This document shows positions 1-51,807 of a stretch of DNA of 51,807 nucleotides, one piece after another. The notes under the pieces were generated by a model that saw only the letters and a list, made by a program, of their open reading frames with translations, did no database searches and was not told the origin of the DNA. The position numbers and the translations under genes are program-made. The stretch comes from Gammaproteobacteria bacterium (GTDB lineage Bacteria; Pseudomonadota; Gammaproteobacteria; Xanthomonadales; Marinicellaceae): contig JAJRQG010000039.1 of NCBI GenBank assembly GCA_024280395.1, forward strand, positions 1-51,807. Reading direction: 5' to 3'. Numbering within the stretch: position 1 is the first letter of the stretch; every line of letters begins with the position of its first letter.

Positions 1-120
1 AGTGATGGTAGTTCAGGGCTAACTGCTGTCAGTGATGGTAGTTCAGGGCTAACTGCTGTCAGTGATGGTAGTTCAGGGCTAACCGCTGTCAGTGATGGTA
101 GTTCCGGTGTTACAAGTATT
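1..120 (+). repeat. 30-bp in-frame tandem repeat
   Basis: The units 1-30 and 31-60 are identical. Unit 61-90 differs by one silent base (T to C at 84). Unit 91-120 keeps the first half and diverges in the second. The array runs off the left edge, so the copy number is unknown. Near identity at the DNA level points to recent expansion or homogenisation by slippage or recombination. Confidence 0.95.
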
Positions 121-213
121 GAAAACGTACAATTTATGCAACTGGGCAACGGTTTTATAAGAAGCTGCTTTCAAATGCAGAATAACACAGTAACTTGCAC
201 CATAAGTAGATAA
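1..213 (+). CDS. 3' end of a repeat-containing protein (partial)
   Basis: Frame 1 is open from the window edge to a TAA at 211-213. It reads three copies of SDGSSGLTAV, a variant copy SDGSSGVTSI, and a unique tail of about 30 residues that includes FIRSCFQMQ and NNTVTCTISR. The gene begins outside the window, so no start codon is seen. Low-complexity Ser/Gly/Asp repeats before a short tail with two cysteines suggest an exported or surface protein, but no family is recognised. The two tail cysteines could form a disulphide (inference). No clear gene follows until the convergent htpX at 500; the interval 214-499 holds only a hairpin at 297-330. Confidence 0.6.
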   Translation, partial: SDGSSGLTAVSDGSSGLTAVSDGSSGLTAVSDGSSGVTSIENVQFMQLGNGFIRSCFQMQNNTVTCTISR

Positions 214-296
214 TAAAATTGGCCTGACCACCAATTAAAAACCTATTAAAGAAAGCGCAATCCCACTAATTTCTTTAATCTATGATAGGAATATAT

Positions 297-330
297 CATG
301 CCTTAATTATAGAAACATAATTAAGGCATG
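297..330. terminator. Perfect 14-bp hairpin between convergent genes
   Basis: CATGCCTTAATTAT at 297-310 and its exact reverse complement at 317-330 enclose the loop AGAAAC. It lies between the plus-strand gene ending at 213 and the minus-strand htpX ending at 500, where a bidirectional terminator would be expected. Only a weak T-rich tract (GATTTTCTGT) follows and the stem is AT-rich, so terminator function is inferred from position and stem quality. It could also be a remnant of a palindromic repeat. Confidence 0.5.
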
Positions 331-499
331 GATTTTCTGTACCTACTGAATGACTGTGCGTATCAGAAGTTTCGATACTTATCGCGGCCTCTCCCTTACC
401 CACTTTCATTGATGGTTTGTAAAATCATTAATCGGTGCTTCTGTATACATGCTTTTCTAAACAAAGGGTAAGTGATTAATTGTGCGTTTTAGAAATTAT

Positions 500-1393
500 T
501 CAACTCAGAACATAATTATTGGCTTCCAATGCTGCAATTCTGTCTTCCAAGGGTGGGTGAGTAGCAAACAAACTGCGCAGTTTAGATTGACCACCAGAAA
601 TACCAAATGCTGCAAATTCACCTTTCAACTTATCTGGACTGGAAGCTCTTTGTAAAGCCTTTAAAGCGTTGATCATATTTTGATTGCTGGACAATCTGGC
701 ACCTCCGTTATCTGCATGGAATTCACGGTAACGAGAAAATTTGTTAATAATCATAGCGGCCAAGAATCCCAATAAAATCTGTGCGATCATGGTTCCAAGG
801 AATTGCCCAATGCCATAACCTCCCCCATTTCGATCGCTACGCATTGCAGCACTCACAGCATAGCCAATCACACGCGAAAAAAACATCACAAAAGCATTCA
901 ACACACCTTGCAACAATGCCATGGTTATCATATCACCATTGGCTACATGGCTAATTTCGTGACCCAATACTGCTTCAACTTCTTCACGGCGCATGTTTTC
1001 AAGCAATCCAGTGCTTACTGCTACAAGTGCGTTGTTTCGGCTCATGCCTGTGGCAAAAGCATTGGGACTGGTAGAATTAAACACACCTACTTCAGGCATA
1101 CCAATGCCAGCTTTATTGGCTTGCCGCTTCACCGTATCCATTAACCACATTTCTGTTTCATTGCTTGGACTATCGATTACTTGTACGCCCATAGAGCGTT
1201 TTGCCATCCATTTGGATATCGCCAAAGAAATAAAAGAACCAATAGAACCCCATAGAATTGAAAACACTGCCAAAGCCTTGTAGTTAAGGCCATTTTCATA
1301 CATATAACTGTCAAAACCAAATATGCGCATAACGATACTGATAACAGCCAAAATAGCCATATTGGTGGCTAAAAATAGAAACATTCTTTTCAT
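500..1393 (-). CDS. htpX: HtpX membrane zinc metalloprotease (M48)
   Basis: Protein of 297 residues, the usual size for HtpX. Two N-terminal membrane segments (about 5-25 and 38-60) precede a cytosolic protease domain with the zinc site HEISH at 145-149. A further hydrophobic pair follows at about 160-215, and REFHADNGGARL supplies the third zinc ligand. HtpX degrades damaged or misassembled inner-membrane proteins and works alongside FtsH in membrane quality control. The start is supported by GGAG about eight bases upstream of ATG. It has its own promoter at 1421-1450 and is separated from the upstream YccA-family gene by an intrinsic terminator, so it is probably transcribed alone. The next-gene pairing with YccA, an FtsH modulator family, fits a shared membrane-stress role. 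Confidence 0.96.
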   Translation of the reverse strand: MKRMFLFLATNMAILAVISIVMRIFGFDSYMYENGLNYKALAVFSILWGSIGSFISLAISKWMAKRSMGVQVIDSPSNETEMWLMDTVKRQANKAGIGMPEVGVFNSTSPNAFATGMSRNNALVAVSTGLLENMRREEVEAVLGHEISHVANGDMITMALLQGVLNAFVMFFSRVIGYAVSAAMRSDRNGGGYGIGQFLGTMIAQILLGFLAAMIINKFSRYREFHADNGGARLSSNQNMINALKALQRASSPDKLKGEFAAFGISGGQSKLRSLFATHPPLEDRIAALEANNYVLS

Positions 1394-1420
1394 GGGTTTA
1401 TCTCCAACTTAATTACAAAT

Positions 1421-1450
1421 ATTATGTGTGTTTGTGTTGTCTTTTTCAAG
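1421..1450 (-). promoter_or_regulatory. htpX promoter
   Basis: On the minus strand TTGAAA (1449-1444) lies exactly 17 bp before CATAAT (1426-1421), 5/6 matches to both sigma-70 boxes. The -35 sits in ACACTTGAAAA, which contains the sigma-32-type CTTGAAA. The same 11-mer occurs at the -35 of the YccA-family gene. No CCCCAT-type heat-shock -10 is evident, so the sigma-32 reading is speculative. Confidence 0.55.
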
Positions 1451-1483
1451 TGTCATTAGTCACGGACACTTCTGTTAAGCAAA

Positions 1484-1510
1484 AAAAAGAGAAGCAATGC
1501 TTCTCTTTTT
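1484..1510 (-). terminator. Intrinsic terminator after the YccA-family gene
   Basis: AAAAAGAGAAG (1484-1494) pairs with CTTCTCTTTTT (1500-1510) around the loop CAATG. Read on the minus strand the stem is followed by a run of T's (complement of the A run at 1481-1488), 20 bp past the stop of the gene at 1530. It may act in both directions. Confidence 0.8.
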
Positions 1511-1529
1511 CTATTAATTTTTATTTAAA

Positions 1530-2297
1530 TTAATCTCTTAACTTAGAAATCAATCTTAACATTTCGATATACAACCAAACGATTGTCACCATCAAGCCAA
1601 ATGCACCATACCATTCCATATGCTTTGGTGCACCTTCATTGGCACCTTTCTCGATAAAATCAAAATCCAATATAAGGTTCATGGCCGCAATAACAACAAT
1701 AAATAAGCTAATGCCGATACTCAACATGGATGAATTGCCAAATTGATTGACCGAAAAGTTAAAGCCAAATAATGATGCAACAATACTAATCACATAAAAA
1801 ATCATGATTCCCATAGTAGCAGTTACGATTACTTTTCTGAAGTAAGGCGTGGCTCGAATAATACCTGTGCGATAAGCCACTAACATACCTATAACGGTAG
1901 CCATTGTTGCCATAGCTGCTTGTACTGCAATACCTGGCCATCTGACTTCTAACATGCCCGATAAAGCACCCAAAAACACCCCTTCAACTGCTGCATAAAT
2001 TGGTCCAACAGTGGAAGCCCAATGAGGACGCATTCTGATAGCAACAGCGGCACCTATTGATACTGCTAGGCTTACCCAGAAAAAAGGCATTAATAGTGAT
2101 GGATTGGAACTCACTTGACCCCAACCCCATGCACCTGTTGCCATAGCAATCAAAATCAATAAACCAGTCTTGTTAATCGTACCATTGATAGTCATGCGTT
2201 GCGAAACATCACCTACAAACTGATCGGTTGGACCTAAACTCAAGTTTTCAGTCTGTTCAAATGCTTTCATCGCAGGATTTGAAGATTTTAAATTCAT
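1530..2297 (-). CDS. Bax inhibitor-1/YccA family membrane protein
   Basis: Protein of 255 residues with a soluble N-terminus of about 40 residues (MNLKSSNPAMKAF) and seven hydrophobic segments, matching the bacterial BaxI_1 (YccA/BI-1-like) architecture. The E. coli relative YccA binds FtsH and limits its protease activity; other BI-1 members act as ion or calcium leak channels. The C-terminal segment with IEMLRLISKLRD resembles the cytoplasmic tail of the family. It lies downstream of orn on the same strand with a 53-bp gap holding a good promoter, and upstream of htpX. A membrane stress or FtsH-modulating role is inferred from family and neighbour. The gene is not named because this clade is distinct from E. 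coli yccA. Confidence 0.88.
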   Translation of the reverse strand: MNLKSSNPAMKAFEQTENLSLGPTDQFVGDVSQRMTINGTINKTGLLILIAMATGAWGWGQVSSNPSLLMPFFWVSLAVSIGAAVAIRMRPHWASTVGPIYAAVEGVFLGALSGMLEVRWPGIAVQAAMATMATVIGMLVAYRTGIIRATPYFRKVIVTATMGIMIFYVISIVASLFGFNFSVNQFGNSSMLSIGISLFIVVIAAMNLILDFDFIEKGANEGAPKHMEWYGAFGLMVTIVWLYIEMLRLISKLRD

Positions 2298-2326
2298 AAA
2301 TTTTCTCTTAATAATTATTACTATTG

Positions 2327-2355
2327 ATTATAAGGTTATTTGACCGCTTTTCAAG
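2327..2355 (-). promoter_or_regulatory. Promoter of the YccA-family gene
   Basis: Minus strand: TTGAAA (2354-2349), a 16-bp spacer, then TATAAT (2332-2327). The -35 overlaps the last codons of orn and is embedded in ACACTTGAAAA, identical to the 11-mer at the htpX -35. This allows transcription independent of orn. Confidence 0.6.
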
Positions 2356-2902
2356 TGTTAAGTTCACCCAAGAACTGACGATAGTATTTCAATTCTTCTA
2401 TCGATTCACGTACATCATCCATCGCCAAGTGATTGCCCATCTTACTAAAGCCGTCGAGTATCTTCGGGTTCCAACGGGTAAACAACTCTTTAATACTGCT
2501 GACATCTATTTGACGATAATGGAAATAATTTTCTAAATCAGGCATCCATTTGGCTAAAAACCTTCTGTCTTGACAAATGGTATTGCCACACATAGGAGAG
2601 CGGTGAATATCAATGTGCTCTTGTAGAAACTCAATGGACAATCTTTCAGCATCTTGCACTGAGTACTCAGACTCTTCAACACGCGTCCACAAACCAGAAT
2701 CTGTATGGTGTTCAGTGTTCCAGTCATCCATCTTTTCCAAAACAGAGGTCGATTGATGAATTGCCATCGCTTCGCCCTCTGCAACCACATTAAGATTCTT
2801 ATCTGTAACAATCAAAGCAATCTCAATAATGCGGTCTTTCATCGGGTTTAAACCCGTCATTTCTAAATCAATCCAAATCAAATTGGTCTTTTTATCACTC
2901 AT
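2351..2902 (-). CDS. orn: Oligoribonuclease
   Basis: Orn of 183 residues, normal length. It is a DEDDh 3'-5' exonuclease that removes the last di- to pentanucleotide products of RNA decay and hydrolyses pGpG, the product of c-di-GMP turnover. [11 protein letters not shown] near the N-terminus supplies the first Asp/Glu pair, and [14 protein letters not shown] near the C-terminus supplies the last His/Asp. The start at 2902 gives the expected N-terminus. It is divergent from rsgA, a common gammaproteobacterial pairing, here split by a short inverted-repeat element. The c-di-GMP link is relevant because an HD-GYP-type gene and a type IV pilus operon lie in the same window (inference). Confidence 0.97.
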
Positions 2903-2944
2903 TTATAATCCTTAAATTTATTTTGCCGCTATTTTAACCCAAAG

Positions 2945-3110
2945 CTAGGAGCTTGTCCGAGAATAGGAATCGTAATGAAGGAAAGTTGGGTTTAGGGCGA
3001 TTTTTTGCTTTTTTGAGGAGAATAATCGCACTATTTGACGAAAAAAAGCGGAAAATGGCACAAATTCAACTTTTCTGTAATAGATTTTCTATTCTCGGAC
3101 AAGCTCCTAG
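2945..3110. mobile_element. 166-bp MITE-like element between orn and rsgA
   Basis: The ends are 22-bp perfect inverted repeats (2945-2966 and 3089-3110), beginning CTAGGAGCTTGTCCGAGAAT. Because CTAG is itself palindromic, the true element may be 2949-3106 flanked by a CTAG target duplication, as made by some IS5-type transposases. Subterminal sequence continues the symmetry imperfectly (AAAGTTG at 2982-2988, CAACTTT at 3067-3073), and the centre has a further GCGATT/AATCGC pair. There is no coding capacity. It sits in the divergent orn/rsgA intergenic region and could affect either promoter. Confidence 0.8.
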
Positions 3111-3132
3111 GTAGAACATGTAAAATACTTTA

Positions 3133-4017
3133 ATGAAAAAATACCGAGTAATTTCGACACAAAAACAAACCGCCTTGGTTATTAATACCGAATCAGGTGT
3201 CCAACAAGCCTGTTTTTTTGCCCGCAAATTTAAACCCATTTGTGGTGATTATGTAGAGATTCAAATCAACAAAAATGAACACTTGATCACCAAAATACTT
3301 CCACAAAACAATGTCTTTTCACGCGCCAACCACAAAGGACAACGGCAAAATATCGCCGCCAATGTCGACAACCAAATCATTGTAGTTGCCGTTAAACCCG
3401 AACCGACCAGAGATTTAATCAATCGTTATTTGATTGCAGCACACCTGTGTGGCATGAAGCCAATCATTGTCTTTAATAAAAATGACATGGATAAAGACTT
3501 TTTCAATGAAACCAATGACTTATACCAATCATTGGGCTATACAACATTGTCCACCAATGCCAAAAACCAAACCAACTTTGATGAATTGATTGCGTTAATG
3601 ACCAACAAAACCTCTATTTTTGTCGGTATGTCAGGTGTAGGCAAATCCTCCATCAGCGAAATCATATTAAAACAACCCTTAAAAACGGGGGAAATCTCCA
3701 AGAAAACAGGCAAAGGTTCGCATGTGACCTCGGTTACCCACATGTATAAAATCCCCGATATTGAAGGATTCCTGATTGATTCACCAGGCGTATGGGAATA
3801 CGGACTGTGGAAAATGGACGAACACGATATTGCCGCGGGGTTCCCTGAAATTCAAGCTAAAATGGGGCATTGTAAATTTAGCAATTGTACACATACTCAT
3901 GAACCAGGTTGTGGTATTAAAGCAGCTGTTGAAAACAAAGAAATCAATCAATTGCGTTATAATTCTTATTTGAGAATCATAGATTCGATGAAGTATTGGG
4001 ATGAGAATAATTATTAA
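3133..4017 (+). CDS. rsgA: Ribosome small subunit-dependent GTPase A
   Basis: RsgA (YjeQ) of 294 residues, a late 30S maturation GTPase. It shows the circularly permuted G-motif order that defines the family: G4 NKND at 115-118, then the P-loop GMSGVGKSS at 165-173, then G3 DSPG near 217. An N-terminal OB-fold of about 70 residues precedes the GTPase, and a C-terminal zinc knuckle with CKFSNCTHTHEPGC follows. It is slightly shorter than the E. coli protein (350) because N- and C-terminal extensions are reduced. No strong ribosome binding site is visible before the ATG at 3133. Inverted-repeat elements flank it on both sides. Confidence 0.97.
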   Translation: MKKYRVISTQKQTALVINTESGVQQACFFARKFKPICGDYVEIQINKNEHLITKILPQNNVFSRANHKGQRQNIAANVDNQIIVVAVKPEPTRDLINRYLIAAHLCGMKPIIVFNKNDMDKDFFNETNDLYQSLGYTTLSTNAKNQTNFDELIALMTNKTSIFVGMSGVGKSSISEIILKQPLKTGEISKKTGKGSHVTSVTHMYKIPDIEGFLIDSPGVWEYGLWKMDEHDIAAGFPEIQAKMGHCKFSNCTHTHEPGCGIKAAVENKEINQLRYNSYLRIIDSMKYWDENNY

Positions 4018-4044
4018 TGAAATGCAATCGACATAAACACCATT

Positions 4045-4262
4045 CGGGTAGTTGGCTTTAGTCAACACTTTTTAAAACCTACGGTTTTTTGGTTGACTAA
4101 AGAGACTGTGAAAGTCTTATGGGCGAAGAAAATACGCTAATAAAGGCGGAAAACGCCGTGACTAGCTTGCTAATTCCAAGTTTTTCAACGAATCGTAGCG
4201 TTTTTTGTGCCATTTTTACTCGTCATCAGAATACTTTCACAGTCTCTAAAGCCAACTACCCG
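4045..4262. repeat. 22-bp-arm palindrome interrupted by an insertion
   Basis: The left arm 4045-4066 starts CGGGTAGTTGGCTTTAG. Its complement is split: GTTGACTAAA (4092-4101) and GCCAACTACCCG (4251-4262). Removing 4102-4250 restores a perfect 22-bp stem. The remaining loop contains the small hairpin AAAACC-TAC-GGTTTT followed by T's, which could have served as an rsgA terminator. The arm contains GTAG, the tetranucleotide common at the foot of REP hairpins, so the original unit may be a REP-like palindrome (inference). Confidence 0.85.
4098..4250. mobile_element. 145-bp MITE with TAAA target duplication
   Basis: The element is 4102-4246. It starts GAGACTGTGAAAGT (4102-4115) and ends with the exact reverse complement (4233-4246); the match continues imperfectly for about six more bases. 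It is flanked by TAAA at 4098-4101 and 4247-4250. It is non-coding, so it would have been mobilised in trans by a transposase not present in this window. It has split the right arm of an older palindrome, giving direct internal evidence of the insertion event. Confidence 0.88.
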
Positions 4263-4319
4263 TCTGAGTTCTTTTAAATTTAACATCATAAAATGGGACA
4301 AACCCATCAAAACTAAACT

Positions 4320-4892
4320 ATGAACATAAAATATTGCCAATACTGCGGTGGGAAAACCGAGAACAAAATCCCGAAAACAGACGATCATATGCGTGCCATC
4401 TGTAGCCAATGCCATGCCATTCACTACCAAAATCCAAAAATTATCACGGGTGTTATTGTTGAACATGAAGGTCAAATACTGTTGGCCAAACGCGCGATAG
4501 AACCCCGTTATGGCACTTGGACCATACCTGCTGGCTTTATGGAATTGGGTGAAACCGTACAAGTCGGTGCGGCACGAGAATGTTTTGAAGAAACCGAAGC
4601 CAAACTTAAAAACATGGAACTATTCGGTGTGTATAACACCACCGTTAACTCACAAGTTTACACCATTTTTAGAGCACAACTGGCAGAACCCCATTTTAAA
4701 GCCACGATTGAAAGTTTGGAAGTTGAATTATTCAACCCCAATGACATTCCCTGGGATGATTTGGCCTTTCCCTGTGTGGTTGCTGCACTCAGACGCTTTG
4801 TTAAAGAACTAGAAACTGGATTTACAGTGCAGCTTGAGGATATTCACGGAGATTTTAAAGGTTCTACAAGCAATGGCTATTTTGATCATTAA
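4320..4892 (+). CDS. Nudix hydrolase with N-terminal zinc ribbon
   Basis: Protein of 190 residues. The N-terminus has two CxxC pairs (CQYCGG and CSQCH) forming a zinc ribbon. The Nudix fold follows, with the signature around GFMELGETVQVGAARECFEE (G-x5-E-x7-RE-x2-EE), which binds the metal and hydrolyses a nucleoside diphosphate linked to another group. The architecture resembles the NudC-related ADP-ribose/NADH pyrophosphatases, but the length and sequence do not fix the substrate. The start at 4320 places the zinc ribbon at the extreme N-terminus, as in relatives; the ribosome binding site is weak. The stop overlaps the convergent proB stop by 4 bp. Confidence 0.88.
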   Translation: MNIKYCQYCGGKTENKIPKTDDHMRAICSQCHAIHYQNPKIITGVIVEHEGQILLAKRAIEPRYGTWTIPAGFMELGETVQVGAARECFEETEAKLKNMELFGVYNTTVNSQVYTIFRAQLAEPHFKATIESLEVELFNPNDIPWDDLAFPCVVAALRRFVKELETGFTVQLEDIHGDFKGSTSNGYFDH

Positions 4893-5650
4893 AAGATAAA
4901 CCGCGTGTGCTTCGTATTTTTCTGAATGGAATCCAAAATAAAATTAGTTTTCCCGCCGTTTACAATCCACATTTGTGTCCCACAACGGGCACATATTTCT
5001 GCGGCTTGGATTTTTGAAGTCATGCCTCCTGTACCCAATTGATTGTCAACATTGTCATCGATATACTTTTTGCACTCAACTATATTGTTGATAACTGGTA
5101 TTAATTGAGCATCTGAGTGTTTTTGTGGGTTTTTATCGAATAAACCATCTATATCAGATGCCAACATCAGTAAATCTGCATCCAATAAATTCGCCACATA
5201 AGCCGATAGTTTATCATTGTCACCAAAAACGATTTCATCAATAGCAATGGTGTCATTTTCATTGATGATTGGGACAAAGTTATTTTTAAATAAATCACCC
5301 AGGGTGTTTTTGATATTGGCTTGTGCATCCTGATTGTCAAAATCCCGGTAAGTCAGTAAACACTGAGCCGAAGCAATGCCAAAGTCTCTAAATATTTCAT
5401 TGTAAATTTGCATCAAAATCGGCTGTCCAATCGCTGACAATGCCTGACGGGAACCTGACAATTGCCAGTTATTGACTTCGATGAAATGTTTGGCTGTGGC
5501 AATCGCACCTGATGATACGATAGCAATATTGTGGTCTTTTTGCAGTGCTACAATTTGTCTGGCTATGTCTTCAATTTTGCCCCGTGATATACGGTTAGAA
5601 CCGGCAGTTAATGTTGATGAACCAATCTTTAAGATAAGTGTTTTTTTCAT
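4889..5650 (-). CDS. proB: Glutamate 5-kinase without PUA domain
   Basis: ProB of 253 residues from the ATG at 5650 (MKKTLILKIGSSTLTAG); an in-frame upstream start at 5683 would add 11 residues with no family support. It phosphorylates glutamate in the first step of proline synthesis. The amino acid kinase fold is complete: KIGSST near the N-terminus, IVSSGAIA, the INENDTIA segment and GTGGMTSKI near the C-terminus. E. coli ProB is 367 residues with a C-terminal PUA domain; here the protein ends right after the kinase fold. It is downstream of proA on the same strand after an unusual 152-bp spacer, so the two steps are probably co-expressed but not tightly coupled. Confidence 0.93.
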   Translation of the reverse strand: MKKTLILKIGSSTLTAGSNRISRGKIEDIARQIVALQKDHNIAIVSSGAIATAKHFIEVNNWQLSGSRQALSAIGQPILMQIYNEIFRDFGIASAQCLLTYRDFDNQDAQANIKNTLGDLFKNNFVPIINENDTIAIDEIVFGDNDKLSAYVANLLDADLLMLASDIDGLFDKNPQKHSDAQLIPVINNIVECKKYIDDNVDNQLGTGGMTSKIQAAEICARCGTQMWIVNGGKTNFILDSIQKNTKHTRFIF

Positions 5651-5802
5651 AAAATAAAGCCTGATTTTTTTACCATGAAACACTTAAAGAACAGGAAGGT
5701 TTTTGTTTGTTCATTCTTAGCGATAGCAGTGTTTTTAAGTTCGCTATTTATAATATACATATTTTATATCCTTCATATCCTTCATGGTAATTTGCTCTTT
5801 CA
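5651..5802. other. Palindrome-rich spacer between proA and proB
   Basis: TACCATGAA (5671-5679) pairs with TTCATGGTA (5781-5789). Inside, ACTTAAAGAAC (5682-5692) nearly pairs with GTTTTTAAGT (5731-5740). The 9-mer ATCCTTCAT is tandemly repeated near 5767-5784. The spacer interrupts an otherwise tight minus-strand gene run. It could be a decayed mobile palindrome or an RNA structure tuning proB; neither is shown. Confidence 0.45.
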
Positions 5803-6984
5803 TTATCCTCGTACATGCCCATTTCCTGAGATAAACCATTTATTGGTCACCAATTCATTCAATCCAACGGGTCCTCGAAAATGCAGTTTTTGGGTGCTAA
5901 TGGCAATTTCTGCTCCCAAACCAAACTCACCACCATCGGTATATCTGGTTGATGCATTGTGATAAACCGCAGCACAATCGACTTGATGCTGGAATTTATC
6001 CGCTGTACTGCTATCATCAGTCACAATAACAGCCGAATGTCCTCCTGAGTATTTATTAATCATCAATATGGCTTCGTCAATATTGCTGATTTGTGCCAAT
6101 AAAATTTTACTGGACAGGAATTCTTGATAGAAGGTGTCATCATTTTCAATGGGTACAATATTGGTGTTTAAATCGCAGATAAAATTATTACTGACTATTT
6201 CTATTTCATTGTCCAACAAAGCTGAGATGATTTTTTTTATTCTGCCTACGCCGTGATTGGTATGAATCAGTACTTTGTCTAAAGCATTGCAGACACTGAT
6301 GCGTTTTTTTCCATCGATGATAATATTCACAGCCATATCAATATCTGCATCGGCATCAATGTACATAAAGTTGTTGCCGCGACCTGAAATAATCATTGGG
6401 ATATCGGTATTTTCACGAATGGAATTGATTAATTGTTCTCCTCCACGCGGTATAATAACATCAATTTTTTTGTCTTTACTTTGTATCAAGTCTTGGGTTT
6501 GTTGGCGGTTATAATCTAGATACTGAACAACGTCCTCGTCTTGATTGTTCTTTCTTAAAGCCTGTTGCCATAAATCGGTTAACAACAAGTTAGACAGCCT
6601 GGCTTCTTTTCCACCTTTTAACAGTATCTTATTGCCAGCCTTAAATGCGGTAATTGCTGCTTCTATAGTCACATCTGGGCGAGATTCATATATGATTAAA
6701 ATCGTTCCAAAGGGCACCACACGGTTTTCAACTCTCAACCCAGGCTCTTTGTCATACGCATACAAAACCTTGCCTTCTGGGTCATCCATCTGCATCACTT
6801 TCAATATTGATGTCTCCATACCCTGTATTTTTTCATCATCAACTTTTAGACGATCATACAATGCCTCGTCATCTGTATTACAATTGGCCAAATCTATTTC
6901 ATTGGCTTTTATTATTTCTACTGAATTTGCAGCTATTAAATTGGCCAAGTCTTGCAGTATGTGATTTTTAGTTTCTGTATTCAT
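5803..6984 (-). CDS. proA: Glutamate-5-semialdehyde dehydrogenase
   Basis: ProA of 393 residues from the ATG at 6984 (MNTETKNHILQDLANLIAAN); reading further upstream adds a non-homologous stretch inside the next gene. It reduces gamma-glutamyl phosphate to glutamate-5-semialdehyde using NADPH. Family landmarks include VPFGTILIIYESRPDVT, the KGGKEA segment, the catalytic-cysteine region ISVCNALDKVLIH, and the C-terminal TDGGEFGLGAEIAIST and GPVGLNELVTNKW. The start codon overlaps the stop of the upstream threonine aldolase gene as ATGA, so the two are translationally coupled. It is slightly shorter than the E. coli enzyme (417). Confidence 0.96.
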   Translation of the reverse strand: MNTETKNHILQDLANLIAANSVEIIKANEIDLANCNTDDEALYDRLKVDDEKIQGMETSILKVMQMDDPEGKVLYAYDKEPGLRVENRVVPFGTILIIYESRPDVTIEAAITAFKAGNKILLKGGKEARLSNLLLTDLWQQALRKNNQDEDVVQYLDYNRQQTQDLIQSKDKKIDVIIPRGGEQLINSIRENTDIPMIISGRGNNFMYIDADADIDMAVNIIIDGKKRISVCNALDKVLIHTNHGVGRIKKIISALLDNEIEIVSNNFICDLNTNIVPIENDDTFYQEFLSSKILLAQISNIDEAILMINKYSGGHSAVIVTDDSSTADKFQHQVDCAAVYHNASTRYTDGGEFGLGAEIAISTQKLHFRGPVGLNELVTNKWFISGNGHVRG

Positions 6985-7997
6985 ATTTTTAATGCTGCTA
7001 TCAATTTGGTTACATCTGTTTGTTTTGTGGCATGTGAAAAAACAAGACGAATAATATCGGTACTGCCTGGCCACACATGAAATTCAAAGCCTTGTTTTTG
7101 TAATTGTTCGATTTCATCTCCCCTCAACCTCAGAAACACTTCATTGGCTTGTACTGGATAGATAAATTCATGGGTGTTTTGCAATTGTAGATATACATCT
7201 TGCGCCATTTGATTGGCATGATTGGCTAATTGCAACCACAAATCATCTTCTAAATAGGCCAATAATTGAGCCGAAACAAATCGCATTTTTGAAATCAAGT
7301 GGCCTGCTCGTTTACGCATACGCTTGATTTCTTTGCCAATCTTCGGATTAAAAATGATTAAGGCTTCGGCTATCATCGCACCATTTTTTGTCGCACCAAA
7401 TGACAGTAAATCCACACCACTTTTCCAAGTTAGGTCCGCTATTGAACAATCCATAGTGGCGACGGCGTTTGCTATACGTGAACCATCCATGTGTAAATAA
7501 AGACCATATTTTTGTTTGATTTCATCAATCTGTTTGATTTCATCCAATGAATACAGCGTCCCTGCTTCGGTACTTTGAGTGATACTGATAGCTGAAGGCA
7601 AACACTCGTGTTCTCCATGTACACCAGTACCTGCCAATGTCTTTTCTAATACTTCGATATCAATTTTGCCATTTTCACCTGAAACACCAATTAATTTTGC
7701 TCCAGCTGAGAAAAACTCAGGTGCTCCACACTCATCACTCATCATGTGTGCATTTTCAGAACAAAACAGAGAACCATATGGTGGCGTCATTAATGCCATC
7801 GCCAATGAATTGGCAGCAGTACCCGTAGTCAAAGGAATTACATCACACCAACAACCAAATAACTGTTGCATTTGCTCTTGCAATTTTAAAGTGTAAGAGT
7901 CATAACCATAAGATTCTTCACAACCATTATTGGCATCAACAATGGCTTGCAATATTTTTGGGTTAACCGGTGCTTCGTTGTCGCTTCTAAAGTTCAT
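6981..7997 (-). CDS. ltaE: Low-specificity L-threonine aldolase (beta-eliminating lyase family)
   Basis: PLP enzyme of 338 residues that cleaves threonine/allo-threonine to glycine and acetaldehyde. MNFRSDNEAPV matches the family N-terminus; LTTGTAANSLAMA binds PLP phosphate; LHMDGSRIANA carries the cofactor Asp/Arg; the Schiff-base lysine is K204 in SFGATKNGAM. The symbol is used for the family; close relatives may also act on beta-hydroxy amino acids. Its stop overlaps the proA start by 4 bp and its own start lies 26 bp after the hybrid sensor gene, so it belongs to a multi-gene minus-strand unit. A link between glycine/threonine turnover and proline synthesis is suggested only by this arrangement. 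Confidence 0.9.
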   Translation of the reverse strand: MNFRSDNEAPVNPKILQAIVDANNGCEESYGYDSYTLKLQEQMQQLFGCWCDVIPLTTGTAANSLAMALMTPPYGSLFCSENAHMMSDECGAPEFFSAGAKLIGVSGENGKIDIEVLEKTLAGTGVHGEHECLPSAISITQSTEAGTLYSLDEIKQIDEIKQKYGLYLHMDGSRIANAVATMDCSIADLTWKSGVDLLSFGATKNGAMIAEALIIFNPKIGKEIKRMRKRAGHLISKMRFVSAQLLAYLEDDLWLQLANHANQMAQDVYLQLQNTHEFIYPVQANEVFLRLRGDEIEQLQKQGFEFHVWPGSTDIIRLVFSHATKQTDVTKLIAALKI

Positions 7998-8023
7998 TCA
8001 GAATATTATTTTTAAAACCCTGA

Positions 8024-11000
8024 CTATAAAACATCCGAAGGCGAAGTGCCATAAGTTTTTTTGAACTGTTTAGAAAAGTAGGACAAACTATCAAAACCAC
8101 AAGCATAAGCCGTTTCACTAACAGATAATTTTTTATGGGTTAACAAGTCCATAGCAAATTCCATGCGCACTTGACGAATATAGGATACCGGACTCATATT
8201 CAACTCAGCTTTGGTTTTTCTGTACAAACCAGAACGATCAAGATACATCAATTCGGCCAACGTTTCAACATTGAGGTTGCTGTCTGAAATATTGCCATGG
8301 ATGGTTTCATCCAACTTTTCTTGAAAACTCGATTTATTGTTTATTTCATTAGTTTGAAGTAAGATACTTTCATCACGAATGGCTTTTCTTGAAGCAATCA
8401 ATCGATCCACTCTGGCCTTTAGTTCATCAAAATCAAAAGGTTTTGTAACATAATCATCGGCACCAGTACCAAGACCCTCTATTGCATCGACATTGGCAGA
8501 CATTGCTGTTAACAAAACTATAGGAACCGTTTTGAGTTCTTTGTTGTTTCTTAAATGAGATAACAACTCCATACCATCCATTTCCGGCATCATAACATCA
8601 CTGATGATTAAATCGGGCAGGTGCTTAATTGCCATGTCTAAACCAACTCGACCATTCTCTGCTTCTAATACTTTATAATAGTCTTTGAACTTAAAGACCA
8701 AAAATTTTATTAATTCAGGATTGTCCTCAACAATTAAGATGGTTGTTTTATCAACATTATCGTGAAGTGGTTTTGCTTCTTCAATTGAAATTAGTTCACT
8801 GTTTTCCTTCTGTAGTACTGATTTTTCTTCAGAATCACGCAATTCATCGTATTCAAAATGTTTGAAGTCTTGTTTGAAACACAAAGTAAATGTACTGCCT
8901 TGGCTGGGATTACTACTCAATGTAACCCTACCATGATGCAGCTCCATCACATCTTTCACATAAGAAAGACCAATTCCAGTGCCTGCTTCTGATAAATGCT
9001 CTGGAGAATTGCCCTGAAAATAACGCTCAAATATTTGCTCCTGAATATCTTCACCAATACCTACTCCATCATCAGATATTTTTATTTTCACCGAGTCCTT
9101 ATCTTCTAACAAAGAAACAATAATTTTACTGTCCTTACCACTGTATTTTATCGCATTAGATATCAGATTAACGATGACTTTTTTAATTTCTCTCTTATCA
9201 CAATAAACATAAACATCTTGGTCATTGCTTTTTTCAAATATCAACGTTTGATAATGATCAAGAGACCAATTTATTAGCTTTTTAATAACCGAATAAATGA
9301 GCTCATTAAGATTGACTTTTGTAATTCTTAATGGAAATGTTTGTGCTTCAAGTTTCTGAATATCCAAAATTTTATCAACTAAATGTAATAAATCTTGGGC
9401 ATTTGACAAAGCAGTGTCTACCAAATATTTTCCACTGGTATTAAGGAAACCCCTTTGTTTGTGCAAATCTTTAAGCGGTGCAATAGTTAAAGTTAGCGGT
9501 GTTCTAAACTCATGTGACACATTGGCAAAAAATCGATCTTTTAACCGCATCACTTTGTCTTTTTTATCGGCTTGGGAAATAATATTCTTAGCATGTTTGG
9601 TAATTTGCTGTAATTGTTGGGATTCCATCAATGCCTTAATCGCCTTATCGATAAATGTTTTCAAGTCTCGAATCTCATCCGAGTTTAATTTTTTACCTTC
9701 CGTAACTTCTAATATTAAACATTCATTGTCACTTTTATCAAAATTATAATCTAACAAAACAGGAATAACGATAATTTGTACTTTCCTTAACGTGCTATTG
9801 TTTTTAATCTCTTCTGCTTTGACCATTTTTACCAAAGATTGATTAGAATCGCATGCCTGAAAAATTTCAACTTTATAGTTTTCAAAAAAAACATCTGCAT
9901 GATAAATATCGCTTTGCTGTACTAATATTAATTTATGGCACAAATCAACATCCAGACTTAATTTAGTAACATTCTCAATTGGTGCATATTTCAGTATCAT
10001 TTGTGCGAAATAACTCTCAATATGCTTAATAAAACTTTGCACCTTAGTTTCCTTGAATATTTCTTCTTTAATTTCATGTAGAAAATTTCCGACCAAAGAT
10101 TCGGCAAACAAAGCTTTTTGGGCTTTATCAAAACTGTTCTGAAATTTGTCTCTGGATTTTTTGTATCCCAGTGCTTGATCAGCCAAACCCAATGCCAAAA
10201 TAAAAGCCACAGCTGCCATTCCTACCTCGTAAGAATGTTGCATCCAAAATTGATTGGGTTGAATATTAAAAGCATAAGATAATCTAAAACTTGAAAACAC
10301 CAAGAAAACTATCCAAGCCACCAATAAAAACCCTGCTTGTCGATTGCCTTGTCTGTATTCTTTATAAGCAATAAATAAAACAAGAAGGTTTCCTATATGC
10401 ACAGTAGAATTGTAAAGGTAAGACATATAATTTAAATTCAACTCTAGGAAATGGCTAAAGACAATAACGATTATCAAAACCATCAAATACAATATCCAAC
10501 CAAAAATCCACTTGCCAAAAACCTGCTTCCTGTAATTTAATTTTAAAAATGAATAGAAAAATATAAACAACAATAGATTAGAAACTAAAAAGGCGAATAA
10601 ACCGGTGTTTTTCCCCAAAACTGGAAAATACAAGGATGGTAAATCTATCATTCTGCTTTCTTGCCAGTAAAAAGTCATCAGACCCGAAAGCATGTAAAAA
10701 GAGAACCAAATGTACGATTTATTCTTTATATAAAAATAATATATAAAATTAACCAGAAACAAGCCCAACAACGAAGAATATAAAAGCGTAAAAAATATAA
10801 CTAAGTTTTTATCATGAATAATATAGCTGTCTTTATCAATTAAACTAATCGACAGTGGTGATGATTTTCTGTTTTGAACAACAATGTAATGATTCTTGAT
10901 GTTTTGGCTCTGATAGTTAAATACAAACCTTTCTGAACTAAAAATTCGAGATGGTGATGGTTCAAGCCGAAATTGATTTTGTGGCTTCGTAAAATCACCT

Positions 11001-11317
11001 TGTTCATCCTGAGTCAAATAACTCACCTGATCAAGATACTTATGACCGATAACCAATACTTGTTCTGTGTTTATTGTTGCTTGATTCTTTAAGTTGACTT
11101 TAAAAATAACAGTAGAGCCTTCTACAACAAAATTAATTTTTTGTTGTTTATAGGGCACAAATTTTAAGTTTTTTAATAATGAATTATCGGTAAAATTCTT
11201 CTGTGCTATTTCCGAATAATAGATTTCTAGATTTTTATCACCATCTGGCAATGAATAATATTTACAACCACTGAGCATACTCAACAATAAAATTAACAGG
11301 CATCTATTCATTCTCAA
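8024..11317 (-). CDS. One-protein hybrid two-component system: 7TM sensor kinase, receiver, AraC domain
   Basis: Protein of 1097 residues. It begins with a lipoprotein-type signal (LSMLSGC, cysteine at 18). An extracytoplasmic beta-rich domain at about 30-165 resembles 7TMR-DISMED2 and is followed by seven hydrophobic segments (about 170-385). A linker/GAF-like region leads to HisKA with FFANVSHEFRTPL (phospho-histidine near 602) and an ATPase domain with NLISNAIKYSG, DDGVGIG and GTGIGLSYV. A receiver follows (IVEDN; SDVMMPEMDG, aspartate near 907; KPFDFDEL), and an AraC-type HTH occupies the last 100 residues. Signal sensing, phosphorelay and DNA binding are thus in one chain, as in Bacteroidetes hybrid systems. 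Its start is 3 bp from the stop of the DMT transporter and it is followed by ltaE. Target genes and ligand are unknown; the operon may be its own target. Confidence 0.92.
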   Translation of the reverse strand: MRMNRCLLILLLSMLSGCKYYSLPDGDKNLEIYYSEIAQKNFTDNSLLKNLKFVPYKQQKINFVVEGSTVIFKVNLKNQATINTEQVLVIGHKYLDQVSYLTQDEQGDFTKPQNQFRLEPSPSRIFSSERFVFNYQSQNIKNHYIVVQNRKSSPLSISLIDKDSYIIHDKNLVIFFTLLYSSLLGLFLVNFIYYFYIKNKSYIWFSFYMLSGLMTFYWQESRMIDLPSLYFPVLGKNTGLFAFLVSNLLLFIFFYSFLKLNYRKQVFGKWIFGWILYLMVLIIVIVFSHFLELNLNYMSYLYNSTVHIGNLLVLFIAYKEYRQGNRQAGFLLVAWIVFLVFSSFRLSYAFNIQPNQFWMQHSYEVGMAAVAFILALGLADQALGYKKSRDKFQNSFDKAQKALFAESLVGNFLHEIKEEIFKETKVQSFIKHIESYFAQMILKYAPIENVTKLSLDVDLCHKLILVQQSDIYHADVFFENYKVEIFQACDSNQSLVKMVKAEEIKNNSTLRKVQIIVIPVLLDYNFDKSDNECLILEVTEGKKLNSDEIRDLKTFIDKAIKALMESQQLQQITKHAKNIISQADKKDKVMRLKDRFFANVSHEFRTPLTLTIAPLKDLHKQRGFLNTSGKYLVDTALSNAQDLLHLVDKILDIQKLEAQTFPLRITKVNLNELIYSVIKKLINWSLDHYQTLIFEKSNDQDVYVYCDKREIKKVIVNLISNAIKYSGKDSKIIVSLLEDKDSVKIKISDDGVGIGEDIQEQIFERYFQGNSPEHLSEAGTGIGLSYVKDVMELHHGRVTLSSNPSQGSTFTLCFKQDFKHFEYDELRDSEEKSVLQKENSELISIEEAKPLHDNVDKTTILIVEDNPELIKFLVFKFKDYYKVLEAENGRVGLDMAIKHLPDLIISDVMMPEMDGMELLSHLRNNKELKTVPIVLLTAMSANVDAIEGLGTGADDYVTKPFDFDELKARVDRLIASRKAIRDESILLQTNEINNKSSFQEKLDETIHGNISDSNLNVETLAELMYLDRSGLYRKTKAELNMSPVSYIRQVRMEFAMDLLTHKKLSVSETAYACGFDSLSYFSKQFKKTYGTSPSDVL

Positions 11318-11320
11318 TGG

Positions 11321-12196
11321 CTACCCAAATTTTCTCTCTTTGTGCAAAATAAAAATCGTTGCACCAACCAATAATACCGCTCCTACCCAAAAATTGAACG
11401 ATGGGGCATAGGCAAAAACCAGCCAACCTGCGAGCACATTGAATGGCAATTTGACCAAATCAAAAGGCTGAATAAATGAAGCATCGGCATTGGCATAAGC
11501 GCGAGCCAAAGACCATTGAGCCAAGGCGATGATTGAACCTGACGCCAACAGCAAATACCAAGTGGTGGTGGTAGGTACAGCAAAATTGGGCAAAGCCAGA
11601 AAGAAATTAAAAGGCGCAATCAAAATCAACAAATACACCACCATTGAACCCGTACTTTCGGTATCTGATAAATGCCTGACCATCAACGAATAAATAGCCC
11701 AAAAGAATGCCGCCGCAACAGGCAACAAGCTGGCAATTTCAAAATTTTCACCCCAAGGGTCCAAAATTATCAATGAACCGACTATTGCAACAAAAGTAGC
11801 TATCCAACGCGTTACACTCACTTTTTCTTTTAAAAACAGAGCGGAACCAATGGTAACAAATATCGGAGAAGTCATGAGCAAAGCAATCGCTTGAGAGATG
11901 GGTATCGGCCATGCCAAAGCCCATAACCACAGCTGAATACCAATAACCGACATAAAAACACGTATCACATGCAACATTAGTCTGTTTGTTTTTAAAGCAG
12001 AAGTTAAACCCGTCTTAATCATCCATGGTAACATCACAATAAAAGCGATAAAATACTGGAAAAAACCAATCACCGTATTGTGCAAGCCCAACTTGGTACT
12101 CATGTATTGAGTGGTTACATTATTAATAGCGAAACATAAACCCGCCAGCACCATCCATAGCGCACCTACCAAAGGTTTATGAACGTGTGAAATCAT
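11321..12196 (-). CDS. EamA/DMT-family transporter
   Basis: Inner-membrane protein of 291 residues with about ten hydrophobic helices in two EamA repeats (about 12-145 and 155-287), the standard architecture of drug/metabolite exporters. Family hallmarks are AGLCFAINNVTTQYM at the first helix and FLKEKVSVTRWIATFVAIVG at the end of repeat one. Such proteins export amino acids, metabolites or small toxic compounds; substrate cannot be read from sequence. Its start overlaps the stop of the class V aminotransferase gene as ATGA and its stop lies 3 bp before the hybrid sensor gene. It is therefore co-transcribed with both, and its substrate may be related to the enzyme's product or the sensor's ligand (inference). 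Confidence 0.88.
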   Translation of the reverse strand: MISHVHKPLVGALWMVLAGLCFAINNVTTQYMSTKLGLHNTVIGFFQYFIAFIVMLPWMIKTGLTSALKTNRLMLHVIRVFMSVIGIQLWLWALAWPIPISQAIALLMTSPIFVTIGSALFLKEKVSVTRWIATFVAIVGSLIILDPWGENFEIASLLPVAAAFFWAIYSLMVRHLSDTESTGSMVVYLLILIAPFNFFLALPNFAVPTTTTWYLLLASGSIIALAQWSLARAYANADASFIQPFDLVKLPFNVLAGWLVFAYAPSFNFWVGAVLLVGATIFILHKERKFG

Positions 12197-13875
12197 ACTA
12201 GAAATTGATTCAAATGTGCCACTTCTTCAAAATAGTGATTCTTTCGTTTGGGCAATTTTTCGCCCTTTTTCGCCCACGAATAAGCCTCTGTAATAAACTG
12301 TGAATACAAGTGCTTACGTAAACCTGAAGGAACAGGGCTAGGACACATAATATCTTCATCAAATGCATCATCCAGTTTCAACTCTGGACAATCGTTGTTG
12401 TCATCAATGTGAACCCAAATGGCTTGTTTAAGGCAGAAATTATAATAAGGTAAAAATAGTTCGCCACATTCAGCAATAAATTCTACAGCTCTTACAATAA
12501 AGTCAACATCTGCCTCATCCATCGTGTAATGAAACCCTATACGGCACCAACCCGGTTTAATGCCATGAAAACCTTTTTGTATCAATTCGCGATAAGCCTC
12601 TGATGTTTCTTCATCGATATTCAATAACCGGTGACCATAAGGACCAGCGCAAGAACAACCTGCACGAGATTGAATACCAAATAAATCATTCAATAACACG
12701 GTGACAAATTTGGGATGCAAATATTTTCCACTGTTGGTCTTTATATTAAAAGAAACAATGCCGACACGGTGATTGATATCTAAATCACCCAAAACTTCAA
12801 TCAATGGATTAGTGTTCCAATGTCCAAAAGCTTTTTCTAGCCACCGGTGTTCAATTTGGGCAATTTGCTCAACACCAATCTCGTCTTTCACTTTAAAACA
12901 CAAAGCAGCACGAAGAATTTGTAAAACACCAGGAGTGCCAGCCTTCTCACGTTCTTCAATATCATCGAAGAAATCATGCATGTGTTCCGCCACATAACTC
13001 ACTGTTCCACCACCACTGACGGTTGGTGCAAGATTAGAATTATAAATGGATTTATTGAATACCAACACACCGGAAGAACCTGGACCTCCTAAAAATTTAT
13101 GGGCAGAAATAAATACCGCATCTAAACTGGTATTGTTGTCTGGTGTTGAATCCTCTGGTTGCATATTTATTTCAACATACGGTGCACTGGCAGCATAATC
13201 GAATAAAGCCAAAGCATTATGCTTGTGCAACAATGCGGCAATTTCATGTACCGGAGAAATTAAACCAGTAACATTGGAAGCGGCTGAAAAGGATCCTATT
13301 TTTCTTCGGCCTTGGTATTCTGGTAACTGCAATAATCGTTCTAAATGAGCCAAATCAATATGGCCCTGTTCGTCTAATTGAATTTCAACAATTTCACACA
13401 GGCCATCTCGCCATGAAATTTCATTGGAGTGGTGTTCATAAGGTCCGACAAAAACTACCGGTAAACTTTTATCTGTATCGGTAAAGTCAACGCCCAAATT
13501 GTCTTCTAAGTTCTTTCGTGTAGCAGGTGGTAAATAAACACCCAAAATTTGTTGGATTTTATTGATCGCACCCGTTGCGCCAGTACCAATATTGATAATG
13601 CGGTAATCTTCACCTGCATTCACACATTGCTTAATCGTTTCTTCTGCCGAATGCAACAAATGGGTCATAGAACGACCAGTCATGTCATCTTCAGTATGCG
13701 TATTGGCATAATGACGTTGCAAACGCATCAAGTATTTCTCGATAAAATTCAAAGTACGACCAGAGGCGGTGTAATCTCCGTACAACATCAAACGCTGTCC
13801 AAATGGCGTACAAAAAGGCGCATCAACACCAATGATGTTTTGTCTTAGGTAATCCGGCGTAATTTGATTTTTCAT
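12193..13875 (-). CDS. Class V aminotransferase-fold PLP enzyme with C-terminal extension
   Basis: Protein of 560 residues from ATG 13875, 7 bp after the cyclophilin stop. The fold is that of cysteine desulfurases and relatives: GTGATGAINKI binds PLP phosphate, ALFDYAASAPY supplies the cofactor aspartate, and SAHKFLGGPGSSG contains the Schiff-base lysine K260. At 404-414 the motif RAGCSCAGPYG carries two cysteines (407 and 409), where SufS-like enzymes hold their catalytic cysteine loop. About 100 residues beyond the usual C-terminus are acidic and then basic, with no recognised domain. Cysteine desulfurase or lyase activity is possible, but true IscS/SufS signatures are absent, so only the fold is assigned. 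It heads a tight unit with the DMT transporter and sensor. Confidence 0.82.
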   Translation of the reverse strand: MKNQITPDYLRQNIIGVDAPFCTPFGQRLMLYGDYTASGRTLNFIEKYLMRLQRHYANTHTEDDMTGRSMTHLLHSAEETIKQCVNAGEDYRIINIGTGATGAINKIQQILGVYLPPATRKNLEDNLGVDFTDTDKSLPVVFVGPYEHHSNEISWRDGLCEIVEIQLDEQGHIDLAHLERLLQLPEYQGRRKIGSFSAASNVTGLISPVHEIAALLHKHNALALFDYAASAPYVEINMQPEDSTPDNNTSLDAVFISAHKFLGGPGSSGVLVFNKSIYNSNLAPTVSGGGTVSYVAEHMHDFFDDIEEREKAGTPGVLQILRAALCFKVKDEIGVEQIAQIEHRWLEKAFGHWNTNPLIEVLGDLDINHRVGIVSFNIKTNSGKYLHPKFVTVLLNDLFGIQSRAGCSCAGPYGHRLLNIDEETSEAYRELIQKGFHGIKPGWCRIGFHYTMDEADVDFIVRAVEFIAECGELFLPYYNFCLKQAIWVHIDDNNDCPELKLDDAFDEDIMCPSPVPSGLRKHLYSQFITEAYSWAKKGEKLPKRKNHYFEEVAHLNQFLV

Positions 13876-13882
13876 AGTGTTA

Positions 13883-14923
13883 TTACTTCGCAGCAGCTTG
13901 AGACAAACTTTCACACAAAGAAACATTGTCTGTAGCAACTCGAATCATAGAAAAAGTGCCTGATAACTCTTGATCAATTAAATTGTAGTCAAGGTCTATA
14001 TTTGAACAATCCTGAAAGTGAAGAACGACACTGCCATAGCTACTTGGATCAGAGTTAATCACTGGTCTATTGTTATTGAACAATCCTCCAGAGGTATTGG
14101 TTAAATCTATCGTCACCGTATTGTTCTGATGGTCAATGGCACCAATTCCAGTCAACCAACGTTGTCCTGGAGAGCCTATATTCGCCGATTCTTCTTCAAC
14201 TGGCAATACATTGTCATGAATAAACCAAGCCATAAAGACTTTATCCAAGGTTGGCAATATTTCAATCAAAACTCCCTGTCCTGGTGTGTTTGGGTTAAAC
14301 CAAGCACCGTTTAATCCAGAGTTAATTTGCAAAGTGTCACTTAAGATATAAACTTTAGTAAGCAATACCAAGTCATTTTCAATCGTACCTGAACCAGAGT
14401 AATTGATTAATGGAATTTCACTAATCGCCCCACCAGCATTCCAAATTCTTAATGCAGCTATGGCATCAACAACGTCCATACCGTTAACCACTGAACCAAA
14501 CACAGCGTATCCATCACCATTTCCATCTAAATTAGGATTATTCACGGTGTTAAAAAACCACTGACTGGCAGCACTATCGACAGCACTGGTTCTTGCCATA
14601 GAAATAGTACCTCGTTCATTGGACAATGACAAACTCGATTCATTAATAATCGTTGCATCAGTAGGTACATTACCACTCATTCCATCTATGAAATTAAAGC
14701 CACCACCTTGAATAACGAAGTTTTTCACACTTCGATGAATATAAGAATTATCATAATCACCATCATTAACATAATTCAAAAAATTAGCGACAGTGATTGG
14801 AGCCACATCGGGGCGTAACTCAATATCAATATTGCCCAATACAGTTTCCATTCGAACGGTTTGTGCATTCGCTATAAAAGGAAGCAAGCACAGAATCATA
14901 AACATTTTACTTAAAAATTTCAT
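13883..14923 (-). CDS. Secreted cyclophilin-type peptidyl-prolyl isomerase with accessory C-terminal domain
   Basis: Protein of 346 residues. A signal peptide (1-20, ending FIANA) precedes a cyclophilin domain (about 22-185) with DNSYIHRSVKNFVIQGG, SQWFFNTVNN and GYAVFGSVVNGMDVV. It would catalyse prolyl isomerisation in periplasmic or exported proteins. After about residue 195 a second domain begins GLNGAWFNPNTPGQGVLIEI, continues with VFMAWFIHD and ends with a strand-rich stretch containing two cysteines (FQDCSNIDLDYN and VSLCESL). This GxWxNPxTxGQG-type module is recalled from many secreted gammaproteobacterial proteins but has no function known to me. The gene is first in the minus-strand run; a promoter should lie in 14924-15044, shared with the divergent gene at 15045. 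Confidence 0.88.
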   Translation of the reverse strand: MKFLSKMFMILCLLPFIANAQTVRMETVLGNIDIELRPDVAPITVANFLNYVNDGDYDNSYIHRSVKNFVIQGGGFNFIDGMSGNVPTDATIINESSLSLSNERGTISMARTSAVDSAASQWFFNTVNNPNLDGNGDGYAVFGSVVNGMDVVDAIAALRIWNAGGAISEIPLINYSGSGTIENDLVLLTKVYILSDTLQINSGLNGAWFNPNTPGQGVLIEILPTLDKVFMAWFIHDNVLPVEEESANIGSPGQRWLTGIGAIDHQNNTVTIDLTNTSGGLFNNNRPVINSDPSSYGSVVLHFQDCSNIDLDYNLIDQELSGTFSMIRVATDNVSLCESLSQAAAK

Positions 14924-15009
14924 TTTTTACCTAAATTTATGTGATTAAAAACAACCTGATATTATACATTATTTATAAGTTTTAGAATCAATATCCATCA
15001 AATCTGGTT

Positions 15010-15028
15010 TATAATAATGATTATTATT
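15010..15028. promoter_or_regulatory. -10 element overlapping a Fur-box-like palindrome
   Basis: TATAAT (15010-15015) lies 29 bp before the ATG of the DUF6916-like gene. The 19-mer 15010-15028 (TATAATAATGATTATTATT) matches 14 of 19 positions of the E. coli Fur consensus GATAATGATAATCATTATC. It is AT-only apart from one base, so the match could be chance in this AT-rich genome. fur itself is at 31302-31703. If real, iron would repress this promoter. Confidence 0.35.
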
Positions 15029-15044
15029 ACAAGTACCCAATACA

Positions 15045-15338
15045 ATGGTTAATTCTAAGCTGATATTTGACAACATAAACAATAAAAATTTTCAAATTGA
15101 GTTTGAAGATAACTTACCCATAAAATGTGAACTAATTGAAGTTAAAGGCATTAATTCATCCACTTTAAAAAAAGGCCAAAGCGAACCTTTTTCTTTGGTA
15201 TTCCAATCAAAAGAACAAAGGGTTTTTGAGCAAAATACTTATAAATTAACCCACTCTGAATTGAATGATTTGGCTTTATTCCTTGTACCAATTGGCTCCG
15301 ATGATATTGGTGTTAGATACGAAGCTGTATTTACTTAA
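15045..15338 (+). CDS. DUF6916-like small protein
   Basis: Protein of 97 residues without a signal peptide. The pattern QSEPFSLVFQSKEQ, then NTYKLTHSELNDLALFLVPI, then GVRYEAVFT at the C-terminus is that of the DUF6916 domain, small proteins typically found beside phage-tail-collar (MdpB-like) proteins. No enzymatic motif is visible. It lies on the strand opposite to the collar genes but next to them, with its own -10 and a Fur-box-like palindrome. A second, exported protein of the same pattern is at 15849-16196. Function unknown; a role in assembling or anchoring the collar proteins is inference from recurrent association. Confidence 0.75.
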   Translation: MVNSKLIFDNINNKNFQIEFEDNLPIKCELIEVKGINSSTLKKGQSEPFSLVFQSKEQRVFEQNTYKLTHSELNDLALFLVPIGSDDIGVRYEAVFT

Positions 15339-15364
15339 AAATTTTAATAAGTTCCTAATAATAA

Positions 15365-15856
15365 TCATTCTGGAGAATACTCCATATATTGATAAACGCC
15401 TTTATCTTCAACTTGTTTAAATCCATGTTTTAAATACCATTGATACGCTGGATTATAGTTTTCCACATGAATAACTATCTTTTTTTGGGTATTGTTAGCT
15501 TCCTGTATGATGACTTTTAATATTTTTGTACCCATTCCCTTATATTTAAACTCAGGCAATAAGGCGATATCAATTAAGCAAATTGATGTTTCATCTCTAT
15601 CTATATAGATTCGACCTATGTTTTCTTGAGATTGTTTGATTACTAGATAATCCGCATTTTGATAATGAGATTGATAATGCGTGTGTTGTGCTTCAAATTG
15701 TTGCTTGAGGAAATCGAGTCGCTGTTGGTCACTCCAAGGCGCTTGTTGTACTTCTTGCCACCGAGTTGATGAATAAAGTGTTAAAAGAAAAGCCATATCA
15801 TTCTCTGATATGGCTTTAAAATTTAATCCTTCAACATTTAAGCCTATTTTAGGCAT
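15365..15856 (-). CDS. GNAT-family N-acetyltransferase
   Basis: Protein of 163 residues with the GNAT fold: an N-terminal substrate region (SENDMAFLLTLYSSTRWQE), strand beta-4 (ICLIDIALLPEFKYKGMGTK) carrying the acetyl-CoA pyrophosphate loop K-x-x-G-M-G, and VENYNPAYQWYLKHGFKQV near the C-terminus. It acetylates an amine using acetyl-CoA; target unknown. It overlaps the stop of the exported DUF6916-like gene by 8 bp and is last in the collar-gene unit, so it is co-expressed with three tail-collar proteins. That linkage suggests it modifies one of them, but this is inference. Confidence 0.88.
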   Translation of the reverse strand: MPKIGLNVEGLNFKAISENDMAFLLTLYSSTRWQEVQQAPWSDQQRLDFLKQQFEAQHTHYQSHYQNADYLVIKQSQENIGRIYIDRDETSICLIDIALLPEFKYKGMGTKILKVIIQEANNTQKKIVIHVENYNPAYQWYLKHGFKQVEDKGVYQYMEYSPE

Positions 15857-16196
15857 TCAATCGCCAATTAAATACGGCTTGCAGTTGATTGTTGTCAATA
15901 GGAGTCATATAAACTTGATATGTTTGACCATTTGCAGTTTTTAAGGAGTAGATTTTTTCTTCAAGTGGATTCGCACTGTTCTCAACACCATAAGTCAGGA
16001 TAAATTGCTTTTCATCCCTGTTTTTCAACGGATGGATTTTCTGATTTAATTTGAGTTTCAACCCACCTTCAGATGTTACATTGTTGTTCTTCAATAAATC
16101 ATGAATGGGGGACTGCTTAGCCACAGTTACACCAACAGGTAAACTTGCGATGCCTAAAGTTGTGATAACTGCTTGAGTAAAGTTTCTTCTTTTCAT
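15849..16196 (-). CDS. Exported DUF6916-like protein with twin-arginine-type signal
   Basis: Protein of 115 residues from ATG 16196. The N-terminus MKRRNFTQAV has two arginines and a phenylalanine before a hydrophobic segment, as in Tat signals, so export in folded form is likely. The mature part has the DUF6916 pattern: a strand-rich body (KQFILTYGVE, IYSLKTANGQTYQVYMTPI) ending LQAVFNWRLNA. It starts 4 bp after the stop of the first-encoded upstream collar gene (16201) and overlaps the GNAT gene by 8 bp. It pairs with the signal-less homologue at 15045, giving one cytosolic and one exported member. Confidence 0.7.
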   Translation of the reverse strand: MKRRNFTQAVITTLGIASLPVGVTVAKQSPIHDLLKNNNVTSEGGLKLKLNQKIHPLKNRDEKQFILTYGVENSANPLEEKIYSLKTANGQTYQVYMTPIDNNQLQAVFNWRLNA

Positions 16197-16200
16197 AATA

Positions 16201-16722
16201 TTAACCCCTAGATGGATATAAGCCTTGTAAGGCAATAATATAATTAATGGCCAGATAAGGTTGCATATTGTTATGAGGAAGTCCGCCACCAGTAGTTGAT
16301 AATGAATTTGCATCCATGGCAACATTGTTGGTGGCATCATCAGTATAAGCACCTAATCCTACTCCTCTTGCTACAAATTTATCCAAAGGATCATCATCAT
16401 TAGCAGGAGTAACGTAACTTTCCCAACTGTGATTGTGAGATGGTATTTGAGCTTCGGTTAAGGTATCACTTTCTACTCCTCCAATCTGTCCAAGTCTTCT
16501 TTGAGTAAGTCCTGGTCCTGTGCCTGGATGCATGGCCGCTTTACCTTGTAAATTTGGCAACGCAGTTGTAGTACGTCCATCTCCTCCATAAGTTGTACCA
16601 ATTAAAGAAAATAAGGCTGTATTTTGAGAGACAGGTAGTAATTGTCCATCACAAAAAGCCCAACTTCTGGGTGCAAAGTTCCCTGCGAATATTCTAATTT
16701 CTGCTACAAATGGTTCTGACAT
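16201..16722 (-). CDS. Phage-tail-collar-domain (MdpB-like) protein 1
   Basis: Protein of 173 residues from ATG 16722 (MSEPFVAEIRIFAGNFAPRS), chosen because it matches both paralogues and has an AGGAG site eight bases upstream. Family landmarks: WAFCDGQLLPVSQN, TTYGGDGRTTTALPNLQGK, IPSHNHSWE and HNNMQPYLAINYIIALQG. The collar fold trimerises in phage tail fibres; the HxH pair can bind metal. Chromosomal homologues (microcystin-dependent protein family) have no established function. There is no signal peptide. It is third and most downstream of the three collar genes and is followed by the Tat DUF6916-like gene. Confidence 0.88.
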   Translation of the reverse strand: MSEPFVAEIRIFAGNFAPRSWAFCDGQLLPVSQNTALFSLIGTTYGGDGRTTTALPNLQGKAAMHPGTGPGLTQRRLGQIGGVESDTLTEAQIPSHNHSWESYVTPANDDDPLDKFVARGVGLGAYTDDATNNVAMDANSLSTTGGGLPHNNMQPYLAINYIIALQGLYPSRG

Positions 16723-16732
16723 AATGGCTCTC

Positions 16733-17251
16733 CTAACTACGTGATGGGTAAATGCCGAAAAGGGCAATGATATAATGCACACATAAAAATGGCATCAGAT
16801 TAGAATGAGAACGACTACCACCAGTATCGGTTATAGCCGATGCATTCATACTCTGTTGCCCACCAGTGGCCCGATACAAACTTGCACCTGTGACTTTTGC
16901 AAGTACTTTACCCGATGCGGTTGTACTGTCTGCTGCTGCACTGCTAGCGGTTAATGTATGGCTATGAGATGGCAATTGATTGGTGGTTAAAGTTACATTT
17001 TCTGCCCCCCCTTTGGTGCCAAGTCTTCTTGCAGACAAACCTGGCCCAATTCCAGCATGAATAGGTATCCGACCTCTAACATCTGGCAGGCCAAAGGTTG
17101 TTCTACCATCGCCTCCATAAATGGTACCTAAAAGGCTGAAAAGGGCATCATTTTGTGATACGGCAAGCAATTGTCCATCACAAAAAGCCCATCCACGAGG
17201 AGCAAAATTGCCCGCAAACATACGGATTTCTCCGACAAATGGTTCTGACAT
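16733..17251 (-). CDS. Phage-tail-collar-domain (MdpB-like) protein 2
   Basis: Protein of 172 residues, paralogous to its neighbours throughout. It has NFAPRGWAFCDGQLLAVSQN, the IYGGDGRTTFGLPDVRGR loop, LPSHSHTLTASSAAADS (HxH at the same position) and HSNLMPFLCVHYIIALFG. The central variable region differs most from the other copies, which would put sequence diversity on the exposed face of the fold (inference). CAGGAGAAA precedes its ATG. Gaps of 10 and 18 bp to the flanking collar genes indicate a single transcript. Confidence 0.88.
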   Translation of the reverse strand: MSEPFVGEIRMFAGNFAPRGWAFCDGQLLAVSQNDALFSLLGTIYGGDGRTTFGLPDVRGRIPIHAGIGPGLSARRLGTKGGAENVTLTTNQLPSHSHTLTASSAAADSTTASGKVLAKVTGASLYRATGGQQSMNASAITDTGGSRSHSNLMPFLCVHYIIALFGIYPSRS

Positions 17252-17269
17252 AATATTTCTCCTGTTTCA

Positions 17270-17770
17270 TTAATTCCGTGAAGGGAATAAACCCCGTAAT
17301 GCAATACAATAATTCAATGCAATATACGGTTGCATATTTTCATGTGCTTGACCACCACCTGCGTTTGCTAAAGAACCTGCTTTCATGTCGACGACATTGT
17401 CTCTAATTCTATAGGCTTCCAATGAAGTTTTTGATAACAGGTTTCCAGCAGGTATGGGTTGATTTGCAGCTGCTGAAGATGCCTGAGCAGTATGCGTATG
17501 CACGGGCATTTCTGTTGCATTGACAGTGTGCGTCTCTTCACCCGATTTTTGCCCTTGCTGATGGCCATTGCCAACATGTATTGGTGTTCGACTTCTCATT
17601 TCGGGCAATGCAAAGCTTGTACGCCCATCACCCCCGTAAGTTGTGCCCAATAATGAATAAAGGCTTTGATTCTGATTAATAGGCAATATTTGCCCATCAC
17701 AAAATGCCCACCCTCTTGGTGCAAAGTTAAAGCCGACTATTCTTATTTCGGCTAAAAATGGTTCTGACAT
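17270..17770 (-). CDS. Phage-tail-collar-domain (MdpB-like) protein 3
   Basis: Protein of 166 residues, first of the three collar genes in the direction of transcription. It carries NFAPRGWAFCDGQILPINQN, TTYGGDGRTSFALPEMRSR, MPVHTHTAQASSAAANQ and HENMQPYIALNYCIALRG. GAGGAGAATG precedes the ATG. It has a shorter middle (a GHQQGQKSGEETH stretch replaces the LxxRRLG turn of the others). The 129-bp gap to the giant exported-protein gene upstream contains an inverted repeat at 17830-17887, so the collar genes may be transcribed together with it or separately. Confidence 0.88.
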   Translation of the reverse strand: MSEPFLAEIRIVGFNFAPRGWAFCDGQILPINQNQSLYSLLGTTYGGDGRTSFALPEMRSRTPIHVGNGHQQGQKSGEETHTVNATEMPVHTHTAQASSAAANQPIPAGNLLSKTSLEAYRIRDNVVDMKAGSLANAGGGQAHENMQPYIALNYCIALRGLFPSRN

Positions 17771-17829
17771 AATTCATTCTCCTCATTATTTTAGTGGTTA
17801 TTTTCCATTCGTAATAGCAATTGACTGTA

Positions 17830-17887
17830 TTGAGTAATAAAGTGTCCTCATAGAAACTTGCCCAAATTATTAAGACACATTACTCAA
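17830..17887 (-). other. Inverted repeat between giant gene and collar genes
   Basis: TTGAGTAAT at 17830-17838 pairs with ATTACTCAA at 17879-17887, extended by GTGTC/GACAC after a 3-nt bulge. It lies just after the stop of the giant gene and before the first collar gene. No T-run follows on the minus strand, so it is more likely an attenuating or mRNA-stabilising structure than a strong terminator. Confidence 0.4.
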
Positions 17888-17899
17888 ATTTACCATCAC

Positions 17900-20800
17900 T
17901 TATGGTACCGCTGGCGTATTACATGCTGGTGTTGTTGTATAATTGACAAACCCAGTAAATCCTGATTGTGCACTTGATAGTGGCATTGAAAGAGGGTTAA
18001 GCCCATCAATAAACGCCTCAACTTGTGCACCAATAGTCCCAGTACCTGAAAAGCCTTCCAGTATATATGTGGTGTTAAGGTATTGAGACAAACCAATCCC
18101 AGGGAATAATCCTGAGTCCCCATCGATATCATTGCCTGAAAGGTCCAAACACAATGTATCCGCTTCTCCTGCCGTACCATTGCCTGATTCAATTATAGAT
18201 CCATCGATGAAACTCCCTACACTTGCGGTAAATGTATTGTTAGTTAATTGAATGTCCATACGTCCTTGAGAACCTCGAGCCTGTATTGTCATGGGGTATA
18301 AATCTGCCGCATCTGTACAGTTATTATTATCAAATGTCCCTCTAAATATGGGATTATCGCTCACTATATTGCCATCATTAATTATGAATTTGCAACTGAC
18401 TCCAAAAAATGATTCATTGATGACTTGCATGGTTACTCTTGCTGCTGCAAATGTCACATTTGAACCTCCATTAGATTCACCCACCAGTGCTGCTGAATTA
18501 TCCACTTGCATAATCATACTATCACTTAAATCAATATTGGCAACACCTGTACCATCTCCAACTACTGATACACCTAAAGTACCTATACCATCAATGTCTG
18601 CATTTGTAATAGCACCGCTAATACTTCCTCCTTGTCCAGGTGCACCTACGTCTATACTTATTCCTCTGCCATCAAAATTTCGAATAAATATATTTGACAG
18701 TGTCATAGAAGTAACTGTAGCACCTGAACCTATATTAAAATCCAATGCCGCACCAGCAAAATTATTGCCTGCGGCAGAGTTATATACACCACCTGGGAAG
18801 TCGCCTATGCCTTCAAATTGAGAATTGTTTATGGTTACAGTTGCCAGTGTTTGAGCACTGGTATAATTCAATTCAATACCATCATCTGCAGCATTTTCTA
18901 TTATTGAATTGTTAAAGATAAATGAACCAGATTGATCAAATGCTTCAATGGCACTTTCATTGTCTGCATTTCCAATATTAACCAGCCTTAGAAAATTTGC
19001 ATTAAACCCATTGACTCTTGTCATAGTAATAGCTTCAGCAGAGGTATTTTGGATAGTTCCTCCACTACAAAATGTAATTGCAAGTGTGCAGAGGCCACCA
19101 CTTCCTGTTATATTAAAACTACCTAAACCTGTATTGTTTAATACGATACCGCTAGTTGCACCATTTACTGAAACATTTTGGAATGTCACATCTGAAGCCC
19201 CAATATTTGAACCAGATATGGTTACTGCAGTGCCTGTAGTTGATGTGATGGTGTTGGTTCCTGTGGCATTAATTGTCCCACCATTGGTTGCTAAAAATGC
19301 ATTTCCACTGGTGGTTGTAATGGCCAGTCCGCCAGTTAGATTGACAGCTCCATGATTGTCCAAATTTATGGCTGTAGCAGTACTGGTGCCAGCTGAAATC
19401 ATCCCACTAATGGTGGTTGTTCCACCTGTATTATTTAACACCCTGAGAGCAGTTGCAGTATTGTTTTGAGTAATGGTTCCCGAATAATTTACTGTACCAG
19501 AACTGCTGGAAACACTCATTGTAGGTTGTGGTGAGCCAGAACCTGTACCTGTTACACTTCCACCGTTTATGTTTATGGTCGCCCCATCATTGTTGGACAA
19601 TGCAATGGCGGAACTTAGAGAACCCAAGTTGTCAATTACCACACTCGCAATAGTGATCATACTTCCTGCAGTGACAGCATTGTCTATTCCCAGTGCTGTG
19701 GTATTACTTGAGTTAGGGTTAGCAATTGTAATGACTCCAAAAGATCCCATTTGCTGACCTCCTGTAAAAGCATTGATAAAAACACCTGCACTATTTCGGT
19801 TTGTGATAGTGACATTCCCAAAGCTATAACTTGCACCTACATTTGAAATATTCACGCCTATTCCTGCTGCATTATCTACAGTGGTTAAGCCTGACACAGT
19901 AAAACTACCAGCTGAAACAAGGCTTAAATCAACGCCCTCAGATGCACTGTTTGCAGAATCAATTGAATCTAAAGTAACGTTAACAGTCCCTGTGGTTAAA
20001 TCAACGGCTTTGCCTGTCCCTGTTAATGCCATATTATTGATAGTAAGCAAACCAAAATTATTTCCCAGTAGTTTTGTAACAGCATTGCCTATATTAAAGC
20101 CTTTAAGTGCATTGCCTGATGATAAATTAATAGCCGTTGTTCCACTGGTGATTTCTGGACGTATTCCACCTGTAGTTGGTAGTGCCGTGCTATTGGCTGC
20201 CAGAAAAACAATGCCACATTCAGCAGCAATTGTGGTGCTTGATCCTTTACCAATGACTATTTGATTAGGAATTAAACTCAATGGCCCTGTGTAATTTCCA
20301 GCATCTAAAAATATACAATCTCCAAATGATGGGTCTCCTTGCATTCCGCCATTTTGCTGTGCCATAAATGCCCCTATCGAATTAAATGGGGTTGTTAATC
20401 TTCCATCTCCAGCAGTCATTGAATTGACAATGAACCATGAGGTCGTTCCAGAAAGATTAAATGTAACGTTAATATCAGCACTACATTGTGTTGCATTACA
20501 GATTTTATACACAAAAGTATCTGTTCCTGTATCAAGACCAGCAGGCGGATTATAGGTGAACGCACCTGTGGATGTGGTTATGCTTAAGTTTCCACCACCT
20601 GACGTCATTGTTGGTGCTGGATTCATGGCATTACCAACAGCCAAAGTTCCTGTTCCTGTTGCACCATTTAATAGACCTGATACTGTTGGCGTATTGATCT
20701 GTATATTGGTTGTTACGGGATAACTCGAATCTGCCTTGGCAGGAGGTGGGTTAAGTATAGTAATGGTAAATGATTGATTGGCAGAAGTATCAACACCACC

Positions 20801-23113
20801 ATTAGCCGTACCACCATTATCCATGATATTAAGAGTAACAGTTGCACTTCCATTAACTCCCATAGCTGAAGTAAAACTTAAATCACCCATGCCATTCACA
20901 CTGGGTTGGGTACTAAACAAAGCATTGTTGTTATTGCTCACATTGAAACTTAAAGTTTGCCCTGATTCATTGGCAGGACCTGCCGATATTGGAGTGGCCC
21001 AAGTAGTGATAGTATGTGCACCTGTGTCTTGATTAAAAGTTTGATCGGCTCCCTTGGTGAAAGAAGGAACATCATTGACTTGATTCAGTGTTATGGTAAA
21101 CATCTGACCTGTAGAAGTATCTGATCCGCCATTTGCCGTCCCGCCATTATCCATAATATTAACCGTCACTGTTACTACACCCACTGCATCAGCGGCTGGT
21201 GTAAATGACAATTGTCCAGTATTGCTAATAGATGGAGCAGATAAAAATAAGCCTGGTGCTGTATTACCAGAAATATTCAGACTCAAAGTTTGCGCTGATT
21301 CATCACTTGGTCCAGCCGATAAGCTACTCGCCCAAGCTTGTGAATAAGCACCTGAATCTTCAAGCACACCAATATTGCCACCACTGGTAAAACTGGGTGT
21401 ATCATTTACCGCAGTAACTGTGATAGTAAACATTTGAGTAGCTGAAGTATCAACACCACCATTAGCCGTACCACCATCGTCCATAATACCGACAATGACA
21501 GTTGCACTCCCATTTGCATTGGTCATTGGAGTATAGCTTAATGTCCCAGCAGAACTGACAGATGGTTGAGTGCTGAATAATCCATTATTGTTATTACTGA
21601 CATTAAAACTAAGCACTTGTCCTGATTCGCTGGCAGGACCTGCAGATAAGGCTGTTGCCCATCCTGCAACCGATTGTACACCTGCATCTTCTAATACCGT
21701 TTCATCTGCTCCTTTAGTAAAGGACGGAACATCATTCACATCAGTAATGATAATGTCAAAAGTAATGTTTGCAGAGGTATCAACTCCACCATTAGCCGTT
21801 CCTCCATCATCCATAATGTTAATTGTTACGGTAGCTGTTCCCGCGGCATCAGCTGCAGGTGTAAAACTTAAATTTCCAGCCACATCAACCACAGGAGCAG
21901 ATGAAAATAATGTTGAGTTCGTCACACTGACGATATTAAAACTGGTTGATTGCGCATTTTCATCAGTAGGGCCTGCTGCAATGGCTGTAGCCCACAACAT
22001 TGAGTAAGCAGCAGAGTCTTCTAAAACCGTCACGTCACCACCACTGGTAAAAGTAGGTGCATCATTGACAGGATCCACTGTAATACTAACAGTTGCAGGT
22101 GCGGAATTAGCTTGACCATCATTGGCTACATAAGTGAAGCTATCATTGCCAACAAAATCTACATTTGGTGTATATATTAGACTAGCAGAAGTTGTATTGA
22201 TAGGAGTCACTACAGATACAGAGCCATTAGGTGGAGGAGTTGCCACACTAAAAGTCAATGCATCACCATCTAAGTCAGCACCTGATAAAGTTATCATCAA
22301 TGGTGTTTCTTCAAATATATTACCCGCCATAACATCCGTAGCAGTAGGAGCTTGATTTTCCACATCAACAACATCGATTCGTGCGGTAAACAAATCTTGT
22401 TCTAAATTTCCAAAAACTTGAGTAATATCAGAAAAACTCCCAGGCCCAGAATTATCTCCCGTCGGATCATTAATGGCAGTAAAACTACTCCAGTCACTTA
22501 CGTCTCCATCAACAATAAAAGTAAACATGCCCCACACAACAGTAGAGAACAACATAACAGAGGCTAAAATGAGTACTTTGTTTTTATAAGCTTTGCGAGC
22601 AACAATAAAGACAATCAAGGTTAACAACAACAAAGACAACAATGAAAAGGTTGGTATAGGAAATGCAACCCCAAAAAATATCCCGCCACCACTGTTATTA
22701 ACTATAACAATATCAGATGATGTTACTGACTCAGAGGTATAATATAATTTCACTGAAGTAGAGGAACGAATACCCAAATCAGAAGTATTCATTTGCATCT
22801 CAAAAACATCATCTCCATTGGTATTCGCATTTAAGCCCAATGCAGATGTAACAATGGCACTGCCAGCATCAAAACCAGCACCTGTACAGTCAAAGTACAA
22901 TGAACTGCTAATAGCAATTGGTGAGCCGCTGGTTTCAATGGAAAGATATCCATCAACCCCATCAAATTGCGTCATAAAATCAGGTTGGAGAACAGTACAA
23001 CCAGTGGCCATATTGTTGTCAATATCGATATAAACGTTGTAAGTCTTCTGTTGAGCTTGTGAAAAACCCGAACAAAACACAAACAATAACACTATGACAT
23101 TCTTGATACTCAC
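17900..23113 (-). CDS. Giant exported protein: IPTL-like segment, cadherin-type repeats, beta-helix-like region
   Basis: The preferred start is GTG at 23113, seven bases after AGGGG, giving 1737 residues; an ATG 57 bp upstream has no ribosome binding site and would spoil the signal peptide. Signal peptide 1-20 ends FSQA. Residues 21-150 are strand-rich. PIPTFSLLSLLLL at about 152 with a hydrophobic stretch and RKAYKNK resembles an IPTL-CTERM sorting tripartite signal, but is followed by a second hydrophobic segment and 1500 further residues. Next come a VDGDVSDWSSF segment, a cadherin-like domain (about 255-350), four 110-residue repeats (about 350-790), another strand domain, and a long beta-helix-like Ser/Thr/Asn/Gly-rich region to the C-terminus. 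It is probably surface-anchored or secreted and adhesive. It is upstream of three collar-protein genes on the same strand. Confidence 0.85.
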   Translation of the reverse strand: MSIKNVIVLLFVFCSGFSQAQQKTYNVYIDIDNNMATGCTVLQPDFMTQFDGVDGYLSIETSGSPIAISSSLYFDCTGAGFDAGSAIVTSALGLNANTNGDDVFEMQMNTSDLGIRSSTSVKLYYTSESVTSSDIVIVNNSGGGIFFGVAFPIPTFSLLSLLLLTLIVFIVARKAYKNKVLILASVMLFSTVVWGMFTFIVDGDVSDWSSFTAINDPTGDNSGPGSFSDITQVFGNLEQDLFTARIDVVDVENQAPTATDVMAGNIFEETPLMITLSGADLDGDALTFSVATPPPNGSVSVVTPINTTSASLIYTPNVDFVGNDSFTYVANDGQANSAPATVSITVDPVNDAPTFTSGGDVTVLEDSAAYSMLWATAIAAGPTDENAQSTSFNIVSVTNSTLFSSAPVVDVAGNLSFTPAADAAGTATVTINIMDDGGTANGGVDTSANITFDIIITDVNDVPSFTKGADETVLEDAGVQSVAGWATALSAGPASESGQVLSFNVSNNNNGLFSTQPSVSSAGTLSYTPMTNANGSATVIVGIMDDGGTANGGVDTSATQMFTITVTAVNDTPSFTSGGNIGVLEDSGAYSQAWASSLSAGPSDESAQTLSLNISGNTAPGLFLSAPSISNTGQLSFTPAADAVGVVTVTVNIMDNGGTANGGSDTSTGQMFTITLNQVNDVPSFTKGADQTFNQDTGAHTITTWATPISAGPANESGQTLSFNVSNNNNALFSTQPSVNGMGDLSFTSAMGVNGSATVTLNIMDNGGTANGGVDTSANQSFTITILNPPPAKADSSYPVTTNIQINTPTVSGLLNGATGTGTLAVGNAMNPAPTMTSGGGNLSITTSTGAFTYNPPAGLDTGTDTFVYKICNATQCSADINVTFNLSGTTSWFIVNSMTAGDGRLTTPFNSIGAFMAQQNGGMQGDPSFGDCIFLDAGNYTGPLSLIPNQIVIGKGSSTTIAAECGIVFLAANSTALPTTGGIRPEITSGTTAINLSSGNALKGFNIGNAVTKLLGNNFGLLTINNMALTGTGKAVDLTTGTVNVTLDSIDSANSASEGVDLSLVSAGSFTVSGLTTVDNAAGIGVNISNVGASYSFGNVTITNRNSAGVFINAFTGGQQMGSFGVITIANPNSSNTTALGIDNAVTAGSMITIASVVIDNLGSLSSAIALSNNDGATININGGSVTGTGSGSPQPTMSVSSSSGTVNYSGTITQNNTATALRVLNNTGGTTTISGMISAGTSTATAINLDNHGAVNLTGGLAITTTSGNAFLATNGGTINATGTNTITSTTGTAVTISGSNIGASDVTFQNVSVNGATSGIVLNNTGLGSFNITGSGGLCTLAITFCSGGTIQNTSAEAITMTRVNGFNANFLRLVNIGNADNESAIEAFDQSGSFIFNNSIIENAADDGIELNYTSAQTLATVTINNSQFEGIGDFPGGVYNSAAGNNFAGAALDFNIGSGATVTSMTLSNIFIRNFDGRGISIDVGAPGQGGSISGAITNADIDGIGTLGVSVVGDGTGVANIDLSDSMIMQVDNSAALVGESNGGSNVTFAAARVTMQVINESFFGVSCKFIINDGNIVSDNPIFRGTFDNNNCTDAADLYPMTIQARGSQGRMDIQLTNNTFTASVGSFIDGSIIESGNGTAGEADTLCLDLSGNDIDGDSGLFPGIGLSQYLNTTYILEGFSGTGTIGAQVEAFIDGLNPLSMPLSSAQSGFTGFVNYTTTPACNTPAVP
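20760..22080 (-). repeat. Four tandem 330-bp coding repeats
   Basis: Equivalent sites such as the CCACCATTAT-type motif recur at 20811, 21141, 21471 and 21801, exactly 330 bp apart, encoding 110-residue repeats. Each repeat carries VLEDSG-like, SAGPxxESxQ, and MDDGGTANGGVDTS-like segments. DNA identity between copies is high in the last segment, so unequal recombination could change copy number. Confidence 0.9.
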
Positions 23114-23189
23114 AATTATTCCCCTAATAAAATATAGTAAATCGCTAAATTCATAGCAAGATTTTATCACAAAAAAAAAATTTCAATTA

Positions 23190-23214
23190 GTACAAATGGT
23201 GCAAATATTTGTAC
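23190..23214. promoter_or_regulatory. Inverted repeat in the giant-gene/rlmJ divergent region
   Basis: GTACAAAT (23190-23197) and ATTTGTAC (23207-23214) are perfect inverted arms with a 9-bp spacer GGTGCAAAT. TGCAAATATT recurs at 23200-23209 and 23281-23290. The site is about 80-100 bp upstream of the giant-gene GTG, a plausible operator position. A TATAAT at 23301-23306 precedes rlmJ but lacks a well-spaced -35. Function is inference. Confidence 0.35.
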
Positions 23215-23337
23215 AAATCAGAAACAAAGACTCAAAACCTCTCCATTTTTGAAGATTTAATGTAATTTTGAATAACTGTGTGCAAATATTGACTAGATTG
23301 TATAATCTTAAACCTTATCAAAATATCACAACATTAA

Positions 23338-24180
23338 ATGCTCAGTTATAGACACAGTTTTCACGCAGGAAATTTTGCAGATGTGCTCAAACACACTGTA
23401 CAAACTTTAATAATACAAGCCCTTAAACAAAAGTCCAAACCTTTTGTCTTTTGCGACACCCATGCTGGCGCAGGAAGATATGATTTAACAACAGAAGCTG
23501 GTCAAAAAATCGCAGAATACAAACAAGGCATTGAAACAATTTGGTTGCAAAATGATATTCCCGAAATATTAGACCCATATATCAACCTCATCAAAGAATT
23601 AAATCCCAATCGACAATTAATCAATTACCCTGGCTCACCGTTAATTGCTGATATGTTAATGCACAGAAACAACCGACTGGAACTATCTGAATTGCACCCA
23701 ACCGATTTTATGTGGTTAAAACAAGAATTCAAAGAAGCTAAAAATATCAACATTGTACAAAAAGATGGTTATAAACACCTCATCTCAAAATTGCCGCCTA
23801 TCCAACGCCGTGCATTAATCTTAATCGACCCACCTTATGAACTAAAAACAGAATACGATGATGTAATAAAAAATATTAAACTGGCTTATCGAAAATTTTC
23901 TACAGGAATTTATGCCATTTGGTATCCCGTAGTTTCACGCCAACAAGTTGAAGATTTTTCTTCACAATTTAAAAATACAGGCATCAAAAACATCCTAAGA
24001 ATCGAAATGTGTATCAAGCCAGATAATGAAGAATACGGCATGACAGGCACCGGCATGATTATTATCAACCCTCCTTGGAAACTTAAAGAACAAATGCAAA
24101 GTATTCTGCCTTGGCTTCTGAAACATTTAAAACAGGATGACAGTGCTACTATAAAGATTGAAGCGTTAGTTCATGAATAG
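23338..24180 (+). CDS. rlmJ: 23S rRNA (adenine2030-N6)-methyltransferase
   Basis: RlmJ of 280 residues, full length. It transfers a methyl group from SAM to A2030 of 23S rRNA. MLSYRHSFHAGNFADVLKH is the characteristic N-terminus; CDTHAGAGRYDL is the SAM-binding motif; LIDPPYELKTEYDDV contains the N6-methyltransferase DPPY catalytic motif; and GTGMIIINPPW lies near the C-terminus. The ATG at 23338 is the family start. It is a stand-alone gene, divergent from the giant exported-protein gene, and followed by a REP-like repeat cluster. Confidence 0.96.
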   Translation: MLSYRHSFHAGNFADVLKHTVQTLIIQALKQKSKPFVFCDTHAGAGRYDLTTEAGQKIAEYKQGIETIWLQNDIPEILDPYINLIKELNPNRQLINYPGSPLIADMLMHRNNRLELSELHPTDFMWLKQEFKEAKNINIVQKDGYKHLISKLPPIQRRALILIDPPYELKTEYDDVIKNIKLAYRKFSTGIYAIWYPVVSRQQVEDFSSQFKNTGIKNILRIEMCIKPDNEEYGMTGTGMIIINPPWKLKEQMQSILPWLLKHLKQDDSATIKIEALVHE

Positions 24181-24285
24181 CCTGTTCAAAGCTAGAAGAG
24201 GGATTGGGGTGAACCTCTCCCAATTCACTGTACACCAGTTTACTGAGCACATAGATACAAAGGGAGCTAGTAGAATACATAGTTG

Positions 24286-24394
24286 AATACATAGGACACC
24301 CGTCCATGTAGGAAGAATACATAAAGAATACATAATACATAGGACACCCACCTTTGTAGGAATTAATACATAGGACACCCACCTTTGTAGGAAT
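24286..24394. repeat. REP-like repeats upstream of the transposase remnant
   Basis: Two near-identical 30-bp units (24334-24363 and 24365-24394) run AATACATAGGACACCC then ACCTTTGTAGGAAT, 31 bp apart. A diverged unit at 24286-24315 has GTCCATGTAGG in place of ACCTTTGTAGG. Each contains GTAGG, like the GTAG recognised at the foot of REP hairpins by REP-associated transposases, and lies just upstream of such a gene. The flanking 24181-24285 holds nothing recognised. Short open frames reading VGVLCI in this region are repeat artefacts. Confidence 0.75.
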
Positions 24395-24654
24395 AATCTT
24401 ACAACAAAATCAGAACTTTGCCACTGATTGTATTAACAGGTTTTTATAAAATAGTCTTTTTTAAGGATAAAATCATGACTTTACCAAGGAAACAACTCAT
24501 ATCCATCGAAGATACACCTTATTACCATATCGTCACTCGATGCGTTCGTAGAGCCTTCTTATGTGGCAAAGACAAATACTCTGGCAAGTGTTTTGAACAC
24601 CGCCGACAACTGATTGTTGATCGGATAAAACAACTGGCTGAAGTATTCAATATT

Positions 24655-24725
24655 ATGATTTACATCCCTGTAAATCCCACTTCGTGCCGCCTTCAGCGTT
24701 CAAATTTGATCCTGTCAAAATTAGT
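24655..24725. repeat. 71-bp palindrome-rich insert 1 in the RAYT gene
   Basis: It lies exactly between the codons for FNI and DVC, shifting the frame by two. It contains the hairpins TTTACA-TCCC-TGTAAA (24659-24674) and TTTGA/TCAAA (24705-24719), and the motif CATCCCTG. No stop-free homologous protein is encoded. It resembles a REP or similar small palindromic element. Confidence 0.7.
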
Positions 24726-24802
24726 GATGTCTGTGCCTATGCCGTAATGAGTAATCACTACCATCTTGTTTTGAAGGTCAATTCAACCGAACTCTGGGAT
24801 GA

Positions 24803-24877
24803 AAAATTCTTCTGGAAAGAATTTTCACGCAAGCCTTCATGGATGAAGGTGAAGCTCAGGGATGAGCTGAATAAAAA
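24803..24877. repeat. Palindrome-rich insert 2 in the RAYT gene
   Basis: Hairpins AAAATTCTT/AAGAATTTT (24803-24825), CCTTCAT/ATGAAGG (24834-24849) and GCTCA/TGAGC (24854-24867) follow each other. Its reverse complement carries CATCCCTG, then CTTC, GCGT, AAATT and TTCC blocks in the same order as insert 1, so it appears to be a diverged copy of the same element in the opposite orientation. The right boundary is approximate. Confidence 0.6.
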
Positions 24878-25552
24878 AGGGTGTTAATTAACTGGTCATC
24901 AATTTCAGGAATCATACCACTTTGCCAACGGTTTCTAGCGGGTGAGCATTTATCAAATCCTGAGCTAAACATGGTATACCTAAAAACAGCTGAATACCGT
25001 AAACGATTAATGTGTATCAGTAACTTCATGCAACTATTAAATCAATACATTGCAAGGCAAGCCAATATTGAAGATGGAGTAAAGGGTTGTTTTTGGGAAT
25101 CTCGCTTCAAGAGTCAAGCATTGCTTGATGAACGAGCTTTATTGACTTGTATGGCATACGTAGATTTAAACCCGATTCGTGCTGCAATGGCACAGGCTCC
25201 AGAGGATTCAGATTACACATCAATCCAAGAGCGAATCAATAGCAAGAAAAGTACTCTATTAAACCTAGGTTTCGGAGAAGATGATATTCCTTTTGGACTT
25301 GGCGATTATTGTGCGTTAGTTGATTTAACTGGACGAGCCATTATTGCCAATAAGCGTGGTTATATACCCGAAGAATTGCCACCTATTTTAAACAGACTCA
25401 ACCTTAATTCAACTACTTGGCTGGATGAATTAAATCAATTCAAAACCAAGGGCCATACTGCCGTTGGAACAGTTCAACAACTCAAAGATTTTTGCAAGTC
25501 TGTGAGCAAGAAATGGCGAACTGGAATTCAACTTAATCCAGCTTTAGAATAG

Positions 25553-25874
25553 CCAATACTCACAAGAAATTCAATGACACTTTTTTAGTGTGGAGGATTA
25601 CTACGTTTCAAATAAGCCAATACCCTCTAATTTTCACACAACCTTTAAAAAAAAATTCATTTCCTCCATATATTTGAAATTTCTTAACAAAAACCAAGCC
25701 TTAAATATCGACTTTTAATTTGATTGGTTTTTTATATAAGGCTGTCCAATGTATTATCTCAATGTATTATCTCTTTTTAGTGCATCCTTAAATCTTCATT
25801 TGCCAATGAAATATTCTGAACTGGCTTTTCAAAACGATTAGTGCGATAATACGCGCCTTTAAAAAAACTGGAAA
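25553..25874. other. 322-bp intergenic region
   Basis: No gene is seen. It holds a small hairpin ACACT/AGTGT (25577-25591), an AAAAACCAA/TTGGTTTTT pair (about 25689-25733) with AGCCTTA/TAAGGCT nested, and a perfect 13-bp tandem duplication AATGTATTATCTC (25748-25760, 25761-25773). The promoter of the aldehyde dehydrogenase gene should lie in its right half, but no convincing -35/-10 pair was found. Confidence 0.6.
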
Positions 25875-27401
25875 ATGGCAATGAAATTTCTTGATGAATT
25901 AGGGGTACAAAAAGTTAATTTGGGTACTTGCTTTGATCACAATGAGTGGTCACAAACCAAAGATGCAGGTGTTATTGAATCTTTCAATCCTGCAACTGGC
26001 GAATTAATGGGTTCTGTTTATTCGGCCAATGATGCAGACTATGAAAAATTGGTCGCTAAAGCACAGGCTGTGTTTAAAGAATGGAAAAAAACACCGGCTC
26101 CTTTACGTGGCGAAGCAGTAAGAATAGTTGGCAATGCATTGCGCAAGCACAAAGATGCTTTGGGTTCATTGGTGTCTGCTGAAATGGGTAAAATCAAATC
26201 AGAAGGCGATGGCGAAGTTCAAGAAATGATCGATATGGCCGACTTGGCTGTAGGTATGTCACGTCAACTATATGGCAACACTATGCATTCCGAGCGTCCT
26301 GGTCACCGCATGTATGAACAATGGCATCCTATTGGCGTTGTTGGTATTATTTCTGCCTTTAATTTCCCAGTAGCTGTTTGGGCATGGAATGCTTTTGTTG
26401 CAGCAATTTGTGGCAATGTAAGTATTTGGAAACCATCTCCAAAAGTGGCATTGTGTTCGATTGCTGTACAGAATATCTGTAACGAAGCTTTGGAAGAAGC
26501 GGGTTTACCTCCTATATTTTTGATGTTTAATGACCATTCTAATGAATTGGCTCAAAAATTTGTTGATGATAAACGTGTTGCTTTGATTTCATTCACAGGT
26601 TCTACACCTGTTGGAAAGATGGTTGGCGTACAAGTCGCTAAGCGCATGGGCAGAAGCTTGTTAGAACTGGGTGGCAACAATGCTCTAATCGTTGATAAAT
26701 CAGCTGATTTGAACATTGCCATACCAGGCATCGTTTTTGGTGCGGTAGGCACTGCCGGTCAGCGTTGTACAACCACAAGAAGATTATTTTTGCATGAAGA
26801 CATAGCTGAGCAAGTTATTGAAAAATTGGTTAATGGTTATAAACAAGTTAAGATTGGCAATCCATTGAATGAAGATACATTGATGGGACCTTTGATTGAT
26901 GAAGGTTCTGTACAAATGTTCTTAGATGCTGTTGCTAAAGCCAAAGCTGCTGGTGGAGAAATCCTAGCTGGCGGCACCCGTGTAGATGGCACAGGCCATT
27001 TCGTCAATCCTTGTATCATCAAGGCACAAGCCGATTGGGACATTGTCAAACACGAAACTTTTGCACCTATTTTGTATGTCATGACTTTCTCAGATATTGA
27101 GGAAGTGATTGAGCAACAAAACGATGTGGCACAAGGCTTATCCTCTGCTCTATTTACCAATGATTTACGTAACGAAGAGAAATTTTTATCTTCAATGGGC
27201 AGTGATTGTGGTATTGCCAATGTAAATATCGGCACATCAGGTGCTGAAATTGGCGGAGCATTTGGTGGTGAGAAAGAAACAGGTGGCGGACGCGAAGCTG
27301 GCAGCGACTCTTGGAAAGCCTATATGCGCAGACAAACCAATACCATCAACTATTCGACTGAATTGCCCTTAGCACAAGGTATTGTTTTTAATTTAGATTA
27401 A
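25875..27401 (+). CDS. amaB: L-piperidine-6-carboxylate / alpha-aminoadipic semialdehyde dehydrogenase (ALDH7 type)
   Basis: Aldehyde dehydrogenase of 508 residues of the antiquitin/AmaB/Pcd type, which oxidises alpha-aminoadipic semialdehyde (in equilibrium with piperidine-6-carboxylate) to alpha-aminoadipate during lysine catabolism. Landmarks: [15 protein letters not shown] with the oxyanion asparagine N163, [11 protein letters not shown] in the NAD site, LLELGGNN with general base E264, GQRCTTTRR with nucleophile C298, and the C-terminal [19 protein letters not shown] typical of ALDH7. Start: ATG 25875 or ATG 25881 (MKFLDELGV); GGAAA is better spaced for the second. A terminator follows at 27427, so it is monocistronic. 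No other lysine catabolic gene is nearby. Confidence 0.9.
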
Positions 27402-27426
27402 TAGTTTACTTGGTATAGATAAAACA

Positions 27427-27454
27427 AAGGAGTTGGATTACCAGCTCCTTTTTT
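27427..27454 (+). terminator. Intrinsic terminator after the aldehyde dehydrogenase gene
   Basis: AAGGAGTTGG (27427-27436), loop ATTA, CCAGCTCCTT (27441-27450) with one G-U pair, followed by a T run. It lies 26 bp after the stop. Confidence 0.85.
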
Positions 27455-27478
27455 ATATCGCAGATAGAATAAAAATGT

Positions 27479-28492
27479 ATGATAGAATTTATTGGTAGAA
27501 AATTATTGCAGAAACTTCCTGCAGAAACTGCACACGATTTGAGCATTAAACTTCTGGGTAGTTCAATTTCTAATTTGGTCAAAAATAAACCAATTAAAAA
27601 CCCCATTGAATTATTTGGCGTTAAATTTACCAATCCCGTTGGCTTAGCAGCAGGGTTTGATAAAAATGCAGATGCTGTGGCTGGTTTGACAAATTTGGGA
27701 TTTGGTTTTATTGAAGTCGGCACTGTTACACCAAGACCACAAGTTGGCAACCCTAAACCACGGTTATTTAGATTACCCAATAACCAAGCAATTATCAATC
27801 GCATGGGATTTAACAATAAAGGTGTTGACCATCTTGTTTCTAATTTAAAAAAATCTAGATCCAATGTTGTTATTGGCATCAATATAGGAAAAAACAAAAC
27901 TACTCCCAATGAATCTGCAGTAAATGACTACGTTCACTGCTTTAACAAAGTACATCAATTGGCAGACTATGTAACCATTAACATTTCTTCTCCCAATACA
28001 GTTGATTTACGTCAATTACAGGAAACAGAAAATTTACTAAAGTTGCTCAAAGAATTAAAAAAAGAGCAATTACAAGCTGAAAAATCATTCAATAAATATA
28101 CGCCTATAGTGGTAAAAATCGCTCCCGATCAAGATATTGAATCAACTAAAATGATTGCGAAAACCATTAAAAATTCAGGAATGGACGGGATTATTTGTAC
28201 AAATACTACGATTGATAAAAATAATTTAAAAAAAGATTCGCACCAAAAAGAAACCGGTGGGCTTAGTGGAAAGCCTTTGTTATCAAGGTCTAACGAAGTA
28301 ATTAAAACCGTAAGAGCTGTTGTTGGCGAAGATTTTCCGATTATTGGAGTCGGTGGAATTTTGACAGAAGATGATGCAATGAGTAAAATAACCGCTGGCG
28401 CAAATTTGGTGCAAATATTTACTGGGTTTATTTACCAAGGACCGCAGTTAATTCAGTCCATCAATACAAAACTAAAAAAACAGACAAAATAG
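27479..28492 (+). CDS. pyrD: Dihydroorotate dehydrogenase (quinone), class 2
   Basis: PyrD of 337 residues, matching the E. coli class 2 enzyme. It oxidises dihydroorotate to orotate in pyrimidine synthesis and passes electrons to membrane quinone. The N-terminal helices (MIEFIGRKLLQKLPAETAHD) form the membrane/quinone site. VGLAAGFDKNADAV, NRMGFNNKGVDHL, NISSPNT with the catalytic serine, VKIAPD and GGLSGKPL follow in order. It begins only 25 bp after the preceding terminator and is followed after 10 bp by murB, so pyrD and murB are likely co-transcribed. Confidence 0.97.
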   Translation: MIEFIGRKLLQKLPAETAHDLSIKLLGSSISNLVKNKPIKNPIELFGVKFTNPVGLAAGFDKNADAVAGLTNLGFGFIEVGTVTPRPQVGNPKPRLFRLPNNQAIINRMGFNNKGVDHLVSNLKKSRSNVVIGINIGKNKTTPNESAVNDYVHCFNKVHQLADYVTINISSPNTVDLRQLQETENLLKLLKELKKEQLQAEKSFNKYTPIVVKIAPDQDIESTKMIAKTIKNSGMDGIICTNTTIDKNNLKKDSHQKETGGLSGKPLLSRSNEVIKTVRAVVGEDFPIIGVGGILTEDDAMSKITAGANLVQIFTGFIYQGPQLIQSINTKLKKQTK

Positions 28493-28502
28493 ATTATATT
28501 AC

Positions 28503-29498
28503 ATGAAAGTAACCGAAAATTTTAACTTAAAAAAACACAACACTCTGGCCATTAATTGTCATTGTGACCAATTCATATTGATTGAAAACTTACATGACGT
28601 AGAAAAAGTCATTCCTTATGTTGGCAAGCAAGGATTATTTATTCTTGGATCTGGTAGCAACTTGGTGTTGACTAAAAATATAGAAAAACCGGTGGTTCAT
28701 TTAACTCCTAGGTTTCATGCACGTGTTGTAGATGGCACAACAATAGTATGGGGAGGTTCTCTTTGGAGTGATTTTGTCATGTGGGCAGCCAAAAAAGGCT
28801 TGGGAGGCATAGAAAACCTAGCTGCCATTCCTGGAACTGTTGGGGCTGCACCAGAACAAAACATAGGAGCATATGGTTGTGATGTAAAAAACACCATTGC
28901 TTGGGTAGAAATATTCAACTACCGAACTGGTATCTTTCAAAGATTAAGCAACAGTGAATGTCGCTTTATGTATCGCACATCTGTTTTCAAAGAAACAGAA
29001 AACCCTTGGATAATAACGAGAGTTGCTTTTAATTTAACCAAAGATTCAGAAATTAATTTGTCTTATGATGGTATTAAGGAAGAGTTAAATAATAATAACA
29101 TTATAGATCCAACATATTTAGATGTTGCTAATGCAATCACAACAATCAGGCAAAGAAAACTACCTGATTACAATGAAATACCCAATGTAGGCAGTTTTTA
29201 TAAAAACCCCATTATTGATGAAAAGCACCACAAAAAATTGGCCCGAAAATACGATGACTTAGTTTCATACCCATTAGAAAACAACCACTTTAGAATAAGT
29301 GCAGCATGGTTATTAGAAACTTGTGGATTTAAAGGTCACAGAATGCACGAATGTGGATTTTCAGACAAACATGCCCTTGTTTTGGTTAATTATGGCGATG
29401 CAACGGGTAAGGAAATTATCAGTTTAAGCAAAGAAGCCATTCGAGCCGTAAATCAAAAATTTAAAATAAAGCTTAAAATAGAACCGCAAATAGTTTAA
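28503..29498 (+). CDS. murB: UDP-N-acetylenolpyruvoylglucosamine reductase
   Basis: MurB of 331 residues, type I as in E. coli. This flavoenzyme reduces UDP-GlcNAc-enolpyruvate to UDP-MurNAc with NADPH. LGSGSNLVL binds FAD, GLGGIENLAAIPGTVGAAPE is the substrate-binding core, YRTSVFK holds the family's conserved Tyr/Arg, PNVGSFYKNP has the catalytic serine, and AAWLLETCGFKGHRMHECG is near the C-terminus. The start at 28503 (MKVTENFNLKKHNTLAI) matches the family. It lies 10 bp after pyrD and converges on the lipoprotein gene ending at 29558. Confidence 0.97.
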   Translation: MKVTENFNLKKHNTLAINCHCDQFILIENLHDVEKVIPYVGKQGLFILGSGSNLVLTKNIEKPVVHLTPRFHARVVDGTTIVWGGSLWSDFVMWAAKKGLGGIENLAAIPGTVGAAPEQNIGAYGCDVKNTIAWVEIFNYRTGIFQRLSNSECRFMYRTSVFKETENPWIITRVAFNLTKDSEINLSYDGIKEELNNNNIIDPTYLDVANAITTIRQRKLPDYNEIPNVGSFYKNPIIDEKHHKKLARKYDDLVSYPLENNHFRISAAWLLETCGFKGHRMHECGFSDKHALVLVNYGDATGKEIISLSKEAIRAVNQKFKIKLKIEPQIV

Positions 29499-29557
29499 TC
29501 GATGTGGTAAGTTGTAAGTTACATGTGCTTTCAAGTCAATTCAGATAAAACGCCTAT

Positions 29558-30163
29558 TCATTTACAGGTTTTTAGTTGAGAGGCGTACAGTTTGGCGTTA
29601 TTATCAACTTTCCTTGCAACTTTCAATAACCATGGTTTCTTGTTGTGTGTTCCCTTCATAAAACCACCTCTTCCCTCATGGTATGCTAAGTATTGATTGA
29701 ATGCATCCCATTTAGACACCTTGGTTATTTTTTGTGTATTGGAAGTGTACCACCCTACAAAATCGATAGAATCTTTGAAACTATCACGATCGGCTCCTCG
29801 ATTTTTAGTTTGTTTGACATATTCTTTCCAAGTTTCATTTAAAACCTGGGCATAGCCATAAGCAGATGATTTTCTTTTCCAAGGAATAAAACCTAGAAGT
29901 TTCTTTCTTCCAGGTTTTGCATCATAAGTAAAACCCGACTCTTGTTGAAGAATTGCCATTTGTACATGAATAGGTGTACCCCATTTATTTTTCGATTTCT
30001 TGGCATGCTTATACCACCTATGTTTTTGATCGAAAATTTCACATATATTATTGATATTATTAGGTTTTTTATGAGAACAAGAAACAATAAATATCAATGC
30101 ATTTACAATATAAACAAATAGAAAAATAGAAAAAATCAGTCTAGAATGTTTATACTTGAACAT
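29558..30163 (-). CDS. Transglycosylase-SLT-like lipoprotein
   Basis: Protein of 201 residues from ATG 30163; a GTG at 30172 overlapping the TPR stop would add three residues. A basic N-terminus, one hydrophobic helix and IFIVSCS look like a lipoprotein signal. The mature part contains HVQMAILQQESGF, the catalytic-glutamate region of lysozyme-like lytic transglycosylases, then SSAYGYAQVLNETWKEYVKQ and YLAYHEGRGGF, as in the SLT_4-type family. It would cleave peptidoglycan glycan strands from the outer or inner membrane. It follows the TPR gene with the reading frames touching, so translation is coupled. Role in pilus passage or septation cannot be told. Confidence 0.82.
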   Translation of the reverse strand: MFKYKHSRLIFSIFLFVYIVNALIFIVSCSHKKPNNINNICEIFDQKHRWYKHAKKSKNKWGTPIHVQMAILQQESGFTYDAKPGRKKLLGFIPWKRKSSAYGYAQVLNETWKEYVKQTKNRGADRDSFKDSIDFVGWYTSNTQKITKVSKWDAFNQYLAYHEGRGGFMKGTHNKKPWLLKVARKVDNNAKLYASQLKTCK

Positions 30164-30168
30164 ACCAT

Positions 30169-30921
30169 TCACTTAGTGTCTTGTGAGAGTTCTAATAGAC
30201 TCATTAAAGCAGGAAATTGTCCAAACTTTTCAATAGCCTTAGCTGCTTCGTTTTTAAACTTATAGTAGTCTTTAGCTAACCACAATGTTTGTATCCATTC
30301 AAACCACATTAATTCGTTATTATACTGTTCTTTAAGATCTTCTGCAAATGACAATGCCTTTACAAAGTTTTCCATTGCACGGTAACAAATCAGTTCGCCA
30401 ATTAAAAACTGAGGGTCTTTAAAAAGTTTTTGACTATTCTGATAGATTTCTAACGACAGGTCAAATTCTCTGTTGTGGAGGTGTGCATTTGCCAAACTAA
30501 TATATGGTACACTATCTTTGCTCTCCAGTTTGATCGCATTTTTATAACACTCAATGGCTTGAGCCCATTGTCTCAAATCTCCATGTAAATTGGCACAATT
30601 TACCCATGCATCGGTATATTTTGGTTCAAATTTAAGTGCAGATTTAATATTCAACAACCCTTCTTCGTATAACCCAAGTGCGCGATTAACAATACCCAAG
30701 TTATTTAACACATACGGTTTGATAATTGACTTATTGAGTGCCTTTTTCAAATATATCTTAGCTTCTGAATATCGTCCAGATACGGCCAATGCTGAACCAT
30801 AGTGCTCATTCAATAACACATTATTAGGGTCTATTTGTAAAGCTTTTTGGTATATTTTCAAAGCTTCAGAATGAAATCCATTCATTTGTAATCCAAGGGC
30901 TTTTTGTATAGTTTTATCCAT
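30169..30921 (-). CDS. Tetratricopeptide repeat protein
   Basis: Protein of 250 residues with no signal peptide. It consists of about six TPR units; MNGFHSEALKIYQKALQIDP, GRYSEAKIYLKKAL, GLYEEGLLNIKSALKFEP and RQWAQAIECYKNAIKLE show the 34-residue periodicity with the W/L/G/Y/A/P pattern. TPR superhelices bind protein partners; no specific partner is indicated. It starts 3 bp after the queD stop (30925) and overlaps the transglycosylase-like gene, so it is in a fur-queD-TPR-SLT direction of transcription. Confidence 0.88.
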   Translation of the reverse strand: MDKTIQKALGLQMNGFHSEALKIYQKALQIDPNNVLLNEHYGSALAVSGRYSEAKIYLKKALNKSIIKPYVLNNLGIVNRALGLYEEGLLNIKSALKFEPKYTDAWVNCANLHGDLRQWAQAIECYKNAIKLESKDSVPYISLANAHLHNREFDLSLEIYQNSQKLFKDPQFLIGELICYRAMENFVKALSFAEDLKEQYNNELMWFEWIQTLWLAKDYYKFKNEAAKAIEKFGQFPALMSLLELSQDTK

Positions 30922-30924
30922 TGA

Positions 30925-31290
30925 CTATTTCTCTGCTGGGCCTTCATAAATACAACCAGAATTACAAGTTTCACACACTTCTACACGGGCCAACAACTTT
31001 AAACTTGGTTTTAACATTGTCCATATCCAATAGCATAAATTTTCGCTGGTTGGGTTTTCCAGGCCTTCAATATGGTTTAAACAATTATGGTCCAGAAGCT
31101 CATACAATGGATTGAATGCAGTTTTAATGTCTGAAAAATCTGCGACCCACCCTGTATCCTTTGGCACTTCTCCAGACATAGTTATGATTATATTAATCGA
31201 ATGGCCATGTAACCTTCCGCACTTATGACCATCTGGAACATTTGGAAGCCAATGCGCAGCTTCAATTGTGAATTTTTTATATATTTCCAT
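30925..31290 (-). CDS. queD: 6-carboxy-5,6,7,8-tetrahydropterin synthase
   Basis: QueD/PTPS family protein of 121 residues. It converts dihydroneopterin triphosphate to 6-carboxytetrahydropterin in queuosine (7-deazaguanine) synthesis. Zinc ligands H13, H28 and H30 and the catalytic cysteine C24 are visible in AAHWLP and HKCGRLHGHS; VADFSDIK and LDHNCLN complete the active site, and ENPTSENLCYWIW is a family motif. It lies 11 bp after the fur stop. No other queuosine gene is in the window. Confidence 0.93.
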   Translation of the reverse strand: MEIYKKFTIEAAHWLPNVPDGHKCGRLHGHSINIIITMSGEVPKDTGWVADFSDIKTAFNPLYELLDHNCLNHIEGLENPTSENLCYWIWTMLKPSLKLLARVEVCETCNSGCIYEGPAEK

Positions 31291-31301
31291 TTTTAATTTC
31301 T

Positions 31302-31703
31302 CTATTTTTTCTTCTTTACGTATAGAACCATACTGTGATCTATTAACTCATACCCATATTTATTTGCAACCTGAACTTGTAGTTCTTCAAGCTGTTTATC
31401 AAAAAACTCTTTAACTTCACCAGTCTCGACATCAACCATATGATCATGATGCTCTCCTGTGTCTAACTCATATACAGCCTGAGCATTTTCAAACTGATGT
31501 TTTACTACCAAACCAGCCGTCTCAAATTGATTCAATACCCGATAAATTGTCGCCAGACCAATGTCACTATTTTCACTTCTTAATTTTGTAAATAATTCAT
31601 CTGCTGTTAAGTGCTCACCAGGATGTTTTTCAAAGTACTCTAGTACTTGTAATCTGGGCAGCGTAATTTTCAATCCTGCTTCTTTAATATCTTGACCTTT
31701 CAT
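31302..31703 (-). CDS. fur: Ferric uptake regulator Fur
   Basis: Fur of 133 residues. A winged-helix DNA-binding domain (1-83) with LKITLPRLQVLEYF and DIGLATIYRVLNQFETAGLV is followed by the dimerisation and metal domain with HHDHMVDVETGEVKEF. The usual structural-zinc cysteines after HHDH (CxxC in E. coli) are absent and the whole protein has no cysteine, so it must rely on His/Asp/Glu sites, as in some pseudomonad Fur proteins. It represses iron uptake genes when Fe2+ is bound. The divergent arrangement with bamE is conserved. queD, the TPR gene and the SLT lipoprotein follow on the same strand. Confidence 0.96.
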   Translation of the reverse strand: MKGQDIKEAGLKITLPRLQVLEYFEKHPGEHLTADELFTKLRSENSDIGLATIYRVLNQFETAGLVVKHQFENAQAVYELDTGEHHDHMVDVETGEVKEFFDKQLEELQVQVANKYGYELIDHSMVLYVKKKK

Positions 31704-31807
31704 TTTTATCTCATATTTTTGTTTTATTCAAACTTAACTACAAATTTAACTGCTATTTAACGATCAATATTGTATCATTCCAACTATTATAAAGTTTAGT
31801 TATTGTT

Positions 31808-32161
31808 ATGAAATCAAGCACAATTATCGTATCGTTATTTATTATTGTATTCTCAACTGGATGCATCTACAAAACACCTGTACAACAAGGAAATGTTCTT
31901 GTTCAAGAAGATGTAGACAACATTAAACCAGGAATGAGCAAACGCCAAATTGCTATTATTTTAGGTACTCCTGCTATTGCAGATCCGTTTAATCAAAATA
32001 GGTGGGACTATATCAATGCTTTTAAGTTAAAAGGTAAAATTGATAAAGTTAGAAAATTAACTCTTTTCTTTGAAAAAGATAAATTGGTTAAAACAGAAGG
32101 AAACTATTTCCCTGAAAAAAATAGCATTTCATTAGAAGGCAATGAAGAGAACACACAATAA
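31808..32161 (+). CDS. bamE: Outer membrane protein assembly factor BamE
   Basis: Lipoprotein of 117 residues (SmpA/OmlA family), a small subunit of the BAM beta-barrel assembly complex at the inner face of the outer membrane. Signal and lipobox: IIVFSTGC, cysteine near 19. Core motifs: VDNIKPGMSKRQIAIILGTP and RWDYINAFK. The C-terminal tail after NYFPE is short. It is divergent from fur, and its stop lies 1 bp from the convergent rnfH stop, so the two transcripts run into one another. Confidence 0.95.
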   Translation: MKSSTIIVSLFIIVFSTGCIYKTPVQQGNVLVQEDVDNIKPGMSKRQIAIILGTPAIADPFNQNRWDYINAFKLKGKIDKVRKLTLFFEKDKLVKTEGNYFPEKNSISLEGNEENTQ

Positions 32162-32162
32162 A

Positions 32163-32462
32163 CTAGGGAGAATGGATTATCCCCTGTTCTTTTTGTCTAA
32201 CAGCGCGTTTTCTTCTTACTTCTTTTGGGTCTGCTAAAAGGGTTCTATAAATTTCAATTCTATCAAAGCTTTGAACTATATAATCCAACTTTTTAACCTG
32301 ATTAAAAATGCCAACTTTATTTAAAGACAAATCAATTTCAGGATACAGTTCCAATATGTTAGATTGATGTATCACATCATCTATAGTACTATTGTCTTCT
32401 ACTTCTAATTTTAAAATATTTTGTTCTTCTAACGTTGCATAAATTACTTCAACCGTAAACAT
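32163..32462 (-). CDS. rnfH: RnfH family ubiquitin-like protein
   Basis: Protein of 99 residues from ATG 32462 (MFTVEVIYAT); earlier in-frame codons lie inside ratA and are unlikely. It has a beta-grasp fold of the RnfH family, with DDVIHQSNILELYPEIDL, VGIFNQVKKLDYIV and the terminal RIEIYRTLLADPKEVRRKRA. The biochemical role of RnfH is unknown. The start overlaps the ratA coding region by 14 bp and the ratA-rnfH pair next to smpB and bamE is the standard gammaproteobacterial arrangement. Confidence 0.92.
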   Translation of the reverse strand: MFTVEVIYATLEEQNILKLEVEDNSTIDDVIHQSNILELYPEIDLSLNKVGIFNQVKKLDYIVQSFDRIEIYRTLLADPKEVRRKRAVRQKEQGIIHSP

Positions 32463-32889
32463 GACTAGCCCTCTTAACAAAGTCAGATACTAATTGCTGA
32501 GCAATCTTACCAAACGCCCTTTGAAATGTACTGTTTAAAAAACCAGACTTAAAGTTAAATTCCAAGTGCAATTCAATTTTACTGGCATTTTCAGTTATAT
32601 GTGTAAAAAACCAATTTCCAGTTAAGTTTTCAAATGGTCCTTTGATTAAACTTAGTTCTACCTGATAATTATTACTGCTTTTAACAAATATGTTTTTTGT
32701 AGTAAATTGTTTTTTAATGCCCGCCAAGCTAATAGTCATTCCTGCAATCATATTATCCGTTTGATTCTCAATTACATGTGATTCATGACACCACTTTAGA
32801 AACTCTGGGTAGGCTTTCACATCATTAACCAAATCAAACATGTTTTGTGCATTGTATCTAACTATGGCTTGACGATTAACTTGATGCAT
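32449..32889 (-). CDS. ratA: RatA/COQ10-family START-domain protein
   Basis: Protein of 146 residues from ATG 32889 (MHQVNRQAIVRYNAQNMFDL); upstream in-frame codons overlap the smpB promoter region and lack homology. A START-like lipid-binding fold is indicated by VNDVKAYPEFLKWC, FTTKNIF, GPFENLTGNWFF and FNFKSGFLNSTFQRAFG. E. coli RatA was described as a toxin blocking 70S assembly, while homologues act in ubiquinone binding; which applies here is not known. The conserved linkage with rnfH and smpB supports orthology rather than a mobile toxin-antitoxin system. Confidence 0.92.
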   Translation of the reverse strand: MHQVNRQAIVRYNAQNMFDLVNDVKAYPEFLKWCHESHVIENQTDNMIAGMTISLAGIKKQFTTKNIFVKSSNNYQVELSLIKGPFENLTGNWFFTHITENASKIELHLEFNFKSGFLNSTFQRAFGKIAQQLVSDFVKRASHVYG

Positions 32890-32967
32890 AAATAATTGAA
32901 TGAAATAAAAAGTATATTCTACACAACATAAGTGCAATTTTTTAGTTTTTTTACTACAATCCTCAGC

Positions 32968-33444
32968 ATGAGTAAGAAAAAGAAAAAAATACCTTCAAAT
33001 GTTATTGCTGTAAATAAACGGGCAGGATATGAATATACATTTTTAGAAGATTATGAAGCAGGAATATCACTGTTGGGTTGGGAAGTAAAAAGCCTGAGAC
33101 AAGTAAAAGTTCAATTCAATGAATCTTATGTTTTTATTCGCAATCACGAAGCACAACTGATTGGAACCCATATAACACCTCTACTGAGTGCTTCAACACA
33201 TGTAGACACAGAACCAATGCGCCCTCGTAAATTACTCTTGCATAAGAAAGAAATTGCAAAATTAATTGGCGCAATTGAACGCAAAGGCTTAACTATTGTT
33301 CCTAGAAAATTGTACTGGAAATCTGGCAAGATAAAACTTTTGATGTCCTTGGCTAAAGGTAAGAACACACATGATAAAAGACAAACAGAAAAAGCCAGAG
33401 ACTGGGATAGAAACAAAAGCAGAATTTTAAAAGCCAACCTCTAA
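32968..33444 (+). CDS. smpB: SsrA-binding protein SmpB
   Basis: SmpB of 158 residues from ATG 32968 (MSKKKKKIPSNVIAVNKRAG); an in-frame ATG at 32932 would add 12 residues without homology. It binds tmRNA and delivers it to stalled ribosomes for trans-translation. Landmarks: YEYTFLEDYEAGISLLGWEVKSLR, AQLIGTHITP, PRKLLLHKKEI, LVPRKLYW-like LTIVPRKLYWKSGKIK, and the basic tail GKNTHDKRQTEKARDWDR. The ssrA gene was not found in the window. It is divergent from ratA, as in E. coli. Confidence 0.97.
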   Translation: MSKKKKKIPSNVIAVNKRAGYEYTFLEDYEAGISLLGWEVKSLRQVKVQFNESYVFIRNHEAQLIGTHITPLLSASTHVDTEPMRPRKLLLHKKEIAKLIGAIERKGLTIVPRKLYWKSGKIKLLMSLAKGKNTHDKRQTEKARDWDRNKSRILKANL

Positions 33445-33604
33445 GTACAATTTAAAAAATAATTCAACTGATATTTAAGCTTGAAATTACAAATGTAATT
33501 TGGAATGAATTAGTATTCAAAATATTCAAAATTTCACATAAAATAATGTGTAGTATTCCATGCCTAGTTTAAAATTTCCATAGCTATTTATCAAAATAAA
33601 ACTG

Positions 33605-34030
33605 CTATCGCCAACATGCCAAGGGAACTTTTTGACCCAATGAATTAAGGGATATGTTGGTACAGTTTATTCCATAATTATCTTTTACTTGACTGGTACC
33701 TGCTTTTGCAGTTGCTGATATTGTATATCCATTTACTCCAGTAATTGCATAGCTATAATTATCTGATGCCTGCATAAACTCTGCTGTTCCTAAACCTAGG
33801 CTATTTCCATCTGTGCCACTCCCACTAATATTGATGGTATATTGATTGTAATTGGCGTTGTGCTTTTCTTCTGATGCCGCTAATTTCAACAAAGCACTTT
33901 GTGCAGCTGTTCTTTTAGATTTAACAACGTAGCGTTCATAACTTGGTATTCCGTATGATACTAAAATTCCTATTATCGTAATAACAACCATTAATTCAAT
34001 AAGAGTAAACCCATCTTTTTTTTGTATCAT
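33605..34030 (-). CDS. pilE: Type IV pilin-like protein PilE
   Basis: Protein of 141 residues. A short leader MIQKKDG precedes FTLIELMVVITIIGILVSYG, the prepilin peptidase site with Glu at +5 and the hydrophobic assembly helix. The globular part ends with two cysteines (NYGINC and PLACWR), the disulphide-bounded D-region. In Pseudomonas PilE is a minor pilin of the initiation complex; the position as last gene after pilY1 and a pilY2-like gene matches that. Its first base is shared with the end of the preceding gene at 34030. A major-pilin role cannot be excluded from sequence alone. Confidence 0.9.
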   Translation of the reverse strand: MIQKKDGFTLIELMVVITIIGILVSYGIPSYERYVVKSKRTAAQSALLKLAASEEKHNANYNQYTINISGSGTDGNSLGLGTAEFMQASDNYSYAITGVNGYTISATAKAGTSQVKDNYGINCTNISLNSLGQKVPLACWR

Positions 34031-34350
34031 TAAAAAGCTCCCATGTTTTTACCAATATACACGACCAAATATTTGCCATATTTTCTTGAATCATTTTCTT
34101 TAAGTGAAAATTTAGCAAAAATCTTCTCGCCTTTTTGCAAGTGGTTTAATTTTTTATACTGAAAAGTATTGTTAATAAAGGAATTTTCTTTATCATCCAT
34201 CAAGTAGTGATATTTTTTTCCACTAAGCGTAATAATTTTTTTATCTAAATTAACTGAATCAAACGTTAGCACTTTAATACGATCAGGCATGCCTTGTGCA
34301 TTTGCGGTTTTAACTAACAATAATGTGAATATTAATAATATTTTTTTCAT
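34030..34350 (-). CDS. PilY2-position small periplasmic protein
   Basis: Protein of 106 residues. Signal peptide 1-18 ends TANA. The mature part is basic and strand-rich (RIKVLTFDSVNLDKKIITLS, KYHYLMDD, GKYLVVYIGKNM) with an OB- or PilP-like feel but no recognised motif. It lies 15 bp after pilY1 and touches pilE by one base, exactly where pilY2 occurs in the P. aeruginosa fimU-pilV-pilW-pilX-pilY1-pilY2-pilE operon, with similar size. Orthology to PilY2 is inferred from position and size; sequence similarity was not tested. Confidence 0.7.
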   Translation of the reverse strand: MKKILLIFTLLLVKTANAQGMPDRIKVLTFDSVNLDKKIITLSGKKYHYLMDDKENSFINNTFQYKKLNHLQKGEKIFAKFSLKENDSRKYGKYLVVYIGKNMGAF

Positions 34351-34365
34351 GATCTACTCCAATTT

Positions 34366-37300
34366 TTATTCGATAATAATTCTATGCCAACTTCTACGAC
34401 TCCATCGACTTGTACGGTTCAAAGTTATTTGTGTTCCACTTCCTGTAATACCAGAACCTGATAAGTCAAGATTCAAGAAAGATTGACCACCTCCAGGAAG
34501 AGTTAAATAGTTAAACCCAAGTACTAAATCATTAACCAAAAATCCATCTGAATTTCCAAAATCAAAGAAACTACCTTGTGATGGAGCTCCCCCTGATTTA
34601 CCATCGATAATCATTACCCAACTTTTACCACCTGATAAACATGGATCGCCTGCATTTGGAATAATTGACGCAATTGTTAATAATTTTTCGTTGTTATTTC
34701 TACCTAGAAAACTTACTATTCTTTCGCCAGAAACGGGCAGTTTGATTTTCCAACTCTGAGTGGTATTTACACTTTTAGACGTTAGAGTACGCTTGTCTAA
34801 ATTTGTTGATATAAACTGCTCTACTAGTCTTGTGTCATTGATGTTATATGTAGTAACCATTTGACGTGAATCTTTTAAACCAACGACATATTGATTCAAT
34901 GGTTTAGCAACCCTATCTCCCAGTTCTAAATATTTTCCTGTGCCAAAAGCTACAATAACATTTTCTGTCCCGTCTTCAGGGGTTAAGATTCGTGGAGCAG
35001 TTGTGATGGCTTGATTTCGATTGCCAGAGAATAACAATTCTGGTTTGCTACTTAACGTACTTGTAAATATCTTCTGCATATCAAACCGATATACATTACC
35101 TGCCAAATCTCCTGCATATGCATAATCTGTACCTAGATCTGATTCATATTTTGGATTTAATGGATTTCCATCATAATTTACAAAATCTGCTGCTGCTGGA
35201 GGGCCCATTCCATTTGGGTTTTGTAAATTTCCAACATTATAATTCCATTTATGTAACAAATTACCAGTAGCCATATCTACTGCATATAATACTGATTGCT
35301 GATTATTGCTATTATAACCATTGGGAATCAATGCTATCCATTTTGAATCAGCTGTTGAGCTTTGATTAACTACCCTTGTAATTAACCCTCTTCCATATGA
35401 ATAACCCATATCATCTGGCTCATCTAAATCTGAAAACTCCCAAAGCACCTTTGGTTCTAAACTTGGTTTATTACCCATATCCAATGCATAATAAGATTTA
35501 CCACCTTTTCTTAATGAACCCAGTACTACTGTACTCCATTGGCCATTGATGTAAGCATCTCTTACATAGGGTGATGCATCTACAAAAGATTTATGGTTGT
35601 ATTGTGGGTTTGCTAATTCGGATATCCCATCTAGACTTGCATATGGTATATATGCCCATAACTCATCACCACCAGAAATAATGCTTTCTAAACCCGTATC
35701 AAATGCATGCAACATCCCATCATTTGCACCTGCCAACACAACACTTTTTCTGTCTTTATTGGTGTTTTTAAATTCCGTATAACCATTTCCTAGATCAGCA
35801 GCAAGCCTTTCTGGAGATGAGGCACCCCATAAGTTGTCATCATAACTTGCAGATGGTCCTCTTATGATTTCTGCCTTTGCATGTATGATATCACCGAGCA
35901 AACTTTTTCGATCCCTAAAATTACCACCATTTTGATTTTCTAAAAGCTTGTCTCCCCTAATGTAATGAATAAAATCGTCTAATGTTACAGAATTATTGAT
36001 TGCTACATTTTTATAGTAATCTGAGTTTAAAATTCTTGCAGTTTCAGTAGTTGACATTTCAACAGTATGAAATGGATGCTGAGTGTTTGTGACTTTATCA
36101 TACGTAAAAATATTTCTTGTTGAATGATTCCTAGATGCGGATACAAAAGTGTTATTCATTGATGCGCATAATCCACCAGTTAATTTGCAATTTGCATCCC
36201 ATTGCACGCTACCCAAACTTCCATCAGTATTAAGAGGCGCTGCTATTAAGAATCCACTCCAATCAGAGGTATCAAAGCCGGTTCTAAATGTTAATGAACT
36301 CGAAGATATAATACTTGATGAATTGCTACCAGCACTGGCGCGTCCTTTACGTTTAATTATATTTGCAACAATTTTATACAAGGACCTGGATAACTCAATT
36401 GGATCTTTAGCACTAAAATATTCACCCCTGCTATTCACTGATGCATGCCAGACATCATCAATTTTATTAATTTCTCCAAAAATTCTACTTTGTATCCTGT
36501 CAGAACAGTTGATTTGAAAAAATTGTGTCCCATTTGCATTTAATCTATAGCAAACAACTATTTGATTATCTGGCAAAAGGCAATTTTGAACAGAATATTG
36601 ATTATTATTATTGCTGTAACACAGTTCATATTCGCATTGTATTTCATTTTGATTTGTATCAAAACACACATCTGCAATGCTTGGCCACTGGAGTGTGCCA
36701 TTTCTTAACTTGGGTAAATCTGTATTTTGATCAAGTGATCCTTGAACACCAAGCCCAATATTAAAATTAACCATGTGCTGCCACGAAGCAGGGTCATTTT
36801 TTGGATTCCAAAATAGTTCATTATTAGCCCACCAATCTTGATTACTGGGTATATTTACAATATTACCATTCGAATCTGTATAATCTTCTATAAATACTGG
36901 GACATTATTATCTGAGTTAGCCCTTAAATCATTAGACCAATATTCAAATGCAATATCGGACAATGAACCTTTATCAACGCCCACATACATCTTACTTGGT
37001 AACGTATTCGGGTTGTAAATTTGTATACTCCCATCTGGTAATGCAGGTAATTCTATAGTTGAAGAATCAACATTTCCAATGGGGGTGTCAGCACCGTTCC
37101 AAGACCCATCAGAGATAGCAATATGGAAATTTTGTTGGCAAGATAACTCTTTACCAGAGTTTGAATCTAAGTAAACACTTTTTAATTTGAATATCTCTCC
37201 TGCTTTGACTGTTGCATTCCTCAAAGGCGTTCCTCCACTTGATGGAATACCATATAGCCAGTCAAAGAAATCTTTTCTGTGTTTGCCATCAAAAACTTGC

Positions 37301-38028
37301 ATGTTTGGATTGTTATCAAATAAATTGTTGTTAATTTGTTGCCAATCAATTTTAAAATCAGCACCAAATCCAGAGAATGCTAGAGATACTGCTGATTTTG
37401 ATAATTTTGCTCTTGTATTATAATAAGAATACCAATTTGCAAAATTCCTCTTTTCTGCAAATGTACTAATAACATGTTTGGTATAATTAGATGAGTCCCT
37501 CATAGCATCATCTCTAGGAGCATTATTTGGCCCATTCCATGTATAGTAAAATGCAGGATTTTGGTCATTATTTTGCCCTGCTTTGGCAAAATTTAAATTG
37601 TAACTTGTGTTAAGAAAATCTGGTTGATAGTCAAGAAATGGACGATAATTCTTACTCAAATCCACTCTTGGAACTAAATTCCCTGCTACATAAAAACCAT
37701 CCGGCTTTGCATCATTAAAACTAGCATTGGGCATAGGATTACCATCTGCTTTCATTGGTGGAGTGTAATTTATGTCAGGGTTATAATATATCTGATTATA
37801 GTCACTTGATGTAAAACTTATTTTATCCGCATCGAAACTTTGTGAATCCGGCATGTATGCCCATGACATTGAACCTGAATCATCAAAAGTTACTGCTAAT
37901 GCAGGAGGAACCGATTGATTTAAAAACAATGGAGTATCCGTTAATTGTAAAGGTTGAGCCTCTAAACTTGTCATTGAAAATAACAGTAAAAGAACTATAA
38001 CTCTTGGAAAATTTATTTTGTTCATCAT
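34366..38028 (-). CDS. pilY1: PilY1 type IV pilus tip adhesin
   Basis: Protein of 1220 residues. Signal peptide of about 24 residues ends SLEAQ. The N-terminal half is a vWA-like domain with the MIDAS start DDSGSMSW at 49-56, then SSGGTPLRNA and AISDGSWNG; it spans to about residue 450. A cysteine-rich stretch (CFDTNQNEIQCEYELC) follows. From about 700 the beta-propeller PilY1 domain begins (SVVLAGANDGMLHAFD, VVLGSLRKGGKSYYALDM, DLDEPDDMGYSYGRG). PilY1 sits at the pilus tip with minor pilins, promotes pilus assembly, and links adhesion, twitching and mechanosensing. Starts at 38028 and 38025 are both ATG. It lies 12 bp after pilX. Confidence 0.94.
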   Translation of the reverse strand: MMNKINFPRVIVLLLLFSMTSLEAQPLQLTDTPLFLNQSVPPALAVTFDDSGSMSWAYMPDSQSFDADKISFTSSDYNQIYYNPDINYTPPMKADGNPMPNASFNDAKPDGFYVAGNLVPRVDLSKNYRPFLDYQPDFLNTSYNLNFAKAGQNNDQNPAFYYTWNGPNNAPRDDAMRDSSNYTKHVISTFAEKRNFANWYSYYNTRAKLSKSAVSLAFSGFGADFKIDWQQINNNLFDNNPNMQVFDGKHRKDFFDWLYGIPSSGGTPLRNATVKAGEIFKLKSVYLDSNSGKELSCQQNFHIAISDGSWNGADTPIGNVDSSTIELPALPDGSIQIYNPNTLPSKMYVGVDKGSLSDIAFEYWSNDLRANSDNNVPVFIEDYTDSNGNIVNIPSNQDWWANNELFWNPKNDPASWQHMVNFNIGLGVQGSLDQNTDLPKLRNGTLQWPSIADVCFDTNQNEIQCEYELCYSNNNNQYSVQNCLLPDNQIVVCYRLNANGTQFFQINCSDRIQSRIFGEINKIDDVWHASVNSRGEYFSAKDPIELSRSLYKIVANIIKRKGRASAGSNSSSIISSSSLTFRTGFDTSDWSGFLIAAPLNTDGSLGSVQWDANCKLTGGLCASMNNTFVSASRNHSTRNIFTYDKVTNTQHPFHTVEMSTTETARILNSDYYKNVAINNSVTLDDFIHYIRGDKLLENQNGGNFRDRKSLLGDIIHAKAEIIRGPSASYDDNLWGASSPERLAADLGNGYTEFKNTNKDRKSVVLAGANDGMLHAFDTGLESIISGGDELWAYIPYASLDGISELANPQYNHKSFVDASPYVRDAYINGQWSTVVLGSLRKGGKSYYALDMGNKPSLEPKVLWEFSDLDEPDDMGYSYGRGLITRVVNQSSTADSKWIALIPNGYNSNNQQSVLYAVDMATGNLLHKWNYNVGNLQNPNGMGPPAAADFVNYDGNPLNPKYESDLGTDYAYAGDLAGNVYRFDMQKIFTSTLSSKPELLFSGNRNQAITTAPRILTPEDGTENVIVAFGTGKYLELGDRVAKPLNQYVVGLKDSRQMVTTYNINDTRLVEQFISTNLDKRTLTSKSVNTTQSWKIKLPVSGERIVSFLGRNNNEKLLTIASIIPNAGDPCLSGGKSWVMIIDGKSGGAPSQGSFFDFGNSDGFLVNDLVLGFNYLTLPGGGQSFLNLDLSGSGITGSGTQITLNRTSRWSRRSWHRIIIE

Positions 38029-38040
38029 AATTTAACTCCT

Positions 38041-38604
38041 CTATTGTGCAACTGAAACGACTGATTCAAAGCCTGTGTACATGTTTCCAGTTGTATCTGT
38101 TGCCTTACTGATTATTCTGTATTTCTGTATTTTCAATCCGCCACTGCTACTGCCAGAACTATCATCATCAAACTCTCCAAAAACACCCGACCCTGCTGGA
38201 TTTATGTATTCAATAATATATTTTGGTTCCTGATCCAAGGCAGCTCCTAAATAACTTCCTATATTAACCCCATCGGGATGTGTAAATCCATCATTCAAAT
38301 TTCTATTTGACTTGAAGTTACGTACAATTAATGACCTTGCTTCTACTACAGGACCAATGCCTGGAGAAAGTAAGGTATTATTACTAATTTGATAATATGT
38401 ATGCAAATAATTTTCTCCAGCTCTTAATATAGTTAAAGCAGCTGCATCTGCAAACTCTCTATTCTTTAGGCCTGCAGCCATTTTTTCTTGTAAAATTGCA
38501 GATTTCATCGATGTAATGCCAATTATTGATATTATTAGTAACAATATTATCCCAATTACTAGAACCGCACCTTTTTGCTTTAATTTATTCGTTATTTTAT
38601 TCAT
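38041..38604 (-). CDS. pilX: Minor pilin PilX
   Basis: Protein of 187 residues. The N-terminus MNKITNKLKQKGAVLVIGII followed by LLLIISIIGITSM matches the PilX N-terminal domain, with a class III leader ending KG and no glutamate at +5, as usual for PilX. KSAILQEKMAAGLKNREFA is the family motif after the helix. The rest is a variable globular part. It is part of the PilVWX-PilY1 priming complex. It lies 14 bp downstream of pilW and 12 bp upstream of pilY1. Confidence 0.9.
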   Translation of the reverse strand: MNKITNKLKQKGAVLVIGIILLLIISIIGITSMKSAILQEKMAAGLKNREFADAAALTILRAGENYLHTYYQISNNTLLSPGIGPVVEARSLIVRNFKSNRNLNDGFTHPDGVNIGSYLGAALDQEPKYIIEYINPAGSGVFGEFDDDSSGSSSGGLKIQKYRIISKATDTTGNMYTGFESVVSVAQ

Positions 38605-38618
38605 TTCCTAATTCCTGT

Positions 38619-39887
38619 TCATTGCTGACTATTCTTTAAGTCAATCACTGCTAAAAATTCTCTCCGGTGTAACTTTTCATTATTCTGGTTTGATATCATA
38701 TTGCTTGCTGGTGTTATCAGGTTACTGCCTTCCAAACTGTAATAATATTTTTCATTGCTCTGTCTACTACTATTGTGAACTGAGTTTAACAATAAATGTA
38801 TCTCAATTAAGTTAACACCTCTCCAACCACAACCTGTTACATTAGAAAAACCGATTGCCTCAGCACCATCTGGAACAGGTTTACACTCATTTACATTAAG
38901 ATCTTGTACATCAGTTGCGGTTAAATATTTTGTAGTCGGCGGGGTAAGACCTAGATCGAGTGCATACAATACATCAAATTTATCAACCCCTTCTATTACT
39001 GCATTTATGGTTCCATTAATTACCGAATATAAGGTAGGTATATTTCTACCATCAACAATATTATTTGCTACATAGTAAGTGGTTGTAACCACATCGCTAT
39101 CTAAAGAAAAAAGCCTTGATAATGCAAATGAATCTCCAGAAAATTCCTGGCCCGCCGGTACAGAAACTCTTATAACACCAGTATTGTTTTCTATCACAGT
39201 AGCCGCATAAACAGGACTGTCATTACAACTGGCAACAATAGCAATATCACCTACATCAATATTGTTTATTGCATTCGTTAGAGACCAAGCTGTTGGAGTG
39301 ATATCAAAGGCATTTGCTCCAACAATTTCTGTTATCGAATCTACTTCGATACCATTACCCCTAATATACCTTACCGTTAAAACGTCAGTATTTGCAATTC
39401 TGTCCCCTTGCCCAGTACCGATGACAGGAATGGTATAGGAAGTATCCGAACCTGATGAAGCAAATGATGGACTACATGAAGTTGAATTGCATTCATGCCC
39501 ATGAATTAAATTAGCGGTATCAAAAAAGAAATTTGCTGTATCTACAGGAACACCAGGAAAGATTGGATTAGCTGTATACACTCGCCATGGGCGTTGTAAC
39601 ACACCTCTAACACTACTTGCAGGATCAGGATCCTTGCTTTCCGCACCTGAACTCATGCAATATTGAAATCCAGCTTGTTCTATGTTTTGTTTCATACTCA
39701 TGATTGAAAAACGTCCGTTTTCTTGTATTCTTGCCAACCCATTTTGAGTTTTATTTAAGTCAGAAGTATTGTCAAAAACTTTTATCAAACCAGCTACTAA
39801 AACCAGACCAATAAAAACGGCTACCATTAGTTCTACAATAGAAAATCCTGTTTGTGTGCTTACATTTATTTTAGATCGATTATTCAT
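38619..39887 (-). CDS. pilW: Minor pilin PilW
   Basis: Protein of 422 residues, large for a pilin but usual for PilW. The leader ends QTG before FSIVELMVAVFIGLVLVAG, with Glu at +5. GLARIQENGRFSIMSMKQNI is typical of the helix-to-head transition. The head has several cysteines (EAGFQYC, HECNSTSC, NVNECKPVP) likely to form disulphides. It assembles with PilV, PilX, FimT/FimU and PilE in the tip complex. It begins 18 bp after the pilV stop. Confidence 0.9.
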   Translation of the reverse strand: MNNRSKINVSTQTGFSIVELMVAVFIGLVLVAGLIKVFDNTSDLNKTQNGLARIQENGRFSIMSMKQNIEQAGFQYCMSSGAESKDPDPASSVRGVLQRPWRVYTANPIFPGVPVDTANFFFDTANLIHGHECNSTSCSPSFASSGSDTSYTIPVIGTGQGDRIANTDVLTVRYIRGNGIEVDSITEIVGANAFDITPTAWSLTNAINNIDVGDIAIVASCNDSPVYAATVIENNTGVIRVSVPAGQEFSGDSFALSRLFSLDSDVVTTTYYVANNIVDGRNIPTLYSVINGTINAVIEGVDKFDVLYALDLGLTPPTTKYLTATDVQDLNVNECKPVPDGAEAIGFSNVTGCGWRGVNLIEIHLLLNSVHNSSRQSNEKYYYSLEGSNLITPASNMISNQNNEKLHRREFLAVIDLKNSQQ

Positions 39888-39905
39888 ATTTAAAATCCAT
39901 AGTCT

Positions 39906-40406
39906 TCATGGTTTAACAACTAATGATATGGTTTGTGTTGAGTCAGCACTCGCCTGGTTTGATTCAACCCAAGATATTGCTACAGTACAAATTCCACTAT
40001 AGGGGTGGATTTGCAACCCTAGATGTGCTTCGCAGATAATTGTTCCTGTAGCATTGGGTAGAAGTTGTGTCAGAAGGTTGGACCACAATTGCAAATCTCT
40101 AGAAGTTAAATTTGCAGGTGTACACGGAGTACTTTTTCCACACATAGTAAAAACGCTCGCATATCCTGCGTTGTAATTATTAACATTGTAGTTGTTAGCT
40201 TTTACTGATAGCGGATTAGCTCGCATCATATCTGACATAGATGCAGCTAAAAAAATGGCTTGGGATCTCATATATCCATTATGATTACTTTTTACTGATA
40301 CCGTCATCACACCTGCTACACCCAATAAACCGAATGAAAATACAATCAATGCAATTAATGTTTCTATTAATGTAAATCCTGTATGTTTAGGATTATTTGA
40401 TTTCAT
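39906..40406 (-). CDS. pilV: Minor pilin PilV
   Basis: Protein of 166 residues from ATG 40406 (MKSNNPKHTGFTLIETLIAL), preferred because it gives a short leader and GGGAG lies 11 bases upstream; an ATG at 40424 overlapping the fimT stop would add six residues. FTLIETLIALIVFSFGLLGV is the prepilin helix with Glu at +5; AIFLAASMSDMMRANP is the family PilV motif. The head has cysteines at CGKSTPC. Second gene of the operon. Confidence 0.9.
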   Translation of the reverse strand: MKSNNPKHTGFTLIETLIALIVFSFGLLGVAGVMTVSVKSNHNGYMRSQAIFLAASMSDMMRANPLSVKANNYNVNNYNAGYASVFTMCGKSTPCTPANLTSRDLQLWSNLLTQLLPNATGTIICEAHLGLQIHPYSGICTVAISWVESNQASADSTQTISLVVKP

Positions 40407-40423
40407 GTCTATAAATACTCCCA

Positions 40424-40924
40424 TTAAAAATTTGAATGTGTTGAAATACTACCTGATAGAGCAATTTCTATCACTGATGTTCCATTTATTTCTGCATGAG
40501 AAATCTCTACTGAGTTTGGCCCCGCTAATGAAGCACCCAAATTATTAAACACAAATTTATCGTTTGCAGACCCTGTTACTGAAATAGTCGTATAACCATT
40601 TATTTCATCTTCATCCCTAAGCAAAACATCATTATCGCTCAAGCTATAGGACCCATTTCTATTTTCATCAATAAAAATAGTCCATCCTTTGGCCCAACCA
40701 CCTACCTTTTGCTCTACCACTACTTGGTGGCTTGTGTTTATTGCCGTAATTCTTGCAAATGACAAGTCAGTTATGAAACTATTAACTTGATTTTTTACAT
40801 TTTGCCGAATAGAAAAATCTCGATAACTTGGAACAGCATAAGCCAACAAGATTCCAACTATAGCCAATACTACTACCAACTCTACCAAGGTAAAACCAGA
40901 CTGATTTTTAGTAATTTTATTCAT
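40424..40924 (-). CDS. fimT: FimT/FimU-type minor pilin (GspH domain)
   Basis: Protein of 166 residues. Leader MNKITKNQSG precedes FTLVELVVVLAIVGILLAYA (Glu +5). PSYRDFSIRQNVKNQVNSF and LSFARITAINTSHQVVV are the GspH-like head motif. In Pseudomonas FimU occupies this first position of the minor-pilin operon and FimT is linked to DNA uptake; which of the two this is cannot be decided by eye. The 113-bp region before it carries a palindrome and presumably the operon promoter. Confidence 0.88.
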   Translation of the reverse strand: MNKITKNQSGFTLVELVVVLAIVGILLAYAVPSYRDFSIRQNVKNQVNSFITDLSFARITAINTSHQVVVEQKVGGWAKGWTIFIDENRNGSYSLSDNDVLLRDEDEINGYTTISVTGSANDKFVFNNLGASLAGPNSVEISHAEINGTSVIEIALSGSISTHSNF

Positions 40925-40992
40925 GTAAACATTAAATAATTATTTAAACTGCAATACTATCTTTGTTAATTACAAATTGCAATTATTTTAGA

Positions 40993-41008
40993 TTCAATAA
41001 TAATTGAA
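40993..41008. promoter_or_regulatory. Palindrome upstream of the pilus operon
   Basis: TTCAAT-AATA-ATTGAA is a perfect 16-bp inverted repeat about 70-85 bp upstream of the fimT ATG, in the only sizeable gap between ispH and fimT. It is a possible operator for the minor-pilin operon. A weak TTGCAA/TAGTAT pair 17 bp apart lies between it and fimT on the minus strand. Both are tentative. Confidence 0.3.
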
Positions 41009-41037
41009 CGGTTGATTTATTTGGATGAATGGTCAAT

Positions 41038-41994
41038 TCAATTGATCTGTTTGAGCCTAAGTTCTTTGGGCAAAGCAAAAACCATGTTTTCAGGCTCGCC
41101 ATCTAATTCTTTAATAGTTATATTGCCATTGTTTTCAGTTAAAAAATTTAATACATCATTAACCAATTTTTCAGGAGCAGAGGCGCCAGCTGTAACACCG
41201 ATTGACTTAACATTATCAAACCACTTTACATCTATACATTCTGCATCATCAATTAGATAAGCATTAACACCTTGTCTCTCAGCCAATTCATGTAAACGAT
41301 TAGAATTAGAACTATTAACACTACCAACGACCAAAACCAAGTCGCAATCTTGCGCCAAATGTTTAACTGCAATTTGCCTATTTTGTGTGGCATAACAAAT
41401 ATCATCGTGTTTTGGGCCTTGAATTTGAGGATATTTTAATTTTAACTCTTGAATGATGTCTGCAGTATCGTCTAGTGACAATGTAGTTTGTGTGACGTAT
41501 GCCAATTTATGATTGGTTTCAATAGCAAGTTTTTTGACATCACTTATAGACTCAACTATATAGACTTTTCCTGTTCCTTTTTCTTTATCCCATTGCCCAA
41601 TAGTTCCTTCCACTTCAGGGTGTCCTTGGTGTCCTATTAAAATCAAATCATAATTACTTTTACAATAACGAATAACTTCCATATGCACTTTCGTCACCAA
41701 AGGACAAGTGGCATCAAACACTTTAAAGCCCCTTTTTTTTGCTTCATATCTAACTTGTTGTGAAACACCATGTGCTGAAAATATGACGATATTCTCTCCA
41801 TTGGGAATTTCATCTAATTCTTCAACAAAAACAGCACCTTTCTCTTTTAAATTATTCACCACAAAACGATTATGAACCACTTCGTGCTTAACATAAATCG
41901 GTGCGCCAAATAATTCTATGGCCCTATTGACGATTTCTATGGCACGATCAACACCAGCACAAAACCCTCTAGGATTAGCTAGACTTATTTTCAT
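41038..41994 (-). CDS. ispH: 4-hydroxy-3-methylbut-2-enyl diphosphate reductase
   Basis: IspH of 318 residues. It carries out the last step of the MEP isoprenoid pathway, reducing HMBPP to IPP and DMAPP at a 4Fe-4S cluster. The three cluster cysteines are C12 ([11 protein letters not shown]), C97 ([12 protein letters not shown]) and C200 ([11 protein letters not shown]). [12 protein letters not shown] and [12 protein letters not shown] are further hallmarks. The start overlaps the end of lspA by 20 bp, so translation is coupled. It is last of the murJ-ribF-ileS-lspA-ispH run, ahead of the pilus operon on the same strand. Confidence 0.98.
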
Positions 41995-42481
41995 TTGTTT
42001 CTTTTGCTCCCCAAATTAAATCTAAAATCAGAAAGAACGCTCCTATACTGATCGCAGTATCCGCAACATTGAATGCAGGCCAAAAGTTATTTTTGTAATG
42101 CGCCTCAATGAAATCAACCACATAACCCATACTAAGTCGGTCATACACATTGCCCAAAGCTCCACCAATAACAAATACCAAGCCCAAATTCAAAAATTTG
42201 GCTTTAAATTCACTTTTCTTTAACCAAAACAATAACCAAACAACAATAACTAAAGCAACAATACTAATGCCCCATCGTTGCCAACCAGATTGATCTGCCA
42301 AAAAGCTAAATGCCATGCCTTCATTGTGCATTAATGTCCAGTTTAGATAGTCATTAACGACTACTGCTTCATATATTTTCAATGAAGCTGTAGCAATAGT
42401 TTTAGTCCATTGATCCAACAAGAAAACAATTGCACTAATCGGCAACCACCATAGACCTGATTTCGAACTCAAATTAGGCAT
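41975..42481 (-). CDS. lspA: Lipoprotein signal peptidase
   Basis: LspA of 168 residues, an inner-membrane aspartyl protease with four hydrophobic segments that cleaves prolipoproteins before the lipidated cysteine. Catalytic aspartates lie in [15 protein letters not shown] and [25 protein letters not shown] and [15 protein letters not shown] are conserved near the N-terminus. Its substrates in this window include BamE, the SLT-like lipoprotein and the hybrid sensor. It overlaps ileS by 8 bp and ispH by 20 bp, as in E. coli. Confidence 0.97.
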
Positions 42482-45281
42482 AAATTCTCACTTCACCTTG
42501 GCCTTCAATATTTTCAATACAACGACCGCATAACTCAGGGTGTGTTTTATTCTTGCCTACACTTTCTCGCTTGTGCCAACACCTAACACATTTTTCACCC
42601 GAGGCGACATCTGCAACAATATAAACAACACCCTCTTCTAGTTGACATTCTTGGGCATTATCTGGTTTATCTGACAATGGCAATATTTGCGCACCAGAAG
42701 TAATCAATACAAACCTCAATTCATCGTTAATAACCTTTAATTGTTGATAAGTTTCATCTTCAACATAAATTTTCACCGATGCATCCAATGAAGAGCCGAT
42801 ATCACCCTTGATGCGCAATTGTTCCAATAACTTCGTATTGGCATTGCGAACATCTCTTAAAAGTTCCCAATTTGCATCACTAAATTGTTTATTGTCAGCT
42901 AGTTGAGGAATATCGTACCATTGTTCAAATAGGATATTTTCTTGGTTACCCAATAATTTCCAAATTTCATCAGCTGTGTATGTCATAACTGGAGCCATCC
43001 AGCGAATCAATGACTGCAATATATGGTGCATGGCTGTTTGTGCTGAGCGTCTTGCCGGTGAATCTGTTTTTGTTGTGTACAATCTATCTTTCAATACATC
43101 TAAATAGAAAGCACCCATGTCTTGCGAACAGAACGAACTCATTTTTTGATAAATATTGTGAAATTGATACGAATTATAATCATCAATGATTTCTGCTTGT
43201 AGCTGTCCTGCTTTGCGAATAGCCCATTGATCGAGCAATGTACAGTTTTCAACATTCAACAATTGAGTCGAGGCGTCAAATTCATTCAAATTGCCCATGA
43301 AAAATCGCGCAGTATTGCGAATACGTCGATAGCCATCAGACACACGCTTCATGATCTCATCAGAAATCGTGATTTCTTTAGAATAATCAGCCGATGCACA
43401 CCACAAGCGTAATATATCAGCACCATAGGTATCAATCAACTGCTTTGGCGCAATGATATTACCCAATGATTTAGACATTTTTTTACCATCTTTATCGACC
43501 ACAAAGCCATGGGTTAAGACTTGTTTATAAGGTGCTCGCCCATTTATTGCGGTACCAGTCAGCAATGATGAATGAAACCAACCACGGTGTTGGTCAGAAC
43601 CTTCAAGATACAAATCAGCAGGCTCACGTAAATAATCTCGCGCTGTTAGAACTGCAAAGTGCGAAACACCTGAATCAAACCACACATCCAATACATCTGT
43701 TGTCTTTTCATAATCATCTGCATCATCAATCAAATCACTGGCTTGCGCGTCAAACCATGCATCGATACCATCTTTCTCGACCATTTTGGCAACGCGTTCC
43801 ATTATTTCTAGAGTACCAGGATGTAATTCACCTGTTTCTTTATGGGTAAATAAAGTAATCGGCACACCCCAAGTTCTTTGTCTTGAAATACACCATTCTG
43901 GGCGATTTTCAATCATGGAATAAATACGCGATTCGCCCCAATCAGGAATCCATTTTACATTTCTAATTTCTTCTAAAGCATCCTTTCTTAAATCTTTTTT
44001 ATCCATACTAATAAACCACTGCGGCGTAGTTCTAAATGCTGTTGGAGATTTATGCCTCCAGCAATGTGGATACGAATGATTGATATCTTCATAGTTTAAT
44101 AAAACATTTTCTTCTTTCAATAATTCAACAATTGTCTTATTGGCCTTCCATATATACTGTCCACCAAATATTGGTGTACTTTCTAAATAAACACCATTGC
44201 CACCCATTGGATTATAAACTTCAATTCCATACTGTTTTCCCACATTAAAATCTTCAACACCATGACCTGGTGCAGTGTGCACTGCTCCAGTTCCCGCCTC
44301 AACCGTTACATGTTCGCCAAGAATAACCGGAACTTGTCTGTCTTCATAAAAAGGATGTTGTAACTTAAGTCCCTCTAATTTTTCACCCGTAATTGTTGCC
44401 AATATATTTGCTTCAAAACCATATTTAGCACAAACATCATTGACCAAAGCCGTTGCGATGACTAACACATAGTCTTTATGACCTTTAACTAAAGAATATT
44501 CTAATTCTGCATTAAGTGATACAGCCATAGAAGCTGGCAAAGTCCAAGGCGTGGTTGTCCAAATAGGAACGGCTACTTCATCAGTTATATTTTCAACTCC
44601 AAATGCCGCATAAAGTGCATCCGCATCAACCACAGCATAAGCCACATCAATGGCGGGAGACATTTTATCTTGGTATTCAATTTCAGCTTCTGCCAATGCC
44701 GAGCCACAATCAAAGCACCAGTTAACCGGCTTAACGCCTTTTTCTACATGCCCGTTTTCAACAATTTTACCCAAAGCACGAATCATATCGGCTTCGTATT
44801 TAAAATCCTTGGTCAAATAAGGATTATCCCATTCACCAATTACACCCAAACGCTTAAATTCAGCTTTTTGAATTTCAACTTGTCTGCCGGCATATTCTCT
44901 GCATTTTTGTCGAAAGGTCTTGGCATCAATTTTTTGCCCAACTTTGCCATGCTTTTTTTCCACCTGAATTTCAATCGGCAAACCATGACAATCCCAACCA
45001 GGAACATACGGCGCAGAAAAACCTGACATCATTTTAGATTTAACAATAATATCTTTTAAAATCTTATTAAGTGCATGTCCTGTGTGCAATGAACCATTAG
45101 CATAGGGAGGGCCATCATGCAAAATAAATTGCGGCCTGTCTGCACTTGCTTCTTGAAGTTTGTGGTATAAGTTTTCGTCATCGCACTTTTTTAACCAGTT
45201 TGGTTCTTTTTGCGCCAAGCCTGCCTTCATTGAGAATTTGGTTTTGGGTAGATTTAAGGTATCTTTGTAATTATTGCTCAC
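42474..45281 (-). CDS. ileS: Isoleucyl-tRNA synthetase
   Basis: IleS of 935 residues, full length. The class I HIGH motif appears as HTGH at 66-69 within DGPPYANGSLHTGHALN. The editing domain includes WTTTPWTLPASMAVSL and GTGAVHTAPGHG. DVWFDSGVSHFAVL and the KMSKS loop (GKKMSKSLGN, near 605) follow. The C-terminal zinc domain with CVRCWHKRES and LCGRC is of the bacterial type. It charges tRNA-Ile and proofreads valine. It sits 11 bp after ribF and overlaps lspA. Confidence 0.98.
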   Translation of the reverse strand: MSNNYKDTLNLPKTKFSMKAGLAQKEPNWLKKCDDENLYHKLQEASADRPQFILHDGPPYANGSLHTGHALNKILKDIIVKSKMMSGFSAPYVPGWDCHGLPIEIQVEKKHGKVGQKIDAKTFRQKCREYAGRQVEIQKAEFKRLGVIGEWDNPYLTKDFKYEADMIRALGKIVENGHVEKGVKPVNWCFDCGSALAEAEIEYQDKMSPAIDVAYAVVDADALYAAFGVENITDEVAVPIWTTTPWTLPASMAVSLNAELEYSLVKGHKDYVLVIATALVNDVCAKYGFEANILATITGEKLEGLKLQHPFYEDRQVPVILGEHVTVEAGTGAVHTAPGHGVEDFNVGKQYGIEVYNPMGGNGVYLESTPIFGGQYIWKANKTIVELLKEENVLLNYEDINHSYPHCWRHKSPTAFRTTPQWFISMDKKDLRKDALEEIRNVKWIPDWGESRIYSMIENRPEWCISRQRTWGVPITLFTHKETGELHPGTLEIMERVAKMVEKDGIDAWFDAQASDLIDDADDYEKTTDVLDVWFDSGVSHFAVLTARDYLREPADLYLEGSDQHRGWFHSSLLTGTAINGRAPYKQVLTHGFVVDKDGKKMSKSLGNIIAPKQLIDTYGADILRLWCASADYSKEITISDEIMKRVSDGYRRIRNTARFFMGNLNEFDASTQLLNVENCTLLDQWAIRKAGQLQAEIIDDYNSYQFHNIYQKMSSFCSQDMGAFYLDVLKDRLYTTKTDSPARRSAQTAMHHILQSLIRWMAPVMTYTADEIWKLLGNQENILFEQWYDIPQLADNKQFSDANWELLRDVRNANTKLLEQLRIKGDIGSSLDASVKIYVEDETYQQLKVINDELRFVLITSGAQILPLSDKPDNAQECQLEEGVVYIVADVASGEKCVRCWHKRESVGKNKTHPELCGRCIENIEGQGEVRIYA

Positions 45282-45292
45282 GCAACGCTCCG

Positions 45293-46222
45293 TTATTGTT
45301 GTTTCTTAAAATAAAGACGTGTTTTTATCACATCGTCTTTTATATGTCTTTTTAATTCATCTAAGCTATCGAATTTTACTTCATTTCTTATTTTATGGTA
45401 AAACAAAACTTCAACATTTTGTCCATAAACTTGTTTATTGAAATCCAGGATATGCACTTCAAGTATATTTGTTGAGCCATTGACGGTCGGTCTAGTGCCA
45501 ATACTGGCTGCTCCTAGGTATGTTTTCGTAGAATTTAAAACAACTTTTACACAGAATATTCCAGCTATGGGCAACACTCTTTTACCCAATTTCAGATTGA
45601 TTGTTGGAAAATTTAACTCTCTGCCCAATTGCTGACCTTTGCTTATTTTTCCTGAAATTGAATATCTTCTACCCAAATAAGATTTTGCTTGATCGAATTT
45701 TCCATCTCTAAGCAATTGTCTAATGACTGAGCTACTTACTCTTGACCCTTTAATTGAAACCGTTTCAATAGAACTCACTGATACATTGTATCGCTGACAA
45801 TGATTTTTCAAGAATTCAAAATCGCCTTCTCTGTTCTTGCCAAATCTAAAATCATCACCGACGACAATATGCTTGGCATTAAGTCTATCCAATAGAATTT
45901 GTTGAATAAAATCAATAGCGCTAAGCTCTGCTAAATTTTTATTAAAATTAAGTACACAGAAATTTTCCACACCCAATGTTTTAAGCAACTGATATTTGGT
46001 TTTAAAAGGCGTTAAAATTGCAATATTCCCCTTCCCCGCAAAGTATTGGGAGGCCAAGGGCTGCATACTGACAACCACGGATTGTAAATTTGAGGGTTGG
46101 GCGATTTTTGTCACACAATTAATCAAAGCCTGGTGGCCAAGATGAATGCCATCGAAATTACCAATAGTAATCACTGAAGATTTAGTGCAGGTTAAATACC
46201 GAGGGTACCTAATAAATTTCAT
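45293..46222 (-). CDS. ribF: Bifunctional riboflavin kinase / FAD synthetase
   Basis: RibF of 309 residues. The N-terminal FMN adenylyltransferase domain (about 1-180) shows ITIGNFDGIHLGHQALI and VGDDFRFGKNREGDFEFL. The C-terminal riboflavin kinase domain (about 183-305) has GKISKGQQLGRELNFPTINL and VLEVHILDF-like NILEVHILDFNKQVYG. It makes FMN and then FAD. Its first codon overlaps the murJ stop by 4 bp and it precedes ileS, the conserved gammaproteobacterial order. Confidence 0.97.
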   Translation of the reverse strand: MKFIRYPRYLTCTKSSVITIGNFDGIHLGHQALINCVTKIAQPSNLQSVVVSMQPLASQYFAGKGNIAILTPFKTKYQLLKTLGVENFCVLNFNKNLAELSAIDFIQQILLDRLNAKHIVVGDDFRFGKNREGDFEFLKNHCQRYNVSVSSIETVSIKGSRVSSSVIRQLLRDGKFDQAKSYLGRRYSISGKISKGQQLGRELNFPTINLKLGKRVLPIAGIFCVKVVLNSTKTYLGAASIGTRPTVNGSTNILEVHILDFNKQVYGQNVEVLFYHKIRNEVKFDSLDELKRHIKDDVIKTRLYFKKQQ

Positions 46223-47775
46223 TTGTGCACCAACAAATCTTTAAATTTTATTTTCAACAGACCTAAAGATCCAAAATATACAACAACGCCCAAAACAATA
46301 CACAACAATAAATACACAAAACGCATTGTTCCAGTTTGAACAGACCAACTTCCCAACGAATTAAGCAATAAAAAAATTGAAGCTGCCATGATTGCACTGG
46401 CTAAAATCAGTTTAGATACAAAGGGCCACTGAATAACGCCAGTGGGAATAATCGACTTCTTTTTTAATCCATTGTACAACATAAACGTTTGCATCCAACC
46501 TGAAACAGCACTTGCCAATGCCAATCCCACATGCAATGCAACAAAATCAAAATAAATCAAAATGCCCACAAATAGGAAGTTTAAGACAATATTGGACAAC
46601 ATGGCAACAATACCGATTTTCACAGGAGACTTGGTGTCTTTTCGAGAGTAATAGGCAGGCAATAAAATTTTATTAATGATAAAAGCAGGCAATGCCAGCA
46701 TATAAGCCATTAAACTCAATGCTGTCATTTGACTGTTACTCTCACTAAACTCACCTCGTTGAAACAACGTGGTCACCACTTCATTTGCCATTACAATCAA
46801 TGCAACAGCAGCTGGTATGGCGATGAAGAAACCCAGATTTAACGCCCAGCGCATGGTCTTAACAAAATCTTGCTGATTATTTTTCGCATACTGCCTGGAC
46901 AAAGTAGGTAATATGACCGTTGAAATAGCGATGGCAAAAACACCCAAAGGAAACTCAAGCAGTCGTTCAGAATAGTAGAGAAACGCCACACTGCCCGTAA
47001 CCAAATGTGTTGCAATAATCGTGTCAATCAATAAATTTATTTGCGCAATAGAAGAGCCAAACAAAGTGGGCACCATTAACTTCATGACTTTTTGAACCTT
47101 GCTGTCTTTATAACCCAGTTTAAAATTAGGCAACAAACCCAATTTCAATAACGATGGAACTTGCACCATTAATTGTACAACACCTGCAATCAACACACCA
47201 ACAGCCAAAGATTTCACAGGAATATCAAAACTATCGCGCAAATAGAACATACATGCAATCAAAGAAACATTCAACAAAATTGGAGTGGCGGCTGGAATCG
47301 CAAATTTTTTGTGCGTATTTAATATGCCACCTGCCAACGAAACCAGAGTTATTAATGGAAAATAAAACAATGTCATTCTCAACATATCAATAGATCCATC
47401 TATGACTTCTGGCCTCTGCTCAAACCAAGAATGAGCAAACAATGACAATATTTGTGGAGCAAACAACTCCATTAACATCCATACAATCAATACAATTGCA
47501 AACAAACTCCCTGCCACTTTATCAATAAATAGCTTTAATTCTTGTTTAGATTGATTCGCTTTTATTTCGTTTAAAACAGGGACGAATGCCAATGCAAATG
47601 AACCTTCTGCAAACAACCTGCGCATGAAATTGGGAATCTTAAAAACCACCAAAAAAGCATCAGCCCAAGCCGTAGCTCCAAAAAATCCAGCCATTAAAAT
47701 ATCGCGAATAAAACCACTAATACGCGACAAAAAAGTAAATAGGCTTACAATTGCAGTTGATTTAAAAAGACTCAT
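46219..47775 (-). CDS. murJ: Lipid II flippase MurJ
   Basis: MurJ (MviN) of 518 residues with about 14 hydrophobic helices. It flips lipid II across the inner membrane for peptidoglycan synthesis. The start STAIVSLFTFLSRISGFIRD and FFGATAWADAFLVVFKIPNF are diagnostic; RRLFAEGSFALAFVPVLNE follows. The essential central-cavity arginines expected at the N-terminal helices are present (SRISGFIRD, NFMRRLFAEG). It is first in the run to ispH and divergent from rpsT across a 205-bp region. Confidence 0.97.
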   Translation of the reverse strand: MSLFKSTAIVSLFTFLSRISGFIRDILMAGFFGATAWADAFLVVFKIPNFMRRLFAEGSFALAFVPVLNEIKANQSKQELKLFIDKVAGSLFAIVLIVWMLMELFAPQILSLFAHSWFEQRPEVIDGSIDMLRMTLFYFPLITLVSLAGGILNTHKKFAIPAATPILLNVSLIACMFYLRDSFDIPVKSLAVGVLIAGVVQLMVQVPSLLKLGLLPNFKLGYKDSKVQKVMKLMVPTLFGSSIAQINLLIDTIIATHLVTGSVAFLYYSERLLEFPLGVFAIAISTVILPTLSRQYAKNNQQDFVKTMRWALNLGFFIAIPAAVALIVMANEVVTTLFQRGEFSESNSQMTALSLMAYMLALPAFIINKILLPAYYSRKDTKSPVKIGIVAMLSNIVLNFLFVGILIYFDFVALHVGLALASAVSGWMQTFMLYNGLKKKSIIPTGVIQWPFVSKLILASAIMAASIFLLLNSLGSWSVQTGTMRFVYLLLCIVLGVVVYFGSLGLLKIKFKDLLVHK

Positions 47776-47909
47776 TAATAAAAACGTTTAATTAGAGAAG
47801 GAATTTTATGAATAATTGTTAATAAATCCTATGTATTATTGAAAAATAGGAGATTTTATACGATGATTAGAATTAAATGCCATTTTAAGCTGTTTTGATA
47901 TTCAAAATA

Positions 47910-47937
47910 TTGACTAAATAGTCGACAAGTGTAAAAA
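47910..47937 (+). promoter_or_regulatory. rpsT promoter
   Basis: TTGACT (47910-47915), 16-bp spacer, TAAAAA (47932-47937), about 43 bp before the rpsT ATG at 47981. The -35 is a 5/6 match; the -10 is weaker. Confidence 0.45.
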
Positions 47938-47980
47938 TGCGCGGCTTAATTTTAAACACACCGAGATAACGGAGAAATTC

Positions 47981-48244
47981 ATGGCTAACTCAGCACAAGC
48001 TAAAAAACGTGTAAGACAAGCAGCAAAAAGACGCGTTCACAATATGGGAATTCGCACAGAAGCAAGAACATTTATTAAAAATGTTGTGAAAGCAATTGAA
48101 GCAGGCGACAAAAAGCAAGCCCAAGAAATGTACAACAAAATGATACCTGTTGTTGACAGAGTCGCCGGAAAAGGCATCTTTCACAAAAACAAAATTGCCA
48201 GACATAAAAGTCGCTTAAATAACAAAATTAAAGCAATGGCATAA
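47981..48244 (+). CDS. rpsT: 30S ribosomal protein S20
   Basis: S20 of 87 residues, normal length, very basic. [20 protein letters not shown] and [18 protein letters not shown] are the family ends. It binds 16S rRNA early in 30S assembly. CGGAGAAATTC places a ribosome binding site at the right distance. Divergence from murJ is conserved. A hairpin with CACCTGAAAT arms follows the stop. Confidence 0.98.
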
Positions 48245-48256
48245 TATATTACCCTT

Positions 48257-48292
48257 ATTTCAGGTGTTGCAAACACCATCAGCACCTGAAAT
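48257..48292 (+). other. Hairpin downstream of rpsT
   Basis: ATTTCAGGTG (48257-48266) pairs perfectly with CACCTGAAAT (48283-48292). An alternative stem GGTGTT/AACACC (48263-48277) uses part of the same arm, so two exclusive folds are possible. The T-tract after it is poor (GACAGCTTTCT), so it may be a weak terminator or an mRNA 3'-end stabiliser. Confidence 0.5.
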
Positions 48293-48400
48293 GACAGCTT
48301 TCTATCCAATTTTTTCATCTTTTTCGAATAAAAACTACTTTATACATGGATTTATGAACTTGTTCACAGTTTTTTAACAAAATTTATTATACAATGTGTG

Positions 48401-48417
48401 CAATAATTGAATTATTG
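48401..48417. promoter_or_regulatory. 17-bp perfect palindrome before the HD-GYP gene
   Basis: CAATAATT-G-AATTATTG lies 10 bp upstream of the ATG at 48428 and just downstream of a TATACA -10-like hexamer (48388-48393). This is a typical position for a repressor operator or for an mRNA hairpin controlling translation. The regulator is unknown. Confidence 0.45.
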
Positions 48418-48427
48418 TAGAACATTT

Positions 48428-49735
48428 ATGAACTTTACTGACAAACTGAAGGTGCAACATTTACAAGTTGGCATGTATATAGCCAAACTTGATAGACCTT
48501 GGCTTGAAACTCCATTTCCTTTTCAAGGGTTTTATCTTCGTACTAAACATGAAATTAGTGATGTTCAAAGATTCTGTGAGTTCGTCTACATTGATGGCAA
48601 CAAAGGAACTCAAACTTACAAAGAATCAGAAATTGGAAAACCTTCTCCTTTACTTGCAAAAGAAAATGCAAGAAAGTCAAAGTTAGTTTCTTCATCAGAT
48701 TTAAAGAAAATTGTTTTTAATATTGGCAAATATAGTCAGCAAACAAAACCTTTTAAAAAAGAAATCAACAATGCAAAAACTTTATTTTCAGACTTAGCAC
48801 ACTCTGTTGAGCAAATTAGTTTTAATATTCGCGTAGGAAAAAAATTAGACATTTCTGAGACAAAAGCCCTAACAAGGTCGGTAGTTAGTAGTGTAATCAA
48901 AAATCCAAACACAATGATATGGCTAAGCCGACTCAAGGACCAAGGCGACTATACCTATAATCATTCATTAAGATGCAGTGTGTTGGCTTCTGTTTTTGGC
49001 CGGCATTTAGGACTAACCGAAGAAGAATTGGTTTCTTTGGCTACAGGAGTATTATTGTCAGACATAGGAAAAACCAAAATAAGTAGACAGCTTTTAAACA
49101 AAACAGAACAACTGACAAAATCAGAAATGATTTTATTAAGAAGTCATGTTGAATTGGGTGTTGAAATGCTAGCAGCTGAAAATACCGTTAACCACACTAC
49201 CTTGGTAATAGTTGAAACACACCATGAAAGATATGATGGATCTGGCTATCCTTATGGCTTAGTGGGATCTGAGATTCCATTCTTTGGTCAAATTTCTGGT
49301 TTAGTCGATGTCTTCGACGCCATTACTAATAAAAAATCTTATGGCAAACACATGACATCAGCTCAAGCCATGGATTGGTTATACGCTCAAAGAGATAAAT
49401 TATTCTCCAGTAGCTTGATAGATGATTTTGTACAAGCAATCGGCCTGTATCCAGCTGGAACTATTGTAGAACTAACTGATGAATCAGTCGCATTAGTTGT
49501 ATCTCACAACCCTGACAAACGATTAAGACCTGAAGTTTTTTTGTTAAAAGATAACCAAAAAAAGAACTTACAATCTACAAAAACAATAGATTTGTCAAAA
49601 AGAGCTTTCATGTCAAAAATTGACAGACCGATGGTTAGAAAAGCGATTCTACCTGAAACCTTAAACTTAACAGGCGAAAAAATTTCCGAAGCTATACGCG
49701 GAAACAGTAAAGTTAATAAAGTATTCTTTGGCTAG
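48428..49735 (+). CDS. DUF3391/HD-GYP domain protein with HD-to-SD change
   Basis: Protein of 435 residues from ATG 48428. The N-terminal DUF3391 domain (about 5-130) starts KLKVQHLQVGMYIAKLDRPW. The HD-GYP domain (about 165-345) keeps H179 (YNHSLRCSV), H240 (RSHVELG), H265/H266 and the GYP motif (HHERYDGSGYPYG), and D294. The HD dyad reads LLSDIGKTK, with S211 in place of the metal-binding histidine. HD-GYP proteins hydrolyse c-di-GMP to pGpG or GMP; with this change activity may be lost, altered or tolerated, as in other degenerate members. Orn (2351) would finish pGpG. A monocistronic unit with an upstream palindrome and a terminator at 49767. Confidence 0.88.
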   Translation: MNFTDKLKVQHLQVGMYIAKLDRPWLETPFPFQGFYLRTKHEISDVQRFCEFVYIDGNKGTQTYKESEIGKPSPLLAKENARKSKLVSSSDLKKIVFNIGKYSQQTKPFKKEINNAKTLFSDLAHSVEQISFNIRVGKKLDISETKALTRSVVSSVIKNPNTMIWLSRLKDQGDYTYNHSLRCSVLASVFGRHLGLTEEELVSLATGVLLSDIGKTKISRQLLNKTEQLTKSEMILLRSHVELGVEMLAAENTVNHTTLVIVETHHERYDGSGYPYGLVGSEIPFFGQISGLVDVFDAITNKKSYGKHMTSAQAMDWLYAQRDKLFSSSLIDDFVQAIGLYPAGTIVELTDESVALVVSHNPDKRLRPEVFLLKDNQKKNLQSTKTIDLSKRAFMSKIDRPMVRKAILPETLNLTGEKISEAIRGNSKVNKVFFG

Positions 49736-49766
49736 TTAACAAACCATTTCAACCGTATAATCATAG

Positions 49767-49803
49767 AGGGCAATAGATACTCTAATCATGTTGCCCTTTT
49801 TTT
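49767..49803 (+). terminator. Intrinsic terminator after the HD-GYP gene
   Basis: AGGGCAA (49767-49773) and TTGCCCT (49791-49797) form the stem, with a 17-nt loop and a T run to 49803. It lies 31 bp after the stop. Confidence 0.75.
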
Positions 49804-49855
49804 ATTTGTATTAAAAAAATAATTTATAGCAGACAGTTAAGAATAGTTTTTCGGG

Positions 49856-49861
49856 TATAAT
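49856..49861 (+). promoter_or_regulatory. -10 element of thyA-folA
   Basis: A perfect TATAAT lies 33 bp before the thyA ATG in an AT-rich leader. The best hexamer at 17-bp spacing (ACAGTT, 49833-49838) is a poor -35, so an activator or other contacts may be needed. Confidence 0.45.
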
Positions 49862-49894
49862 AAAACATCAAAAATTTAACAATACTCAAAATTC

Positions 49895-50689
49895 ATGAAA
49901 AACTACCTACAATTACTTGATAAACTCCTCACTCAAGGAACCACTAAAACAGATAGAACAGGAACTGGTACAAAAAGTATATTCGGTCATCAAATGCGCT
50001 TTGATTTAAACCAAGGATTCCCATTAGTTACTACAAAAAAATGTCATTTGAAATCAATCATTCATGAACTTCTTTGGTTTATTGCTGGTGATACCAATAT
50101 TAAGTACCTACAAGACAATGGCGTACGAATATGGAACGAATGGGCTGATGAAAAAGGCGAACTGGGACCTGTGTACGGTCACCAATGGCGTTCTTGGCCA
50201 ACTCCTTCAGGCAATACCATTGATCAAATACAAACCGTCATTAGTCAAATTAAAAACACACCTGATTCAAGGCGCATCATTGTTAGCGCTTGGAATGTAG
50301 CAGACATTGAGAATATGGCTTTACCCCCTTGTCATTGTTTGTTTCAGTTCTATGTAGCTGATAACAAATTGTCCTGCCAACTGTACCAAAGAAGCGCCGA
50401 TGTTTTTCTTGGCGTTCCTTTTAACATTGCTTCTTATGCATTATTAACAATGATGATGGCACAAGTGTGTAATTTAAAAGTTGGTGACTTTGTACACACT
50501 ATGGGTGATACACACCTCTATTCAAACCACATAGAACAGGCAGAATTACAATTAACTCGAGATACTTTTCCACTTCCACAGATGATAATAAATCCAGATA
50601 TAACCAGTCTATTTGATTTTACTTTTGATGATTTTGAGTTAATAAATTACCAGGCTCATCCTCATATAAAAGCTAAAGTTGCTGTATAA
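49895..50689 (+). CDS. thyA: Thymidylate synthase
   Basis: ThyA of 264 residues, the same length as the E. coli enzyme. It methylates dUMP to dTMP with methylene-tetrahydrofolate, producing dihydrofolate. The nucleophile is C146 in [26 protein letters not shown] binds dUMP phosphate, [12 protein letters not shown] and [19 protein letters not shown] are conserved, and [10 protein letters not shown] is the C-terminal lid. It is followed directly by folA, which recycles the dihydrofolate it makes. Confidence 0.98.
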
Positions 50690-51175
50690 ATGATTAAAAA
50701 CAACCTCACTTTCATTCTTGCAATGGATGAAAACAATCTTATTGGTGATAACAATGATTTGCCTTGGAAACTGCCCGCTGATTTAATGTATTTCAAACAG
50801 AAAACCTTAAATAAAATTATTCTAATGGGCAGGAAAACCTGCGAATCTTTGCCTTTTGTTCTACCAAAACGTAGAAATGTCGTTCTTACAAGAAACATAA
50901 ACTTTTCGAGACAAGGCTTTGAAATTATTTATAAATTAGATTCTATGAATGATTTAACAGATGAGATAATGGTTATCGGTGGCGCGATGATTTATAAATT
51001 ACTAATGCCTTATGCAAATAAATTAATGATTACCAAAATCCACCACCAATTTAAAGGGGACACACACTTTTCTTGGAATGAAAAAGACTGGAAATTAATA
51101 GATACAATATATAATCAAGCCGATGAGACAAATAAGTTTGATTACAGTTTTTTGACTTATCGGCGCATTGATTAA
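50690..51175 (+). CDS. folA: Dihydrofolate reductase
   Basis: DHFR of 161 residues. It reduces dihydrofolate with NADPH. ILAMDENNLIGDNNDLPWKL carries the Met20-type loop and the catalytic aspartate region (PADLMYFKQKT), IILMGRKTCESLP and VIGGAMIYKLLMPYA bind NADPH and folate. The ATG follows the thyA TAA with no gap, so translation is coupled. No ribosome binding site of its own is needed or evident. Confidence 0.96.
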   Translation: MIKNNLTFILAMDENNLIGDNNDLPWKLPADLMYFKQKTLNKIILMGRKTCESLPFVLPKRRNVVLTRNINFSRQGFEIIYKLDSMNDLTDEIMVIGGAMIYKLLMPYANKLMITKIHHQFKGDTHFSWNEKDWKLIDTIYNQADETNKFDYSFLTYRRID

Positions 51176-51305
51176 TTAATAAGTTTTCCGCAGACGAACG
51201 TGGATTGACGCAAATAATTGTATTTGCCTTAACGAAACTAGAAATCAACAACGAAGTACAACGATTTTTTAATTGAAGTTCAAAAGCAAGGTGTGATATG
51301 TTCCA

Positions 51306-51695
51306 CTATTTCACGTTTTTATTACGGAATTTCAAGTCTATTGTTTTTTGATCAAAGCGAATTTAAAGTGGTTGTTTTTCATTCCAAGCACCAATGTGCA
51401 GATGAAGGTTTCTACAATAACCATTATTTCCTATGGTTGCAACAACACTTCCAGATTTTACAAGCTCACCAATTGAGACTGTAATATTAGCAACATGAGC
51501 AATTAGAACCTTAGTACCATCTGACATCTTAAAAGTAATTGAACTCGCTCTTCCAGGGGTCATGATTCCAGGTTTATTTGTTATATTATTTATGTGAATG
51601 GACTCAATAGTACAATCACATGGAGCCAATACACTTATACCAAAACCAAACCAATCTTCATTTTCATGTCCTTTATTTTTACATGACTCTACACA
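51306..51695 (-). pseudogene. Decayed M23 metallopeptidase fragment
   Basis: From 51695 the minus strand is open after an in-frame TAA (51696-51698) and reads ESCKNKGHENEDWFGFGISV, then LAPCDC, a strand-rich middle, and LHLHIGAWNEKQPL, the M23 LytM C-terminal half with its HxH zinc pair. A TAA at 51363-51365 follows PL, after which the frame continues IRFDQKTIDLKFRNK to a TAG at 51306, as expected if CAA (Gln) mutated to TAA. The N-terminal part of the domain and any start are missing. It is a remnant of a peptidoglycan-type endopeptidase. The interval 51176-51305 contains nothing recognised. Confidence 0.65.
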
Positions 51696-51778
51696 TTAAT
51701 CCTGTTTCATGCTTTTGGTTCTCATGATTTGAGAATCCACTGGCTTAAACTAGCGTTTTCAAAGGTTAAAGGTGACAC

Positions 51779-51807
51779 ATGCAACAAGAAAATATTAGCT
51801 TTTATGA
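51779..51807 (+). CDS. Start of an unidentified gene (partial)
   Basis: ATG at 51779 is preceded by AAAGGTGACAC, a good ribosome binding site, and the frame MQQENISFY remains open to the window edge. Too little is present to identify the product. Confidence 0.5.

Follow-up and report, generated by a model that had tools for sequence, protein, structure and literature searches.

In the gp37 and gp12 proteins and in pyocin fibers, HxH motifs bind one metal that is common to three chains (PMC6116203, PMC3004832). Outside phages, RhiB has been reported to contain a collar domain (PMC13133039), and the exoproteome of Ruegeria pomeroyi included a PF07484 protein (PMC4949626), which may or may not belong to a trio of the type described below. 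RhiA was also considered as evidence for secretion and was rejected, since the pertinent part of the source calls this protein cytoplasmic (PMC2275737). In Acaryochloris, AM1_3684 and 3686-3690 are among the 35 most induced genes in low far-red light; three of these six genes are annotated as "phage tail collar," one as an acetyltransferase, and two as hypothetical (PMC11633204). The literature searched, with preprints and most subscription journals outside its scope, contained no published description of these genes as a cassette and neither the name DUF6916 nor a description of its function; the sections seen of PMC3174227 and PMC4727817 held nothing helpful on the cassette. The annotated records examined label the genes singly, as "tail fiber protein," GNAT, or hypothetical protein, so that the cassette is easily dismissed as phage debris.

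The window, i.e., the whole stretch of DNA that was analyzed, comprises 51,807 nucleotides of a gammaproteobacterial contig (JAJRQG010000039.1). The locus consists of the following genes.

17900 to 23113, minus strand: giant exported protein, 1,737 amino acids, GTG start; signal peptide and Big_9/cadherin repeats
17270 to 17770, minus strand: C1, collar protein, 166 amino acids, HxH; PF07484, 94.4 bits; tree group C1
16733 to 17251, minus strand: C2, collar protein, 172 amino acids, HxH; PF07484, 102.1 bits
16201 to 16722, minus strand: C3, collar protein, 173 amino acids, HxH; PF07484, 92.8 bits (two extra residues in the scored version)
15849 to 16196, minus strand: DT, DUF6916-like protein with a Tat signal (KRRNFT), 115 amino acids; PF21880, 22.9 bits, under the cut-off
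15365 to 15856, minus strand: GNAT acetyltransferase, 163 amino acids; Acetyltransf_10, 4.8e-10
15045 to 15338, plus strand: DC, signal-less DUF6916 protein, 97 amino acids; PF21880, 81.4 bits

The preliminary description had recognized three collar paralogs downstream of the exported protein of 1,737 residues, and both statements hold: C1, C2, and C3 all score far above the PF07484 cut-off of 24 bits, the start of C3 lies at 16722, and the giant protein contains Big_9/Cadherin repeats. The Acetyltransf_10 match makes the identity of the GNAT clear; the start of its gene overlaps the stop of DT. DC is a clear member of PF21880 (cut-off, 27 bits), as had been proposed, whereas its supposed divergent orientation was wrong, the DC and GNAT genes being convergent. 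DT misses the same cut-off and is thus termed DUF6916-like rather than a family member; the homology itself is upheld by the comparison of the DT and DUF6916 family profiles (hhalign probability, 94.6).

This arrangement is a cassette that recurs across phyla, with three distinct collars, a GNAT, and DUF6916, often accompanied by a Tat-signal protein and a giant repeat protein. Among 249 Pseudomonadota genomes, DUF6916 was detected in 33, collars in 66, and both in 32. Collars were thus present in 32 of the 33 genomes with DUF6916 versus 34 of the 216 others, a co-occurrence far beyond chance (Fisher p = 9e-21, uncorrected for kinship), and 35 of 38 DUF6916 sites were located less than 8 kb from a collar gene. 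The 32 collar clusters near DUF6916 comprised 10 of one, 2 of two, and 20 of three collars; given the 10 single-collar cassettes, the trio is not obligatory. Exactly three collars were found in 86 of 112 collar-bearing genomes of the order to which the window belongs. We also compiled named collar loci, 56 of 80 of which had exactly three collars together with GNAT and DUF6916 somewhere in the locus; since only the top 80 were taken from at least 590 C2 matches, canonical loci are over-represented among them. Some genomes occur twice in the material, once among these named loci and once outside them (e.g., G207/L080, G193/L066, and G223/L114). Named loci with all three components came from Proteobacteria, Acidobacteriota, Bacteroidota, Chloroflexota, Planctomycetota, Actinomycetota, Verrucomicrobiota, and Cyanobacteria. 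In Deinococcus and Paenibacillus, three collars and GNAT were present on plasmids, with DUF6916 not detected.

As a whole, the data best fit a bacterial cassette that has been domesticated, is widely shared, and produces a collar knob outside the cell, and we consider this explanation probable, if by a modest measure. We infer the assembly, export, and target of the knob as follows. (i) C1, C2, and C3 would join at a ratio of 1:1:1 in a single knitted, pseudo-threefold knob that is probably metal centered, its six histidines forming a shared metal site. (ii) GNAT and the signal-less DC may act on the trimer in the cytoplasm by modification, assembly, or holding. (iii) Since the trimer would already be folded round a metal at the time of export and itself lacks a signal, it may exit the cytoplasm in the folded state, hitch-hiking with the Tat-signal DUF6916 escort. 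(iv) Outside, the knob would be displayed with the giant repeat protein, or cap it, and the product would be either an adhesin on the surface or a binding complex that is secreted; the variable middle segment of the collars would provide the binding surface. The strictest form of this proposal, namely, an obligate, pan-bacterial, metal-centered 1:1:1 ring of phage-derived collars that forms in the cytoplasm, is checked or modified by GNAT and DUF6916, hitch-hikes through Tat, and crowns the giant as a tunable tip, is doubtful. The "dedicated, non-phage surface or secreted assembly" initially suggested draws support from the co-occurrence, the neighborhood across phyla, the recurrent giant, and the anchored fusions described below.

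The predicted structure of DC is confident (pLDDT, 92.5), with six strands and a short helix. For DUF6916, a sequence search of the PDB yielded no relative at E ≤ 1, and a fold search against the PDB and viral models yielded no match at E ≤ 0.001; head-tail connector-like barrels among the weak matches (E > 0.001) were not believed. The twin arginine of DT is invariant in 14 members of its family. To score Tat-like signals we used a heuristic made here, which at high-GC loci also counts ORFs that overlap or are spurious and takes near ORFs from the same strand only but far ORFs from both strands. On this basis, signals were about 5-fold enriched in the cassette, at 18 of 319 near versus 6 of 578 far ORFs in the order/class loci (p 8e-5) and 25 of 969 versus 11 of 2,250 in the named loci (p 1e-6). 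However, 15 of the 18 order/class matches are DT orthologs of one family, and no more than 24 of the 80 named loci yielded a signal; together with the strand mismatch, this makes the statistics soft and a Tat escort not general. There is a real chance that the same secreted or surface complex leaves by another route, with no role for Tat and with DUF6916 as a chaperone or assembly factor. The low number of named loci with a signal fits this reading, as does the finding that the DUF6916 matches without a Tat-like signal far outnumber those with one in these loci; the 5-fold enrichment argues against it, as do seven Tat-signal cassette proteins from several phyla that proved to be DUF6916 homologs.

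A first line of evidence for the proposed 1:1:1 knob is the relationship among the collars. The C2 sequence matches T4 gp12 (1OCY; E 2e-6 with the C2 profile) and the phage fiber 8KEC, and at the sequence level the collar trio and the collar of this T4 short tail fiber protein are homologous. HxH was present in all three proteins at 89 of 91 trio loci, a set that includes some genomes more than once; at the other 2, the third collar gene is cut at the contig end. The middle segment is the most variable, as had been noted from the window: across 58 C2 proteins, mean column identity was 0.83 for residues 1 to 67, 0.49 for residues 68 to 138, and 0.69 for residues 139 to 172. C1, C2, and C3 formed separate groups in both a 79-row tree, which lost eight collar proteins to a motif filter (one C1 and seven C2, of which six have WMFC and one has WSLC), and a 192-protein tree, which left out the 17 of 80 named loci without exactly three same-strand collars. 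The larger tree required 6 label changes versus 90.6 in shuffles; since the labels came from HMMs built in this analysis, labels by gene position alone served as a second test (21 changes versus 89.6). The gene order was C1-C2-C3 in 57 of 66 same-strand trios. By these trees, C1, C2, and C3 represent three old lineages that have been kept together over phyla. The AlphaFold monomer model of C2 was poor (pLDDT, 51) and was kept out of the fold search; it would be compatible with an intertwined trimer, of which it is no proof.

Single-chain versions provide a second line of evidence, the strongest of the new findings. In one family (f203, 119 genomes), all five multi-collar ORFs hold exactly three collar domains, arranged in the circularly permuted order C-N-C-N-C-N, as would be possible in a closed ring of three parts. 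These single chains combine three collars and a ring-like permutation with anchor or RTX domains. Pfam assigned PEP-CTERM to the triple fusion L144 and RTX to L145; by eye, L247 and L248 end in PEP-CTERM-like segments and L249 has RTX-like repeats. The RTX-type fusions are without HxH, so that the metal is not needed everywhere. Compared with the C1, C2, and C3 profiles, 9 of 10 fusion domains fitted C2 or C3 best with no clear sorting, and the triple fusions are therefore not simple fusions of this trio. Two two-domain fusions (L146 and L147), both in genome G325, each lie beside a third collar gene.

It is unlikely, in our view, that the operon instead encodes three separate homotrimeric knobs of differing specificities and no heterotrimer. 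Single-collar cassettes (10 of 32 clusters), the HxH kept in each collar protein, and the description of phage fibers as symmetric trimers (PMC3004832, PMC6116203) would fit such an arrangement, but it leaves unaccounted for a collar copy number of one or three and rarely two, the cohesion of the three lineages over phyla, and the ring-permuted chains of exactly three domains.

In 43 cassette GNATs, residues R32, E35, Q53, Q57, and Y61 are invariant. Four solved relatives reached E ≤ 1e-8, three of which bear the name N-terminal or N-alpha-acetyltransferase, and the RimI model scored 36 bits, far under its cut-off of 86. The enzyme may modify the assembly, as the preliminary description had suggested; L146, a collar-collar-GNAT fusion, ties it to the collars and does not thereby reveal the substrate. 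N-terminal acetylation of all three collars was considered as the task of the GNAT and is weakened by this fusion: its second collar is internal and lacks a free N-terminus, and acetylation of every collar N-terminus therefore cannot be the general task.

The N-terminal part of the giant consists of a signal peptide, an N-terminal domain, and an IPTL-CTERM-like segment (amino acids 151 to 179, by eye), followed by a second signal-like segment at about amino acids 180 to 197 and tandem Big_9/cadherin repeats; the C-terminal part is beta-helix-like (by eye) and ends ..C..P. Big_9 was matched, and the tandem-95 model remained below its cut-off. Orthologs have a similar N-terminus. PF18203 (IPTL-CTERM) gave no match at E ≤ 1 in the giant of the window and 20.4 bits (cut-off, 20.8) at residues 180 to 205 in an acidobacterial ortholog (L069). 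Processing by an exosortase was rejected, since exosortase (PF09721) was not found in the window genome. The exporter varies by host, with an autotransporter in L065 and a T9SS tail in L115 and L142. A large repeat-rich neighbor recurred in 34 of the 46 named loci with enough flank, judged by a composition test for repeat proteins, again a heuristic made here, in which ORFs that overlap or are spurious are counted too at high-GC loci; the other 12 were without one, as was the family member L040.

These neighbors bear on where the collars act. Inspection of the sequences revealed no signal peptide in C1, C2, or C3, as would be expected if the collars worked inside the cell, e.g., as a regulator or as a decoy for phages, and only happened to lie in a surface-gene island. 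Such a role is nevertheless quite improbable, since fused collar versions carry a signal-like N-terminus and PEP-CTERM, or RTX repeats, Tat-signal and giant exported partners recur, and one homolog was found in an exoproteome (PMC4949626).

A phage or contractile-tail origin was examined in several ways. Consistent with the preliminary description, no capsid, portal, lysis, or integrase families, and likewise no sheath, tube, or baseplate families, were found among the 30 proteins scanned, 20 of them from the flanks, and the window genome had no tail-sheath match. A sheath gene was located within 15 kb of 0 of 32 DUF6916-linked collar clusters versus 8 of 48 other clusters, all 8 being single collars; anywhere in the genome, sheath genes occurred in 10 of 33 DUF6916 genomes versus 38 of 216 others (p 0.1). 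The flanks consist of housekeeping genes, and the gene order of the cassette is conserved. The 310 matching phage records were all less than 60% identical (best among the matches listed, about 40%). Of 78 viral-catalogue loci, none had DUF6916 and 8 had at least three collars, which were accompanied by GNAT in 2 cases. A degraded prophage or tailocin, or the tip for a contractile system whose genes lie elsewhere, is thus hardly tenable, even though the collars match phage tail families and some viral loci carry several collars. In Acaryochloris strain MU13, the genes induced along with the collars include one for a tail sheath and one for a baseplate, both with other locus tags (PMC11633204), so that the collars may be tied to a contractile system there.

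If the extracellular knob is correct, bacteria share an undescribed extracellular machine that was built from the receptor-binding tip of a phage. Thanks to the permuted triple fusions, a single purified protein would suffice to test the closed three-part ring, and the cassette gives DUF6916 a setting. Three known systems can be compared. (i) T4 gp12 (PDB 1OCY and 5IV5) shares the collar domain and the HxH motif, whereas the cassette is without fiber shaft or baseplate, has GNAT and DUF6916 as partners, and uses three distinct genes or one triple-domain chain. (ii) The "microcystin-dependent" or RhiB-type collar proteins are likewise bacterial PF07484 proteins outside phages, but the passages of text seen on them mention no trio, DUF6916, or GNAT. 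(iii) Tailocins and contractile injection systems likewise put components of phage tails to new use; in contrast to these, the cassette reuses the collar in a genome without a sheath match, with no tube, baseplate, or lysis protein among those scanned.

The locus lies on one entire contig, the 51.8-kb window, of a genome of 3.77 Mb (99% complete, 158 contigs), and its genes are arranged as follows.

17900-23113, minus strand, giant exported repeat protein of 1737 residues
17270-17770, minus strand, C1, small collar protein (PF07484), 129 bp after the giant gene
16733-17251, minus strand, C2, small collar protein
16201-16722, minus strand, C3, small collar protein
15849-16196, minus strand, DT, DUF6916-like protein with a Tat signal
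15365-15856, minus strand, GNAT, overlapping DT
15045-15338, plus strand, DC, signal-less DUF6916 protein (PF21880), convergent with the GNAT gene

Since the gaps C1-C2, C2-C3, and C3-DT measure 18, 10, and 4 bp and the DT and GNAT genes overlap, C1 through GNAT look like a single operon. The flanks scanned with Pfam are housekeeping (RsgA, RlmJ, IleRS, MurJ, LytB, thymidylate synthase, and others). Elsewhere in the window, type IV pilus assembly genes (34366-40924; PilY1 and PilW by Pfam) adjoin ileS and lytB/ispH, and 8024-11317 encodes a hybrid sensor kinase that combines 7TMR-DISM and receiver domains with an HTH of AraC type; a large protein occupies the equivalent position downstream of the cassette in L034, L035, and L066, a likeness of position alone. 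The gene at 24418-25552 is apparently split and presumably resembles a REP-associated transposase; Pfam gave no match on 24881-25552, a part of it.

The set of collars, GNAT, and DUF6916 is a recurrent cassette. (i) Collars were present in 35 of 61 genomes (the window's own and 60 relatives), with exactly three matches in 29 of the 35. (ii) Our own HMMs were applied to 26 loci (L032-L057) drawn from the genus, family, and order. GNAT was found in all 26 and collar ORFs labeled C1, C2, and C3 in 24, the deviating loci being L053 (C3-C2-C3) and L054 (two C2). DUF6916 was recognized in 21, once by a weak match of 22 bits; of the five loci without it, three sit at contig ends. (iii) In the window's own family, which includes Marinicella, all 15 loci contained C1, C2, C3, DT, and GNAT, 12 contained DC, and 14 contained the giant, which is missing in L040. 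(iv) Collars occurred in 112 of 248 genomes of the order (E <= 1e-10), numbering three in 86, one in 15, four in 7, two in 2, five in 1, and six in 1. (v) Among 249 Pseudomonadota genomes, 33 had DUF6916, 66 had collars, and 32 had both (Fisher p 9e-21, kinship ignored). DUF6916 sites lay less than 8 kb from a collar in 35 of 38 cases, the exceptions being G306 (without a collar), G286 (46 kb away), and one site in G349; the clusters near DUF6916 comprised three collars in 20 cases, one in 10, and two in 2 (n = 32). In the class sample, DUF6916 was present in 5 of 185 genomes.

A scan of named genomes with C2 gave at least 590 matches; the 80 best were retained, and all counts of named loci refer to these. 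These included Acidobacteriota, Alpha-, Beta-, and Gammaproteobacteria, Chloroflexota, Bacteroidota, Planctomycetota, Actinomycetota, Verrucomicrobiota, Cyanobacteria, and others, with up to 76% identity to the window's C2. Three collars with GNAT and DUF6916 were found within the fetched stretch in 56 of the 80; 2 had six collars and 6 had fewer, each with both partners, and 16 lacked GNAT and/or DUF6916, some contigs being short. Plasmid-borne sets of three "tail fiber protein" genes, each with a GNAT nearby, occur in Ruegeria, Deinococcus, Paenibacillus, and Comamonas, and a Hymenobacter plasmid carries one collar only. Some alphaproteobacterial trios have an extra protein of ~400 residues between C3 and GNAT (L065 11115-12338, L071 11148-12341, L083 3263-4483, L164 8126-9343); that of L065, the one scanned, matched no Pfam family. 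Periplasmic-binding-protein-like genes lie inside other cassettes (L088 11127-12401, L121 7549-8814, L166 7081-8241), those of L088 and L121 with Tat-like signals.

The three collars form separate lineages. Grouping into C1, C2, and C3 required 4 label changes on a tree of 79 collars (minimum possible, 2; shuffled mean, 37.3). On a 192-collar tree over phyla it required 6 with HMM labels (shuffled, 90.6) and 21 with labels from gene position alone (shuffled, 89.6). The order C1-C2-C3 was kept in 57 of 66 same-strand trios. The cassette has likely spread horizontally because, on the 192-collar tree, in which few close kin were included, the nearest rows by path are Acidobacteriota and Actinomycetota for the window's C1 and Tritonibacter, Chloroflexota, and Acidobacteriota for its C2.

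The cassette is not part of a contractile tail. The window genome has no tail-sheath match and no PF07484 match beyond C1-C3. A sheath match was found in 48 of the 249 Pseudomonadota genomes (10 of 33 with DUF6916 versus 38 of 216 others; p 0.1, kinship ignored), and none of the 32 DUF6916-linked clusters had a sheath gene within 15 kb. Of the clusters not near DUF6916, 8 of 48 did, all single collars, as expected for genuine tail genes. The 310 C2 matches in phage records were all less than 60% identical. None of 78 viral-catalogue loci had DUF6916. A single collar ORF was present in 61 of them; 2 had two, 8 had at least three, and in 7 no collar ORF passed our threshold. Of the eight contigs with three or more, six are shorter than 11 kb and two have GNAT. 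One catalogue-assigned viral contig (2848685470_000004, 5.5 kb; L174 1-5456) contains nine consecutive collar ORFs, apparently three tandem trios.

We infer that C1, C2, and C3 would assemble as a heterotrimer. By sequence, the closest solved proteins are two phage fibers: a long tail fiber and gp12, the short tail fiber of T4. The chains of gp12 are described as "knitted" around metal on the threefold axis, and metal sites of gp37 and pyocin fibers as formed by the HxH motifs of three chains (PMC3004832, PMC6116203). HxH is kept in all three paralogues at 89 of 91 trio loci, the third gene of the other two being cut at a contig end. In f203, a family of the same phylum in which 23 of 119 genomes have collars, all five ORFs that match the collar more than once (L144, L145, L247, L248, L249; five genera) have exactly three matches. 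A profile built on the C-terminal 34 residues of the collar (C-part) matches both ahead of the first N-part and between the domains but nowhere after the third, so that the fusions read C-N-C-N-C-N, a permutation that a closed three-part ring would allow; a single one of these matches, at 2.6 bits in L145, is weak. L163, also of f203, is a weaker sixth case, with one N-part at 3.7 bits. L144, L247, and L248 have HxH in all three domains and a PEP-CTERM end, recognized by Pfam in L144 and by eye in L247 and L248. The other two contain RTX repeats (L145 by Pfam, L249 by eye) and, by reading, no HxH. Outside f203, genome G325 encodes L146 and L147, fusions of two collars apiece; next to each lies a separate gene for a third collar. 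In f203, six single collar genes follow one another at L250 4500-8586, with no GNAT or DUF6916 matches.

Collar fusions with anchor or secretion-type domains point to an extracellular setting, and a Ruegeria pomeroyi collar protein, whose trio membership is not established there, was detected in the exoproteome (PMC4949626). A Tat-like signal was present within 2.5 kb at 18 of the 30 order/class loci, in 15 cases on a DT orthologue, and at 24 of the 80 named loci. Such signals were commoner near the cassette, where only same-strand ORFs were counted, than in distant ORFs. Seven of the proteins bearing them, spread over several phyla, are homologous to DUF6916 (A7 versus DUF6916, 99.3%). A signal-less trimer folded around metal would suit export by Tat hitch-hiking. 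The GNATs of the cassette make up a conserved subfamily, whose closest PDB relatives are annotated N-terminal acetyltransferases; in L146 the enzyme and two collars share one chain.

Of the 80 named loci, 51 had a large repeat-type protein no more than 3.5 kb away; for the 46 loci flanked by more than 4.5 kb on each side, the count was 34. ORFs of at least 800 residues were of repeat type in 41 of 62 cases near the cassette and in 5 of 22 far from it. The exporter differs: L065 has an autotransporter barrel, and both L115 and L142 have T9SS tails. Pfam gave no match for the giant of L161. By eye, intact giants of the order share a signal peptide, a small domain, an IPTL-like segment with basic residues, a second signal-like segment, and then repeats. 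In the window this IPTL-CTERM-like segment and second signal-like segment lie at 22490-22663, as though one exported protein had been joined to another. The Acidobacteriota orthologue L069 has this layout too, its IPTL motif barely below the cutoff. Exosortase had no match in the window genome.

In Acaryochloris, AM1_3684 and AM1_3686-3690, annotated as three "phage tail collar" proteins, one acetyltransferase, and two hypotheticals, belong to the 35 genes with the strongest induction under low far-red light, and orthologues of four of the six are likewise listed for strain MU13, whose list also has a tail-sheath and a baseplate gene at other tags (PMC11633204). From gene names and neighboring tags, we infer that the six represent a cassette of this kind. 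We found no description of this collar-GNAT-DUF6916 system in the literature searched, a limited library. PF07484, DUF6916, and GNAT are already known domains; what is new, within that literature, is the system as a whole.
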